A stretch of DNA of 64,000 nt from Cantharellus purpuraceus (lineage: Eukaryota; Basidiomycota; Agaricomycetes; Cantharellales; Hydnaceae). The stretch covers positions 1,240,001 to 1,304,000 of the forward strand of contig JALBUN010000006.1 of the NCBI GenBank assembly GCA_025174535.1, read 5' to 3'. Every line of letters begins with the position of its first letter. The stretch's first letter is position 1. Below, piece after piece: positions 1-64,000 of this stretch. The notes under the pieces are model-generated. The model was given only the letters and a program-made list of their open reading frames with translations. It was not told the origin of the DNA and ran no database searches. The position numbers and the translations under genes are program-made.

Positions 1-53
1 TACATGTAAATTCACTCGGTGTCTTTCGGCGTGTAACACCCTTTTCCCTGACA

Positions 54-2851
54 GATGATGATGAGTTTGCCGGATACTATGATGTTTTTTGTCACCAGGT
101 GAGTAGAAGTTGGCATGGTACGCAGTACATTTTCATGCTGATCCATTTTTTTGTAGGTGCTCTGGCCATGTTTGCATTACGCTATCCCCGATGCGCCAAA
201 GACCAAGGTGTTTTATGAGAGTGGCTCATATGCGCAGGTAGGCGAGCGAACTCCTCGCGGGTTCTGCTGACTACAGTTGGCCCTTGCGCTTGAATAGTAT
301 GTGGCCTGCAACCAAAAGTTTGCAGATGCCATTATCCAAAATTACCAAGATGGGGACATAGGTACGCTTGTTTGTGTCAGCGATCGTCTAGATACTGAGC
401 ACACCTCGCAGTATGGGGTAAGTTTGTCATCGCCTTCGACTCATCCCTCTCAAAACTCTGTCGCAGTGAACGACTATCATCTCATGCTCGTTCCTTCTCT
501 CGTGCGTGCGGCGCTTCCGTCCGCTGCTATCGGCTTCTTTCTTCATGTTGCGTTCCCATCCTCTGAGATCTTCCGCTGCCTTGCTGTCCGTGAAAAACTG
601 TATGTGGTACTGCACTCACTCTCGTTGGTGCTGACATATTCTCCGCGTAGTTTACACGGATTGCTAGCTGCGGATCTCATTGGCTTCCAGACCGCCAACT
701 TTGCTCGTCATTTCCGTCAGACAGTAAGCCGCATCCTGAGCCATGAGACGGTGCCGAAGGGTATCACGACGAGTGAGGGCAAGTTTGTTGACGTTGCCGT
801 GTTCCCGATGGGTATCGACGTGGGTAGCTTGAATATCAAGCGTAAAGACCCCGAGGTGGCCGAGTGGGTGCAGCTGCTCAAGCAGCGCTATGTGGGCATG
901 AAGATCATTGTTGGGAGGGATAAGCTCGATGAGGTGCAGGGCGTGAGGCACAAGCTGCTTGCATTCGAGGCGTTCTTGAGTCGCTTTCCGCAATTCCTTG
1001 GCGAAGTTTGTCCATTTCATAAACGTCATATTGCATTGCTAGATACTCACTTTGTGGTAGGTTGTCCTCATTCAGGTTGCACTCTCGACAACGGAGGAGA
1101 ATGAATTGCAGGGTGGTGTTGCGGACCTCGTATCACGCATCAACTCCCGTTTCTCGACACTTACGTATCAGCCCGTCGTCTTCCTCCATACACAAGACCT
1201 GACGTTCTCGCAGTACCTCGCGCTCCTTACCGTCGCAGATGCATTCATTGTGACCAGTCTCAGAGAAGGCATGGCACTGCGCACGCATGAGTGCGTGTCC
1301 ATTTCACTCTCCACTTGCGCCGTGGGTCTCATTGCGTCTTGATAGATATGTGGAGTGCCAGGAGGGTCGCGCGAGACCTCTTATTCTGAGCGAGTTCACG
1401 GGCTCGTATTCATATGCTGGTTTTAGGTCTTGTATTGCAATCAATCCGTGGGATTCGAGGACCACTGCCGAAGCTATCTATCAAGTCTGTATTATTTGGA
1501 TTTGCACATTCATATATTGATTAGCTCCCCTAGGCACTTACTATGAGTGATGAGGAGGCGTTGTCTCGCTGGAAGGTCTGTGATTTGCATTTTGTGCGTT
1601 TCTACTCTTTTCTTTACCGTCTCCCATGCGTAGGACCTCCACCGCCACGTTGTCACACAAACAGCACAGGCCTTTGTCTCCTCATTCCTTACCCGCTGTG
1701 TCCGTGTGAACCTAGAACACCAACAGCGCGACCCCTCCTCTATCCCTATTCTAGATGTTGATTCCATCCTTCCACGCTACAAGCACAGTTCAGTGCGCCT
1801 CGTCCTTCTTGATCTGGAGGATACCCTCTGGGTCCGCTTGCACCCACGACATGCATTTGAACCCCCTGCCGAGGCGGTGGCGCTTCTGCGCAAGCTGGGT
1901 GACGATCCCCGGAACAGGGTATGGCTCCTCAGCGGACTGCCGCGGGCGGCGCTGGACAAAGTTGCGCGTGTCGTGCCGAGCATCGGGCTTGTGTGAGTGG
2001 TGTTTGTTAGGCGAGACTTGGTCACAGCATTGACAGATGCGCTAGCGCGGAGAATGGGTGCTTTATCAAGCCGAGGCCTATTCGGGGAAAGGAGCAAGAG
2101 TGGGTCAATATGGTCGCAAATTACAATATGACGTGGAAGACACCGTGTCTGGAGATTTTGGGATATGTGCGTGGATTTACCCGTGTTTTTGGGTGTTAGT
2201 GTGGATTGGCGACGCTGATATTGGTGGGGACAGTTCACGGAGCGTACCCCAGGGTCATTTGTTGCTGCTCGGGAGGCTTCTGTTGTATGGCGGTTCTGGA
2301 CTGAGGAGAACGAAAGTCGTGGGGATCGCCAGTGGGCGAGGCGGCAAGCGTCGGAAGCTCAGAATCATATCTGGGATAGGTGCGCACGGTTTCGTCGGAT
2401 TCACTTGTAGGTGGATATCTGATCTCTCGAGACAGTCTTGGAGAACGCTACGGTTTGTGGCATTCATGCTTGTATTTGATATAAATTCGTTTGGTGTTAA
2501 CTTGATCTATTTGTAGGGCTTAGAATTATCCCTGGCCAAAATAGCTTCCTTGTCATCCCAGGCAATATTTCGCGCTCGACTGCTGTGGGTGCCATCCTCC
2601 GTCCCGGTGGTCCCAGCCAGTCGATCCCAACGTCGTGGTTCACGCCCGAAGTTGCGACACCCGACACGGCGCAGGACGTGGATATTGTGATGTGTATTGG
2701 TGCTGACGAAAAGCTCCTTAGCCGGTTGAATGAGCTGGATAATGCGGAGACGTGCACGACGAGCGGGAAGGGGAGTGATGCCAAGTGGAGGTTAAGTGTG
2801 GAGGAGGTGATACCAACGTTGTGGAAGTTTGCGAATGTGTTCAGTGGGTGA
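54..2851 (+). CDS. Trehalose-6-phosphate synthase complex regulatory-type subunit (Tps3/Tsl1-like), 5' partial
   Basis: About a dozen exons; the 5' part lies outside the window. The joined protein carries a GT20 domain (YYDVFCHQ, DIVWVNDYHLM, FPSSEIFRCL, VFPMGIDV, VGRDKLDEVQGV, LILSEFTGSY) followed by a trehalose-phosphatase-like HAD domain (LLDLEDTLW, ENGCFIKPR, and a C-terminal GADEKL). Several catalytic positions look altered: the usual LDYIKG is LDEVQG, DGMNL is EGMAL, the phosphatase DxDxT is DLEDT, and the SGR motif is SGLP. In yeast, paralogues with such degenerate sites (Tps3, Tsl1) are non-catalytic regulators of the cytosolic trehalose synthase complex, so I infer that role here. 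A TPS2-type phosphatase is the alternative. The join near 1008-1077 is uncertain because an expected VVLIQ-like strand is missing. The gene ends with TGA at 2851. Confidence 0.85.
412..417 (+). other. 6-nt micro-exon in the trehalose synthase-like gene
   Basis: Intron 362-411 ends in cag and intron 418-466 starts gtaagt; between them lies only TATGGG. Joining G361, these six bases and TGAAC from 467 gives the codons for D-I-V-W-V-N-D-Y-H. That restores the conserved (V)WVNDYHL motif of GT20 trehalose synthases exactly in frame. Skipping the six bases keeps the frame but removes the V-W pair. Confidence 0.85.
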
Positions 2852-3128
2852 GCTGTGAGGGGATGGGTGTTGGTGTTCTCTTGTTACTTGGGCTCTTTGC
2901 TGGGAGATGGACTTGTGTGTGTTGAGCTGCTTTCATGCTAAATTCTGGAATCATATGCGACTTATTATGATAGTGTAAATGTACATGTACATACTAAGTA
3001 TGCAGTAACGAATCTAGCCATCTTACATAAAGGCTTGAGGAGCGACTGCTTGAAAAAGCTAGAATCCACTAATCGCCGTTTGACTTGTGTGGTGCTTGCT
3101 ATGGCCCTATAGCACACCATAAAAAATC

Positions 3129-5354
3129 ATGAAAGAACTTATATACATCCATGCGTCATCGAGCTACATTGCATCGCACTTCTTCAATGCTCAGCAAGCG
3201 TGCTTCACCTTTGAAGACGCTAGCGGCGACAATCCTGTCCTAGTCGATCCTGACGTGTCTTTCAGGGAGGGTCTTGCTCCAGATGTAAGACGAAGTCAAG
3301 GACCATCTCCATCCTCGTTGCTGATTGTAATGACCCAGGGTTCGACGACCTACTGTCCACGCCTACTACTACTGGATTACAAAAGTAAGTTTTCCACCAA
3401 TACATGACTTCAATCATTCATTCAACACTACTCAGGCAGATTTGGCTCCCTATCTCATATCAACGCCCTCAACGTTGGCGAAGGAGAACTCCCTGTAGCA
3501 GATGGTTCGACATGGTTAGACTCTACTTTTGTCGTGTCCCATCTTGGTAATATATTTTACAGGACGGGAACGATCACCGAACATCGTCAAGAACCTACCT
3601 CACAGAGCTCGTATCATGCACGACTTGACGCTGGCGAGAACGAACAAGAGGCGGACGGCAAAGACCTAGACTTGGACGTGGAAATGGAATTGAATGGAGG
3701 CAAGGAAGAGGGGGATCGTGTCACCGATCTCACACCCTCCGTTAGGTTTTGGTCCGACTACTCACGCGTGTATTACCACCCTCGAGGGCTACATCGCGTG
3801 CCGGACCCTGCTGAGTGGGAGCGTGAGGTCGGTTGGGCACAAGGTTTGGAAAGGTTTTCGTTGTATGATGCGGTGCGTCTGCCAAGTCTTGCAATTCAGG
3901 GCTCTGTCCCATATGCGAGGAGTATGGCGAAACTGATAGTATTCTGTTTTTTGGGGGGGATATGTACATGTGCAGGATAATGCAGTGCTGGAGGAGTCGT
4001 TTAGGCTCTTTGCAGAGGAGTGTGATTTGTTGCAGGTATGACCTCCTTGCAGATGGCTTGCACCCATGGTTCAACTGATGGATGTGGTGGGGTAGGGTGT
4101 ACAACTATGCTTGGACGCTCCGTCTTTTGGATCATTTACCGTCTCTCTTCTCTCCCAGTTTCGGGACGAGTATCCCAAGCTCCCTCTCCTCAGCTTCTGC
4201 TCGCTTTCGCGGCATGATCCTGCTGAGGTGAACCCAGATGATGTGCGTTGGATTTGTTTGTAATTAATCTCATCTTAACTGACTTTATGGCTGAACTAGA
4301 CACCAGCATGTGTAGGTGCATTGAATGACGCATTTACATTACATGAACTGGCAACGCTGTCGTCGCTCACCGTTCCTTTACAATGTCCCACCACATGGCG
4401 TCGCGGACCATGGAGTGAGCATCTAAATGCCGATGTGCGTCCCTATAGCCATGTTGTTTATATGCACCTAAGTTCTGCCGCAATAGTTCACAAATCCATA
4501 TCATTCGTCCGCCCTACTTGCAGCCCATATCGAAAGCGCCACCCTTCCTCTTCGGTGTGTGCCAGCACATTAGAATTATATAAGCATTACTGAACAATTT
4601 GCTTTAGATTGAAACCATCCATCCCATACTCCACCGACCTCGCGTCGTTCTGTGCACAACTGAATTGGCGCGGTAACACGCCTTTCGCTGCATTATCCGG
4701 CGCACTTCCCGTACCATCGTCTCCGTCGTCTCTCAACGAATGCTGTTTCGATTATTCGCATCTTTCCGCGCCTCATAAGGTGCTTACTTCCTGCTCTCTC
4801 GGTTGATGTGTAGGGCTGATGTATATGTGCGAAGGTCAAGACGAGTGTCCCATTTGCACAGAGGGATATATACAGAGGTCTTGATGCAAGAGAGAAGGAG
4901 GCCATCCAGAGCTGGGTTGAGGAAGCACAGTCACAGCTGCGGGAACCGTTTCTTACTAGGTGATCCTACTCTGACCAACCTTGTTGTGACTGGGCTCACG
5001 CCTCCTTTCAGAGCTTGCCTCGACATGCCCTATCCTATCCCTTCCTCTCACCCTCAGTTCTTTACACGTTTGAATGCTATAGGCCGTGGAATCCTATCTC
5101 CAGTGTCAACACGCGTCCGCTCGCTCCCGACGTATACGTCCCTCCGCACCACACCGGACACCGGCGCACTGGCAAGGTCGTACGCTAGACTTGTGCAGAA
5201 TGTACGGAAGCGAGGTGTGGGGGTCATGCAGGAGGCTGGGATAGAGAAGGACGCCTTGGTGGAGATGGAGGAGCAGCTTTGGGTGTGGGATGGTGCGTAC
5301 GGAGGGGAGGAGGATGAGGATAGTGAGATATGGGGTGAAGATGAGGGGGGGTAG
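3129..5354 (+). CDS. DML1: DML1/misato family protein, mitochondrial inheritance
   Basis: A gene of about ten short exons. The N-terminus (MKELIYIHASSSYIASHFFN, then VDPDVSFREG and YCPRLLLLDYK) matches the misato segment of Dml1/Misato, a tubulin/FtsZ-related protein needed for mitochondrial partitioning in yeast. Later exons read in frame through WSDYSRVYYHPR, the LLSFCSLSR strand, NPYHSSALLAAHIESATLP and QREIYRG-like segments to an acidic C-terminus (WGEDEGG). An acidic linker (residues about 115-145) interrupts the first half. The start is the only ATG in frame before the conserved segment. It ends 263 bp from the convergent uS19m gene. Identification rests on the ordered motifs; exact borders of two internal introns (around 4440 and 4854) are my choice. 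Confidence 0.85.
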
Positions 5355-5616
5355 TTGATAAAATATATAGCGATTCATTGGAGGTATATGAAGGTGGTTT
5401 CAACGGTTTGCAACTGCCCCGTGGTGCATCCGGAGGAATATTTGAATTTAGCGTTACATTAGAAGTCGAACCTAGCAACGCGCAAAGATATCTTCTAAAG
5501 TCGCATTACAACTGAAAAATATATAGATACATGCCGGAAGCACAACGGCAGCTTAGTGCAAGCTGCGACTACCTATTTTTGGACGGTCTGGCATGGGTGT
5601 CAGCCTGCATCTCGTT

Positions 5617-6027
5617 TCAACCAATCATGGACACATACTTGTAATGGAACTTCTTCCTCGTCATCGCAAACTCTCCCAGTTTATGCCCTACCATATCCTG
5701 CGTGATCGTTATTTGATGATAGTCTTTTCCGTTATGGACGGCGAATCGAAGACTGTGTACACCATCGCCTCATTGTAAGCCCACGCCAAACGCACATGAA
5801 ATGATAATTAGACACGCACCCAACGAAGGTGGGCAGAATTGTGCATGCGCGAGCTTGCGTTTTAATAACGACGTTGTTCCGCATGGCCTCGTTCAATGTT
5901 GGAAAATTGACAAAATAAGGTCCTGGAGAGTTGTTCAAGTTCTCTCTTTTACGACGGGCTCTGCAACACAAAAAAAACGCGTACCTTTCCATGCTGACCG
6001 AGAGAGGAGGCGAACAGTGGGATGCAT
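5617..6027 (-). CDS. RSM19: Mitochondrial ribosomal protein uS19m (RSM19), 93 aa, three exons
   Basis: Exons 6027-5985, 5922-5820 and 5752-5617 join to 94 codons including the stop. The protein begins [18 protein letters not shown] and continues through [16 protein letters not shown] and [20 protein letters not shown] to [11 protein letters not shown], which is the S19 fold signature ([14 protein letters not shown]). The N-terminus is short and basic, as in the fungal mitochondrial form, which acts in the small mitoribosomal subunit. No single open frame shows the gene because the three exons lie in different frames. Both introns are about 62-67 nt with GT-AG ends. It is convergent with DML1. 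Confidence 0.88.
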
Positions 6028-6392
6028 CTGATCAAGTTACCGCTGTAGCAGGTGTGGCTGACAGTGCTCAAGCCCTAAATTTGCGGCACGTGACTGAAAC
6101 GCGCTTTGCTCCGTACCACTGCTCGATCCAGCGTCACACTGCCTCAAGTCACCATTCAACATGATTTTTCAGATTGTCCTTCACCGTATCCGCTCAATTT
6201 CAGCCTCAAATTGACAGACGCACCGTCGAGATGGCAAACGTCTTGATGGGACTTAGTGGTTAAAAATATACTTCTACCACTAATATGGAAGCATGCGATA
6301 CGTGATATTCAAGCAAGTTCGACTACCAACAAATACAGCATGTTCACAACGCAACTGTTCATCTCAGGAGAAGTCCAATATCTCCGAAAGAG

Positions 6393-6998
6393 TCATGCAC
6401 GTTTTGCCAAACCTTCAGTATATCTCTTGAGTCCTTCCGCCATAGCCTTGAACGATATTGAGAGATTTTTGCCTATGAAATAACGTATTATCAGGGCTGC
6501 AAGTCCATTGAAGGTCTGGAAAGGAGACTGTTAGTAGCATTCTGGAACGACATGCAGAGGAGACACACGAACCTCCACAGTCGTGTATTTTATGATTGTT
6601 TTCCCATCAACCTGCTCCTGTGTCACCTCCTGCCACCTCTCTGTACGGAGTATCCATTTTGGATAGCCATCTGCTTCCCAAACAACTATGTGTCTTGCTT
6701 CATCAATATAAGTGATGACTCCTTTTACGGAACGGAGACCCTTGTCATTATCGTCCAACCCTCTCGGGGGCATCCGAACATGCATCAAGACATGTGCGCC
6801 TTTGGTGGGTCTCGGATGGGCCAACAGAGGTCTATAAACGGGGTTCGTGACAGCCATGGAGCGCACAAAGGGATTCCAGGTAGGATAAGAAGGAAAGTCG
6901 AGGATCGCGTTCCAAACCAATTCTGACGGTGCATCTAAAGTGACCTCGGCTTTGGCAAAAAAAGTGGCGCGCGTGGTATCCGGAGGCGGGCGTGACAT
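6393..6998 (-). CDS. START-like/SRPBCC (polyketide cyclase-type) domain protein, 182 aa
   Basis: Two exons, 6998-6573 and 6515-6393, with a 57-nt intron; the joined frame gives 182 residues. The N-terminal half (AEVTLDAPSELVWNAILDFP, then YPTWNPFVR) is the start of an SRPBCC helix-grip fold, which binds small hydrophobic ligands. The second exon gives TFNGLAALIIRYFIGKNL and an amphipathic tail FKAMAEGLKRYTEGL, which fits the long C-terminal helix of the fold. No catalytic motif fixes a reaction, so substrate and pathway are unknown. It lies 366 bp upstream of uS19m on the same strand. Confidence 0.75.
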
Positions 6999-6999
6999 T

Positions 7000-9048
7000 G
7001 TGAAGTCGTCCAGTTTTGACTGCTTGTGGAATTAGCTCTGTAGCCGTGGAACGATGAGGTTCTGTGTTGTTCGCCTTATGCCTTGAGGAAGTTACGATCG
7101 GTTGAACGCAAGAAGGAATAGGAAGACACCGGTTTTCGTCACACTGGAACGTAACGTAATGATTAGGACGTGAGCAGCATTTCAGAGAAGAGGATTCGGC
7201 ACTAAAAGTGGCTGGCCGCCGTGACACCATCATAGTCTGTGTGACGACCTCTCATTAATTGCTCTTTGTCAACCACGTCCGCTCAATCTTGTCAATAACA
7301 AAGTATCGGTCTGGTGTCACCTCGCAGCTTGCGCCAACTCAGCGATGTCGTGAAAGACCCCTACATACAGCATTTCAACGAAAAACATTTCTCAGGGATG
7401 CATATGTTCACATCCCTAGCTGAGCACGTTACGCAAACCTAATCCTGCATCAGATGGCGTGGCTGTTCATATAATTGTTCTGATGTACATCATCCCGCAT
7501 TCGCCCCATATAGCAGTAGAAAAATGGTTTAAGTACTGCGGCAGTGAGCGTCTTTCTGCACACGCCGACGTCTAGACCTCTTAAACGTGTCTGGCGCAAG
7601 CAACCAATATCCCATGGCGATTCTCTCCGCTTCCTGACAGTCTTATGGAAAATTCCTCCCAAGCCATAATCTGCACACAGATCCAGGACCATCCCGTTGT
7701 CCTTGAAGCACTCTTGACCCCACGTGACAGGGGGAATGTGGGTTTTCCAATTCCAGCGACGAAGTCTTTGCTGGCTGCCACCCTTGCAAGTGGCATGGAG
7801 CATGGTGCCGGGTCGCTGCTATGCCGGCCCTCCAAGGCGCAAACAACGTAGTTTGGTCATTCTTTGTATTGAGACATCCACAGCATGCTCCTCGTTGGCC
7901 GATCGGCGGCTCAGAGGTGGGGAAAGATGATGGGCTCACCTCGGAAACCAATGTCCGTGGTATAGCCAGAGATATTGTCAAGCATCGCCACCCGCAAGGT
8001 GGGCCTTCAAGACATAGCAAGCAAAGTTATGGCAAGTCAAGAGGTGTATTGTCTAGTGATGGCGATTCAATTGAGCAGGCAAGCGTAGGTAAATCATCTA
8101 ATTTTATGGCGAAAATCCCAGGATTGAGGGCGTGTCAAGATGCAGCCTCAATGAGTCATGCGCCGGAAAATGTCGCCAAAACTCAAAGGGGTAGGTATTC
8201 TCAACTTCGACCAACGTAAATTGGTCAGCGATGGCTGTAACGAATCTGATACTAGAAGAACTGCATAGCGCACGCACCGTGTGCTTGGGCAAAGTATATG
8301 TCGATACTCAACCTCTTGATCGCTGTCGACTCGCGCTTTGAAAGAAATCTCTACGTGGTCCAAGTAATCGGCCCCACACATCCACCGCCATTCTGCGGGT
8401 GATGGGCAGAGTGGAATTCCCTTATCTTCTTCTCGAGATCTGGGTTGAGTTCTATCGTTTTCGCAAGTTGGGAGTAGATTTGGAGCATGATTGCTGCTGT
8501 TCCGTGATCCGTAATCTTCAAAGTCCATTCACTGACATAGCTCAGTGTACCCCATAGCTCTCTAAGCTGACGTCAGGCCCTAGGACAGTGAGCGGTTATG
8601 TGACTCAGGAGTATCATAGTGATTATCAGATCTAATGGATGGTTTTGTGGGAAAAAAGGATTATGTGAAATATATGTATGATTTTGTTGGCTAAGAAGCT
8701 ATTTACGCGATGAGGTGTATATGAACGCAGGACTCTCTTTACGCTCTCCGCATGGCTCTCAGGAAATTCTCAATTTCGCCGTCATCTCTCAGCATGAGGA
8801 ACCTGGAGTCACGAGTTCAAACTGTGTGAAGACCCCCTGATGCTATCGAGAAGACCATCGTGTGTTCATAGATCTAGCTATCCTGATGTCACTAGTCATT
8901 TCACCGTTCTGTGACGTTTGAGAGATACATCGCCTGCATTCGCCTGAATCTCCGAGACAATGTCGCCTAGAGCATGCATCTTCAGGACGGACTGTGCTTG
9001 GAAGGATATCACACACCTACTCCTTCTCGTCAAACTTACATGCGCCAC
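7000..9048. other. Gene-poor stretch between START-like gene and RPN14
   Basis: Apart from the weak minus-strand frames at 7450-8528, I see no conserved protein, RNA gene or repeat here. It follows the 3' side of RPN14 (minus strand) and the 5' side of the START-like gene. Confidence 0.4.
8104..8528 (-). CDS. Possible hypothetical protein fragment
   Basis: A 126-codon minus-strand frame starts MDFEDYGSRNSSNHAPN at 8528. A second frame, ending at 8104 and reading FTLVEVENTYPFEFWRHFP, overlaps it and also looks protein-like, so a small intron or a frameshift near 8250 is possible. I recognise no family and found no convincing splice pair. Further minus-strand open frames reach 7450 (including VTWGQECFKDNGM). 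This could be a lineage-specific gene or the remains of one. Confidence 0.25.
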
Positions 9049-10487
9049 TTAATACCTTCTAATTAAACCATCATCGCCTGCGGTCCATATACTTCCACCT
9101 GCCACTTTGATACCTCGCACCGGATCACAGTCGTAGCCCACAAGCTCCTCAATGACCTGGGGTCCCTCGGGTCGAATGGAAGCAATATAGGGAAGTCCAT
9201 CGGCACTTGCTATGGCAAGGCGTACCTCACCGCCCTCTGCTGATACGACGACCATGTCTTCAACAGAGGCACCGTTCCGCTGGAAAGAGAATAGGGGTGT
9301 CGTGAGCTGACGTGTGTCATAAATAGTTACAACGCCTGTGCGAGAACCCGCAGCAAGTATGTGATCGGCGCTCGAATACGCCATCGAGTCCAAAGGAGAT
9401 TTTGATATTGATGCCGGTTCCGAATGAAAGAAGGACAACTTCGAGCCCAGATCAAAGGCCTCGAAACTGCCGTTATGGAGGCCACAAAAAACGACTTTAT
9501 CTATAGTGTCAACTTCCCGCGAGTCCAAAGACATGGGAATGGTCTCTGTCACGTCCCCATCTGGGGGTCGATATATCACGGGATCAAACCCCCTTACTCC
9601 TAAAGACATCTTGTAGATGGGGGAATAGCCTGCAGATCCTAGAGCACGGATTTGTGAGCCAGCGCCGACGTCCCATAAACGAATTGTGCCGTCCTGGTGG
9701 GAGGCATTCGTTAGGAGCGTCGAGACCATGATGTTGAACAATGAACAGTCTGTAAATTATTTACCTTGGCACAACTGAGCACATTCCTCCCCCGCGAAAT
9801 TATTGCTGAGTCTGTAACGGCTCGCGTGTGGCCCTTTAAGGTGCGAGGGACGGAGAGATCTTCAGCGGAGATGATAGACAATGAAAAATCATTTGATGCG
9901 GTGAGAATAACTTTTGAGGAAGGGAAAAAACGCAGCGAGAGAATAGTGGATAGGTGTGGTTTTGATGTTAGAGGTTGTGTACCTCTAGACAACGTGTCGA
10001 CACGTAGGTTTCCATCCCCATCGCCTGTGGCGTGTAATGACAAGTCTGGGGAGACATCAAACGCAGTAATTTGGGGTTGCTAGCAAAACGGTGGTGAGTA
10101 CTACATATTACATCAAGCAGAGACATACTTGCTGGTTTGTGTCACCGAGGACTTGTCGAGGTACATGCAAACGCGTAGGCGGGACAGATAGAGAAGGACA
10201 TGCCACGGTATATAAACTCTGTGCTTTCATCAAGATCAAAAGACACGATCAAGAATACAAACGAACACGCGTACATGACCACCTTTCTGGAACTCAATGC
10301 CATTAGGTATTAGGTCGACCTGACCATCGGTCTTTCTTTGAACTTTAACTTTGCCGTGAACACTTTGGTAACCTTGCTTGTAGCAGGAAACCCAAAACGG
10401 TTCCTCAGGTATTATCGCTTCTTGGACTTCTGCAATGACGGTCTGGAAATCATGTTGAATGGTGACTTGAGGCAGTATGATACTCAT
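9049..10487 (-). CDS. RPN14: WD40 proteasome assembly chaperone Rpn14/PAAF1
   Basis: Exons 10487-10275, 10218-10129, 10079-9765 and 9693-9049 total 1263 nt (420 aa). The N-terminus (EEPFWVSCYKQG, then YQSVHGKV) is typical of PAAF1. WD40 repeats follow: HATGDGDGNLRV, SNDFSLSI, LKGHTRAV, SCAKDGTIRLWD (rebuilt across an intron), AAGSRTGVVTIYD and the last SIWTAGDDGLIRRY. Rpn14/PAAF1 binds the Rpt6 ATPase and guides assembly of the 19S regulatory particle in the cytosol. An ATG four codons upstream (10499) is also possible. It is divergent from the Myb gene with about 200 bp between starts, so the promoter is probably shared. Confidence 0.88.
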
Positions 10488-10688
10488 GGTCCATCCCACA
10501 CCAATAAATCAGTCACGTGCGTGAGGCGGTAATCTGTGGCACCCACAGCCACCCGCTAGCTGGAGCGCCTCACGTTGGTCGTCCTCCATCCGTCCTGCCT
10601 CCTTGCATTGATATCTTGGCACTTTACGCTCGCTTTCCTCGTTTCCAGAAGCTTACAAAGGCGTTGACCTCGTCTCTTGAAATTGAGT

Positions 10689-13626
10689 ATGGCCACTGAA
10701 GAGCCCCAAGCCTCCACTAGCAAGCTTAGCGCACCCTCTTCTACTTTTTCGTTCACTGCGCCATTCCCTCTGCGCGGAAATAGTCTTTCATCTTCAAAGC
10801 AAAGAAGGGTATCCCTGCCTTCCTCTCCGAGGGTCTTGCCGACACCAGGCTGGCCGTTCCGTGACGAAATGGGGTTGGAAGCAATGTCCTCCAGTGGGTC
10901 AGGATCAATGACTGCTGATAAGGACAAGAAACTGCGCAAGGTCGAGCCAGATATGGCGACTGTTTCCATGGAAGAGTCTATCCCCTCCAGCCTAGAGAGG
11001 AAGCAACGTAAGAAGTGGACCATGGAGGAGACGCAGATGTTGGTAGACGGGTGTAACAGGGTATGATGTCGCGTTCACTTGGGCTCTACAACTCATAGTA
11101 ATGCTCTGCATAAAGTGGGGAGTGGGGAATTGGAAAATAATACTCAATGACCCAGCATTTACATTTCACAATCGGTCGCCGGTAGACCTAAAGGATCGGT
11201 ATGTGGTGTTATTCTGCGTTGACTCTTGCTCATCGCGAGGTAGATTCCGAACTTATTTTCCCGACGCGTACAAGCAACACTATCCGAATGCAAAGACCCA
11301 TCTTTCCTCGAAAGTAAGGTCGGCACTTCCAGATGGATCCTCGATATTTGAGAAGACTCGAAGCAAAAAGCGAAGACCGTTCACTCCCGAGGAAGATGAG
11401 GCATTGAAGCGCGGCTATGACAAGGTACGGTTTCTCGTGTTACTATCATCTAATAAGCTCAAGACGCACACGTTTGTCTAGCATGGCACATTGTGGGCTT
11501 TAATTTTGAAAGATCCCGTTTTCCATGCCAAAAATCGTAGATCAACGGATCTGAGAGATAGGTTTCGTAACGCGTTTCCTGACCTTTACGAAGCGGCAGG
11601 TTATAAACCAAGGAACAATGCGTCGAAGAAAAAGAAAGGAAGCGAAGGTCTCCCGGTACCTGTTGTATCAGATCCCGGATATGATGGCTCCAAGGAATCA
11701 CCGGCAAAGAGGCCATTGAGACGGAGGCGAGCAAGCACAGCGACCGGATTGAAGTCGAGTCATACTAGGAGGGGGATGCTAGAAAGTACGACGTGCTCTG
11801 ATTCTGAGGAGAGCTCGGATGGGGAGGAGGGCCTGAGAGATGAAGCCATCCGAGTTTCTAAGCAGCGACCTGAAGTTGGACACGATGAAGTCACGCCCCA
11901 GCCTGCAGACCCTGTGGAACGAGGTCAATCTGCCAAGGTATGCTTGACCGACTTACCTAGAAGCCCCCTCGAACCCTCTGGAGGAGTCCCGCCAAACACT
12001 CTCTCGACTAGATCGACAGCCTCCCTCTCTCTTTCCGAAGCGACCGACTCTTCTCAAGCTCGACCCTGGTCATTACCAGACCATGCGGTCCAAGGCCAAG
12101 GCCATAACCCTAATTGGGTGCCTGCGAGTTCCCCTTCACCCGGTCGCGTGCCCCATGCCGATATTTTCCTCTCGTCCCAGGCGTCCCCTCCTTCGAATAA
12201 TATACGCCGAGGGAGCGACGGCCTACACACAGTGATTGGAAAATCTGCCTGGGTTCCAGAGGATTGGCTGTCGGCAAACCCAAGGCTCGAATCCTCACAC
12301 CCAAACTCTAGTAGTTCATCTTTCATCGGTGGTCCGTCGCCAGCGCCGTCCTCCCCATTCTCATTCTCCCCATCCTCCCATGGAGTAATGGATCGATATG
12401 ATTTATTCCCGACGAATATTGCAGCACACAATCACGAATATACCTCTTCGGAAGTAGGTTATGGCGATCGTGACACCCATTCTGCATTCTCCGAAGCCGA
12501 CATGTTTAATCCAGCCACTGCAAGTTTCCGTGGCTTCACCCATCACTCTAATTATGCAGGAGATCTTATCTTTGCCGCTGGTCGTCCGCAACACTCACCT
12601 AGCCATCTCGGTGGAGGTCTAGCAATAAACGAAAGAGGATTAGAGAGTTTGGAGGATTCCAACATTAGACGTATGGGGCTCCGCTCAGGACTTCCAGGCA
12701 TCGACGAAATTCCTTTGGCAGCAATCAGGCTACAAGATCGTGGGGACGCTGATATGGGGGAGGCCCAACTCGTCCACTCACGCGGAGCCTCAACTCCGCC
12801 GGACGAAGAGATGTCTGCAATACCGCCTGACCTCGATTTCCAAATAGCACCATTGTCAACTGAGATTCTCGCTGCAACTCCTACGTCTCTTACTAATCCC
12901 ATGTCACCTATCGACTTGCACTCAAACGTGCAGCTGGCTGTCCCTAAATCTAGACAAGCAGCCGCTGAGCAGGTTAATGTCCATCACCAGCATCTTGGGT
13001 CATCGTCGCACTATCGATCGTTTTCACAGCCTCCCGCAGAGCACAGAACCAATCACGACCACTCGCCTACCCCGTCCCAATCTCATGCTAGTAGTCCCTT
13101 CCCGAACTCCACGCGTACTCAATCACTATTCGACCCATCCCAGCCGCCGAGTCTTAACGAACCGTGGCGTTCCATTGATCTCACTGACCTCCCTTTCCTG
13201 GACCTTCACTACTACACGTCCAACAGCATTCACGCGCAAACGATGGCGCTCTTACAGGACCCAGTTGTGGAATCCAGCGACAACGCAGCACAAGCACTCG
13301 ACCTAGCGTCGGGTGTCAACTTTGGAAATGGCGCAGGTCAAGGACATGGCAGTAATAATAATCATCACCATCATCTTCACCATCATCTTCATTCTGCAGG
13401 GATCGCACCCGCGCAGTTGCATGCTCACACTCCGTCACACTACCACTCCCTTGCACAGGCACAGCTCCAGACAAACTCTGCGACGGTCGCACCGGCTGCG
13501 ACGATTGTACGACCTAATTATCATCACATTAGGGTACAGTCTGCTGCATCGCCGGATGATCTGCTGCTGAAGAAGGGTGAGAATAAACGAAAGAGGGTGA
13601 GTTGGGACGGAGGGCTAGCTTCATGA
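10689..13626 (+). CDS. Double-Myb telobox DNA-binding protein (Tay1/Teb1-type), 926 aa
   Basis: Exons 10689-11060, 11116-11198, 11244-11424 and 11482-13626 stay in frame. Two SANT/Myb units lie at residues about 105-155 and 195-245. The first has KKWTMEETQMLVDGCNRW, then VGNWKIILND; the second has RRPFTPEEDEALKRGYDKH, then LWALILKDPVF. Each ends in a telobox-like helix: PVDLKDRFRTYFP and STDLRDRFRNAFP. Two telobox Mybs in tandem are characteristic of Tay1/Teb1 proteins, which bind double-stranded telomeric repeats or related promoter sites. The remaining 680 residues are low-complexity (Ser/Pro/His-rich, with a His run near residue 845) and carry a KRRR basic patch near 275. The ATG at 10689 has no earlier in-frame ATG. 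A role at telomeres is inferred from the family. Confidence 0.8.
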
Positions 13627-13875
13627 CACTGCATGAGTTCCAGAGGGGTTCATTTTCTTTTCTTTTCTGCCATTGATACATTTGCATTGCTTCATTTTTC
13701 ACATTTTTTCCCCGTTGCATCGTGACGTCGTCTAGTCGCACTATTACTATGCATTGCATTGATCCCAGACAGCGCGCTTGACCAGTAGAGACATTAGGCT
13801 GTTAAAGTACGGTATTGTAGGTTTGCTGCGTAAGATATTTTCAGGCAGCTGCAGGAATATATATTCAAATCGCAA

Positions 13876-15456
13876 CTACGCGTTCGCGAACAGCTCTGGC
13901 GTCGTCTGGCTAACAAAGTGTTCTACCTTGTTGAGCTTTTCGCACCAGGCAGTGAGGCGGTCGGCGAGCTGGTCAATCTGTAGACGTGAAAGTACCCGAG
14001 GCTGCACCCATGTAATCTGCGCCTTCTCATCGACTTGGTCGAGAGTCCCGCGGATGAGCTTTAGGCTGATAGAAAATTGTGTAAATGAGATCCGTCGAGA
14101 TAAGAGGTGATCATACCTTAGTGCTTTCATTACCAGATGTTCGACTTCGTCAACTGGTAATCGAGTTTCGTGGGCGATCGCCTGGAAGGACATGGTACGG
14201 TCTTCCGCAGGTCGCTTGAATACCGACTCAATAAGCGCCATCAAGCAAATCTTTTGTCTCAAGAACGGGTAGTTTTCTTGTAAAATGGGCTGGGTGAGAT
14301 GATGAGCGGATGCGAGACCATAGTTTAGTCTGAAAACACGCACTTCTTTAGGGAAAAGAGGTGCCAGGGATTCAAATTTGCCAATGTTGCCTTCGTTAAA
14401 TGTGAAGAGCAACTTCTTGATCCATTCGTGTGGGGTGTTGTCGAGTGAGTCAAGAATGGGGTGCATGAGCTGAAGTCCAAAAGGGTTTTGGTGGGTCCTC
14501 AGCCAAAAGGTACGACACCGAAACACTCACGAGCTCCCCAAAGTTGTATATTGTATCTCCCAAGAACGCAGAGATACCGAGGTCATGCGCGCGTTGTAGA
14601 CGATCCTCTGGGGTAAGATCTGTGGCAGGGTCTATACAAGCAAGGAATAGTAAAGAGTGTTTGTAGTATGGAGCATATTCGGCTTTGGCCTGATATTCGC
14701 TTTAAAAACGACATCAAGCGGGATATTTTGAAACCCACCTTGTAGTAGTCAGCTGCTACGCTGTAATATGCAGCGTTCACAGATTGGTCGACACCATCCA
14801 GGTCGTCAAGGATCTATAATGCTGGTCAACACAGGGAGGGGACAGTACAGTGGCTTGTGGCACACCTTCCCAGCTTCGTCCATATCCGCCTTTGTCCCTA
14901 GGAGATCCCCATACAGTAACTTTGCATGTGCCAATGTCGACAGCAGCAAAACATAGGCCTCTGCGAACTTGGTCTTGTTCATTCGCGACAATAGAGAGGT
15001 AAGGAAAGCGAGGTGTGCAGCGGGGTCTGTGAAGCCATAACGTCAGTGAATATACGTAGCATCACAACTTACGATGGTAAGGCATACCATCGAATTCCTT
15101 CGAGACTTTAGCACCCATCTGAACGAGAGTGAGCTGGTTGATCCTAGTCTCGAAATCGCGCACGAATCGCTCGAACACGTCGACCCGGTAGGGTTTGGAT
15201 AATGGGTGGTCGAAGAAGCCGGACACGGACTGTGTGAGCTGGTGCCATAGCCTGTAATATGCGTGTTTATTAGTTTAGGAACCAATGTGAATGGTATGCC
15301 ATGGCACGCGTACTTTCTGCGGTGGAGATTTCTGAACGACTCGATGAATGGGTGGAGCTCGACTGGTGCAGTGGAGAGGGCGGTAGTTAAATAGGCGTCG
15401 ACATCTAGTTTTGGTGGCTTGTCAACCTGCATCTGTGTTGAGCTTTCTCCACTCAT
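13876..15456 (-). CDS. RPN9: 26S proteasome regulatory subunit Rpn9 (PSMD13)
   Basis: A multi-exon minus-strand gene. Joined exons read MSGESSTQMQVDKPPKLDVD, LWHQLTQSVSGFFDHP, RVDVFERFVRDFETRINQLT, KTKFAEAYVLLLSTLAHAKL, ILDDLDGVDQSVNAAYY, APYYKHSLLFLACID and GISAFLGDTIYNFGELLMHP. They finish in a PCI domain (RQKICLMALIESVFKRP, HETRLPVDEVEHLVMKAL) and WVQPRVLSRLQIDQLADRL. This is the non-ATPase lid subunit Rpn9, which helps place Rpn10 in the 19S particle. The C-terminus (HFVSQTTPELFANA) ends at 13876, 249 bp from the convergent Myb gene. Introns near 14100 and 14320 are my best choices. Confidence 0.9.
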
Positions 15457-16667
15457 GATGTATATACCGTAGGTAGGTGGTCAGCTCGAAACGTTGACCA
15501 GCGCCTCGCGCTTTTGGAATCGGGGCCGCGTCAGCTCCGACGCGCCGTCACTAAAATATTTTCTGATTGACATACATACTTACGTGCAAGACGAGCGAAG
15601 TTTCTCGTGTTGATGTTGAACGTAGAAGCCACAAGAAGCTTCGCCGATAATGCTTCAAGTTGGATCCATGGCCAGTTTCAGAAAATCGGTTCATACTGAG
15701 GACAGCTTGGATATTAACTCTGCTAGTGAGCATAGACTTCAAGGTAGGAGATTAATCACAGGTCAACTGCGGTTTATATGTCATGAACTAGCTGACAGGC
15801 AAGTGAAAGAATGCAGGGATATAATTTCTAGAATTGATACGGTTCCAAAACAAATTTAAGGAGGGTAATAATGTTATGCAGTAATGCAGACATGATCTGG
15901 GGAAAGACGGGAAAAATGAATCGTAGCCTGGGCACATAAATGCCTCAGTACTTGATTAATCATACGAAAAGTGGTTCTACAGCGCAAAGTGCGTATAGCC
16001 GTTAGTCTCAGTGGCATTCGGACTGGGAGATAATTTTTTTGCTTACAAGATACGACTCATGAGATCACACAGTACCCATTGAACCCCTGCTGAGTATCCG
16101 CATTAACAGGTGACTCCGCCTCTTGGTGGGCTGCCAACAGCCAAATCGTAGTGATGGAGTCCATATAGATTTGAGGATGTTGTTCAATCTTTCACTCGAT
16201 GTACTTGTCTTGGGTGTCTGTAAAGTCGTAGACTTCGTTACCCCCATGGTAGGCTTTTAAAGGAATCCTTCTATAGAACTTTAAACATGATTCATTGATT
16301 AATCATAATTTCCGAAAAACAATGGGACTATGGAGGACAATAGATGCAGCCACCTCGATTGTGTACTTAATAGATGAGTAGATGGAGCCTGGCTGCATTA
16401 GCTGGCTATTGGGTGCCGCGTTTGTTTTTGAGTTTTGACAATACTTCAATGCATCCTGGGGCGGTGGTATATATTTAAAGACAATGGCATGACTGTAAGC
16501 TCCGCTTGAATATTCAATATCCGACCACGTGCTGTTCATTGTGTGTCTAAGCGACGCATACTGTCACATTGTCCGGTTCCGCCTTTATAAATAAGCAGCT
16601 TGTCTATAAAAGAGAAGAATCAGTGTACTTTTAAAACCATATATCATCTTCTCATCCCCTCGACATC
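15457..16667. other. Left flank of the mating locus, no gene seen
   Basis: Only short open frames without family resemblance. It forms the upstream region of RPN9 (minus) and of pheromone 1 (plus). GGACAATA at about 16335 and CATTGTCC at 16567-16574 resemble the element described for the mating genes. Confidence 0.5.
16605..16612 (+). promoter_or_regulatory. TATA-like box of pheromone gene 1
   Basis: TATAAAAG lies 56 bp upstream of the pheromone ATG at 16668. A second A/T element (TATAAATA) is about 20 bp further upstream. The CATTGTCC element at 16567 precedes both. Confidence 0.45.
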
Positions 16668-16787
16668 ATGGACACATTCTCGCTCATATTCCCTGTTACA
16701 CTAACCCTCACCACAAATGACGAAACTGAGGGCCTCGTCAATTCTGACTCATCACATCCCCCTGGTGGGTACTGCGTAGTTGTTTAG
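16668..16787 (+). CDS. Lipopeptide mating pheromone precursor 1 (CaaX, ends CVVV), 39 aa
   Basis: A 39-codon intronless frame begins MDTFS and ends GGYCVVV followed by TAG. A cysteine plus two aliphatic residues and a terminal residue at the C-terminus is a CaaX box. In basidiomycete pheromone precursors this is farnesylated, the aaX is removed and the cysteine is carboxyl-methylated, giving a short secreted lipopeptide. The MD(T/S)F start is usual for these genes. The mature peptide is probably the last 8-12 residues before the cysteine, in the segment SDSSHPPGGYC; no clear E-R/E-H type cleavage pair is visible. It lies 839 bp from the 3' end of a STE3 receptor, facing it. It is too short for standard gene callers. 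Confidence 0.85.
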   Translation: MDTFSLIFPVTLTLTTNDETEGLVNSDSSHPPGGYCVVV

Positions 16788-17626
16788 ACGACGTGAGTTC
16801 GTTCTAGATCATGCCCTCGATTTCAGCTTCACCGACGGTTTTATGTGTATCAGTACACCATGAATCAGGTTTTGATCTGATCTGTGGTCACTGTCTTCCG
16901 CGAAAGGTGATATCGATTTTATTCAGCAGGAATCTTGTTGTAGTGCGGTTGAACGGGTCATGTCTTAATTTCGTTCCGCGCATGATTCTGACTGCGTCAT
17001 TTAATTTAAACATCAATGTTATAAAGTCCGTTCACGACCGATCACTGGTAATCAATATCTACACTGAAATGCCAATGTTGTGGCACGCCCGTAGCACGTC
17101 AATATCAATATAACCTACATCCGCAAAGCTTCAAATGTAGCAAGTGGATCCCATTATCCGTTCAGTAGGCCCCCAAAACCAAGAAGCAATCGACCGGACC
17201 CGCGATGACATCTGTTAGATTAGAACTTGCAGTAGGCTGAACCGTGACGCCAAATTGCAAAGATCCGTTCCGTCATAACCATGAAATAGATTAGGACGAA
17301 GTTTAGAGTGATCAGATATATTCATATATTGTTCTTAGTCACCTCCCTTACGTACGTCTGAAACATTCGACTAGTACTTAGGGTGGATGGTACAAAACAG
17401 TGGTGCGAGATCATATTAATTTCAATCATGAAAGCAAACATATAAGATGAGAATGTAATCACTGTAGTTGGAGTGTGACGTATGAGGAAGGATGAATGGG
17501 TGGTGACATCGTGAGCCCAAGGACAGAAGGAAGCAATGTTCGTTGAGGTCCAAACCACGTTAAAAAATACTGATGTACAATTCTCATAATGAATTTTTTA
17601 ACCTTCAAGTGAGCACTTCCAAGATG
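16788..17626. other. Spacer between pheromone 1 and receptor 1
   Basis: AT-rich; a 100-codon plus-strand frame (16811-17113) has no family features and probably lies in the pheromone 3' region. No RNA gene or second CaaX peptide was found. Confidence 0.4.
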
Positions 17627-19427
17627 TTATGTCATAGTCGAATCTGTTTGAGGGAAGGCGTTATCTGTGGCTTGTATATCTTCATGTCGCCCCAAATTAG
17701 TAGAGACAGCTAGGGCATGGATTGGTTCTTCTACAGGGTACGGCTGATGGTTGCTGTCTGATTGAAGAGAGTATGATATATCCAAGGATACTTGTGCTCT
17801 GGGCGTGAAAGAGGGGGATGCGGATTGTGGAGCACTTGTCGAAGTTTCATCGGGTACAGGCCCTGTGAATGCACGAGTGCATGCATGACATGGCTGTGTT
17901 GAACCACGAAGACAGGTTGAGGGCCACGACCATGAACTTTGAGGCCGGGGTACATTTTCCAAGTCCCCCGTCGACGAGTGTTCCGAGACTGACGCTGAAG
18001 AAAGCTTGGAAGGGGGAGGAGAATGTTTGTAAGACTGTCGCATCCAAGGCCGAACGCAATCAACTTTAATTGGTGTCTCAAAAGGCCCTTTTGTTCCCGG
18101 TAGCTTGAGTGATGAGTCGACCCAAACTTTAGATCCATATCCCAAAGCATCTTCGGAGAGTGTGACATTCTCGCCAAATCTGGTCATATCATAAATTTAC
18201 TCGTGGCAATGCCAAGCAGTTATGAGAGACTCACCTAGATGTCGGTAGCTCAAAACTGGAATTATGGAACTTCGGTTTCTTCAACTGTTGCAACCAATCC
18301 GGGCGACAAAGCCAAGCCACGGTTGCCTTATAATCAGAGATAGCTTCTTGCCCAAAGGCGAAGAAAACAAAAAAGGAGACACATGAAATGGGCACAATCC
18401 ACCACTGCCAAATCAACTGCGTGGTATACATGGGGGGGATAATAAACGCTGGGAAAACGGCTACGCGTGAGAAGTTCGAGTGCACGTTTTCCCAGCTGAT
18501 CCAGGGTCGCAAACCAGTGAAGGAATTGAAGTAGATCAGGTAGGCGTTGACTCCTGTGTCCCACGCCATTTCAAAAACAGCGAGGGCCATTAAACGGAAG
18601 TAGCGACTAGGACTAAGAGCAGAGCTGGAATCGCGGAGGTGCACAGCAAACTCAATCCGACGCCGCAGGAAATGTCGGAGAGCCAGAGCTTCAGCGATTA
18701 GTTAGCTATTACATAGAGTTGCCTATAAAAATAAACATACCGGCATACACGAAGGATGTTAGGGACATGAGAAATGGGGGCACCCATAAAAGCATGATGG
18801 CGGCAAGAGAGAAATACACGGGAGGATAACATCCGAAGTCTTCGATTATGTCTAACCGATGGCCTTGCACGACATAATCTTCAGAAATATAGATCATAAA
18901 TAAAGATAGCAATGAAGATCCAAGTGACCACCCACGAAGTGCCATGGATACGATGGGAAGACCAAAGCACATTCCAAATTCAAATATTTGACGTCGACGC
19001 TTGTCTGATGTGAAAGTCCGCACGTTCCGGGACGACGATACATGCTCAAGGTGACGAAGAACACACAATGCAGAGGCAGGTACTGCATATGTGAATCCTA
19101 TGGTAATCTTGGTAGCTGAGACAAGAAGTTCCATAAGATATAGACAACTGACGATGCCGCCACCGAAACTTACTAATGTCACACCATACTTGGAACTTGA
19201 CGTCCGCATTACCAGCCCAAAGGAGAGAGTTCACCCCTCGTATGATGCTGACCACTGTTAACCAGATAATCAAAGCTACGGTGCAGATACTCCCGGCCTG
19301 TGCAGAGACTTAGAGATGTGATTGTGTCTGATAAACAAGAGTAACACACTCTGATATGTGAGGGTAATGAGCACAAAACGAGAGGAATAGATAGAAAAGC
19401 GGCCACGGCGAGCTCTGCGTGACGCAT
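17627..19427 (-). CDS. STE3: STE3-type pheromone receptor 1 (seven-helix GPCR)
   Basis: Six or seven exons on the minus strand. The start MRHAELAVAAFLSIPLVLC is helix 1. Exons then give AGSICTVALIIWLTVVSIIR (helix 2), NSLLWAGNADVKFQVWCDI, TKITIGFTYAVPASALC (helix 3), the DKRRR loop, YVVQGHRLDIIEDFGC, the helix-5 segment around WVPPFLMSLTSFVYA, LRHFLRRRIEF, then GLRPWISWENVHSNFSRV and IWQWWIVPISCVSFFVFF. These are signature segments of class D Ste3 receptors, which sit in the plasma membrane and bind farnesylated pheromone. A Ser/Pro/Thr-rich cytoplasmic tail of about 185 residues is encoded by the last exon and ends DSTMT. Exon borders match those of receptor 2, so the pair is probably an old tandem duplication. 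Which pheromone it recognises cannot be read from the sequence. Confidence 0.92.
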
Positions 19428-19521
19428 GTTTGTAACAGTCTAACTTGAGGAAGTAGGTGGAGGAGCGAAGCTGCCGGTAAGGAATCATATTTTACGGCGC
19501 CACTACAAGTTCCTAAGTAGC

Positions 19522-19535
19522 CAAAGGACAATGGG
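19522..19535 (-). promoter_or_regulatory. Shared 14-bp element upstream of receptor 1
   Basis: CAAAGGACAATGGG on the plus strand (CCCATTGTCCTTTG towards the gene), 95 bp upstream of the receptor 1 ATG. The same 14 bases occur upstream of receptor 2. The core resembles HMG-box sites (ATTGT, CTTTG), the class bound by mating regulators such as Prf1. A second CCCATTGT lies near 19580. Confidence 0.55.
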
Positions 19536-19806
19536 AAACCCACGGTGCTGGAAGTAGGGGATTAAAGTTTGTGGAAGGCCCATTGTACTCGTTTTTTTTT
19601 TTTTTTGATTACGTAAGGCTCGTAGGTCATCGACTCGTTCACCTCGGTTTTTCATTTGTTTCCGAGGCACTACTAATGTATGTTGGATTTCAAACCGCGC
19701 GTACCATTATGGACGCGTAGCGTTGTATTAATATGTGTACCAATGGCTCGTGCTTTTATCTCTCTGAGCTTCAAGCTGTAGGATATATTCTTGCAGTTGT
19801 AATTGT

Positions 19807-19843
19807 CTCACCTCAGCGCTTCTGTCACTTGCGCTGAGGTGAG
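19807..19843. repeat. Perfect 13-bp inverted repeat (hairpin)
   Basis: Arms CTCACCTCAGCGC (19807-19819) and GCGCTGAGGTGAG (19831-19843) flank an 11-base loop. The loop and right-arm unit (AGCGCT..TGTCACTTGCGCTG) recurs imperfectly from 19914, where the outer pairing is lost. Confidence 0.75.
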
Positions 19844-21547
19844 TAAGTCCGTCTAGTCGTATGTTCCGTATTCTGATGGTCCTCAGTTGCATACTAGGTA
19901 ACCATGACTACATAGCGCTCTTGTCACTTGCGCTGGGTTGTATGCTAGCTCCTCCGTGTTGTCATAAGTCTCTACTCATTCGTATGTGTTGTATTAGAGT
20001 GTATTTGTTTACCAATAATTATTGGTTCGGCATATGCCAGGTTCACTGACAATTACACACCACGACCGTGAGAATATTAAGTCTGACATGTCTAATTACC
20101 ACTACATGCAGTGCCCTGTCGCATACTCCATACCTATTCTGTAATATACGCTCACCATCTTGATCGGGACTCAGCTTGAGATCATAAGACGCAACACTAG
20201 CTACCGTATTGACCATGTTTATTACCAGATCATCATCCTCAATACTTGAAGGGGTGGTAGTGGGGACGGTTTCATCAATGTTGAATTTATAATTTAGTGT
20301 GGCAAGCAGAGCCTCTCTGAAAGTCCAGAGGACACCGTGGCGAATATGCAGGAAACCACGTGTTCAGGCGCTATTGATGGGTCCAGCGCTTATATCATCT
20401 TCCTGACAATAACTATTGGTTACTTGATAATTGGCAAACAAATACACTCTATTGCAGATAAGAAATCGGCCATTTATAATACATAAATATTTACGTTACT
20501 GGCACATTATCCTCATAGACAGTCGGCTTCATGAAACACACGGCATCTATTGCTGATTATTGAATAAGTAGCGCTAATTACATGGGCTTGAGGAATATCT
20601 ACTATGTTTTGCCCTTCACCTTGGTTGGTAATGATCCGTTGGGAGTCCTGCTGGCAAAGCGCTGAAGCTAACAGTGACGGTGAGAGATAACACTGAAATC
20701 TTTGACTACTCTGGGTCTCTGTACCTTCCATTTCACCCCATCTCCCTGCTCATCAAGGGCTCTGTCTGGGCTCTCGGATATGAGAATTCATGAGGGATTG
20801 TCCATGTACTCATCTTAATCTCATGATCCTGTTGCACAAATGACTCCTACAATTTCATGTGTGTATTTCTTTCTCAGCTCACCTAGTCATTGTCCAGGGT
20901 GTGTTCATTAATGTCTGCCTCCAAGTTGAACAGTGTCCTAGCCTTTCACTGTCATGGTTTGAACGTTTGAGGCTCAGTGGCACTTAAGTATGTATTGTTC
21001 CTCAAGGCCTCAGGCCTCAAAATGGACTTATTTGCAAGCCTGAACGTCTGCAAATGACAAATCGAATTAATAGCGGGGCCACGGTAGGAAGCTGACATGT
21101 AATCACGACCGCAATTTATTTATCCATATTACTTATCACTTCTGCCACGCGGAGCCCTGGCTATATAGCACAATCACAATTTATGGTACAATGAAGAGCA
21201 AAGTAAACTTGAACCCGGCCGTTACTGGCCCGGCCAGACTCCTAGTCAGCAGCTATTCTGCGCACCTTGTCTCCGATCGAAGGCATTTGATAAGATACTG
21301 TTAATTGTCTCGTAGTTGGTTAACCAGTGTTAGAGGAAAATGCTCCGACTATATCAGTCTGATCATTGAGTCATTTACAGTAGACCCCGTATTATGTAGT
21401 ACAAGTTGACACGTTTACTATAGCAATTAATGATACAGTTCGGCAGTGTTTCTATATTAACTGCCAGAGGGAGAACCCAACAGGTGAGGGGATGGCAGTA
21501 ATGGGAAAGCGAAAGAATGGCCCGCCAGATCACGAATAAAGTTCAAG

Positions 21548-23401
21548 TTACACAACATATCTCTCTACTGTCATAAGTATACCACCGTGCGGGAACGGGG
21601 TGTATGACTCAGTTTCCTCCTGGTGATGCGATGTGTTTACATTAGGGATATACGCTTCAGAGACAGCGATTCCAAAGTCGGTTGAGACTGATCGCCGATT
21701 GGCGATTGAAGTAGGGGAATTGTGGTGTGGCGTAGATGTTGATGTGTGTTGTGAAGTAGGTGAGTGTGTTGCCATTTTATCCAACGTGACATTGACCAAG
21801 TCAGGCCGCTTCAAATCTGGTAAGCCAGAGTTACAAAGTGTTTCACCCTGTTGAGAAGAGACTGGGATGGATGCCCCCCCAACTGGCAACAGGGAGGTAT
21901 CTTCAACGCAAATTTGCGTAGACTCTCCTCCAAGTGATACTGCGCCGCTTTTTAAGTTCGTCGTCGAATGTACCATGAATGCTGCCTCCGAATGGAAAGC
22001 AAAATTCGAACGTTGAAGGTGAGGAGAATCGGAAAGTATGACAGATTCCAACTGATTAAAGGATAACTTATCCCATGGTTTTACGTTATGTTCAGATGTA
22101 GAATCTGAGGATCTGAATGATGAGAGTGCAACATTGTAACTCTTGGAGGACTTCCTGTTGGTAGAAATAAATGTTGACGATCAATGGCTATCCAGCAACA
22201 CCGAGTTACATAAACACACCGATGCGTGGGGAGCGTTTGAGATTTGCTGGAGGTTTGCATGGCTGCAACGTTTTGACGCAGGATATTCTTTCGCATCCAA
22301 ACAAAGGCAGCGCGATAGTCAGACATGGCCTCTTCTCCAGACCCGAAGAATATGAAAAATGTAATGCATGAGACTGGAACAATCCACCATTGCCAGATCA
22401 GCTGAGAAACGAATTGAGGAGGGATTAAATATTCGGGGAAAATGCCGACTCGAGAAAAATTAGAATGTACGTTCTCCCAGCTGACCCATGGTCGCAGACC
22501 AGTGAAAGTGTTGAAGTAGATGATATAGGCATTAACCCCAGTGTCCCATATCATCTCAACGATCGCCAATAACATCAAGCGAAGGTAGCGTGCTGGGGTG
22601 ATAGCAGCCTGACAGGTCTGTAAATGAGCTGCGAATTCGATACGACGCCGCAGGAAATGTCGCAGCGTCAATGCTGAAAAAATTGGAATGAGGAGCAAGC
22701 TTATAATGTCAACAAATTCCTCACCAGCATACACGAACGTTGTTAGAGACATAAGAAAGGGTGGAACCCAGACAATGATTACAGCAGCGACAGAGAAATA
22801 GACGAAAGGAACACAGCCAACATCTTCAATGATGTCGAAGCGGTGCCCTTGGACGATGTAATCTGAAGGTAGTCAGGATGTGACTAGATATGAGCTGCTA
22901 GGTAGAAAACATACGAAGAGCCATGAAGATTATTGGGACACCAAAACACATCATCGCCTCAAAAATATTCCGCCGCCGCTTATCGCCAATTGTAGTACGA
23001 ACATTTCGAGCGGACGCAACATTCTCAAGATGACGAAGAATGCAGAGTGCAGAGGCAGGGACGGCGTAGGTGAATCCAATGGTGATTTTAGTAGCTGGAA
23101 ATACACAAGTCAGCGGTACGGATCGAAGAACCATCACGACTGCACACTGACAGATATCGCACCATACTTCAAGCCTCACTACAAAGTTATTTGCCCATAT
23201 GAGAGAATTAACTCCTCGGATGATGCTCATGACCGCCAACCACGCAATCAAAGCCAATGTACAGACGCTACCAGCCTAAGAGCAAGATGAGCGTTGAACC
23301 GCAAGTAGTGTCACTGAACGCACCCGAATGTGTGATGGCAAAACGCAAAACAGTAAAAAGATGCATAGAAACGAGACGACTGGGAATTCAGGGTGACGCA
23401 T
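21548..23401 (-). CDS. STE3: STE3-type pheromone receptor 2 (seven-helix GPCR)
   Basis: Minus-strand gene with the same intron plan as receptor 1. It starts MRHPEFPVVSFLCIFLLFC (helix 1), then AGSVCTLALIAWLAVMSIIR, NSLIWANNFVVRLEVWCDI, TKITIGFTYAVPASALC, the DKRRR loop, YIVQGHRFDIIEDVGC, WVPPFLMSLTTFVYA, LRHFLRRRIEF, GLRPWVSWENVHSNFSRV and IWQWWIVPVSCITFFIFF. The helical core is close to receptor 1. The cytoplasmic tail differs: after a splice near 22205 it reads KSSKSYNVALSSF, then a Ser/Thr-rich stretch to TVERYVV at 21548. That splice stays in frame and explains why the upstream exon appears to run to about 22081. The protein is a plasma-membrane receptor coupled to a G protein and a MAPK cascade in the family. 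Confidence 0.92.
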
Positions 23402-23510
23402 GTTCAGCTTGAAGGATGGACTCGCAAATATAGTGAAAGAAAGTGTCTGTAGGAGTAATAGGAGAAACTCTGAAAGGATGTTGACAGCACATGTTGCGGT
23501 GTTTTTCAAG

Positions 23511-23524
23511 CAAAGGACAATGGG
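23511..23524 (-). promoter_or_regulatory. Shared 14-bp element upstream of receptor 2
   Basis: CAAAGGACAATGGG, identical to the receptor 1 copy, 110 bp upstream of this gene's ATG. Flanking bases differ, so the match is not simply a recent duplication of the whole promoter. Confidence 0.55.
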
Positions 23525-23847
23525 CTACGATAGAGTTTGTGGTTGGAGGTTGCTCTCCCTTTGTCCTTCACTAGGTTCAAACTCCGTTTACTAGTGTACA
23601 TATCTACTTCGGTAAACTCCATAAATATTGTTTACGTTGACATAAGCGTTTTTGAAGTCAGTGAAACTGAATTCCGTGCCTAATATTTAATGGTTTCAAA
23701 AGCGCTTATGGAGCTGTGTACATACCAACTTCCAAGGGCAAACAGGAAAGACGATGGGGTAACTGAGGTTTTGTGGTAAGGACTAAAGCACACCCTGTGA
23801 AAGAAATCATTGATTCGTGGCTTAACTACCAATCTACTCAGATCCTT

Positions 23848-24324
23848 CAAGCTTCAAGCTTCATGCTGAAGGTGCACCAGACGCCAATCTCGGCCTGGAT
23901 ACTTTCGATAGCACAACGACAGCGCTACAATGAGCTATCCCGCAGAGGGTGCTCCTCAGGATGGAGTTCTCAGGTTGGAGTTCATGCTCCTATTACTTAA
24001 GAGTCGATCAATCTTAATCAGTACTCAGTACTACAGCTGTTCAAAAACCAACCAATTAGCAAAGATAGTGGATGCTCCAGCTTCCACCCTCAACGCCCTG
24101 ATGCAGGCTATTTCTGGCAACAATGCTTTTTGTATCTTATTTTTGTCAACAATCTTGGAACCAGAGACATCTGCAAAACATGCATGGAATCCAAGGACGT
24201 GTGATCCTCCATAAATTTTTGAAAGCATCGATTAATGAAAGTCCAACAGCTCGCGATGAGCCACTGGGCTCAGCGGATAAGTGTGGTGGTATCACGTGGG
24301 GCTGAACTTGAAGCTTGAAGCTTG
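23848..24324. repeat. 16-bp inverted repeats 445 bp apart (possible small element)
   Basis: CAAGCTTCAAGCTTCA at 23848-23863 is the exact reverse complement of TGAAGCTTGAAGCTTG at 24309-24324. The interior has no transposase-like frame. This could be a MITE-like remnant or chance, since the arms themselves are repetitive; I saw no target-site duplication. Confidence 0.35.
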
Positions 24325-24627
24325 GCTTGCAGTGCGGAGGAGACAATATGGAACTGATGCAGTTTCAAAGTTAGGTCTGCCCTGTCAGTCAGCAGTACCG
24401 CAATAAGGTACTATGCAACTCCCTATTGTCATTGCAACACACCTCTGCATGCTACAATTCATGAGAAGCGGCCTGTACAGGCATGGTCATCATAGTACTC
24501 ATATTTGGGAAACGTGAGAAATGCGGACAATGGACTTGCTGACGCTTATAATTAAACGCCGTACGCGCACACCATTGTCTGGTCGGCTGCTCCGTTACTA
24601 TTAGCAAAGTGCCGAGGATGAGTCAAG

Positions 24628-24635
24628 TATAAAAA
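24628..24635 (+). promoter_or_regulatory. TATA-like box of pheromone gene 2
   Basis: TATAAAAA lies 118 bp upstream of the pheromone 2 ATG and is followed by a pyrimidine-rich leader. Confidence 0.4.
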
Positions 24636-24745
24636 GTTGAAGAACCTAGTAAACCTTCAGTATCTCTTGACCATCCACAGCTTCGCGTTTTCCCTGGTAC
24701 TCGCTTAGGCTATCAAGTCGACTTCTCCTTACTACCACACCCGCA

Positions 24746-24847
24746 ATGGATTCATTCACTTACCTACATTTCGCGCATGAAGACGCCGAGGTTCCTACGA
24801 ATCAGGAACATGGTGGGACGGGCTATGGGTACTGTGTGATTGCATGA
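24746..24847 (+). CDS. Lipopeptide mating pheromone precursor 2 (CaaX, ends CVIA), 33 aa
   Basis: A 33-codon intronless frame begins MDSFTYLHF and ends GYGYCVIA before TGA. CVIA is a well-known farnesylation CaaX box. An E-H pair at residues 21-22 is a plausible processing site of the E-R/E-H type known in mushroom pheromones, predicting a mature GGTGYGYC with a farnesylated, methylated cysteine. The start resembles pheromone 1, but the bodies are unrelated in sequence. The gene is divergent from receptor 2 with about 1.3 kb between. Promoter features include a TATA box and two HMG-like sites. Confidence 0.87.
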   Translation: MDSFTYLHFAHEDAEVPTNQEHGGTGYGYCVIA

Positions 24848-26267
24848 CGAGTACGTTGTCAATATTTCTCCATGGATTTTTTCAACGACTAACCTTTCAA
24901 TCTACTCCAAGCCTCTTTCAGTTTGACACTGGGATTAGATCGCATCACCACCTATATATCCCGTAATCTATCTCACTCGATGCACTTTCAACCTCGCTAC
25001 ACTCCTTCCAGCCATCCTATTACTTTCGTTCACAAGAGCATTATGTATCAGTAACCACATCATTGCTATACTGTTAAATTATAACTTTACATATTACTTC
25101 TATGCCTATATCGATGGTTCGATTTGAAGCCCAACTGACCCAAGTACTTTGAGATTTATCGACCCCAGTGCTGTAAACTAAAAGTTGAAATGAAACCGAA
25201 AGATCTAAGCCTGAGCCCCTATATGTAGGTACGCCTAGTACTGCACCCAGGCATAAAACGTCTCAATAATGGTTGTTAGTTTGGTGACCATGAATGCTGC
25301 TCGAATAAAATTAAAATGTTGGCAAAATCGGGTTGGCCACGCCACAGCTTCCGAATGACAAAGTAAGACACAATGTTTTATTCATGGGCCCGGTGAAAGT
25401 TCCCTTGGCACTTTGACTATGGCTCCTCACCAGTGTCTCCAATTTGATCTAGAGTGCACGGTATGAATAGGATCAACCGGCAGCGATTCTTGAAGTAGAC
25501 CACTAATTCGATATGTAAACACTGACAGTTCGACCAAGCAGCTATCTATTTAATTATGTTGTGGGGTACCCTTCTCCTCTAGATTGTGAGGTGATCGCCA
25601 ATTAGAAATATAGCTAGAGCAAAGTCAGTTACGATACATTGGGACATACTCGCATGACAGCCCATGGACAGAGTCTGAACGGGCACCTATGTTCTGCTAC
25701 ATAATGGATTGATCCCAAATTCGCACAAGACTCTCCCATGGGTGATTTGGCGTGTCGATTACAGTAAATATGCTCCAAACTATTCGGAGCGGACCCTTCA
25801 GTTTAATCCTCGAATATCAGGATCATCAAACATTGGATCCGTCATAAAGGGCACCCAAAGAAAATGGCACCAAGGGAAAAGTTCAGGAAGACACCAGTAG
25901 GCGTCTAGTGATGCTCTTCCTTGAAGTAATAACGAAAGTGTGGCCTATCGACTCTCACAAGTGCCACTGGTGTCCGCCTGTCCATTGAACCGTGCAACTA
26001 TGATGATTGACCTTGCCCTGACACAGTGCCGCTTATGCCTTGTCCGTACCCACTCGCAACTTTTGTTTGATCATGGCATATACGAAATACGATTGTGCCA
26101 CCAAGCATAGCTTCAATTTTTCTAGGCTAGGTCAAAAGATCATCCAGAAAGTCTTCCATTTCAGCTTTGCTAGCTAGCTTCGAATCAGGGTCATGAAGGT
26201 CTGTGTCTACATCCAGAGACTTGTAGACATGCCGCGAGTCTTCAACCTTGACTATTGTCGGCAATAA
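24848..26267. other. Right flank of the mating locus, no gene seen
   Basis: About 1.4 kb, AT-rich, with only short frames lacking family features. I looked for further CaaX peptides and found none I could support. Confidence 0.45.
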
Positions 26268-26979
26268 TCAGTGAACGAAAACTGCGCGCTCGTGAACAAG
26301 CCTACGTGTTTCACGCTGTGAGGGAGGCTTTGTGGTGGAAGCAACAAGACGTGGTTGATTCTTTCGGAAGCGAGATTTAAGATCTGTATGAAGTGTCAGA
26401 AACGAAAAGAAAGGCTCTCAATAGAGACGAGCCCCAAACTGCTTCAGCAGCCTCCTTTTCCCTCTTCAGCTGGTCCATTGAGGCGTCCCATTGGATAGTT
26501 TGTATCTTGTTTTTTCGGGTCTTTGAGCTAGAAGAGGCCGCCGAGGAGAGATTCGAGAGCGTGTGGTCTATACCATCATCGAACTCTTCTTCACGTTCTT
26601 CTCGATCAGTGAGACACTGTCTCTGCAAAAAAGACGATAGGTCGACTTCTGGTTCAGGTTCCTGATCAACTAGGTATATTGTCAGGACATATATCGTCAG
26701 GACAGGTTTCTTTCGCAAAATGTTATATTCTTCACCGTTAGAGTCTAGTTCTGGTTCTTCATACCTGTCTACGTTTGTTACAAGTTCGCGCTTGGCATAC
26801 TTGCCAAGTTCTTCGTCGTCCTCGTCATCTTCCTCGTCTGACTCTTCATCTGCGAGGCGGAGCCGCTTTCCAAATTCAGCAGGGCGACCTGCTCCTCTCC
26901 TTCCACGAGCTCGCAAGTATTTGCCCAGACCACCTCGACCTCGGCCCCGACCATGATGAGTAGGAGTAGGAGTAGACAT
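26268..26979 (-). CDS. RG-rich, acidic protein of unknown function
   Basis: The N-terminus (MSTPTPTHHGRGRGRGGLGK, then YLRARGRRGAGRPAEFGKR) is an RG-rich basic region. An Asp/Glu run follows (residues about 45-60), then RYEEPELDSNGEEYN, PEVDLSSFLQRQ and QTIQWDASMDQLKREKEAAEA, which predicts a short coiled coil. The last exon reads DLKSRFRKNQPRL to a stop at 26268. It joins best if the preceding intron (26432-26384, 49 nt) uses a GC donor. I believe proteins of this plan occur across basidiomycetes, but I know no function; RG repeats suggest RNA or nucleic-acid contact. A hydrophobic insert (VLTIYVLTIYLV) made of a 15-nt direct repeat is odd. The divergent CNOT11 gene begins only 81 bp away. 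Confidence 0.65.
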
Positions 26980-27060
26980 CGCGGAATCAAAATTACAAAG
27001 CATGCCGTCTCTTCTCCAACGCTGAGGTACCAGACGTCGTCTTCGTCACCATCGTCGACG

Positions 27061-30000
27061 ATGAGTGATACACCTGGACTACTTTCCCTTTATAACTTAC
27101 TCGCACGGGCTTCCAATGTTTCGTGCTCCAAGGGAGCAAACGCTTTCTTGTCTTTGCTCACTACTGAAGATGTCCGCTTTTCCCTTGCGATCGATGGCTT
27201 CATTCCCGCTATACAGAATTCTGACCTCCAGGTCAGTGGCCTGAATTCTCAGGCCATGTGAAGATTACACTGCTAACGCTAGGAGTTGTGCAGATACCGC
27301 AACGCATTCTTGCCGCATACGTTCTGAGTGCACTATATGTCTCTCATGATCACTTGAATCCTTTTTACGACCACCTTCTTCGCATATTCGAGTTTGAACG
27401 AGCTACAGCCGTAGTAGCGTCAAGCACAAAGCCTTCCGTAGGCTCTTCCCAGCGCGCCTTGAACTCGCAACAGGCTCGCAACGGAACGCAGGCCGGGGGT
27501 GGACAACTTGTCTGGGCACTTTGGAAAATTTTGCAAGGGGAGGGTGATGATGTGAGTTGGTTCTTACGGTCTCGGACATTGACATATCAACTCTGCACCA
27601 TAGCTTGCATCGTTTTCTCCCTTTACGTTGTCACGTGCGGCTTTACCGGAGCATCTTCAACCTATGCACCTGGTTGTGAATGACAGATCAGGGCATATTG
27701 GCGGAACCCATCTCAGTCATCATCGTTCTACCACAGAGAGTCCACAGCCCGCTTTGGGGTTTATGGGTCCCTCTACCTCTCAAAATTCTAGAACACTCTT
27801 TCAGACCGGGGATGCGCCGTCTGTTTCACAGCGTTCTCACAAGCCATCAGATTACCATATGTTTCCAAACAGAGCGGCATCCTCTCCCCAGTTCTCACCT
27901 TTCGAAACCACGTTTCCCGGATCCGTCTCTCTAAGGACTTCAGACGGAGATGAATGTCAGTTGGAAGGATGGCCGCAACAGGCAGTCTCAACCGATTTTG
28001 AGAGTCAATCTCGCTACCAGCCCTCTCCGAACATGTTGCGAATGGTCAGCGGGAGGATCAACTCGCCTGCCTTCCCAGATTCAAGCTACGATGGTCATGA
28101 CCGGAAGCCCAATATGACTAGTAATCAACACCAACAGACCTTGTTGCGAGCAGTTTATGAAGAATCATATGCTCAGAGCGTTCCAGAGCCAAACATGAAC
28201 CAGACAGGCACCAGTACTAAAATCTTTCATAAGATCAGTCGACTTGAGCAGCGACTACTACCTTCCACGCCTGCCATTTCTCGTATGTCGACGCAGCCTA
28301 ACATCCAGCAACGTGCAACACAAAATAATCTTAGCAATTACAACAGAACGCCCCAGATCATCTCTTCCTTCGCATCTGTAACTTCTAATACCAGGTCCGA
28401 TACTAGACCACGGCTAGACCCTATCTCACGCCCTCAACCTAGATCACTGTCTTTTGGGAGTTCTTCACTGCATAGCCCTGCCTCCACTCAATCGTTTGAA
28501 AACTACTCTGTTAATGAACATATCGCTCGTCCTGAGATAGCCAATTATAGCTATGAACTCCCTAGGGAACCACAGATGCGGATGGATGGCATCACCCAAC
28601 AGGCACCTGGAATTCCGTTTGCTCAGTTAAAAAGATCACCCACCCCACTCAGGGTTCCTCCTTCCACGCGGTCACCAGGAGTGATAGGTTCAGGAAGGCC
28701 ATCTGCAACCTTATCCAAAACTAACGCCTCTGTGGACAACAACACTGCTAGGCCACGCTGGTCGCCTATTGGTGTGATTGGAAAGGGGCGTCCGGAATCG
28801 TCTGCAGCGCTTAGAGACACAGCACATTTCAGTCGTAACACGGATGCGACGAGCGGACATAAGAGTATGATTCCATTCTCTGTGTTACGCACTCGAATTG
28901 TGAGGGAGGAATCAGAAACGGGAGGGGCCGGTGTCATCGGCCAGTCAACACCTGGGGTAGGAGATGACCGAGAGCGAAAAGGTGATGGACAGGTGGACGG
29001 ACAGACAAGCCTCCCTGAGAAAGTGGAAGCTCTGAGCATTGAGAGCCAACTTCAGGGGTCTTCTCGGGAATTAAGCTCAGCAGCTTTTGGACCGCTAGCT
29101 CCTGTCAGGAATTGGACTCCCAACCCAGAAACGGCCGAGTTTGTCTCCACACATACACAAACACTGATTGAAGCAACTCCTCTGCAAGCCAACACGACAG
29201 TGTCCCAGCCTCAGACCTTTGGCACCTTTTCTACAGCAACCGACGACATCCAAAATGGGCCTGCTACTGTTTCTACACAGTATTTATCTTCATCGCCACC
29301 TGCGTCAGCATCCAACTGTAGGAAGGTTGAACAATTCTTCAAAAGTCGGCAATCACCTCCGTTTTCTACCTTAAGAAGTGAAGAGATATCTGATATCCAC
29401 ATTAATGAGAAGGAGAGAGATGAACTGTCGCACGCGATAGTTCTTCTCCTCAGTTCGCGGGAACGGGTTCTAACTTTGACGGAACAGCGGGTAGGATTTT
29501 ACTTTTATTGAGAGAAAAGTTCGCTTTAACTCTCATTGCCTTTATTTAGATGTTGCAGCCCCACTTGTTGACATTGACGCAGCCTCTTTCACTATTACGG
29601 CCTGGCGATATTCCTCCGGTTGTCGCGAAGAATACCGATATTGCCGCCAAGCTTCTAGTGCTTCTTTTAGACAGAAAAGACGAAGATGCCGAAAGGACCG
29701 AACGAATTCTGAAAGAGGCGACCAAGCACGGCTTGTTTCATCTGAACCCAGGATCATTGGACGATACTGCTACTGCGTCGCTTGATCCCGATGCGACCGT
29801 GGACGCTATACAGGCAGTGGTCAACTTCGTCAACACCTGTGGAGTGTCATCAGAATCTATTGGAGTGCACAACGTTTCACCCTTTGGTGGGAGGGAGGCG
29901 AAAGAAGGTTACCTCGACGCTCTTAGAAAGCTCCCACCGACGATGCAGTCATTCAATCTTGTCGCTAGACTCCTTCGTCCTACTCAACACAGTGATGCTT

Positions 30001-30379
30001 CAGCACAGCAAGAAGATTCACCAGAGGTGAGGGTGGCAAGCTTGATCAGAGTAGAGGTGCTCGGTGGGTTTGTGAGCGGGTGCGTGCGATGGATTGAGCG
30101 TGCGGAGCAGGAGGAGAAGGAGGGCGAGGTACACGATGATCGCGTTGCTGTTGCCATTTCTAGTGTAAGTGGATATTCCTGATCGCTGTTGCTACCAGTG
30201 CCTTTCGACGCTGACCATGCTTGCAGCTGTGTAGATTTTATTTCTCTTTACTCAACCATGGCTTCGTCTCGGCTGCTTCCGAGGCTGACACGACGGAGAT
30301 AATGAGTTTTGCGTTGCAATTCTCGAGATTCGAAGAGGCAAGGAGCCTTTATAGCACGTTGGCTGCCGCGAGAACCTAG
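27061..30379 (+). CDS. CNOT11: CCR4-NOT complex subunit 11 (CNOT11), about 1027 aa
   Basis: Exons 27061-27231, 27294-27551, 27604-29490, 29550-30164 and 30227-30379 stay in frame. The N-terminal helical part (SLYNLLARASNVSCSKGANA, IPQRILAAYVLSALYVSHDH) and LSRAALPEHLQPMHLVVNDR are followed by about 500 low-complexity residues. The C-terminal domain reads LRPGDIPPVVAKNTDIAAKL, VNFVNTCGVSSESIGV, VARLLRPTQ and a last segment IMSFALQFSRFEEARSLYST. These correspond to the DUF2363 domain of CNOT11, which with CNOT10 docks on the CNOT1 scaffold of the mRNA deadenylase. Budding yeast lacks this subunit. The Ser/Gln-rich middle is longer than in animals. Confidence 0.8.
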
Positions 30380-33322
30380 TCGGACGATGAAAGCGCCACA
30401 TCATAATTTGAACGTTTTTTTTTCAGGGTTTTGGATTATTATTTCTCGCTGTCGCTGTCTGTTTGCCTTTCTTGTCTTCCTCATAGGTTTGTAACCTCAT
30501 CACCCAAGGGTACTAATACTGTTTAGTTCAAGAACGCCGTTTGTTGTACAAGGACGTCTCGCGTAATGGATTTGATGGGTATGGCGAGTGAAACTGGCAA
30601 GAGTCCAACAGTTCACGTGAAGTGCCTCAATGAACAAGACATCATTGTAGAATGGTCAACGTTTAACGTTTAATGTTTAATGTTATTAACACCTAGCCGG
30701 GTTGGTAAATGTATTAAAAAATCCCGATCGCTAGTCCGAGATCCAGACACGCGATGCGACTGAGTTGTATCGCCAGACAGAAAATAGCTCCGATAACCAC
30801 GTAATAATCCAAGTGTAACCGTTGGACACTGAATACACCCGAATGAGCAATGAAAACTTGTGTAGCTAGTAGAGGACAGACCAAGCTACCGGCCATCTTA
30901 GCCACGCATATTGAAAAGGACCGAAACAGGAAGTCGATGCAGTGGAGAGCTGCCTGTCCGAAATGTAACTCTGAGATAGCACCGAGTGCTCTCGATTCGA
31001 GGGGAGGGGGTCTTGGGCATAACTTAAGGTTAGGCTGACCATTCAGACTCGATCATCACGGCGCACTGATTTCCCAAGAACCCACCTTCAGGTTCCATCC
31101 CCCCTTTCGCTCCCAGTAGTAGCCTATGAAACAGATAGTTTCACGGACGAAGAATTATTCCCTCAGACTCATCTCGAAGGTTGTGGTTGGAATGCCCTTT
31201 CAGCCTGCGATTTGCCGCAACTACCAGAGAGGTCGATCAGGACGCATGATAAGTTTGGGGATGACGAAAAACTCACGTGTAATAAAGGTGTATACGTCCA
31301 TGAGCGAAGGCCATACACCCCATGCGAGCCCTAATACATGCAGAGTCGCATCTAATGATTCGAGGATAGAAGTAACATACCCACAGGACAGCCTATGGTA
31401 CAGGCCACAACTTGAAGCCTACCTGGTCATGCAAAGACAGAAGTTGAACCGAAAGACAGCGAAGGGGTGGTATTCTGACGATGATCAGTCAACAAAGTGT
31501 GGGACAAGAGGTAAAAGAAAACAAGACCCGATACTAGTATCCAACTACTAGCCCCTCGGTTGATGAACCCAACAGCTCGATGTCTAACGACATAGAGAGA
31601 TTTGGTACATATAGCCTATGCACCATATGTGTAATGACGCCGCCAGATCTGCTGCGCTGCGGTGGATGGGTCTCAAACTTGAATCCAGGCTTATTGTTTG
31701 GAGGATCAGAGAGAATACAACAAGTGTCGTTCCTGAGCTGCGCTTCCAATGTTTTACTGGAGAGATGATACCAAGGTACATATACGTGGTCCGGTAAGTG
31801 AGGAGAAGGCCAGTTTAGAGTTCGTAGTTGAGTTTTGCATGTCTTCCAGGTCTTTCCTATCGAAGTCGCCGCCAATTTTGACGGTCTATGGCCAATGGCA
31901 CAGTTTTTCCAATATTGGAGGCTCCTACGTTGTATGGACGTTGCGTGAGAATATGAGGTTGTTGAACCGACCTGTCACCAACGATCACATGGGAACCACT
32001 TGGAGACGTCCTTTTGATTGACGAGTCGCAACGCGGTTGAACGACGACTACGCGTGCTTGCAGGTACATATCTGCTTCAAGACAACACTCACGCAGTTGA
32101 CAGCAACGAGAGCCGTAGATTCACACTTTCGCACAATAAAGACACTGGCAGAAAACTTCTCTGATCTTGACTTGATGGTACGCTCCAGGTTTATATCACT
32201 CTGATTTTGAGAACATATCTCAATAATGTATCCTCTTGACCAGAGAAGTACGCCGTCTTTTTGCAAGTCCTACTCGATGATGAAGCCTACCTCCTAGTCA
32301 GTGAAAAAGTCTTGGCAGCCTAACCTTACAGTGCTGGAGATATCGGCACATTCTCTTCTTTGACTGAAATACAAGACCATGTTTATATGTGAGTGCATTC
32401 AGAGCATCATCTGTACAATGAACTAAGGTGACAGGCATTACAAGTTGCATCTCACTGGCGGGGTTCTACCAAGATTCGGCTCGGTGACTTTCGAATCACC
32501 AGCATCGGAGACGATGCCTGAATATGTGTCATGCATTGACAAGTTACTCTCATAAGAAGCTCCTTAAAGTGAGCATTTTGCTCAGGGTGCCTCCTAGTGG
32601 TGATCCCAACGCATCAGTGAGCATGTCACAGTGTTACCTAGTATTGAGTTTCTTGTGCTGTATGTAAAGTTTTATTTATATAGATAAACCACTGAACTTT
32701 GCATCTGCGGCATCAGCGACCGCCTGGCCACAATTCGCGCTATATGCAGGGAAATTTTGTAAAGCCTATATAAAACGCCACCGTCGCCCCAATATTCCGA
32801 GCTACGGGGTGGAGTGATGTCCTCTAGGATTGGACTGTGAGCCCAACTCGTGAAGGCTTTCGAAATTTCGATTCGTGAGTGTATTACCCTTTCAGCTTGA
32901 AATATGCCATCTATTCTGATCCTGTCCGTTTCTAAGGCCGGTAAAGTGCACGTAAGCGAGGAATGATTGTCAACAATCTCCAGCACAACAAAGCCTTCTG
33001 AAGAACTGCGATCTGAGTGACATGACGATGACATCTTGAGGAGTCAGGAGATTGGAAAGCAACTTAGGCGGATCCGAGAGTAGTGTACACAACCTCGTTC
33101 CCCCATGACGATATTATACTCCTTTACATACAATCTGCCCCTAAGCTGGGTCTAGTAGGGTCTGGTCAGGCCTACCCCGGTCGTGGCGGGTTAACCCGCG
33201 ATCGACATGTGGCCTTGTAGATCACGTGATTGACCCCACGCCGAAGAGCCATAAGCTTCGTCGTTGTGGCTCGTGGTCATTCCGCCCTCCTCGCGCTCTC
33301 TGACCAGCGTGACTAGCCAAAT
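30380..33322. other. Gene-poor stretch, weak frames only
   Basis: About 2.9 kb. A short AT-rich tandem motif (GTTTAACGTTTAATGTTTAATGTT-like) lies near 30660-30690. Open frames at 31126-31551 (+) and 31534-31875 (-) show no family I recognise. The only candidate gene is the minus-strand frame at 32672-33034. Confidence 0.4.
32672..33034 (-). CDS. Possible hypothetical protein, 120 aa
   Basis: An uninterrupted minus-strand frame starts MSSSCHSDRSSSEGFVVLEI and has the strand-rich look of a real protein up to about residue 90 (GGVLYRLYKISLHI), after which a splice may remove the rest. I recognise no domain. Its start is 289 bp from the divergent membrane-protein gene. Confidence 0.3.
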   Translation of the reverse strand: MSSSCHSDRSSSEGFVVLEIVDNHSSLTCTLPALETDRIRIDGIFQAERVIHSRIEISKAFTSWAHSPILEDITPPRSSEYWGDGGVLYRLYKISLHIARIVARRSLMPQMQSSVVYLYK

Positions 33323-34502
33323 ATGAATCAACGCATGGGCATTCGCCGTGGCACACCCACTGTGGCCCGGGAGGCGGACTCGTTACTTGCCAAAGCTGAC
33401 GCCCTTCCCACCGCTTACGAGTTTGTTCTCGGACGGGCGTTGGGTAGTGGCGAGAAGGTATCAACAACGACATCGTCGTCGAATGTGTTACCAATCACTG
33501 GCACTCTGTTCCCGAGCGCAACGACATCTGCGAGCTCGGGAACAAGTCACGGTCTCTCTCAGGTGAGTGACTGTCCGAATCACTTCTTCGCAGAAATCAA
33601 ATGGATGTGGAATCGCAGACGGCGCTGGAGTGGTTATTTGTTGTAATTGCAGTAGGTTTGCTCGCCGTCCTTGTACTTTGGCGGTGCGTCTGTCCACGTC
33701 ATTTTTCAATACACTATCATAATACACAATATTGCGTGATCTGTGCCAACTAGGTGCACTTGCATGCGGTACCGCAATCGTAGACTCCAAGCATCAATGC
33801 TCCCGGATTCTCGTTCTCACGGCCGCCGGCTCCCCTCGTTCTACCGCCCCCGTGCGCAGAATCAGAATCTACAATACTTACAGCCAGCACATATTCGTGA
33901 TTCAGAGGACATCACCAATGGGTCCACCTTCAACCGCCAGTCACGAGCACTCGTGCTCTCACCCTCATTTTTGCATACTGGGATTATGCCTCTCGTTGAT
34001 GGTCGGGGCGTACAAATCAATACTTCCAATCCCACCCAATCCCGTGTGCGCGGACAAAGGGTGAGGGCATTGGACGTCGATGAAGGAGGGAGACGGGGTG
34101 GAAGCGGTGCAGGTGAAGATGGGGATGGGGATGGGGACGGGGACGGGGATCTGGGACCTGGGGACGAGCTCCCAGCGTACGAAATAGGCAAGGGTCCCCC
34201 TGGTTACCAAGTAGCTATTGGGAATACTGCTAGGCCGGACATTGTGGAGGTTGGATTGCCTGAGCGGACGGGCCAATCCGTGCAGCGCCCAGAGGAGTCT
34301 CCGAATTCTGACCCTTCGCATCCACAAGCGGCGCCGGAGTATGCACCGAACCCCTTGTATTCGCGTGCGCAAAATAATGAGCCTGGGGGGTTTTCTCCTC
34401 CTCCAAACTCAACTCCCCAGGATCACCCTCCGCCTCCTGCCCGTAAGCTCTGCAGCTCTCTGCAGCTATTCATTTCAATACTTACTAATTTCAACAGCAT
34501 AA
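33323..34502 (+). CDS. Single-pass membrane protein with PY-like motifs, 332 aa
   Basis: Exons 33323-33562, 33619-33683, 33754-34442 and 34498-34502 close in frame. The N-terminal 80 residues are Ser/Thr-rich and probably outside the membrane. One transmembrane helix follows (LEWLFVVIAVGLLAVLVLW), then basic residues (RYRNRR), setting the C-terminus inside. The tail has an acidic Gly-Asp repeat (near residue 230) and the motifs ELPAYE and PPGY, resembling PY motifs that recruit Nedd4/Rsp5-type ubiquitin ligases through adaptors. There is no obvious signal peptide. Function unknown; a surface adaptor or sensor is a guess from architecture. The final exon codes only for the split proline and the stop. 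Confidence 0.65.
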
Positions 34503-34763
34503 CACATAACACAGTTTTTCACTGACGTTCCATTTTTACTTTTGCTCTGATATCCCATTCTGATTTTATTTTCGATCCTCAACTAGTGAGCCATGTCATT
34601 CTCGTTGTATCTCATGTGATATGTTGCGATGGGTCCAATTGACGTTGTGCGTTACCGAAATATACACTACAGTGTTATACGGACAGAAGTTGGGGTCAAG
34701 CCCAACACAGTGCCGATGCGCTTGATGTCCCTTGCTTGGCGAGCGTTCCTTCTTGGTAGTACC

Positions 34764-35278
34764 TCAAGATGGGCCCGCACCCTGGCAGCGGATTGCATGT
34801 GTGTCCCTCTGGTCTTTTCGAGGATATGAATTCCCGCTATATGACCAAAAAGTCAAAAGCTGCGAATGATTCAGTGAGAAATGAAAATTCACCAATTATC
34901 ACATTGGTATTTATTTCCTTCGGCCTTGGTCTTTTGGTGACGCTTTGCAGCATCGATCGAAGCGAACCTTTCATTACTATATGTCAGAGCATCACATGAA
35001 TTGCTGTAGCAGCGATAGTTGTTAGCTGCGACGACGCACCATGTACCACAACAATATAAGTGTGCATTGCCACAATGCTTTTTCTGCACATGGTTACGTG
35101 CACTTTTTTTGTTAGCGAACTCCCTGTTACACCCTTCATAGAGACATCGAGATTTCGGGCGGTGACCCGGGTTGGGTGATGGCTCTATGTATGAGTCGAC
35201 CAGCTGTCGACTTGCAGCTGGGAGAGACTGGGGGGCATGGTTTCCGGTATCGCTGAAATTCGCCGAAGAAGATTCCAT
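34764..35278 (-). CDS. C2H2-type zinc-finger protein, 131 aa
   Basis: Exons 35278-35040, 34976-34893 and 34836-34764 give 396 nt. The protein has three Cys/His units: CLYEGCNREFANKKSARNH, then CCGTCNERFASIDAAKRH and CDNCGNSYPRKDQRDTHA, with RC close by. Both introns split a cysteine codon (TG/T and TG/C) inside a finger, exactly as in the related gene at 42.2-43.5 kb. The similarity in finger order, intron phase and the AAKRH and RKD.RD.H motifs shows that the two are paralogues. It probably binds DNA in the nucleus, but no target is known. Without splicing the frame seems to end at CDNW, which hides the third finger. Confidence 0.72.
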
Positions 35279-36127
35279 GGTTATTTGGGCGACTGAAGAA
35301 ACACGTCTTCATCCCCTTTATATAGTGGGGAGCACGGTTTCTTGAAAAATAAACGCTGATCGTTGAATAACACCTTCGACCTTTTCACTATCACTTTTAG
35401 AAACGGGCGCACCATGGGGCTTCTCAAAACCGCGCATGTCTGATGAAACAAGCACAACCTGATTAGGATGCCTGAAAACTGGGGTTTTCTGAGGCACGTT
35501 TCCACTCAATGGTCTTGACGTGTATCACGCCATGTACGCCAATGAAACTACCATGATAAGAAGGAAAGCCAGCCGACAAGCCTTCTCACCGTAGGTGTTC
35601 ACCATAGAGTGATTGAAGCCTAGAAGGACCTATGATATCATAACTTTATCAACAAATTATTGCTCCTGGCGCCACGTCATTTGACTGATTATGGCCTCAC
35701 TTCGATGTCCCCGTGCTCTTGATTTGACGACCCGATCTTCTCTGAAAGCTGGAACGAGAATTTTTTGATGCGTGCAATATGCTATATTATTTACGTTATT
35801 CTTTAGAATATTTTGACTCACGGAACGAATCGAAGCATAGGTACATGTATCTTGTTTCATGGTCTCGATATATATGAATCTGGCAGAAGTCATATAGATA
35901 TCAATCAATATAGATTCACATCGGAGCCTGGGACCATCTTCAGGACGAGAACCTCGTGAGCATGTCTCAAAGTAATGTCACATCTTTCTTACATCTTTGG
36001 GCTTGAAACGCTTCAGACTTGAGCTTGAGGCTTCAAATGAATAATCGAATCTATGACTGTTCAAACTCCACGAGCGTGTGAATTCTCCTTGCAGTAGACT
36101 CCGCTGGGGACACTTAGGCGTCACGCG

Positions 36128-37321
36128 TCAGGGACCAGTTACTCCATTATTAGCTCGAGATGTCAACCATTCAACGTTGCGGCGACTGTGTATTATTTTT
36201 AACAAGGTGCAGGCGACAGTGAGCCGGATGCAAACCCCCTGGAGTGACTCAGCGTAGAGGGGGCGGTAAAAGGAATGAATTTTTAACGATCTTATAATTT
36301 GCACGACAGGGTTTGAGGGGGCACTGGCACACAGGCCATGGGCTGCATTATACCCATTGGGGAACAGCTTGGTGACAAAGCGGCTCGCCCGAATGCAATG
36401 GCCTCGTCGGCGAGCATTTAGTTGTAGCAATCCCAATGATGCCGCCCAATCAAAGGTGAATACCATTGAATGCCAAATTAAGTAGAAGTTACCAGGCGAA
36501 TCAGGGAGGCGGAAGGTACGGAACCACTGTCATTCCAAAATGTTTAGATCAAGATAGACTCCAGATGGATATGCTGTAAAGAGACACGGAGGAACTACGC
36601 GTTGGCAGGTAAATCTAAATGCAAAGGTATTATGTACGGATGCACCAATATCGCTTACAGGAGCGCGTATCAAATTGTTGATGCCAACAGCGGCACCGAA
36701 CATTAGGAAAGATGCGTGGGGACGAGACACGCATGACCCTGGCTCATGCGAACCAACCCACCAAGAAAATAGGCACGAATAGCATTTGAATGCCCGGTGC
36801 TGGCCAGGGTGCACTCTTTAATTATTTATTCCTAGTGAGCCGACATTTGTAATTTTAGAGACCGGAAGTTCGAACACATGGATGGGCAGAAGAGATACAA
36901 TGGCCAGTCACAATAAGTGACTATACTGCTGATCATGAGTCTGGCCTGACGGATATTTGTATCTGGTGCATTACAGTGATGGTCTCGTTGCACAACACCC
37001 CCATGAACAACAGTGCATCGGTGCACTGGTGCACTCGCAAACATTGTTTCCGATTAAGGAACAAAACTTAATGCTCCAATGATCTGCAGATAAATAGTGG
37101 CTTACGGTCAGAAGAGAAAGCTGGAGTCCTGCAAATAAAATGCAGAAACACTTGAAACTGAAACAGTCATGATGCAAGGGCAAGGCCATATTGTCTCTTG
37201 GTATACTCAGGTTCATCACGCTCTCGAGCCTCTTTTTAGACTTGACTACCCCGTTAGGGGCCATGATGACTCTTCCCGTTCTCTTGGATTGGCTGTTGTA
37301 AGTGTGAAGTATCAGTGACAA
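36128..37321 (-). pseudogene. Possible decayed membrane-protein gene
   Basis: Three successive minus-strand frames (36971-37321, 36530-36814, 36128-36466) include hydrophobic segments and pieces such as FTFDWAASLGLLQLNARRR, faintly like the last helix and NAR motif of fungal DUF6534 membrane proteins. I could not build a continuous spliced frame. The resemblance is weak. Confidence 0.2.
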
Positions 37322-37764
37322 GAATAAATTACCGTAACCAGAACCTATATGTTGGGCCAGAGGTCATGGTGCTCGTGATGCGCTTTCGTGGTGTCTGGGT
37401 AGGCTAGCAAGGCGTTACTGTAACGGCAATATCAGCATATCGAAAGTTGCGGCAGTCCAGAATGCCTATGGGGAGGAGAGAAATGCCCCAACAGCCACTT
37501 GCTAGGAATGTGCGTAAGGTAAACCCTTAAGCCTCAACATCATCATAACCATCTAAAGCCACCGCACCAACCAAGCTGAATACATAAAGTGCTGCACTTT
37601 CATTATCACACCAAAGCCTCGAGACCGTGACGCCTGGATATCTGCAATGTTATGATGCATTCTTAAGTCACTGCTAATCGAGGATAGGTGCCTTATGGTG
37701 AAAAAAAAAAAAAGTACAGTGAGGAGAGCTTAGATGAGACAGTATGGGGCAATAGAGAGCGATG

Positions 37765-37850
37765 GGAAGGTGAGAGAGGTGAGGGAAGTGAGGGAGGTGA
37801 GGCATATGGGGGAGGTGAGGAATATGAAGGAGATGAGAAAGGTGAGGGGT
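37765..37850. repeat. Purine-rich minisatellite (about 9-bp unit, GGAGGTGAG-like)
   Basis: Repeated GGTGAGGGA/GGAGGTGAGG units with drift. The minus-strand frame across it (His-Leu-Pro repeats) is a by-product of the repeat. A poly-A run lies just upstream at about 37700. Confidence 0.7.
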
Positions 37851-39059
37851 AAGTGGAAAGCTAGGAGGCGCAGCACGGAAGAAGTCGGAGTCCAATCATG
37901 AGTTCATTGAATTTAACGCTCTGAATGCAACGACCACAACACTGCCATTGGACTTAATTGAGACGCGCTAGCCTTTCTAGCATGCATCAGACATATATTC
38001 CAGAAGGTTGGAGCCAAATTACGAACGTCACAAACTCAAGACATTCACTGGCAGACAGATGATCAATATGCTGTGGTATTGCCAATTTTAGTCTGGTTTT
38101 TCTTCACAACAAGGTTCACTTTGGAATCTCCGCAGCCAAGGGACATTAGCGTGAGGCCCAGAAAATTGCTGTAAACTTTTGAAGTCAGGGCGTCCGTCCA
38201 CATTGACCCATTTGGCGCATAATTAGATATCCCCTGCAGCGGGCCAAACTACTAATTGTCAGCGCCTACCGCAAGTACACCGATGGTTTTCACGCTGAGT
38301 ACGCCAGGCTGGGTAGGTTGAATCTGCTCATCACACGTTGAACATGCCGGATTTGAAGTCTCATCATTGCGGCTCCGGAGAACTTACGTTCAAGCCTCTT
38401 AGTATAGGACCTGAAATGAATCTAGAAGAAATCGATATATGGTGAGTCTGTGACTCATTCTTTGCAAAACGTGTGTGACAGTAACTAACGTTCATCATTC
38501 AGCGTTGCAACTTCTAGAATGATAGGCGTTCAAGCCATTCCCGGGAGGGCCGACGGCTGCTAAGCAGACGAAGTTCAGTTTTTAACGTTTGACAAGCCAA
38601 TGTTTCACCCACGCGATTGAGCCTGAACGATCTGACCCGGTATGCACGCCACTGCGCTGAGTATACGCGAAGCACTTATGTACATCTCGGAAGCACGGAG
38701 TGAAATATTATCCCGCATCGACGGTAATCATATTAATAAATGCATCGTTTAGATCAGCATGTCAATGGTTGTTCCTGCCAATATCGATGGGGTCTCAGTT
38801 CCGAACGTGTCCTTTTGAGAGTCGGAATAGCCGTCACACTCATTTCCGCCGCTTGTTGCGTCTACGCTTCCAGTTCCCTCCGTGTTTCTCATTGTTCAAC
38901 CTGCGCTGCAGTTTCTAATGAATATTCAGAGGCATCGAAGGTGTGTCCCTGCAGCCACGAGTCGAAGTGATCAACACGCCGTATCCCGTGAACACTCTAA
39001 ATTGCACTTCAGGCTCTGACGCAATCCTGAGCTGTCAATATTTCAATGGTCCGGCGCTC

Positions 39060-39700
39060 CATATTCCCACACAGATGTGATCCCAACTCCATATGTTCCC
39101 CGCAAGCATTCCAGTTTTCCCTCCAGCTCAACGTGTCGTGCGGCATCCACAGCTCACGGTGGATCCTTTCTGGTAAATCCAGTACAAGGCGATCAATATG
39201 TTACATGTTCCCCACAGATTTCAACTCTCCACGAATCGTCCCATGATTCACAGTTCACGGCGACACCTTCCAGGTAGAGCCAATAGTGGGCGACCAAATC
39301 GCCGCATGTGGCCGACTTTCTAGTGCTTCCTCTGGCTCCGATGAGTCGTGCGACATTCACGGTCCACGACGGATCCTCCCGAGAAAACTAGTAGAGGACT
39401 GCGCACATCCATCTTGTTACCCACCAACTTTTCCAGTTTTTCCCCCGACTCTCGACTAATCGTGCGACATTCATAATCCGCTCTGGAGCCTTTCAAGGAG
39501 AGACAGTGGAAGGCGGCCGACTCGGCACATGTTCCTCACCGATTGCTTCAGTTTTCCCTCTGAGATTCGACGAGCCGCACGATATGATCCACGTCCACCA
39601 CGGATCCTTTCTGGAAATTTTCTTTGCTCAGATGTCCGCCAATGGTAGACGGTTGACCTACCACAAATGTCCAGCCATTTTCCAGACCGTATAGAATTTA
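39060..39700. repeat. Degenerate tandem repeat, unit about 100-116 bp, at least five copies
   Basis: A core like GTCGTGCGACATTCACGG, followed by a GGATCC-containing segment and GTTCCCCACCGAT/TTCCAGTTTTCCCTC-like stretches, recurs in order. Equivalent core positions are 39136, 39236, 39346, 39460 and 39576, spaced 100, 110, 114 and 116 bp. Copies differ by many substitutions and small indels, so the array is old. Weaker traces may continue to about 38.8 kb. Confidence 0.65.
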
Positions 39701-42223
39701 CAAGCTTTCACGGTAGTTCTGTTATTCGGGCTGTTCTGTTGAGCAACCGGCTATTCAAATCCAAACGCAATACTCATCTGTCTTTGCGACTTGTAGGGGG
39801 TAATCCGAACGGGCATCAATAATCCTGGGATACTGCCATGTTCCGCTGATGCAAATCATTGTCCTCAAATATGAGGCTTGTATGTTGTCAACCCCCTATT
39901 ATGGTCTTTCAAACCATTTCAGTGAGGGCATGGACAGTGATATTCCTATTACAGGACACTCATTTCGCTGAGTTCGGCCAAATCTGGTGATTAATGTACA
40001 CCAGCTTGTTATCTACAGCACGGGCGCGTCTTCTCATGCACAATGAAGCCATATCTGTCTGAGGCACGAACGACACCGACACCGGTTTTAGCTACCTCCA
40101 GATCCACCTATCCCTCTTCCGACCTGCGCTTATCTTGTCGACTGCCAGAAGCTACACACCCCTGATTGTTGTTTTATCTACTGAAAGAACCAAGAGGTTA
40201 CAGCCATTCTGGACGGGTACATCACCTGGGAATTGAACAATGTCTGTTGCTGATATGAGCGCCCCGCAAAATCCAGGAGAACCGTATTAGAACAAGATCC
40301 CAACACCCTGCACAACCAGGGCTGAAGGCAACGTTGGGGAGAATAGCGGTTGGCACACTTCCTGCGCTGCTTGCTGACTCTGAGAAGTACAGAAGCGTCC
40401 GCGGACTTCAAGTAGGCAATTCCATTTGTGACTCAACAATTCGAACATCTTTGGTTGTTGCTGTTGGTAAGATGACGGCTGCAATCACTGCTGAGAGCTT
40501 CAGCCCATGCTGATAGCAGCCCATCCAACCTCCCATGTAGAACCCCCTGCTGATAGATCATTATCAGCCGGACTTGGCTCAGTTGCCGGTAGCGAGTGTA
40601 TTTCTGGTTCGAATTCCTTGTGGCCAATTATGAAAGAATGTGAATGAAGGCTTGGCAGTTCAATTGGGAGATGAAAGTGTGTTGAGCCCCGCATGGTTAT
40701 TGTGCAAGATGAAACTTTCCGAGTCTGCAAGTTCCGGAAGGCTCCTTCTCCAAGCAACTGCAAGTAGCTTTGAAGGTTGACATGTTGTCGGAAGTACTGG
40801 GGAGTGGGGGGCAACGGTCGCGCGGTGGGCCTTTTTTTCACAATTCCCTTTTTCAGCCCATACGGACCGCAGCGACGTGATATTTTACGGCACTGTATCT
40901 ATACCAGTTCTCGAAGCAATTTGAAATACCTGATTCGAGAGCGGACGGCTTCGCGACAAGTTTGTAGTAGACAGTCGAGAGTCTTGCAAAATCAAGTTAC
41001 TCGCCATCGCAACCAAATCGTATTGGAGGCACCCTACAGGCACCCTCTGACACTACAGGGTCTATGGTTAAACGGTACACGTTATTTAGTGCAGGTGCCT
41101 GATCCCCTTCTACTTATGTGACGTAAGCCCACGTGTTGCCATGTGGATGCCACGTGCGATCATATCACCGTCAACCACGATGAGTCATTGACGTGGCTGT
41201 TCCTTCGAAATCTGTTAACCGATTATGGTGTATGTGGTTTCGGCGGTTCGATTGGAGAAGCTACGCTTTTTTTACGACCAGCAACCATGGTGCGCAACCT
41301 TTGCTGTACACACGTTGGCGCTGGAGCGGCTATTTTCTAAGGTCGAACCACTTGTATTGGTGGTACGCCGAGCGGCTATCCGAGTTACAGCCGTATCGCT
41401 CACTCCCTTGTTTTTTCTTTCTTTTTTTTTTTTTCTTCGGCAGAGTCTCAGGCCATATGAAAACATCCCATTGAAACGCGGTTTCATTCCCCTCTGCCAT
41501 CTCTCGGACTTCTCCCATGCAAACTCTCTGAAGAATCAAAGGGGAACGAACACGCGAAACTCAGAAGTACATAGCTGCACGAATAACATTAGCGACATTC
41601 GGTAATCACGATGGCTCATGTTCTCTGCGTGAGAAGTCGACAACAGTACAACCCGACTGTGATGCAGGGACGCCTGTTACCGAGATCATTTGACCCCACG
41701 ATCGCCTTAGTCACAGGGAAGCTTATATTCTTCCATTGCCATACATATGAAACTTCAGGGTGATCCTCACTGCACGTGCCGGCTTGTGACCGAGGTCGAT
41801 TCCGCTACCTACAGGACCCCGATAGTGTGGCATTCTCTCAAGAGTGTTCCAAACACACCGTTCGCCGAGGACATGCACCTTGTATTTTCTCTCTTTATAT
41901 GTCCTGACCTTTGTTCTCCTATCTGCACGGCATTTAGCATATGAACCGCCCAACATAAACTAAGCTCATCAGTGATTCACACCTCCAGAACTCTATCATT
42001 CCTTTGCACGAGTGGACACTCAAAACGTCAACTGCCTGCCGACGAGTATGCATGCTCTGTGGCTTATAAGGTGTTAATTAACGCAACCTGAGCCTGAAAT
42101 TGGACACGCGTGTGCTGTGAGGTTCAACTCGATCACCCCCCTCGTGCGTGGCCCTTTTTATGTTTTATTGAAAGACCCTCACTCTGGTGCTAAGGCGCAC
42201 TTAGCACTGGTTTTCCCTGGAGT

Positions 42224-43517
42224 ATGAGGCGTTCTGAAGAGGAGGATGATGAGTACGGTCCGTTGGCAGCTATCCATCCACACCAAAGTCTTGATGATTA
42301 ACGTCCAACACTATAACAGCCGTTGGGTACCCCGGCTCCAGCTCTACCACGCACTGGTCGTCCTATGGGATGCATCCGCAGGGAATTGCTCCAATGTCTT
42401 CAAACTTACGGGCCTCGAGCTCTGGTGCTGGGTCTGGATATGAGAGCAGTACCAGCAGTAGTCACGGTGTGTGGGTGCACGGAAGCAACTATCACAGTGC
42501 ATCATACCCGCGACAGGACCGGGACCCTTACTGTGCGTGGTGTACCTACCTAGCATGAGATTACTTACCTACTACTCCACAGCCCAAAACCACAACCAAA
42601 GCTCAGGTTCCTTTGTCCTCTTTTCCAATCCTTCAACATTGCTTATCTTCTTTCGTTATAGGCCACTACTCAAGCACACAGTGGTCCGCTCCGCATGCTA
42701 GTCATGGACGTCAGAGTATGGAGGTAAGGGTTTCATGCAATGCAGCTTCCCGTTTCTCCTCGCATGCCCGCCCCTCCCTACACAATCATTGTTTTATTGC
42801 CACTCACATCTAGTGACGTGTTTCCAGCCATCCACTTCTAGAGCCTCTACATCCCAATTGCAATGGGAGCCTCATCATGGACAAGGCCGATCCACCAGCT
42901 CGAGTTACCCTTCGACTTCTAACCACGTCTCGTACTACGAGGCAGCTTCCGCAAGTGCACGCCAACCCTCATCCCCCATTGGCGAAGTTCACACCTATGT
43001 TGCCCTGCCTTCTACGCCGCAATCGACAATCGAAACCTACCTCTCCCCCGTGAGGCTCCCAGATACTGACCCGCTCCACAAGAGCAAACTGGCCTATCAA
43101 TGCACTTGGCAAGGGTGCTCCAAGGCAGCCCGCAACGAGCTTTTCAAGTCAAAGGATAATGCTCGTGTGCATGTGCACAAGCACTTTGGGTCAGACAAAT
43201 TGTTTGAGTGTATAGTGCCTAGTTGGTGAGTTTCCGAAAAACAAATCTAGCGTACTATTTGAGATTCATCAAAATGGCAATCCGTCCGGGTCTGGTGTGG
43301 ACATCTTATAGTAAGAAGAGGTTCGCGTCGGAGGATGCAGCGAAACGACACCGAGACACGACGGAGAGTAAAGCATTTTCATGTGGTGTTTGGTGAGTCT
43401 TCTTGCATATCACAACGTTGATATCGAAGGTTACTTACGCATGCATGTTACAGCGGTAAGTTGTATGCGCGGAAAGATTATAGAGACGTGCATCAGAGAC
43501 GTTGCATGGCGTCGTGA
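42224..43517 (+). CDS. C2H2-type zinc-finger protein (paralogue of the 34.8-kb gene)
   Basis: The N-terminal exons are Ser/Tyr/His-rich (for example SSYGMHPQGIAPMSS and HYSSTQWSAPHASHG); the start MRRSEEEDDEY at 42224 is tentative because the first splice near 42262 is uncertain. The C-terminal part is clear: CTWQGCSKAARNELF with a following H-V-H-V-H-K-H run, CIVPSCKKRFASEDAAKRH, and CGVCGKLYARKDYRDVHQRRC, ending CMAS at 43517. Introns split cysteine codons as in the minus-strand paralogue. It is probably a nuclear DNA-binding protein with unknown targets. The two genes point away from each other, separated by 7 kb of gene-poor sequence. Confidence 0.7.
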
Positions 43518-46500
43518 TTTGGGACTCAGAAGCGGCTGACATGCTTTGCCGTCTTCACCCATAAAGCAACAGATTGATGTGCGAGATGCTCGATGAAACC
43601 AGAGACTTTTCGGATTCTTGCAATGTATTCAAACTTGATTGATGGTGCCATTATTTAACGCGCCTGCTTACTCGATACTGCTCGCTATCCCATGCTATCC
43701 GAGTTCCTAGTGTATTGATTGATACAACAGACCTGTAGTAATCAGAAATATCCGCACCGCCTGAGCCCTGAAGATCTTGCACGATGATTTATCTAGTCTA
43801 TCGCGACTAGCTAGCGAATGAACGAAACAACCCCGTCATTCATCACGCAGCAGTGAACTACCATGGATTGCAGAGTCAGCGCAGGAACATTAAACACACC
43901 CTGTCCATGATAATAGCAACAATGCACAAAACACCCCAAACAGAGTTAGGTTCGGACTTAGGCCAAAATTACATTTACATATTGACGAAGGAGAAGACGA
44001 AGAAGGAAGAATCTGTCATGTGTAATTTGGGCGGCAGACGCTGGCGAGTCGCGATCCGAGATTTAAATAGTGGGCTTCTCATCATATCATTGAAAATTTG
44101 AAGGCTCCCTTTCACGAAAGTGACATCGTGTTCGACAGCCAGGCTTCAATAAATGCAGGCAGGGGTCTACACGTGTTCTTCGCCATGCTTAATCTGTAGT
44201 TCTGCACGAGGAGCCCAGCAGCACCACAGAGAATGGAGTGTCGTAACCACACGAAGGAAGCACTCACATATCCGGCAATTGAAAAGGAGTGTGACATGTA
44301 CACCAGATGCAACACAATTCTTCTTCGCAATAAGTAACACTGCGATCGCGGAGAAAGTCGTCAAAACTTTGAATGGCTGTTTCGACAGGCTACGCACACG
44401 GGATGCCAGGAAAGAGTTAAATATTGTGAAACAACCTGAAGGAGCTTTAGCACATCCGGCGGAGATGCTTTTAGAAGAGATATCCCCGGAGAGGCCCTGA
44501 GGTTGTCGATCCCTAGAGGTTCTAGCCTGCTTCGGCGTCGCAGGATCATGTGCCTGAATAGCTGAGAGAAAATAGCAAGGTTTATCAGAGGAATTAGTTG
44601 GCCTAACCCATTGCTTCAAGACTCGATTCTGTCCGACGTACGCAAGCTGTGTTTATGGCTGAAGTTATGGTGCACAAAGTCTCAGTTCCAGGCGGAAAGA
44701 GGCAAGGGACACTTACATGGCAGTCCACAGTGAATCACCTTGGCTAGATTATCACGAGGTGCATCATAGTCTTTCCCATAAGATGACTCACCAGCAAGAT
44801 ATAGTGTCACACTCCTTGAGGTCCAAGATTAGGTCGAGACAGTTATTGATGCCGAGGGGAGAGTAGACCTGCTGACAAGATACTGGTTAGACTTCAGATT
44901 CGTCTTGCCCTCTGTGGCCGTAGCCTGATCCTCGTGGACTTGCTGTAGGCCTGATGGACTCCATGTCTCGTCAACAAACTCATCGCAAGTAGCGATGTTT
45001 CATTAAGGGGTATAACCGGTGAAGGAGTAGTAATAAGCAAGAGCAAGTCTTCAGCAGTAGCTACCTGCTCTATATACAGCGTAGGTGGCTATGAAACGTT
45101 GAACGACAGAGAATGTGGAATATCACCTTGCTGTTCTGACTGACATCTATCCAATGGCTATATGTCTTTTCCACGTTCGCGTTGGGACCAAAGTCGGCTG
45201 CATGATCACAGCTCGCGCTCGCTGTGGTGCATTGGTGGTATATATATAGTCGCGCGCCGCGGAATTCCGAAAGCGCTTGCCGGCTGCCCCACTCCTCACA
45301 ATGATCTTGACGAAGCCATATGACTGACTATACTGTTAAGCCGCTCCAACATGTTTCAAGATTCCACAGAGTCGTCCCTCGGAGAGATGAAGAGCAGCGC
45401 CAAGATCCTCCAGGCATGCAATCTACTAGTCCGTGCTATTTTCGGCTTCCCCCACTTCCATCGTCCTGGCTGGAATTCGTCATGATTATGTTCCACCTCA
45501 CGATGATTCGTGCCCCAGAGGTGGTAATGTAGGGTAAATCCAAGGTCGTCTGATTGACGGGAGCACTCTACAGTGTACAAATACGTTCGTTCAGCATGGC
45601 TGCCACAGGGTTAGCTTTCTGGCGGACATCCACTACCTCCAATATGATTCTTCAGTTACGAACAGCCTGATTCTGGGGGGGCTGTATATCATACATTGAA
45701 AAGTACCGTCCGACATGTCTGCTGCTGGGCGATGTTATACGTTGTGCGAGATTCAATAATCTACTGTTTGGTGACCTCCACAGGTTTCTGAAAGTAGTTT
45801 GCACTGCAACACCGTTCAGTAAATTTCTCGTCTCTACACCCCAAAACTATTGCATTTGGTGGGCTTTCGTGGCGAGCAAGATCTGCAATGTCTGGGGGTG
45901 TCCCGTCAAGGACTCACAATCTGGGTGGGGGCCTTGGATGTGACTAAGACGTGCATCAGTAGATTACCTGAACAGTGGATGCACGTATTAAGGTTCTAGC
46001 CCCTGATATCTTTTTCACCTCATCAGTCTTGCACACCAACCGTTATTAGAGCTTTGGATATCGCTAGCTGCTTTGTAGGGATCAAAGCACGCAAGGAAGT
46101 GGCATTTCACTGGGTCCAAGAGATCAGTGAAGGTGATAGCATCGGCCAACCACAGAATACCGGGTACCATCCGTGCTTCAGTGGGTACGATATATGTATG
46201 GATACCTCAGGCCCGGGACGCATTAGAGCGTGGGCATGCGTGTGCACCGACTCGGCAGGCATAACCCATGTGCAACTCTTCTGGAGAGAGTGACTGATCC
46301 AAACCTCCAGTAGGGTTCTAAACTTGTGTCGTATAGTTGTTGGCAATAGATAACGCTTGATTGACCTGGTGATTGTGTGCCTCCAGATGCTTTCCGGTTC
46401 TCAAGGTAGCTGCCAAATAGAGCAGGCCTGCCCAGGGCTGGTAGCACGACCCATCCAACCCTATCCAACCATGTTGCCTAGGAACACGGCAACGCATGTC

Positions 46501-47841
46501 CGAGATGCCGTTGAATCCCAGGAGGAAATGACGCAACACGAACAGATCTATATAGGCGCCTCCAGATTAAGAAGCGTCTTATAAGTTCCTGGACAGGTTT
46601 TCTTTAGGAGGGACTAACGGCTAAGCGCTGGGTTGAGAAAAAGGACAGACCTACAAAAGACCGGATGTGCGGTTGGATGTCAACTTCGGCAGAGCAATTA
46701 TGTCATTCAAGCGGTCGCTCACCTGGCTCGAAGAGCTAGCTACCAGGCACCCATTGAAAGACCTATCGCCCTCAAAACGCATGTGCCCTATTTGCAGTGG
46801 GAAGCAGAGGAATGAAATGCTAGGATGCGGCCAGACCGGGGTAAGTCATCTATCAAAGTGGCGCTGTGTGGAAACAGAGATTAGTTGGCTGTTTGGCTGT
46901 TGCCAAAACGTCTGAGACGTGTGACGATCCTTGGTATAAAAGCCACCGTGAGGTTGGCACATGGTGAAACAATCGTCGCAAGGGAGCTTTAGGTGAGCTG
47001 AATAAGTCTCAGCAGGTTTGCTGATCTTGTCGACTCCTGAAGCAAAGCAAACGCCCGTTGGCCGGATATCGTCTAGATATCCAATGCGTCCCGGTTTGAA
47101 TACTGCCAGTTGCGTTGACCTAGTAGTGGTATGCCAGCTGGCGCCGGGCCTCTCGTGGTGCTCTATTTCCAGCTTGAGACTTTGGCTCATTACCAATTCA
47201 CACGGCTCACACATCAGGGGTTAGATCATTCACGTGAGCTGGGTGGACCTTCTTTTGTCACCGGACTGCGAACGGACGTACGGCTTGTGATCATTCCAGC
47301 GTGAGCACACTAATACGTTAACTAGAAAGACCATCACGGACGCCGCTGGCACTGATTCCAGTCAAGAAGTCCCCACAACCCACGATACTGTGTGGTGGAA
47401 GAAGGCTCCTTACGTGAGCCTAGCAGGGCGATGCCTTCCTATTTGATGAATGGCTTTCCGATGGACAACTGGTCGTCGGAAACAGTCCCAAATGCAAACA
47501 GTGGTTCATTCCTGTTGAATTGTGGAAAACGACGGAGCAGTCTTTGCAATGTTTAGCGATTCTAGTAGATAGGTAATCACAATTAGTTGGACTTGAGCCC
47601 TATAGGTAATAGTGTGTAACCTCAGTTTCATCCTCCGCCGGGCGTCTGCCGCGGTCTCTGTCAGAATCCGTCACCAAGGCCTTCTTTCCCTACGTTAACG
47701 TGCCCCTCATTGCCCTCAACAACGGCGCGCAGACGACTCCTGTAACGTGATCAGGTGCCTACTCAAGTGGTGCGTACACAAGGATGCCCTCCCCCCGTCC
47801 TTGACGCTCGGGCATCACTGACCTTCCTTGCCGCTACAGCG
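43518..47841. other. Gene-poor stretch upstream of the PAK kinase
   Basis: About 4.3 kb with no gene I can support. Overlapping frames on both strands at 44112-44619 include one hydrophobic segment (VLTTFSAIAVLLI) but no family match. The frames at 46054-47224 are short and unrelated. It may hold lineage-specific or decayed genes. Confidence 0.4.
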
Positions 47842-50760
47842 ATGGCCTTCCAACTTTCTGCAACATCCCTCACACCTTCACGGCCTGCACCGCAAGCACC
47901 TTCTCGTCGCCCGACACACCCTTTAAGCTCAGGTAGCTCGTCCTCCGGTGCGGCAAACTCCATTAACTCGTCCATATACGCCTCCTCGACTCTGGTGGCC
48001 AGTGGCTACTCTCCTTCATTTTCCTTGACGCCGCCCTCTCCTTCAGCTGGTTCATCATACTCGTCATCCTACTCTGGCATAGGCAGTTCCCCCAATCGTG
48101 GGTCTGCCACACCTTTGGGGTCACAAATCGTGAGAAGTGGCTTTGTTAGCGTCAAAGAGGAGGGATTTGCTAGCCTATTCTGGGGAAGGAAGTGGCTCGT
48201 TTTACGAGAAGAGACACTATCCTTCCAGAAGCACGAGGTACGCCTCCTCATTCGGCTATAACACTTCTCTCACCCACTATCCCAGACCTCCCCACAAACC
48301 AACATTATCTATCTACGTGACATATCCAGTGTGGAACGCACTGATCTTAAGCCATACTGCCTTCTTCTGGAAACGAAGGAGAAACGATTTTACTTGTCAC
48401 TCAAAAGTGACGAGGAATTGTATGGGTGGCAAGACGATATCTACTCCCGTAGTCCCCTCATGGGCGTATCGCACCCCACCAACTTCGTTCACAAGATTCA
48501 CGTAGGCTTTGACCAGAACAGTGGCGCTTTCACGGTGTGTATCTCCACTGTGTCGCCTGCGCCATTAACTTCATATTACGTTAGGGCCTCCCGGAGCAAT
48601 GGACACGACTCCTCACTCAATCTGCGATTACTCGTGAGGACTACGCTCGCGATCCCCAAGCGGTTTTGGAGGTGCTCGAATTCTACACCGACCAACAGCG
48701 CCGGGGGAACGGAGCGGGCGACGATTTTGGTGCCATCCTCCCTAACAACATGCATCCTTCCGGCTCAGCTACACCTGCTGCGGGCCTTCCCTCTACCGCA
48801 CCTACTCCTGCCGCGGCAGGGCGCTACACACCCGACGCATCTTTAGCTCCAGGGGGGACTGCGCGGTTTGCAGGGACAGGCCTCGGCGGACTCACGTCTT
48901 CGAAGTCAAATCCTGCACTCGGTGCTTCGGCACGCATTCCACCCCGACAAGATTCGTCTGATGGACCACGCGAAAATGGGCGCTCCGCGACGCCGCAACC
49001 TCCTATACACCCCGCCACCTCGAGTTCGCCTCTCCAGGCTTCACGCCCCGCCCCTGCGCGTCCACTCGTAGCAAACCGGCCCGCTCCAGCGGCGCCGAAT
49101 GTTACCCCATCATCTGCCGATCTCCGGTCCCGCGCTAAAGCACATGGTCCTGGCGGTGCCACTGAAATCATTCGTCCAGGCGCTGGTGAATCCCGCGATG
49201 CACCATTGCGCAATGATGGCCTGGCAAGTCCTCCGACTGTCTCGGTTAGCGAGCCACCACCTCAGGAACCTGTGCGGCCTACATTGCAGCCTATTAAGTC
49301 ATCACCGGCTCTCACACAGCCATCGGCATCCGTTAAACCCCTTGCGACCAGTAAGAGAACACCACCCCGCTCCCCGTCACCCAATCCGCAGGTTGTTCGG
49401 GATCAGGAGCGCGAGCAACGGGAACGGGAGCGGGAGCGGGAGCGAGAGCGAGAGCGTGAACGAGAGCGTGAACGCGAGAAGGAGCGGCAGAAGGAGCGTG
49501 AACGTGAAAGAGAACGGGAAAGGGAGAAAGAGCGGGAGCGGGAAAAGGCGAAGAAAGATGAAGAGAGCAAGAGTAGTGTCGCTGCTGCAGCAGCTGCGCT
49601 AGAGAAGCCCAAACCCACTCAGGTTGAACGACGGATCAGCACTTTAACTGAGGCTCAGATCATGGACAAACTAAGAAGCGTCGTGAGTGGCGAGGATCCA
49701 AAGACTTTGTATAGCACTATCAAGAAGATCGGACAAGGGTGTGTCGCGGTAGCTTGTGCTATCTGTTTATGATGCTGACGCAGTGTGCAGTGCGTCCGGA
49801 CACGTGTATGTTGCCAAGACCCTTTCGACCGGCAAGAAAGTTGCCATCAAGCAAATGGATTTGTCGCATCAACCCCGCAAGGAACTCATTGTCAATGAGA
49901 TTTTGGTCATGAAAGAATCTCAGCATCCGAACATTGTTAATTTCCTGGAAAGTTACCTTGTCAAGAGTAACGATCTCTGGGTTGTGATGGAATACATGGA
50001 AGGCGGTGCGCTCACGGATGTCATTGAAGCTAATAATCTTGAGGAGGATCAAATTTCAAGCATCTGCTTGGAGGTAAGTTTGTGTATATGATGAGGTGAT
50101 GGTATTGGGGTTGAAATCTCCTGCCAGACTTGCAAAGGCTTGGGTCATTTGCACTCCCAAAGCATCATTCATCGCGATATCAAATCCGACAATGTCCTCC
50201 TCGACGCTCAAGGACGAGTAAAAATCAGTACGTGATGAACCCTTTCCCTTTCTTGAGAATGACCAGTGTTACTCTGCTGTTTACAGCCGATTTTGGGTTC
50301 TGTGCTAAACTGACAGACCAGAAGTCGAAGCGGGCTACTATGGTGGGCACACCATATTGGATGGCTCCCGAGGTTGTCAAACAGAAGGAATATGGTGCCA
50401 AAGTGGATATATGGTCTCTTGGCATCATGGCTATCGAGATGATCGAAAATGAGCCGCCGTATCTGGACGAAGAACCCCTCAAGGCATTATATCTTATTGC
50501 AACGAATGGGACACCTACGCTGAAGAATCCTGAGGCACTTAGCAGGGAACTCAAGAACTTCTTGAGCGTGTGCTTATGCGTTGATGTCAAGAGCAGGGCG
50601 ACTGCTGACGAACTTTTGGATGTACGTATTCTCGCTTGCTGTCTAAGCTCTGCGGGCTGAATGACCCCTTTGATGATTCCAGCATGAATTCTTACGAAAG
50701 GCGTGCGCTTTATCTGGACTTGCACCTCTCCTTCGGTTCAAAACCAAGCAGACATCATGA
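47842..50760 (+). CDS. CLA4: PAK-family Ser/Thr kinase with PH and CRIB domains (CLA4/STE20-type), 864 aa
   Basis: Exons 47842-48237, 48286-48534, 48585-49738, 49791-50073, 50128-50227, 50287-50621 and 50683-50760 total 865 codons. After a Ser/Pro-rich start, a PH domain (residues about 95-190: [40 protein letters not shown]) leads into a CRIB motif ([17 protein letters not shown]), which binds Cdc42/Rac-GTP. A Pro-rich linker and an unusual Arg/Glu repeat (residues about 465-515) precede the kinase: [41 protein letters not shown] and [12 protein letters not shown]. All catalytic residues are present. Family roles are polarity, cytokinesis and, for STE20 members, pheromone signalling. A PH domain points to the Cla4 branch, although the STE20 in the Cryptococcus mating locus also has one. 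Confidence 0.9.
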
Positions 50761-52157
50761 GAGTGTTTCACCTCGTGGCATTCGCTATTCTATCGTCAGC
50801 TGTGTCATCTTTGTCCGACAATGCTCGCCACGAATCTACATGTTTCTTCATATCATGCCTTGTTCTCTTCTGATCGCGATATCCTTGTCCCTCGGTTCGC
50901 TGCGCTTCTCATTAATATCTTCATTTAGCTTTTCCTATCCGCGCGGTTGCTTGGCGTAGTCACACGCTCCCTTGTTCATACTTACATATCACTCTACGTC
51001 GACAGTGTTTCGATATCATTGCACACCACCGGATTTGTCGCATGGTTTGGGGTCCTTACCCGCATGACCGTGTGTGCACCTAGTGGACCTTCCAGGTTGT
51101 GTTAACATGCTTAGTTTAGACTTGGTGCTTCTTGGACTGTGCAATTATTTCTCTATGTTGTATATATACAGCGACTAATGAAAAGTCGATCTCATCTACT
51201 GAATATCGAGCCAGTGATGCAAATCCGTGGGACCTAGTAGGTTTTGCGGTACGTTTGTACTCTGGGACCTCTGGACCGTTCGTCCCATGACCAATAACTA
51301 TCAAAGGACAAAGGACAATAAAAGGAATTTTTTTAGAAGAAGTGTGCAGTGCCAAGCGAGTGTAATATGTCAGCTTCTCATGGGTGTTGACACGCACAAA
51401 GGGCATTGCAGATGATTGGCCTCAAAAGAGAAACACGCCTTTGATGGGGCACATCATATACAGGCTGCAGGTCATATCAATGTTTATCACCCCTATGTAT
51501 AGGCTAGTGTGACTTGCAGAAAGTCGAAGTGATCTGATGCTTGCAGTGATGGTTCGCAGTGTTCACAAAGGCGTTGAGGACATAGCTCGATCGAGCGCTT
51601 TGTTACACAAAGGGCATCGCCGTTGCTAAATGCAGTTTGACTCTGGTGACCGTATCGTTATGATCTTGAGGCTGATATTCGAAGCGTTCACCATGCACAG
51701 AATATTGTTTGTGGCGAGCAGCGAAAAACCCTTGCTGTCGAATCACCCCATGTGTTTTCCGATTTGCATGGTCTCCATGCACGAGATGGCATCTTGTTTA
51801 TCATCTGTTGGACTTTAAAGAAAGTCTGCCTGGGTTCATCGTACATATCTTTGTCGGCCTCCGTAGCAGAAAGACGGATAAGAGTGGAATTTGATGTCCT
51901 TCGTTCATCCCAAGAACTTGGAGTAGTTGTCGGAGTTATCATCCAGACGGATGTATATACATGTATTTTCTGCCAGGAGCTCAACACAGTAACTCGGCGG
52001 GAAGTTCGACCATATACATAAAATCCCTCCATTGTGTGCGGAGATACACTTGTCAAGGTGAAGAGCAGCGTCACATGTGCCACATTCTCGTCACTGTGGA
52101 GTATCAAGGCCATCGTAGTTATAGCCGTAGCTGAACTGGACGTGACCACTGTCATCG
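50761..52157. other. Intergenic, convergent 3' ends of the PAK kinase and prefoldin genes
   Basis: Frames at 51116-51406 (-) and 51688-52224 (-) are open but show no family features, and the second overlaps the last prefoldin exon in another frame. Nothing else was recognised. Confidence 0.45.
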
Positions 52158-53084
52158 TTAGTTGTCCTGTTGGCCCTCCAATTCCCCTCTTTGCCGTCGC
52201 TCTCTTCGTCGTTTCACATCCCAATTGTATACACGTGCGGTATTGACTTCCATCACGGTTATTTGTTCACGGAGGAACTCCAGGTCCTTGATTGTATTAA
52301 ATGAGCAAGTAACAAGGAATCAGGCATGACGAACAGTGCCCACCTGGATGGAATTCTCTCGATTCCGCTCCGCAGCGACAAGTTTTGATGAAAGAAGCTC
52401 TATGGCCTCTGGGAGTGCATAAGATAGCATCACGTTTGCCTATGTTAGGGTAGCTGTTAAGTATGCTTGAAAATCAATTGAAACGGCAGCTGACAACGCA
52501 CTCCTAGCCATAGATACACAACATCAGTGTCATCAAGCTCTGCTTCCGCATAAAGTGTATCATTGAGCTCAAATGTTGTCGTTAGTGGCTTCCCCGATGC
52601 TGAGTCGCCTTCCGATTCCTCATCTATATCATCCTCGTCCCCCTCACTGGCTTTTGATTTGCCTTCCTGAAGAGTGCGCTTAAAAAAATGTGTACCACTG
52701 GAGTAAAAGTATGCAACATACTCTTCGCTCCTTGAGGAAGCGCACCATTTCGAGTGTCTTTTTAATATCGGGGATCTTTTCATCCAGTGCCTTTCGTCGT
52801 TGAGAGAGGTTGAGTTCCATGTAGCGGTATTTCCTGTGGACGAGAAATGATGGATATTTAGTGACTATGCGATAGGTGGTGCTACTGCCAGAGACGTACG
52901 CAATGGCTTCTTGGAACTGTTTCAAAGTGCTCTCTACTTCCGCGTCTGGTCCGCCAATATGCCCTTCGACATCGGACTTGAGCCCAGATCAACGTTAATT
53001 TTCACATTTAGTAGGAGGAGTACTTACAACAAAAGGTGCATGGGGAATCCCTCGTGGGTTCGTGTCGATTGCCCGTTCAGACAT
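52158..53084 (-). CDS. PAC10: Prefoldin subunit 3 (Pac10/VBP1)
   Basis: Joined minus-strand exons read [96 protein letters not shown] and [20 protein letters not shown]. They end with [32 protein letters not shown] and a stop at 52158. The two long coiled coils joined by a beta hairpin define an alpha-type prefoldin subunit. The hexamer hands nascent actin and tubulin to the CCT chaperonin in the cytosol. An acidic insert ([15 protein letters not shown]) sits before the hairpin. It is divergent from MRD1, with 186 bp between starts. Confidence 0.9.
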
Positions 53085-53270
53085 TACAGAAGTTGGGGCG
53101 CTTAGGAAGCTTATATAAGTTTGCTTCCGCTCAAAACTTTTATGTTTTAGACTTCTCCCACTCCAACCAGAAGAAAAACGAACCACATCAAGCCCACACT
53201 ACAACTGTGGAAGCTTCACACTGGTTAGGAAATTTTGGCACATTACTACCTTTGCTCCGGGATTGTTACA

Positions 53271-56200
53271 ATGAGTCGCCTCTTGATTAAGAACATTCCG
53301 GTAGATGCAACTCCAGACACCCTACGCACCCATCTATCTTCAACAAAGCATGGTGCATCTACTATAACAGATGTTCGCATAGCACGCAAGCCTGATGGAA
53401 CATCCCGTCGTTTTGCCTTCGTCGGGTTCAAGACTGATGACCAGGCGCATGCCGTCAAAGAATGGTTCCATAATACATTTTGGGGAACACAAAGGATTGT
53501 TGTCGAGGTAGTCCAGGTAAGCTCCCTAGACTATCATTCAATGCGGTCAGTATATGACATTTAGGCAGGGTGTCAAAGACGCACCTGTACCGAGACCTAA
53601 CAAGCGACCCCGTCTCACTGGTCCCGAGCGTGGTCCTATGTTGCCTGCAACGTCAGCTTCCAAACTTTCGCCAAATAAGTCGGACGCGAAAGCGCCTTCA
53701 AGAGAGGATGACGCGTTAGCCGTCGAGTTTGTTAACATCATGAACCCGCGGCGCAAAACTGGCCCGGCGTGGGCTGATGGTGAGTTGTCAAGGCCGACGG
53801 TTCGACAAGCGGTACAAGAGAAATCTTCTGGTGTGTCGACAACACCACAAGGCGTTGAAAAGCAAGATATCCTTGCTCGCAACGAGATGTCCGATCTGGA
53901 GTGGATGAAATCCCGCATGGGAGACATCCACGAAGGCAAAGATTTTGAGCAGTCGGACGAAGGAGGCAATCAAGAGGACATCCAAGTGGTAGATGACCAC
54001 ACCAAGGTTAATTGTCCGGTTCTTTTCATGCTTCATCACATGCTTAAGCGTGCATTTGTCATTAACAGCCGGTAGAGGTTTCATCTAGTCCTACAGATCC
54101 ACAGGAATTAGCCCGGCAAATGATTCTCTCCACTGCTCGCCTTTTTGTGCGTAATTTGACGTTTTCCTGTACGAGCCAAGAGCTGCAAGAGCTCTTTGGT
54201 CGGTTTGGACAACTTGAGCAGGTGGGTAATGAACGCTCTCACTTTTGAAGTTTACTTCTGTACCCCGCCATGATTACAAAACCATAGGGACATCATACTC
54301 TCTCAGAGATGTGGTGATTATTTTTTGGAATAGATAGTTTCTGAGCGTCTATAAACTTTTCGTTTCTACTGATTGTTCATGAACTGTTGCTGATCAATGA
54401 TCTATTGATTCATAGGTGATTATCGGTTTTTACTTCGGCGAGTCGTAGACTCGTATGTATGATGTACAACACATAGGGACATCAGACCTGACCTCAGAAT
54501 TTGGGGTCCGGCATGTTGATCCTTGGGAACCTTGATAGTAGAAACTATCTGATCTCCTCTTACATCCGCATCATCACACACTGTCTAACAATTTTCATCA
54601 TAGGTTCACATCCCTGTCACGCCTGAGCATACATCGAAAGGACTTGCTTTTGTCTCGTATATCCAGCCAGCAGACGCTGTCGCAGCATGGGAAGCTCTTG
54701 ATGGTACAACATTCCAAGGACGACTGCTTCACATCCTGGCGGGGGTAGGGCGTCGTGAGCATGTCACCTCAGGTCAGGGCCTGTGCTTTATCTAAGGCTT
54801 GGCTTGCCGTTATTAATTACAAGTCACTTGGTAGATGGTCAGAGAAAAAGCCTCAAGGAAGAGAGGGGAGAGAAGCGAAAACGGGAAGCTGGTAAAGATT
54901 TTAACTGGGGAATGTTGTATATGAATGTAAGCGTCTCTTTTGACATTCATATATATATGTTTGTTAATGCCCCATAAAGAGTGATGCGGTAGTTTCTTCG
55001 ATTGCGGATAGAATGAATATCCCGAAAGCGGACATCCTCGGTGCCACTGAATCAGAGGAAGGCCCGACGTCACACAATCCTGCTGTGAAATTAGCACTGG
55101 CGGAGACGCATATCATCCAAGAAACCAAGCGTTACTTCGAAGATGTGTGTATCATCTCCTTGTCTATTCGTTGTTGCGCTAAACTTAAGCAGCAAGGTGT
55201 GGTTTTGGAGAGATTATCCACACGATCCGCTCCAAAATCGCGAACGACAATCCTTGTTAAGAATATACCTTATGGCACGACATCCAATGCACTACGGAGC
55301 TTATTCGAACTGCACGGCGAAGTCGCCCGGCTGCTTCTGCCACCTTCAGGCACTTTAGCTGTTGTGGAATACACGCAGGCAGAAGAGGCTACGCATGCTT
55401 TCCGTGCGGTTGCATACCGACGGCTTGGAAACTCCATTATTTATCTTGAGTGGGCGCCCGATGGCATGCTTGTGGAAGGTTCTGGACGCGGACATAATCC
55501 CTCCGAGGTCAAGCCAGTTACGATTCGCGAGCAGGAAGAGGGTGCTGGAGAAGAATCACATTCCATTCGCTCGGGATCTACACTCTTCGTTAAGAACCTT
55601 TCATTCATGACGACATCCGATCGCTTGGCCGGAGTTTTCCGCAGTATGCCGTCTTTCACTTTTGCCCGCGTTCAAATGAAGCCCGCTCCGCCAAATCATA
55701 AAGCGAGATCGCAGCCAGAGCTGGAGAAGCTGAGCATGGGGTATGGCTTTGTTGGGTTCGCCGACGTCGATGCAGCAAGGAAGGCGTTGAAGAGTATGCA
55801 GGGTTTCGTACTGGATGGGCATAAACTCCACGTTACTTTCGCTGGACGCGGTGCAGATGAAGAAGAGAAGAGAGACGCAGGATTGGTGAAGGCAAAGACG
55901 GCTAAGATGATAGTGAAAAATATACCCTTTGAGGCCACCAAGAAGGATGTCCGGGACTTATTCGGGTACGTCTTTATAACTCTTGCTTTTTGGCGGTCCT
56001 CACGTAATTCACTGCACAGCGTTTACGGAACGCTTAAATCCGTACGTCTTCCAAAAAAGTTCGATGCTCGAACCCGTGGCTTTGCATTCCTCGAGTTTGT
56101 GTCGCGACATGAAGCAGAGAACGCATTTGCAGCCCTTCGGCATACTCATTTGCTTGGACGTCATCTTGTGCTTGATTGGGCTGCAGAAGGCGAGCAAGAT

Positions 56201-56332
56201 GTGGATGCGCTCCGACGCAAGGTCGGTGCTGGATTTGGGGCGGGTGGTGAATTACCGGGGAGGAAAAGGAAGTTGGAGATCAGTCTGGATGGAGGAGCTG
56301 AGGATGAAGCGCCAGCTGTCCAAATAAGGTAG
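53271..56332 (+). CDS. MRD1: Multi-RRM pre-rRNA processing factor Mrd1 (RBM19)
   Basis: Five RRMs in order: MSRLLIKNIPVDATPDTL (with RRFAFVGFKT), ARLFVRNLTFSCTSQELQEL (with GLAFVSY), TTILVKNIPYGTTSNALRSL (with LAVVEY), TLFVKNLSFMTTSDRLAGVF (with YGFVGFAD) and KMIVKNIPFEATKKDVRDLF (with RGFAFLEF). Between RRM2 and RRM3, ADRMNIPKADIL and KLALAETHIIQETKRYFED are conserved linker segments of Mrd1. Mrd1 acts in the nucleolus, in the SSU processome, compacting pre-18S rRNA. The protein ends APAVQIR at 56332. Most introns are about 50 nt, but the one within RRM2 (about 54222-54603) is near 380 nt and carries repeats. Confidence 0.92.
54222..54603 (+). repeat. Oversized MRD1 intron with direct and inverted repeats
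   Basis: The intron runs from GTGGGTAATG to CATCATAG, far longer than its neighbours. It holds a 13-bp direct repeat, CATAGGGACATCA (54283-54295 and 54472-54484), and an 11-bp inverted repeat, AGATAGTTTCT (54332-54342) with AGAAACTATCT (54540-54550). A small inserted element is possible. Confidence 0.5.
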
Positions 56333-58325
56333 ACCTAGCGTGCCAGTCTCGACTTCTGAGTGTGCGCTACACCTGACGCCTGAGCCAAAGGCTAAGGTTC
56401 CGTCAAGACTCAGTTTTGCCAGGGGTTTATCCCGTGACTGAAAAAAAACTCTTATTTCCGACTGCTGTGAGCGTTGCTATCAGCTGTTATTCACGCGCAT
56501 TGAATGCGAGCAGATTATTGGAACTATGTTTTCCGGATATATCATTGTTGGTCAGGCCCAAGTGTCAAATGCCTATCCAACCAACATTGCCAGGTGTTTG
56601 TAAGAGGCCGGTACTGTCAAAGAAACAAGAATCCTCGCGATTTGTGTTACGAGATATACCGATGATGGATTCGCAATGCTTGTTCAGGTTGCGTTCTGGA
56701 CATCCCCGTATATTATTATTACCTCTGCCGTGTTTTCATAGCGCCTAGCCTGGCAAGCCAACAGCGGAAATGTGGGCCGGCCTACGGAAATCAGGAGGTG
56801 GATGGGTGGATTGACATGCAATATGACGTTATGAGACTTATTTCTTTGAGATTGGTGGAGTTCGGATTGTCGGAAATGCAAGCTGAAAAGTGTACATCCA
56901 TCTCAAATTGGACATGTCAAGGACTGGTACTACCCTGCAACCCACACGATATCGAAAGGTGATAATATGTAAAGCGTCCTGTGCTTCAAATGATTTATGG
57001 TGCAACCACAAATACTGCGATCAGACACATTACGTCTACTTTCAGAGAATTACTATACTTGATTGTAAAGGACTATAATGAAGGCTCAGTTTGAAGCCGC
57101 TTATCTGACTGAACCTTACCAAGATCATTGACGGCCACCGGACAAGGTTCAGACAGATTTGACAAGCATCATGATAGATGGCTTGCCATAATCAGTTTAG
57201 ATCGTGCAATGCATTCTTCCTGTCCGTTGGGGAGGCTGCGCATGTCTAGATTTTAAAGGAGATCTGCAAAGGACTCAGTACCAGTCGCATCGCTGATCAG
57301 CTTGATGAAGGCGAGGCTAAGGGAAGGTGCCATGAAGGCTTGATGAAGGCAGAGGCACAGATAGAGTAACAGATAGCACAACATTTTTCAGCAGAGCCAT
57401 CCAGTGAGTGTATGTCGATAACAACGGTTCTGAGTTAGTATGCAAGCGCCTACTTCACCTTGGCGGACAACTGTAATGTTTCCTTGAGCTCACACTTCAA
57501 TGTGACGAACCAGACACGACAGATATGGCAACATCAGGTCGGCATTGTTTTCTTTTGACCAATGGGCAGAGTGGGTAACCATCGATCGCGCACGCAGTAT
57601 TGCACCAACCATCGTTACACGGCCTTGTGTCGGCCTGTGTCCTTAAGTTAGGAAAGAAAGATAATGGAATAGCGGTTCATGAAAAGCCCCGGATCTTGCA
57701 TATCCCGACTCGTGCGTGAGCCTGAGATAGGGAGAACAGCTCACGCCTCACCTGGTCCTGATTATCCTGATGAGCATTGCAGCGTAAGGGGTTTCACTCC
57801 CAAGATGGAAACGGCCCAAACCATCTGCCTACAACACGTGGACCATCCCGAGCGAAGGACCTTGTCAACCGTGACTGTGGGTGAATAGAAGACCTGTCTC
57901 CATAGAGAACCGCGGGGGGTTGTGTGGAGTACCATGGGGCTGTGTCGGTAGTAAGCTGCCCGAGGCGTGTTGCCTGAGGGACAAATAGGGACAGGCGTCG
58001 TAGCAAACAGCAGAGACTTGGCTTCGCTGGTAATCAAGCATGACGACGATCACAATGATGGCAGGTGAAGGATGCCAAAAGTTCAAATACAAAGTTGCAA
58101 GGTTGAAACAACCGTGCTATCTCATCAGTTATGACTGACTGGAGCGATGTCGATGATTGACGACTATCTGACACGGCGGTGCAAGTAGTGCTACGAGATT
58201 TGCATTGGTAGCGCCTGCTGGATTCAGGAGTCGGAGATTACATAAACCAAGCATCCCCCTCCTTCCCCCCCCCCCCTCAACGACTTGGGTGACCAAGCTC
58301 ATACGACTCTCTTAATTTTCAAATA
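56333..58325. other. Intergenic region between MRD1 and STE12
   Basis: About 2 kb. Frames such as 56416-56748 (+) have no family features. An 11-base or longer C-run lies near 58266-58277, just upstream of the STE12 start, within a pyrimidine-rich leader. Confidence 0.45.
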
Positions 58326-60948
58326 ATGGAGGAAGGCTCTGTACTACTCCACCACAATCCCTCCTGTCTTTCCCAACGCTCAAATTTCCAACTATCTCAC
58401 TTTCATGTTACTCACATTCAACGCGACCTAATGGCCCATCTTGACCGGCTCAAAATTTTCCTTGCAACCGCTCCTTCACGCTGGTCAGCTACAAATACGA
58501 TTGTCAACTCTCACCAGCACCCTGCTTTAAACCGCTTTCTTCTTCCATCCGGCGAATATGTCACATGCGTCTTGTGGTCGGGACTCTACCATATTACTGG
58601 TACCGATATTGTCCGCGCCCTTGTGTTTCGATTCGAAGCATTCGGGCGTCCAGTACGCAACATAAAGAAGTTTGAGGAGGGTATTTTCAGTGACCTCCGA
58701 AACTTGAAGCCTGGCCATGATGCGTGCTTGGAAGAGCCAAAGGTGTGTCTGAGATCCAAACGCAATCCCCGTCGTCTCATGGAACATGCAGTCTCCGTTC
58801 CTTGATCTCCTCTTCAGGTACCAGTGCATCCGTACACAGAAGAAACAGAAAGTCTTCTACTGGTGCGCAGGCTAATCATAAATCAACATCGTGATAATTG
58901 ACCTTTTTCGGACAGGTTCTCTGTTCCCCATGACCGTCTTTTCCTGGATGCCCTTGAACGAGACCTCAAGCGCGAAAGAATGGGTCTTGAATCTACCACC
59001 GCCGTCGTAGCAGAACCCGCCCTCTCCTTTTCGTACGACCCTAAGCGCCCGCTGTACGAACAATTTGCAGTTGCTACCAAGTCCAACCCCAACCCCGTTG
59101 AATCGGACCCTGAAGGCACTTCACCAGCTGGTCGCCAGGCTCACTCAGAGCCCACTGCTTATGCCAGTGCATCATCCGTATCGCTCCCTGAGTTCGACTA
59201 CGCCAGCAACAGGTCGTCGATGGAGAGCCCCAAATCATCATTGGATAGTTCCAGTGTACACACTGAGCCACCGACTCCTTCAAACGATGCTCCTCCAAAC
59301 TCCCTTGCGCGCTCTCCCTTCTTCAACATGTTTGCGCTTTTCGAAGGTAGCCCGACATATAAGCAGCGGCGAAAGAAGCCCAACAAAAGCCGCAGGTGTT
59401 CAGGTGATGAGGATAGAGACAGCAGCAGGCACAGTCTGGACATTGGCTCTCAGAGTTTGGACACTAGCAAGCACTTATTGGAGGGACCTAGTCCTATGCG
59501 CTCCCAACCGCGTAACCATTCCGCCGGACTGGCAGGACCCTGCCAATTTAGATTTACGAGCGGTACCCCCAAAATTTCGCCTACGGCGCCTGGTAGTAGA
59601 CTTGGCCAGCAAGCACAAGCAGCACATTCCCTTCCTGCGCCCACTTCTGACCATCGTTGCCCCTTATATACCTGTCGCGGTGCTTTTGCAAATACCGAGT
59701 TGCTGGAAGATCACATGCGTGCACACGAAGATGACCGCCAGCGTGTCGATAAACATCAAGGTGACACGGATATAGAGATCAAAGACGTTAATCCATACCC
59801 AAATGTTCAAGTTGTGCGCGGTACACAACAGCTACAATACCCACATGGGAGTCCTGAAATTCCTCAGTTCACCCATGTGCTCACTAGCCCTGACGGGTGT
59901 TCTACTTACAATGGTGAAGATGATTCGGCCTATGCCGCTCCCGGTCGATGGACAAACCAGTCTGCTGAGAGTTCTGCATACAGCACTGTGAACGCATCGG
60001 TGCCCAACTCAGGGTATGCATGCTTCTTCAGACCACCCGCTGGAATTTTACTTACCTTTGTACAGACATATACAAGGTTACGCCTACGATACCTCCAGTG
60101 CCGAGGCTGACTCCAGATCGTCTTCGGAGGCACCCCCGCCTCTGGCTTCTGCATCTGATCAATCGTACTACTCGGACGATCACCCATACCAACCATACCC
60201 AGTCTCCGCGCCCTCAAACCGGCTGAACTTTGCCCCATATTATCCGCCATCTACTGCACCAGCTGACCCCTACGCAGTTCGCCGCCCGCGCTCTGTCACG
60301 CCATCGCCCCCCAACCGGGCGCCCCATGCCCGCCGGCCTTCCACTGCAAATGAGGTTCCAACTACTTTTGGCTCTTCTCACTTCCACACTTCTTCATGGA
60401 GGCATCACTCGGGGTCATACGCTCCTCGAGGATATCATCCTTATGCTACGCCAGCTCACGATCACTCATATGGAACGGAGACATCGCACTCGAGTCCTAG
60501 CAGTAGCCCGTTCGCGGTGAGCCTTAACACGCCTTCATCAGAATACCCCTCCGAATCACCCCATGCGACGGAGTATGGATCAGAGTCATCGCCACAGATG
60601 CACTCTCAACACCACGAATATGCCACTCCACAGGAGCCGAGCCCCCATTTACAGGCTCAGTTTGCGCACGTAGTCAGCCTTGAGAACGTATCCCCCGTTG
60701 AGAACCCGGGTTTCTCATATCCAGAGACCTACGATGAGTGTGGCTCGGGTTCTAATCAGGCTACGTTTACCGGGTCCTCTGAGAGTGTTGAAACTACTCC
60801 TGTCACCTACCAGTACACAGCTGAAGCTGCGGGATACACATCGCGCTCTGGGTCATCGACTGATGATGCTGTTTACCATCTGGATCCGATGGCTCCAGCT
60901 CATCATGCGCAAATGCATCAGCATTATTACGAGCAACAGGTCGCCTAA
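58326..60948 (+). CDS. STE12: STE12-type homeodomain-like transcription factor, 822 aa
   Basis: Exons 58326-58742, 58792-58862, 58916-60013 and 60066-60948 give 823 codons. The STE domain spans residues about 37-185: LDRLKIFLATAPSRWS, GEYVTCVLWSGLYHITGTDI, VRALVFRFEAFGRPV, KKFEEGIFSDLRNLKPG, SPFLDLLFRYQCIRTQKKQK, VFYWFSVPHDRLFLDALERD. This domain binds pheromone-response or filamentation elements in target promoters and is switched on by a MAPK. A single C2H2 unit (CPLYTCRGAFANTELLEDHM, then RAH) lies near residue 405. Basidiomycete Ste12 proteins usually carry two C-terminal fingers, and here the second is not visible. The rest is Ser/Pro/Tyr-rich, typical of an activation region. It ends QQVA. 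Confidence 0.92.
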
Positions 60949-62218
60949 ATCGGTCGACTATATCAAACATTGCGCCCCCATGCGCGCATCCTATTTCCAG
61001 CATGACGTCTATCCTTTATCCAACCTCTCATTCACTCCCTTGTTTAGTGATGCCCCGACCAGAAACTACTCTAGACATTATAATAATCCTCTGCCTTCCT
61101 ACTAATTGCGAGTTATTACGTTATTCTGCCGATCATCGACATCTATTGCGTTACCCGCCTGTTTCTCTTGGCTTCCACTTACTGGCTTGTCTCAACACCG
61201 TACACCGTATCACTTCCTCGCAGTATGTGTCATAATCGTGTATTCCCTTCCATTCGTTTCTGGGGTTTCCCCCTCACGATCTTTTCCCACTGTCTTACTG
61301 AACATTGATCCTTTCATTCACGGAGATATCTTTTTACACTTACCACCTTATAGTTGAGCCAGTAATGCTCACCCCACATACTGCTAACTACATTAAAATG
61401 TTGTGATGAAGTCGCACAAGACTTTGTAGCCAACTACTACCTTCCTTTACTTCGGTTTATCCTGATTTACAACCCATTTTGTTTGTTCGGATAAATGTTC
61501 ATGGCTCACTAATAGGACTCAGCCATGCATCTATGCCACTCACAGGTATACTACGTATGCCTAATATGCATAATTACCCAGTTTGGACACAATTCAGTCA
61601 TATGCATACTAATTGTCTGTGGTCACAGGTGCGACTCACCTTTTAGATATTTGATGCATCCGAAATCATTTTTGCGGATGTTTTTTCAGAGCACGGAGCC
61701 TACTGGGTTAGGTACCCTTGACTGCACATGCGTCTAACAGAATTATGATAGGTAGGCTGTAATCAAAGTGATGGTGCGCCACAGGCACCAGGTGGAGGCG
61801 AATGAATAAGATGTGGAATATAGACAGTAGATACTCGAGAGAATATTGACCATACACAAACGAATGTTTAATTGTTGCAGTAACGTCATCATAATTAAAT
61901 CGGCTGACAACACTGGCGAGTGAATAGATAGGCATCAATGTTAGAGCCGTGTACGGTGTCCAGGTATGGTGCTGGATCCAAGTGCACCTTTTTATTCTCA
62001 TGCGCACCAACTCTGAATGTGCGAAACATTATTCAGATTCAAAAGTAATCGATGTTCATGATTGAGTTTTCGCCAACTCAACATTTTGTAGATAAAAAAG
62101 TGTGAAAGTTTTCAGGAATATTTTTTTGTGCGGTTTGACCACCAATACCACCCAGCTTATTATTAGAACAGCCGACTTGTACAAAAGCAGGCGAATTCCT
62201 GCTGATATCGACATCGAA
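60949..62218. other. Intergenic, STE12 3' region
   Basis: AT-rich sequence with short frames only. It lies between the convergent 3' ends of STE12 and the membrane-protein gene. Nothing recognised. Confidence 0.45.
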
Positions 62219-62837
62219 TCAAGTTCTCTTAACGCGCACCCGAGTGATTGCTCCTATTAACGCTGAGGTGGCGGCTGTCCCCTGGCCAGGAGCGGTTGGA
62301 GTTTCAGTCGTTGCTACAGTGGCTGAAGATATTGCGACCTGTGGTTTCGAAGCCTGTCCCTGGTCCCCACTTCCCTTGTTCCTTCTTTGGACCATGTTAC
62401 CAATCACCCCACCGACCACCCCAGCGATGACAAGAACGACAATAATTAGCCCAATAGTCCACTTTGGCGTCAACTGACATCTCCGATTGCGTGTTTTTCC
62501 TAAGGTGTGCGGTTTTGGAGATGATAGACTCGTTCCAGAAACTTCCTTCGTGATGGTGGAGGTACCGGCTTCCAGGTGACTGTGCACTAACGCTGGAGCA
62601 TTAGGCACAACCCTCGTGTTGTAGCCATCTTTCAGAATGGAGATGTCATAGCCTAGCTATTCTAAAGTCAACTGAAGACAGCAGTAGAGGAAATAGCAGA
62701 CTCAAGACCTCATCATTATGATCAGTTTTGGCTCTTAGAGTGGGAATTGGTGTTTGCGGTTGAGGTAAGTTCCGGAAGGCACCCTGACTGACACCAGAAA
62801 GTGTACTAGTCTGGGTATAAAGTGGTTGATCAACCAT
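62219..62837 (-). CDS. Small single-pass membrane protein (copy A), 188 aa
   Basis: Exons 62837-62709 and 62656-62219 close in frame. The protein starts MVDQPLYTQTSTLSG and has a proline-rich patch (NLPQPQTPIPT), then LGYDISILKDGYNTRVVP, HSHLEAGTSTITKE and a basic stretch (KTRNRR). One transmembrane helix follows (WTIGLIIVVLVIAGVVGGVI), and a Thr/Ala-rich tail ends VRVKRT. There is no signal peptide. Positive charges before the helix suggest an inside N-terminus. Family and function are unknown. A second, damaged copy lies about 600 bp upstream on the same strand, so this is a tandem duplicate. Confidence 0.65.
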
Positions 62838-63433
62838 TGTGTAGACGATATGTGATGTACTGGATGTGGGGTCGTGCTACAACCCATCTCTATTGTTTCA
62901 GCTCTTGAGGCTTTTACTTAGCGCCCTACCTTGACAGTACATGAGAACTTGGTGCCTACGTTGCTGTGGCCAGACAGCTAGGCACATCAAAAGCAGGGCT
63001 CGGAAGCATTGCGGCACCTCACTATGATTGTCAGTGCCGCCACGTCTATCGGGGACTACATGCCACGCTGAGCAGCGCTCTGAAATGGTGAGAAGCACGG
63101 TATCGATTGACCGGCACGAGTACGGACACACCTGCAGTATTTTCAGTTACTTAGTTCGAAGGTTTAGCTGGTGTGGTATTGGATTGAAACACAATATGAC
63201 AAGCGAGCAGTTCATGCATGAGCGTTACAATTAAGCGGAGAACACTGGAAGGACAGACCTACACGGACCATGTCTTTCGATGGAGCTACCTCGACAAAAC
63301 CTCCTTTCGCTATCTAAAGAAGACAGTCGAGGATGGAGTCGTGGTGATAGTCAACAGCAACAGGAGGTCAGAACTGTTTCGTGTCCGTCACTCGTCACCG
63401 TGACCTCTGTTGTGACTGGTATCGAATTGATGT
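62838..63433. other. Spacer between membrane-protein copies A and B
   Basis: No gene seen; it holds the promoter of copy A and the 3' remnant of copy B. Confidence 0.4.
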
Positions 63434-63922
63434 TCAATGTCGTATTCGGACTCGCAACCTGGTGAGGCAGTTTGATCGTTGTTTTTCTTTCAAACCAACA
63501 CCGACCACCCCACCACCACAGCTCCAACAATGACGAGAATGACAATAACCAGCCCAATACACTGCTTTCGTAAAATGTCTTCGTGCGTGTATCGCTGGAA
63601 GTGTGTCTTGAGACGATGGATTGCTTCCAAAATACTCCTTTGTTAGAGTCCCAGCTTCCAAGTGAGAACTCCATGCTGGCGCAGCCAGTGGCGTTCGGCA
63701 TGAGTTCGGATTTGGGCTGGCATCCTTCAGAATCGAAATGTCATAGCCTAGCTATTTGATTCAAAAGTAAGTCAAAAGAGAGAAGAATTGGAGACAGCTA
63801 ACCTCAGCATCGCGACCAATCCTGACTCCCGAAGTGGGTGCTGGTGTTTGTGGTTGAGGTAAGTTTCGGAAAGAAGGCAGACTGAAATCCGTAGTCTGGG
63901 TATAAAGCGGTCGGTCAACCAT
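63434..63922 (-). pseudogene. Frameshifted paralogue of the small membrane protein (copy B)
   Basis: Exon 1 (63922-63803, MVDRPLYTQTTDFSLPSFRN, NLPQPQTPAPT) and the splice to CTAGGC at 63751 mirror copy A, as does LGYDISILKD and SHLEAGTLTKE. After SSQDT the frame that continues gives no helix. The transmembrane stretch (IGLVIVILVIVGAVVVG) is found in another frame and stops soon after, and a tail resembling copy A (QVASPNTTL) lies in a third. This fits decay by small indels. A sequencing error or an unseen splice could also explain it. The codons before the break look intact. Confidence 0.5.
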
Positions 63923-64000
63923 GGCTTAGATGGTAAGGAGGGTAGGCAATCATTTACTGGTCGGTTACTTGATATAATAGCTGTGGTCTCGTTTGAAGCG

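Follow-up and report, generated by a model that had tools for sequence, protein, structure and literature searches.

Two STE3-type receptors and three putative pheromone precursors form a probable MAT-B mating-type locus in Gomphus purpuraceus

We analysed a window of 64,000 nucleotides, the whole stretch of Gomphus purpuraceus DNA presented here. It contains two STE3-type pheromone receptor genes, R1 and R2, and three putative pheromone precursor ORFs, P1 to P3, in a tight cluster (Table 1). The cluster occupies an interval of about 10.9 kb, which is bounded by a PCI-domain gene and a further ORF. P1 and P3 lie at most 1.6 kb from R1, and P2 lies 1.3 kb from R2. The GC content is 44–46% across the locus compared with 48.5% for the window.

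Table 1. Features of the receptor/pheromone region, in positions of the window
Feature	Position	Strand	Details
P3, putative pheromone precursor ORF	16057..16164	minus	35 aa, starts MDSI, ends GYCVIS
P1, putative pheromone precursor ORF	16668..16787	plus	39 aa, starts MDTF, ends GYCVVV
R1, STE3-type pheromone receptor	17627..19427	minus	508 aa, ATG 19427 to stop 17627; PF02076 E = 5.3e-84
R1 exons (n = 6)	19427-19350, 19297-19174, 19115-18936, 18878-18741, 18688-18235, 18179-17627	minus	spliced model
Interspersed repeat, R1-R2 spacer	19677..19973		26 match rows elsewhere in genome (one copy may span several rows; search non-exhaustive)
MITE-like interspersed repeat, R1-R2 spacer	19990..20457		21 match rows elsewhere (one copy may span several rows; search non-exhaustive)
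R2, STE3-type pheromone receptor	21548..23401	minus	526 aa, ATG 23401 to stop 21548; PF02076 E = 2.9e-89
R2 exons (n = 6)	23401-23324, 23275-23152, 23094-22915, 22862-22725, 22673-22220, 22154-21548	minus	spliced model
P2, putative pheromone precursor ORF	24746..24847	plus	33 aa, starts MDSF, has EH, ends GYCVIA
PAK-type kinase gene	48585..50657	plus	neighbouring ORFs encode a P21-Rho-binding domain followed by a protein kinase domain

An earlier note on this DNA had placed two tandem STE3-type receptors on the minus strand. Both the coordinates and the family are borne out by Pfam matches and by our spliced models, which were made by hand from genomic sequence alone. Each gene has five GT-AG introns, whose codon positions and phases are identical between the two. 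Of the 292 positions of the PF02076 profile, R1 covers 2–292 and R2 covers 1–292. Simple hydropathy analysis with a cut-off of 1.1 gave eight peaks for R2, with a pair around helix 5, and six for R1, in which helix 6 stayed under the cut-off. No solved homologue was found by sequence.

The two receptors are 67% identical over 325 aligned amino acids. Two pairs of divergent P. ostreatus mating receptors are reported at 55.4–75.7% identity, perhaps as full-length figures (PMC13108863). Synonymous sites between R1 and R2 are saturated: the NG86 distance is not computable and only 37 of 98 fourfold sites are identical. The duplication is therefore old, and we rejected a recent duplication or gene conversion. 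Substitutions were not concentrated in the ligand-side loops. With loops assigned by us, identity was 59/83 in outer, 42/60 in inner and 99/133 in membrane positions, and we counted this even spread against a MAT-B reading of the region.

The receptors had also been described as bracketed by two CaaX precursors on the plus strand. P1 and P2, at 16668–16787 and 24746–24847, are two such ORFs, but the count was incomplete, and P3 had been missed just left of the start given for the locus. The C-terminal CaaX sequences are CVVV in P1, CVIA in P2 and CVIS in P3. Only P2 is a textbook precursor: it passes PF08015 with 26.4 bits (cut-off 22), whereas P1 and P3 have no Pfam match. Its N-terminus follows the motif MDS/AF given for precursors (PMC8305134), from which those of P1 and P3 each deviate by one residue. 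About 10–15 residues before the C-terminus, where a charged dipeptide (ER, EH, DR and similar) is looked for, P2 has EH, P1 has DS and P3 has DT. The missing Pfam match and charged dipeptide in P1 and P3 were counted against a MAT-B assignment. In one published set, the text gives ER for the precursors, yet several sequences in its Table 4 are without it (PMC5473757). The lengths of 33–39 aa fall under the 40–100 aa quoted for pheromone precursors (PMC5100862) and were likewise counted against.

As short ORFs can end in CaaX by chance, we compared the counts with shuffled sequence. CaaX-ending ORFs of 28–94 aa were not enriched in the window (8 versus a mean of 6.8) and moderately enriched in the locus (5 versus a mean of 1.15, maximum 7, in 300 shuffles). 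CaaX alone was thus rejected as evidence for a pheromone gene, and the weight is therefore carried by the MD start, the YC-aaX ending, the mutual alignment and the position. ORFs of the form MD...[GY][YFW]C-aaX occurred three times in the window and in none of 60 dinucleotide shuffles, and the form MD...CaaX three times against a shuffle mean of 0.05 (maximum 1); both MD patterns were composed after the ORFs had been seen. A gap-free alignment of P1, P2 and P3, in a register chosen by eye, has 9 pairwise identities over 13 positions outside the search motif (permutation p = 0.0025).

Searches for more pheromone genes added little. A whole-genome search with PF08015 returned two places, P2 and a match in a 622-aa frame on another contig (C9, E = 0.029). 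Protein searches of the genome with P2 and P3 recovered only the query itself, each missing the other, and are therefore too weak to prove the absence of further pheromone genes. The gap-free pattern YCV[IVM]x-stop/Trp was found at 14 places, three of which are P1–P3; the reversed control gave 17, so that the remaining 11 places are at chance level. Over 10 kb adjoining the window on its left, four ORFs end in CaaX and none of these in YC-aaX.

Next, we considered the genomic context. Whole-genome searches for different receptors elsewhere returned only exons of R1 or R2: all six candidates of the STE3 profile search and all ten rows of the R2 protein search were such exons. The receptor/pheromone (P/R) locus lies on a contig of 1,503,545 bp and the HD mating genes, together with a gene for an MIP-type peptidase M3, on a second one of 3,873,942 bp. 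The two are thus unlinked at the contig level, a tetrapolar layout. On the same contig as the receptors, about 25 kb from R2, is the PAK-type kinase gene, which is often linked to MAT-B in mushrooms (PMC3564976). A second haplotype was not seen in the assembly: the flank at 9000–15480 matched itself and one 34-nt stretch only, the locus at 15481–19660 matched itself and R2 only, so that a single copy of each tested stretch was found. The R1-R2 spacer holds two interspersed repeats, the second of which has 30-nt inverted ends that are 87% complementary; the genome search behind their counts did not return its own self match.

According to the genome paper, two STE3 genes are clustered on contig00006 and HD genes lie on contig00001, and its account of the locus reports no pheromone precursor within about 20 kb of the STE3 genes (PMC9498453). 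This published absence was counted against the MAT-B reading. The putative precursors P1–P3, all at most 1.6 kb from a receptor, contradict it. In our literature search, mating genes in Gomphales were apparently described by this paper alone, and searches on MITEs at P/R loci and on homothallism in Gomphaceae contributed nothing to the analysis.

We consider the region likely to be the MAT-B (P/R) mating-type locus of Gomphus purpuraceus, composed of two receptor/pheromone units. This reading is based on the intact receptors with their conserved intron positions and STE3 Pfam matches, on three pheromone-like ORFs near them in an MD...YC-aaX form absent from shuffles, and on the gap-free similarity that these ORFs share beyond their search motif. 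Further reasons are that no other STE3 gene was found, that the HD genes are on a different contig and the PAK-type kinase on the same one, that the GC content of the locus is below that of the window, and that the R1/R2 identity falls inside the P. ostreatus range. The proposal of a B-type mating locus thus stands as the best reading, with R1 and R2 as the only STE3 genes found and pheromone ORFs beside each. The simplest division would be {P3, P1, R1} and {R2, P2}.

If expressed, each of P1–P3 would be translated into a precursor, which would be trimmed after farnesylation of its CaaX cysteine and leave the cell as a short lipopeptide. Binding of a partner's pheromone to R1 or R2, as class D GPCRs, would elicit a G-protein/MAPK response leading to nuclear migration and clamp fusion. 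Within a unit, the pheromones would not be expected to trigger the receptor, and compatible mates would presumably carry different alleles of the locus.

As in the MAT-B loci of Flammulina velutipes, Serpula lacrymans, Pleurotus ostreatus, Coprinopsis cinerea and Schizophyllum commune, STE3 genes adjoin small CaaX genes and the HD locus is separate. A PAK-type kinase is also near the P/R locus of S. lacrymans, and the outermost pheromone genes of F. velutipes PR-b point outward, as P3 on the left and P2 on the right do here. Compared with these Agaricomycete loci, that of Gomphus purpuraceus is compact (10.9 kb), extra STE3-like genes were not found in the genome, and two of the three precursors are without an ER/EH-type dipeptide.

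The earlier note had left a choice between two sub-loci and one mating-active plus one non-mating receptor. Non-mating receptors do often sit beside P/R loci (PMC8161036; PMC8305134), and R2 could be the mating receptor and R1 not. However, genes of this kind are described as having no neighbouring pheromone genes (PMC5100862; PMC3564976), whereas R1 and R2 both adjoin pheromone ORFs, and they are close relatives with the same intron plan. Neither looks like a classic non-mating receptor. We therefore favour two units and regard a mixed pair as rather improbable. It is very improbable that the tandem is an assembly artefact joining two alleles of one dikaryon. Although the R1/R2 identity is within the reported between-allele range (PMC13108863), the left flank was found once and no part of it recurs in the R1-R2 spacer, genomic repeats take up some of that spacer, and heterozygosity is reported as 0.01% (PMC9498453). 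A locus that still signals but no longer sets mating type, leaving this to HD alone in the manner of bipolar mushrooms such as Agaricus bisporus, is unlikely but conceivable. Such loss is described as repeated in Agaricomycetes (PMC8305134), and the few STE3 genes here recall bipolar Boletales, in which receptors are reported to be fewer than in tetrapolar members of the order (PMC5473757). Against it, the receptors and pheromone ORFs are intact and tightly clustered, while those of A. bisporus are described as scattered (PMC8305134).

A further alternative is primary homothallism, in which R1-side pheromones would trigger R2, or the reverse, within one haploid genome, so that a lone haploid mycelium could fruit and complete the cycle. 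The gene plan is that of Phaffia rhodozyma (PMC4915694), where a single haploid genome has two receptors, each next to pheromone gene(s) of its own, and HD is on a different scaffold. Gomphus purpuraceus likewise has two adjacent units in one haplotype and no further STE3 gene was found, haploidy being taken from that single haplotype and the low heterozygosity. The sequenced strain was isolated from a fruiting body (PMC9498453), and homokaryotic mushrooms are reported in Amanita phalloides (PMC10598064). Reciprocal activation, which would be a prediction for Gomphus purpuraceus, has been shown in Phaffia, a yeast of another lineage with two pheromone genes rather than three ORFs. Moreover, self-sterile mushrooms also have multi-unit P/R loci (PMC5100862; PMC3564976; PMC13108863), and so little heterozygosity may come from a tissue isolate that was homokaryotic, or from a weak k-mer estimate. 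We thus hold self-activation to be quite unlikely. If true, it would explain the near-zero heterozygosity of a fruiting-body strain, the single MAT haplotype and the lack of a spare STE3 gene in our searches, and would give primary homothallism a basis in gene content within a mushroom-forming lineage.

With two MAT-B units as the preferred reading, the locus adds to a known class and corrects the published record, completing the MAT-B locus of an edible Gomphales mushroom. The pheromone sequences could serve as markers for mating-type assignment and breeding. As the two linked units hold the only STE3 genes found, the question of heterothallism versus self-compatibility is directly testable in this species, whose sequenced fruiting-body strain is reported to be nearly free of heterozygosity. 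Two smaller features accompany the pheromone ORFs: TATA-like stretches lie upstream of P1, and 35 nt at the 3′ end of P3 match the 3′ end of P2 in inverted orientation at 80%.

The two STE3-type pheromone receptor genes, R1 and R2, which the earlier note had placed in tandem on the minus strand, were borne out by spliced models and by Pfam STE3 matches (5.3e-84 for R1 and 2.9e-89 for R2). Hydropathy, a simple method that was less clean than Pfam, gave eight peaks for R2 and six for R1. Exons 1-5 are equal in length between the two genes (78, 124, 180, 138 and 454), and the genes agree in the position and phase of each of their five introns. Of 325 aligned amino acids, 219 (67%) are identical between the two proteins; their tails past residue 305 are barely alignable, with a single 33-column match (E 0.035). 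Because the synonymous distance is saturated, hence not computable, and fourfold sites are identical at only 37 of 98 positions, we consider the duplication to be old, with no sign of recent conversion between R1 and R2 in this comparison. The identity of the aligned part falls inside the range of 55.4-75.7% that PMC13108863 gives, possibly for full-length proteins, for two pairs of divergent Pleurotus ostreatus receptors.

Features in and around the putative MAT-B locus (window positions)
Feature	Position	Strand	Remarks
PCI-domain ORF	13879-14526		neighbour of the locus
P3, pheromone ORF	16164-16057	-	MD start, GYC-aaX end
P1, pheromone ORF	16668-16787	+	MD start, GYC-aaX end
R1, STE3 receptor	19427-17627	-	508 aa, hand-made spliced model
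Interspersed repeat	19677-19973		R1-R2 spacer; 26 match rows elsewhere in the genome (rows may split one copy)
MITE-like interspersed repeat, inverted ends	19990-20457		R1-R2 spacer; 21 match rows elsewhere (rows may split one copy)
R2, STE3 receptor	23401-21548	-	526 aa, hand-made spliced model
P2, pheromone ORF	24746-24847	+	MD start, GYC-aaX end
ORF without assigned identity	26377-27003		other neighbour of the locus
PAK-type kinase gene	48585-50657		

All 64 kb were scanned in six frames for ORFs that run from ATG to stop, measure 25-105 aa and close with a loose CaaX. Eight were found, two of them nested, and the three that combine an MD start with a GYC-aaX end all flank the receptors. 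The earlier note had counted two pheromone genes; P1 and P2 correspond to these, and P3 is a third pheromone ORF. The pattern MD...[GY][YFW]C-aaX did not occur in 60 window shuffles or 300 locus shuffles, which is support and not proof, as it was framed after the ORFs were known. The 13 residues preceding GYC, aligned gap-free in a register picked by eye and with the shared motif left out, show 9 pairwise identities among P1-P3, more than permuted versions (p 0.0025). The 3′ ends of P2 and P3, running beyond the stop, form an inverted match of 35 nt (80%), as expected of paralogues facing outward from both ends of the locus.

Only P2 reaches the Pfam cut-off, and only P2 carries a charged dipeptide (EH) of the type described as processing-related (PMC5100862, PMC8305134). 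Such a dipeptide may not be universal, since several table sequences in PMC5473757 have none, although its text assigns ER to Rhizopogon precursors. All three ORFs are below the quoted precursor length of 40-100 aa (PMC5100862).

The genome paper, which names the organism Gomphus purpuraceus, reports a search of about 20 kb around the two receptors with Transdecoder and Pfam that found no pheromone precursor (PMC9498453). P1, P2 and P3 each lie less than 1.6 kb from a receptor. ORFs this short are difficult for an ORF finder, and this, together with the missing Pfam match in two of the three, would explain why they were missed. About half of the pheromone genes in PMC5473757 were recovered only by a CaaX pattern script. 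In the literature covered, mostly outside subscription journals, PMC9498453 alone describes mating genes in Gomphus, Gomphales or Phallomycetidae. The putative MAT-B locus is a further case of a known kind, and its pheromone ORFs correct the published record.

As expected from their families, P1-P3 would yield farnesylated peptides that act on a compatible partner's receptors, with R1 and R2 on the receiving side, and no receptor/pheromone unit would activate itself. Most simply, the units would be {P3, P1, R1} and {R2, P2}. We interpret the PCI-domain ORF as belonging to a gene that begins at 15456 and that by eye we take to encode the proteasome subunit Rpn9. A PAK-type kinase gene, of a type often linked to MAT-B (PMC3564976), is also present; it contains a tandem-repeat tract (49398-49544; units of 6, 18, 21, 42 and 48 nt).

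The window corresponds to G000:C6:1240001-1304000. Across the genome's 40,153,731 bases in 50 contigs, all six candidates of the STE3 profile search and all ten match rows of the R2 protein search were R1 or R2 exons. No further STE3 gene was found by these searches, and hence no mating locus with different receptors elsewhere, which the earlier note had named as a finding that would refute its reading. The genome looks lean in STE3 genes, given that additional non-mating ones are described as widespread in Agaricomycetes (PMC8161036, PMC5100862, PMC8305134, PMC3564976, PMC13108863); with a reported BUSCO completeness of 86.9% (PMC9498453), a further one may be missing from the assembly. The flank and locus stretches tested were each found in only one copy, which agrees with the 0.01% heterozygosity reported in PMC9498453. 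The strain was isolated from a fruiting body (PMC9498453); finding one MAT haplotype at this heterozygosity could mean that the fruiting was homokaryotic, that the isolate was, or that the estimate is poor.

Several other readings overlap parts of the MAT-B reading, so that their probabilities do not add up to one. The locus could be self-compatible within one haploid genome: its plan of two linked units is that of primary homothallic Phaffia, in which the pheromone of each cluster activates the receptor of the other (PMC4915694), and a fruiting-body strain of almost zero reported heterozygosity would fit (PMC9498453). However, multi-unit loci also occur in self-sterile mushrooms, and we therefore hold self-compatibility to be quite improbable. 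It is similarly doubtful that one receptor is non-mating: that class is marked by the lack of a neighbouring pheromone gene, and both R1 and R2 adjoin pheromone ORFs. A bipolar relic is unlikely, and an assembly artefact very hard to credit.

The HD mating genes are located at about 1.215-1.223 Mb of contig C1, accompanied by a MIP-type peptidase M3 gene; the HD-gene stretches are 4316-6874 and 6961-8906 of segment L029. An 852-aa ORF there combines Mating_N (mating-type protein beta 1) with a KN homeobox and is HD1-like, and since PMC9498453 names its 811-aa protein HD2 (and the 436-aa protein HD1), these labels look swapped. Neither ORF of the putative HD2 gene had a homeobox profile match. 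At C1:1219001-1224002 (L030, 1-5002) there are large inverted repeats, imperfect and made up of blocks that measure 60-544 nt and are 90-98% complementary, and three more KN-homeobox sites above cut-off lie nearby (C1:1218979, 1220948 and 1222559); section 3.2 of PMC9498453 mentions neither.

About 134 kb left of the putative MAT-B locus (L033, G000:C6:1121775, minus), a 33-aa ORF with a Met start ends in EQDPSDIGDYCVIA; it has a TATA-like box upstream and final codons resembling those of P2. It is possibly a solitary fourth pheromone gene, but its start is not MD and the search pattern's control was at chance level. A weak PF08015 match (E 0.029) at G000:C9:962964-963107 (L027) lies within a 622-aa open frame and probably does not mark a pheromone gene. 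The genome's best KN-homeobox match (G000:C10:797383-797496, E 2.7e-16) is on a contig other than that of the HD locus and is probably an unrelated developmental regulator.
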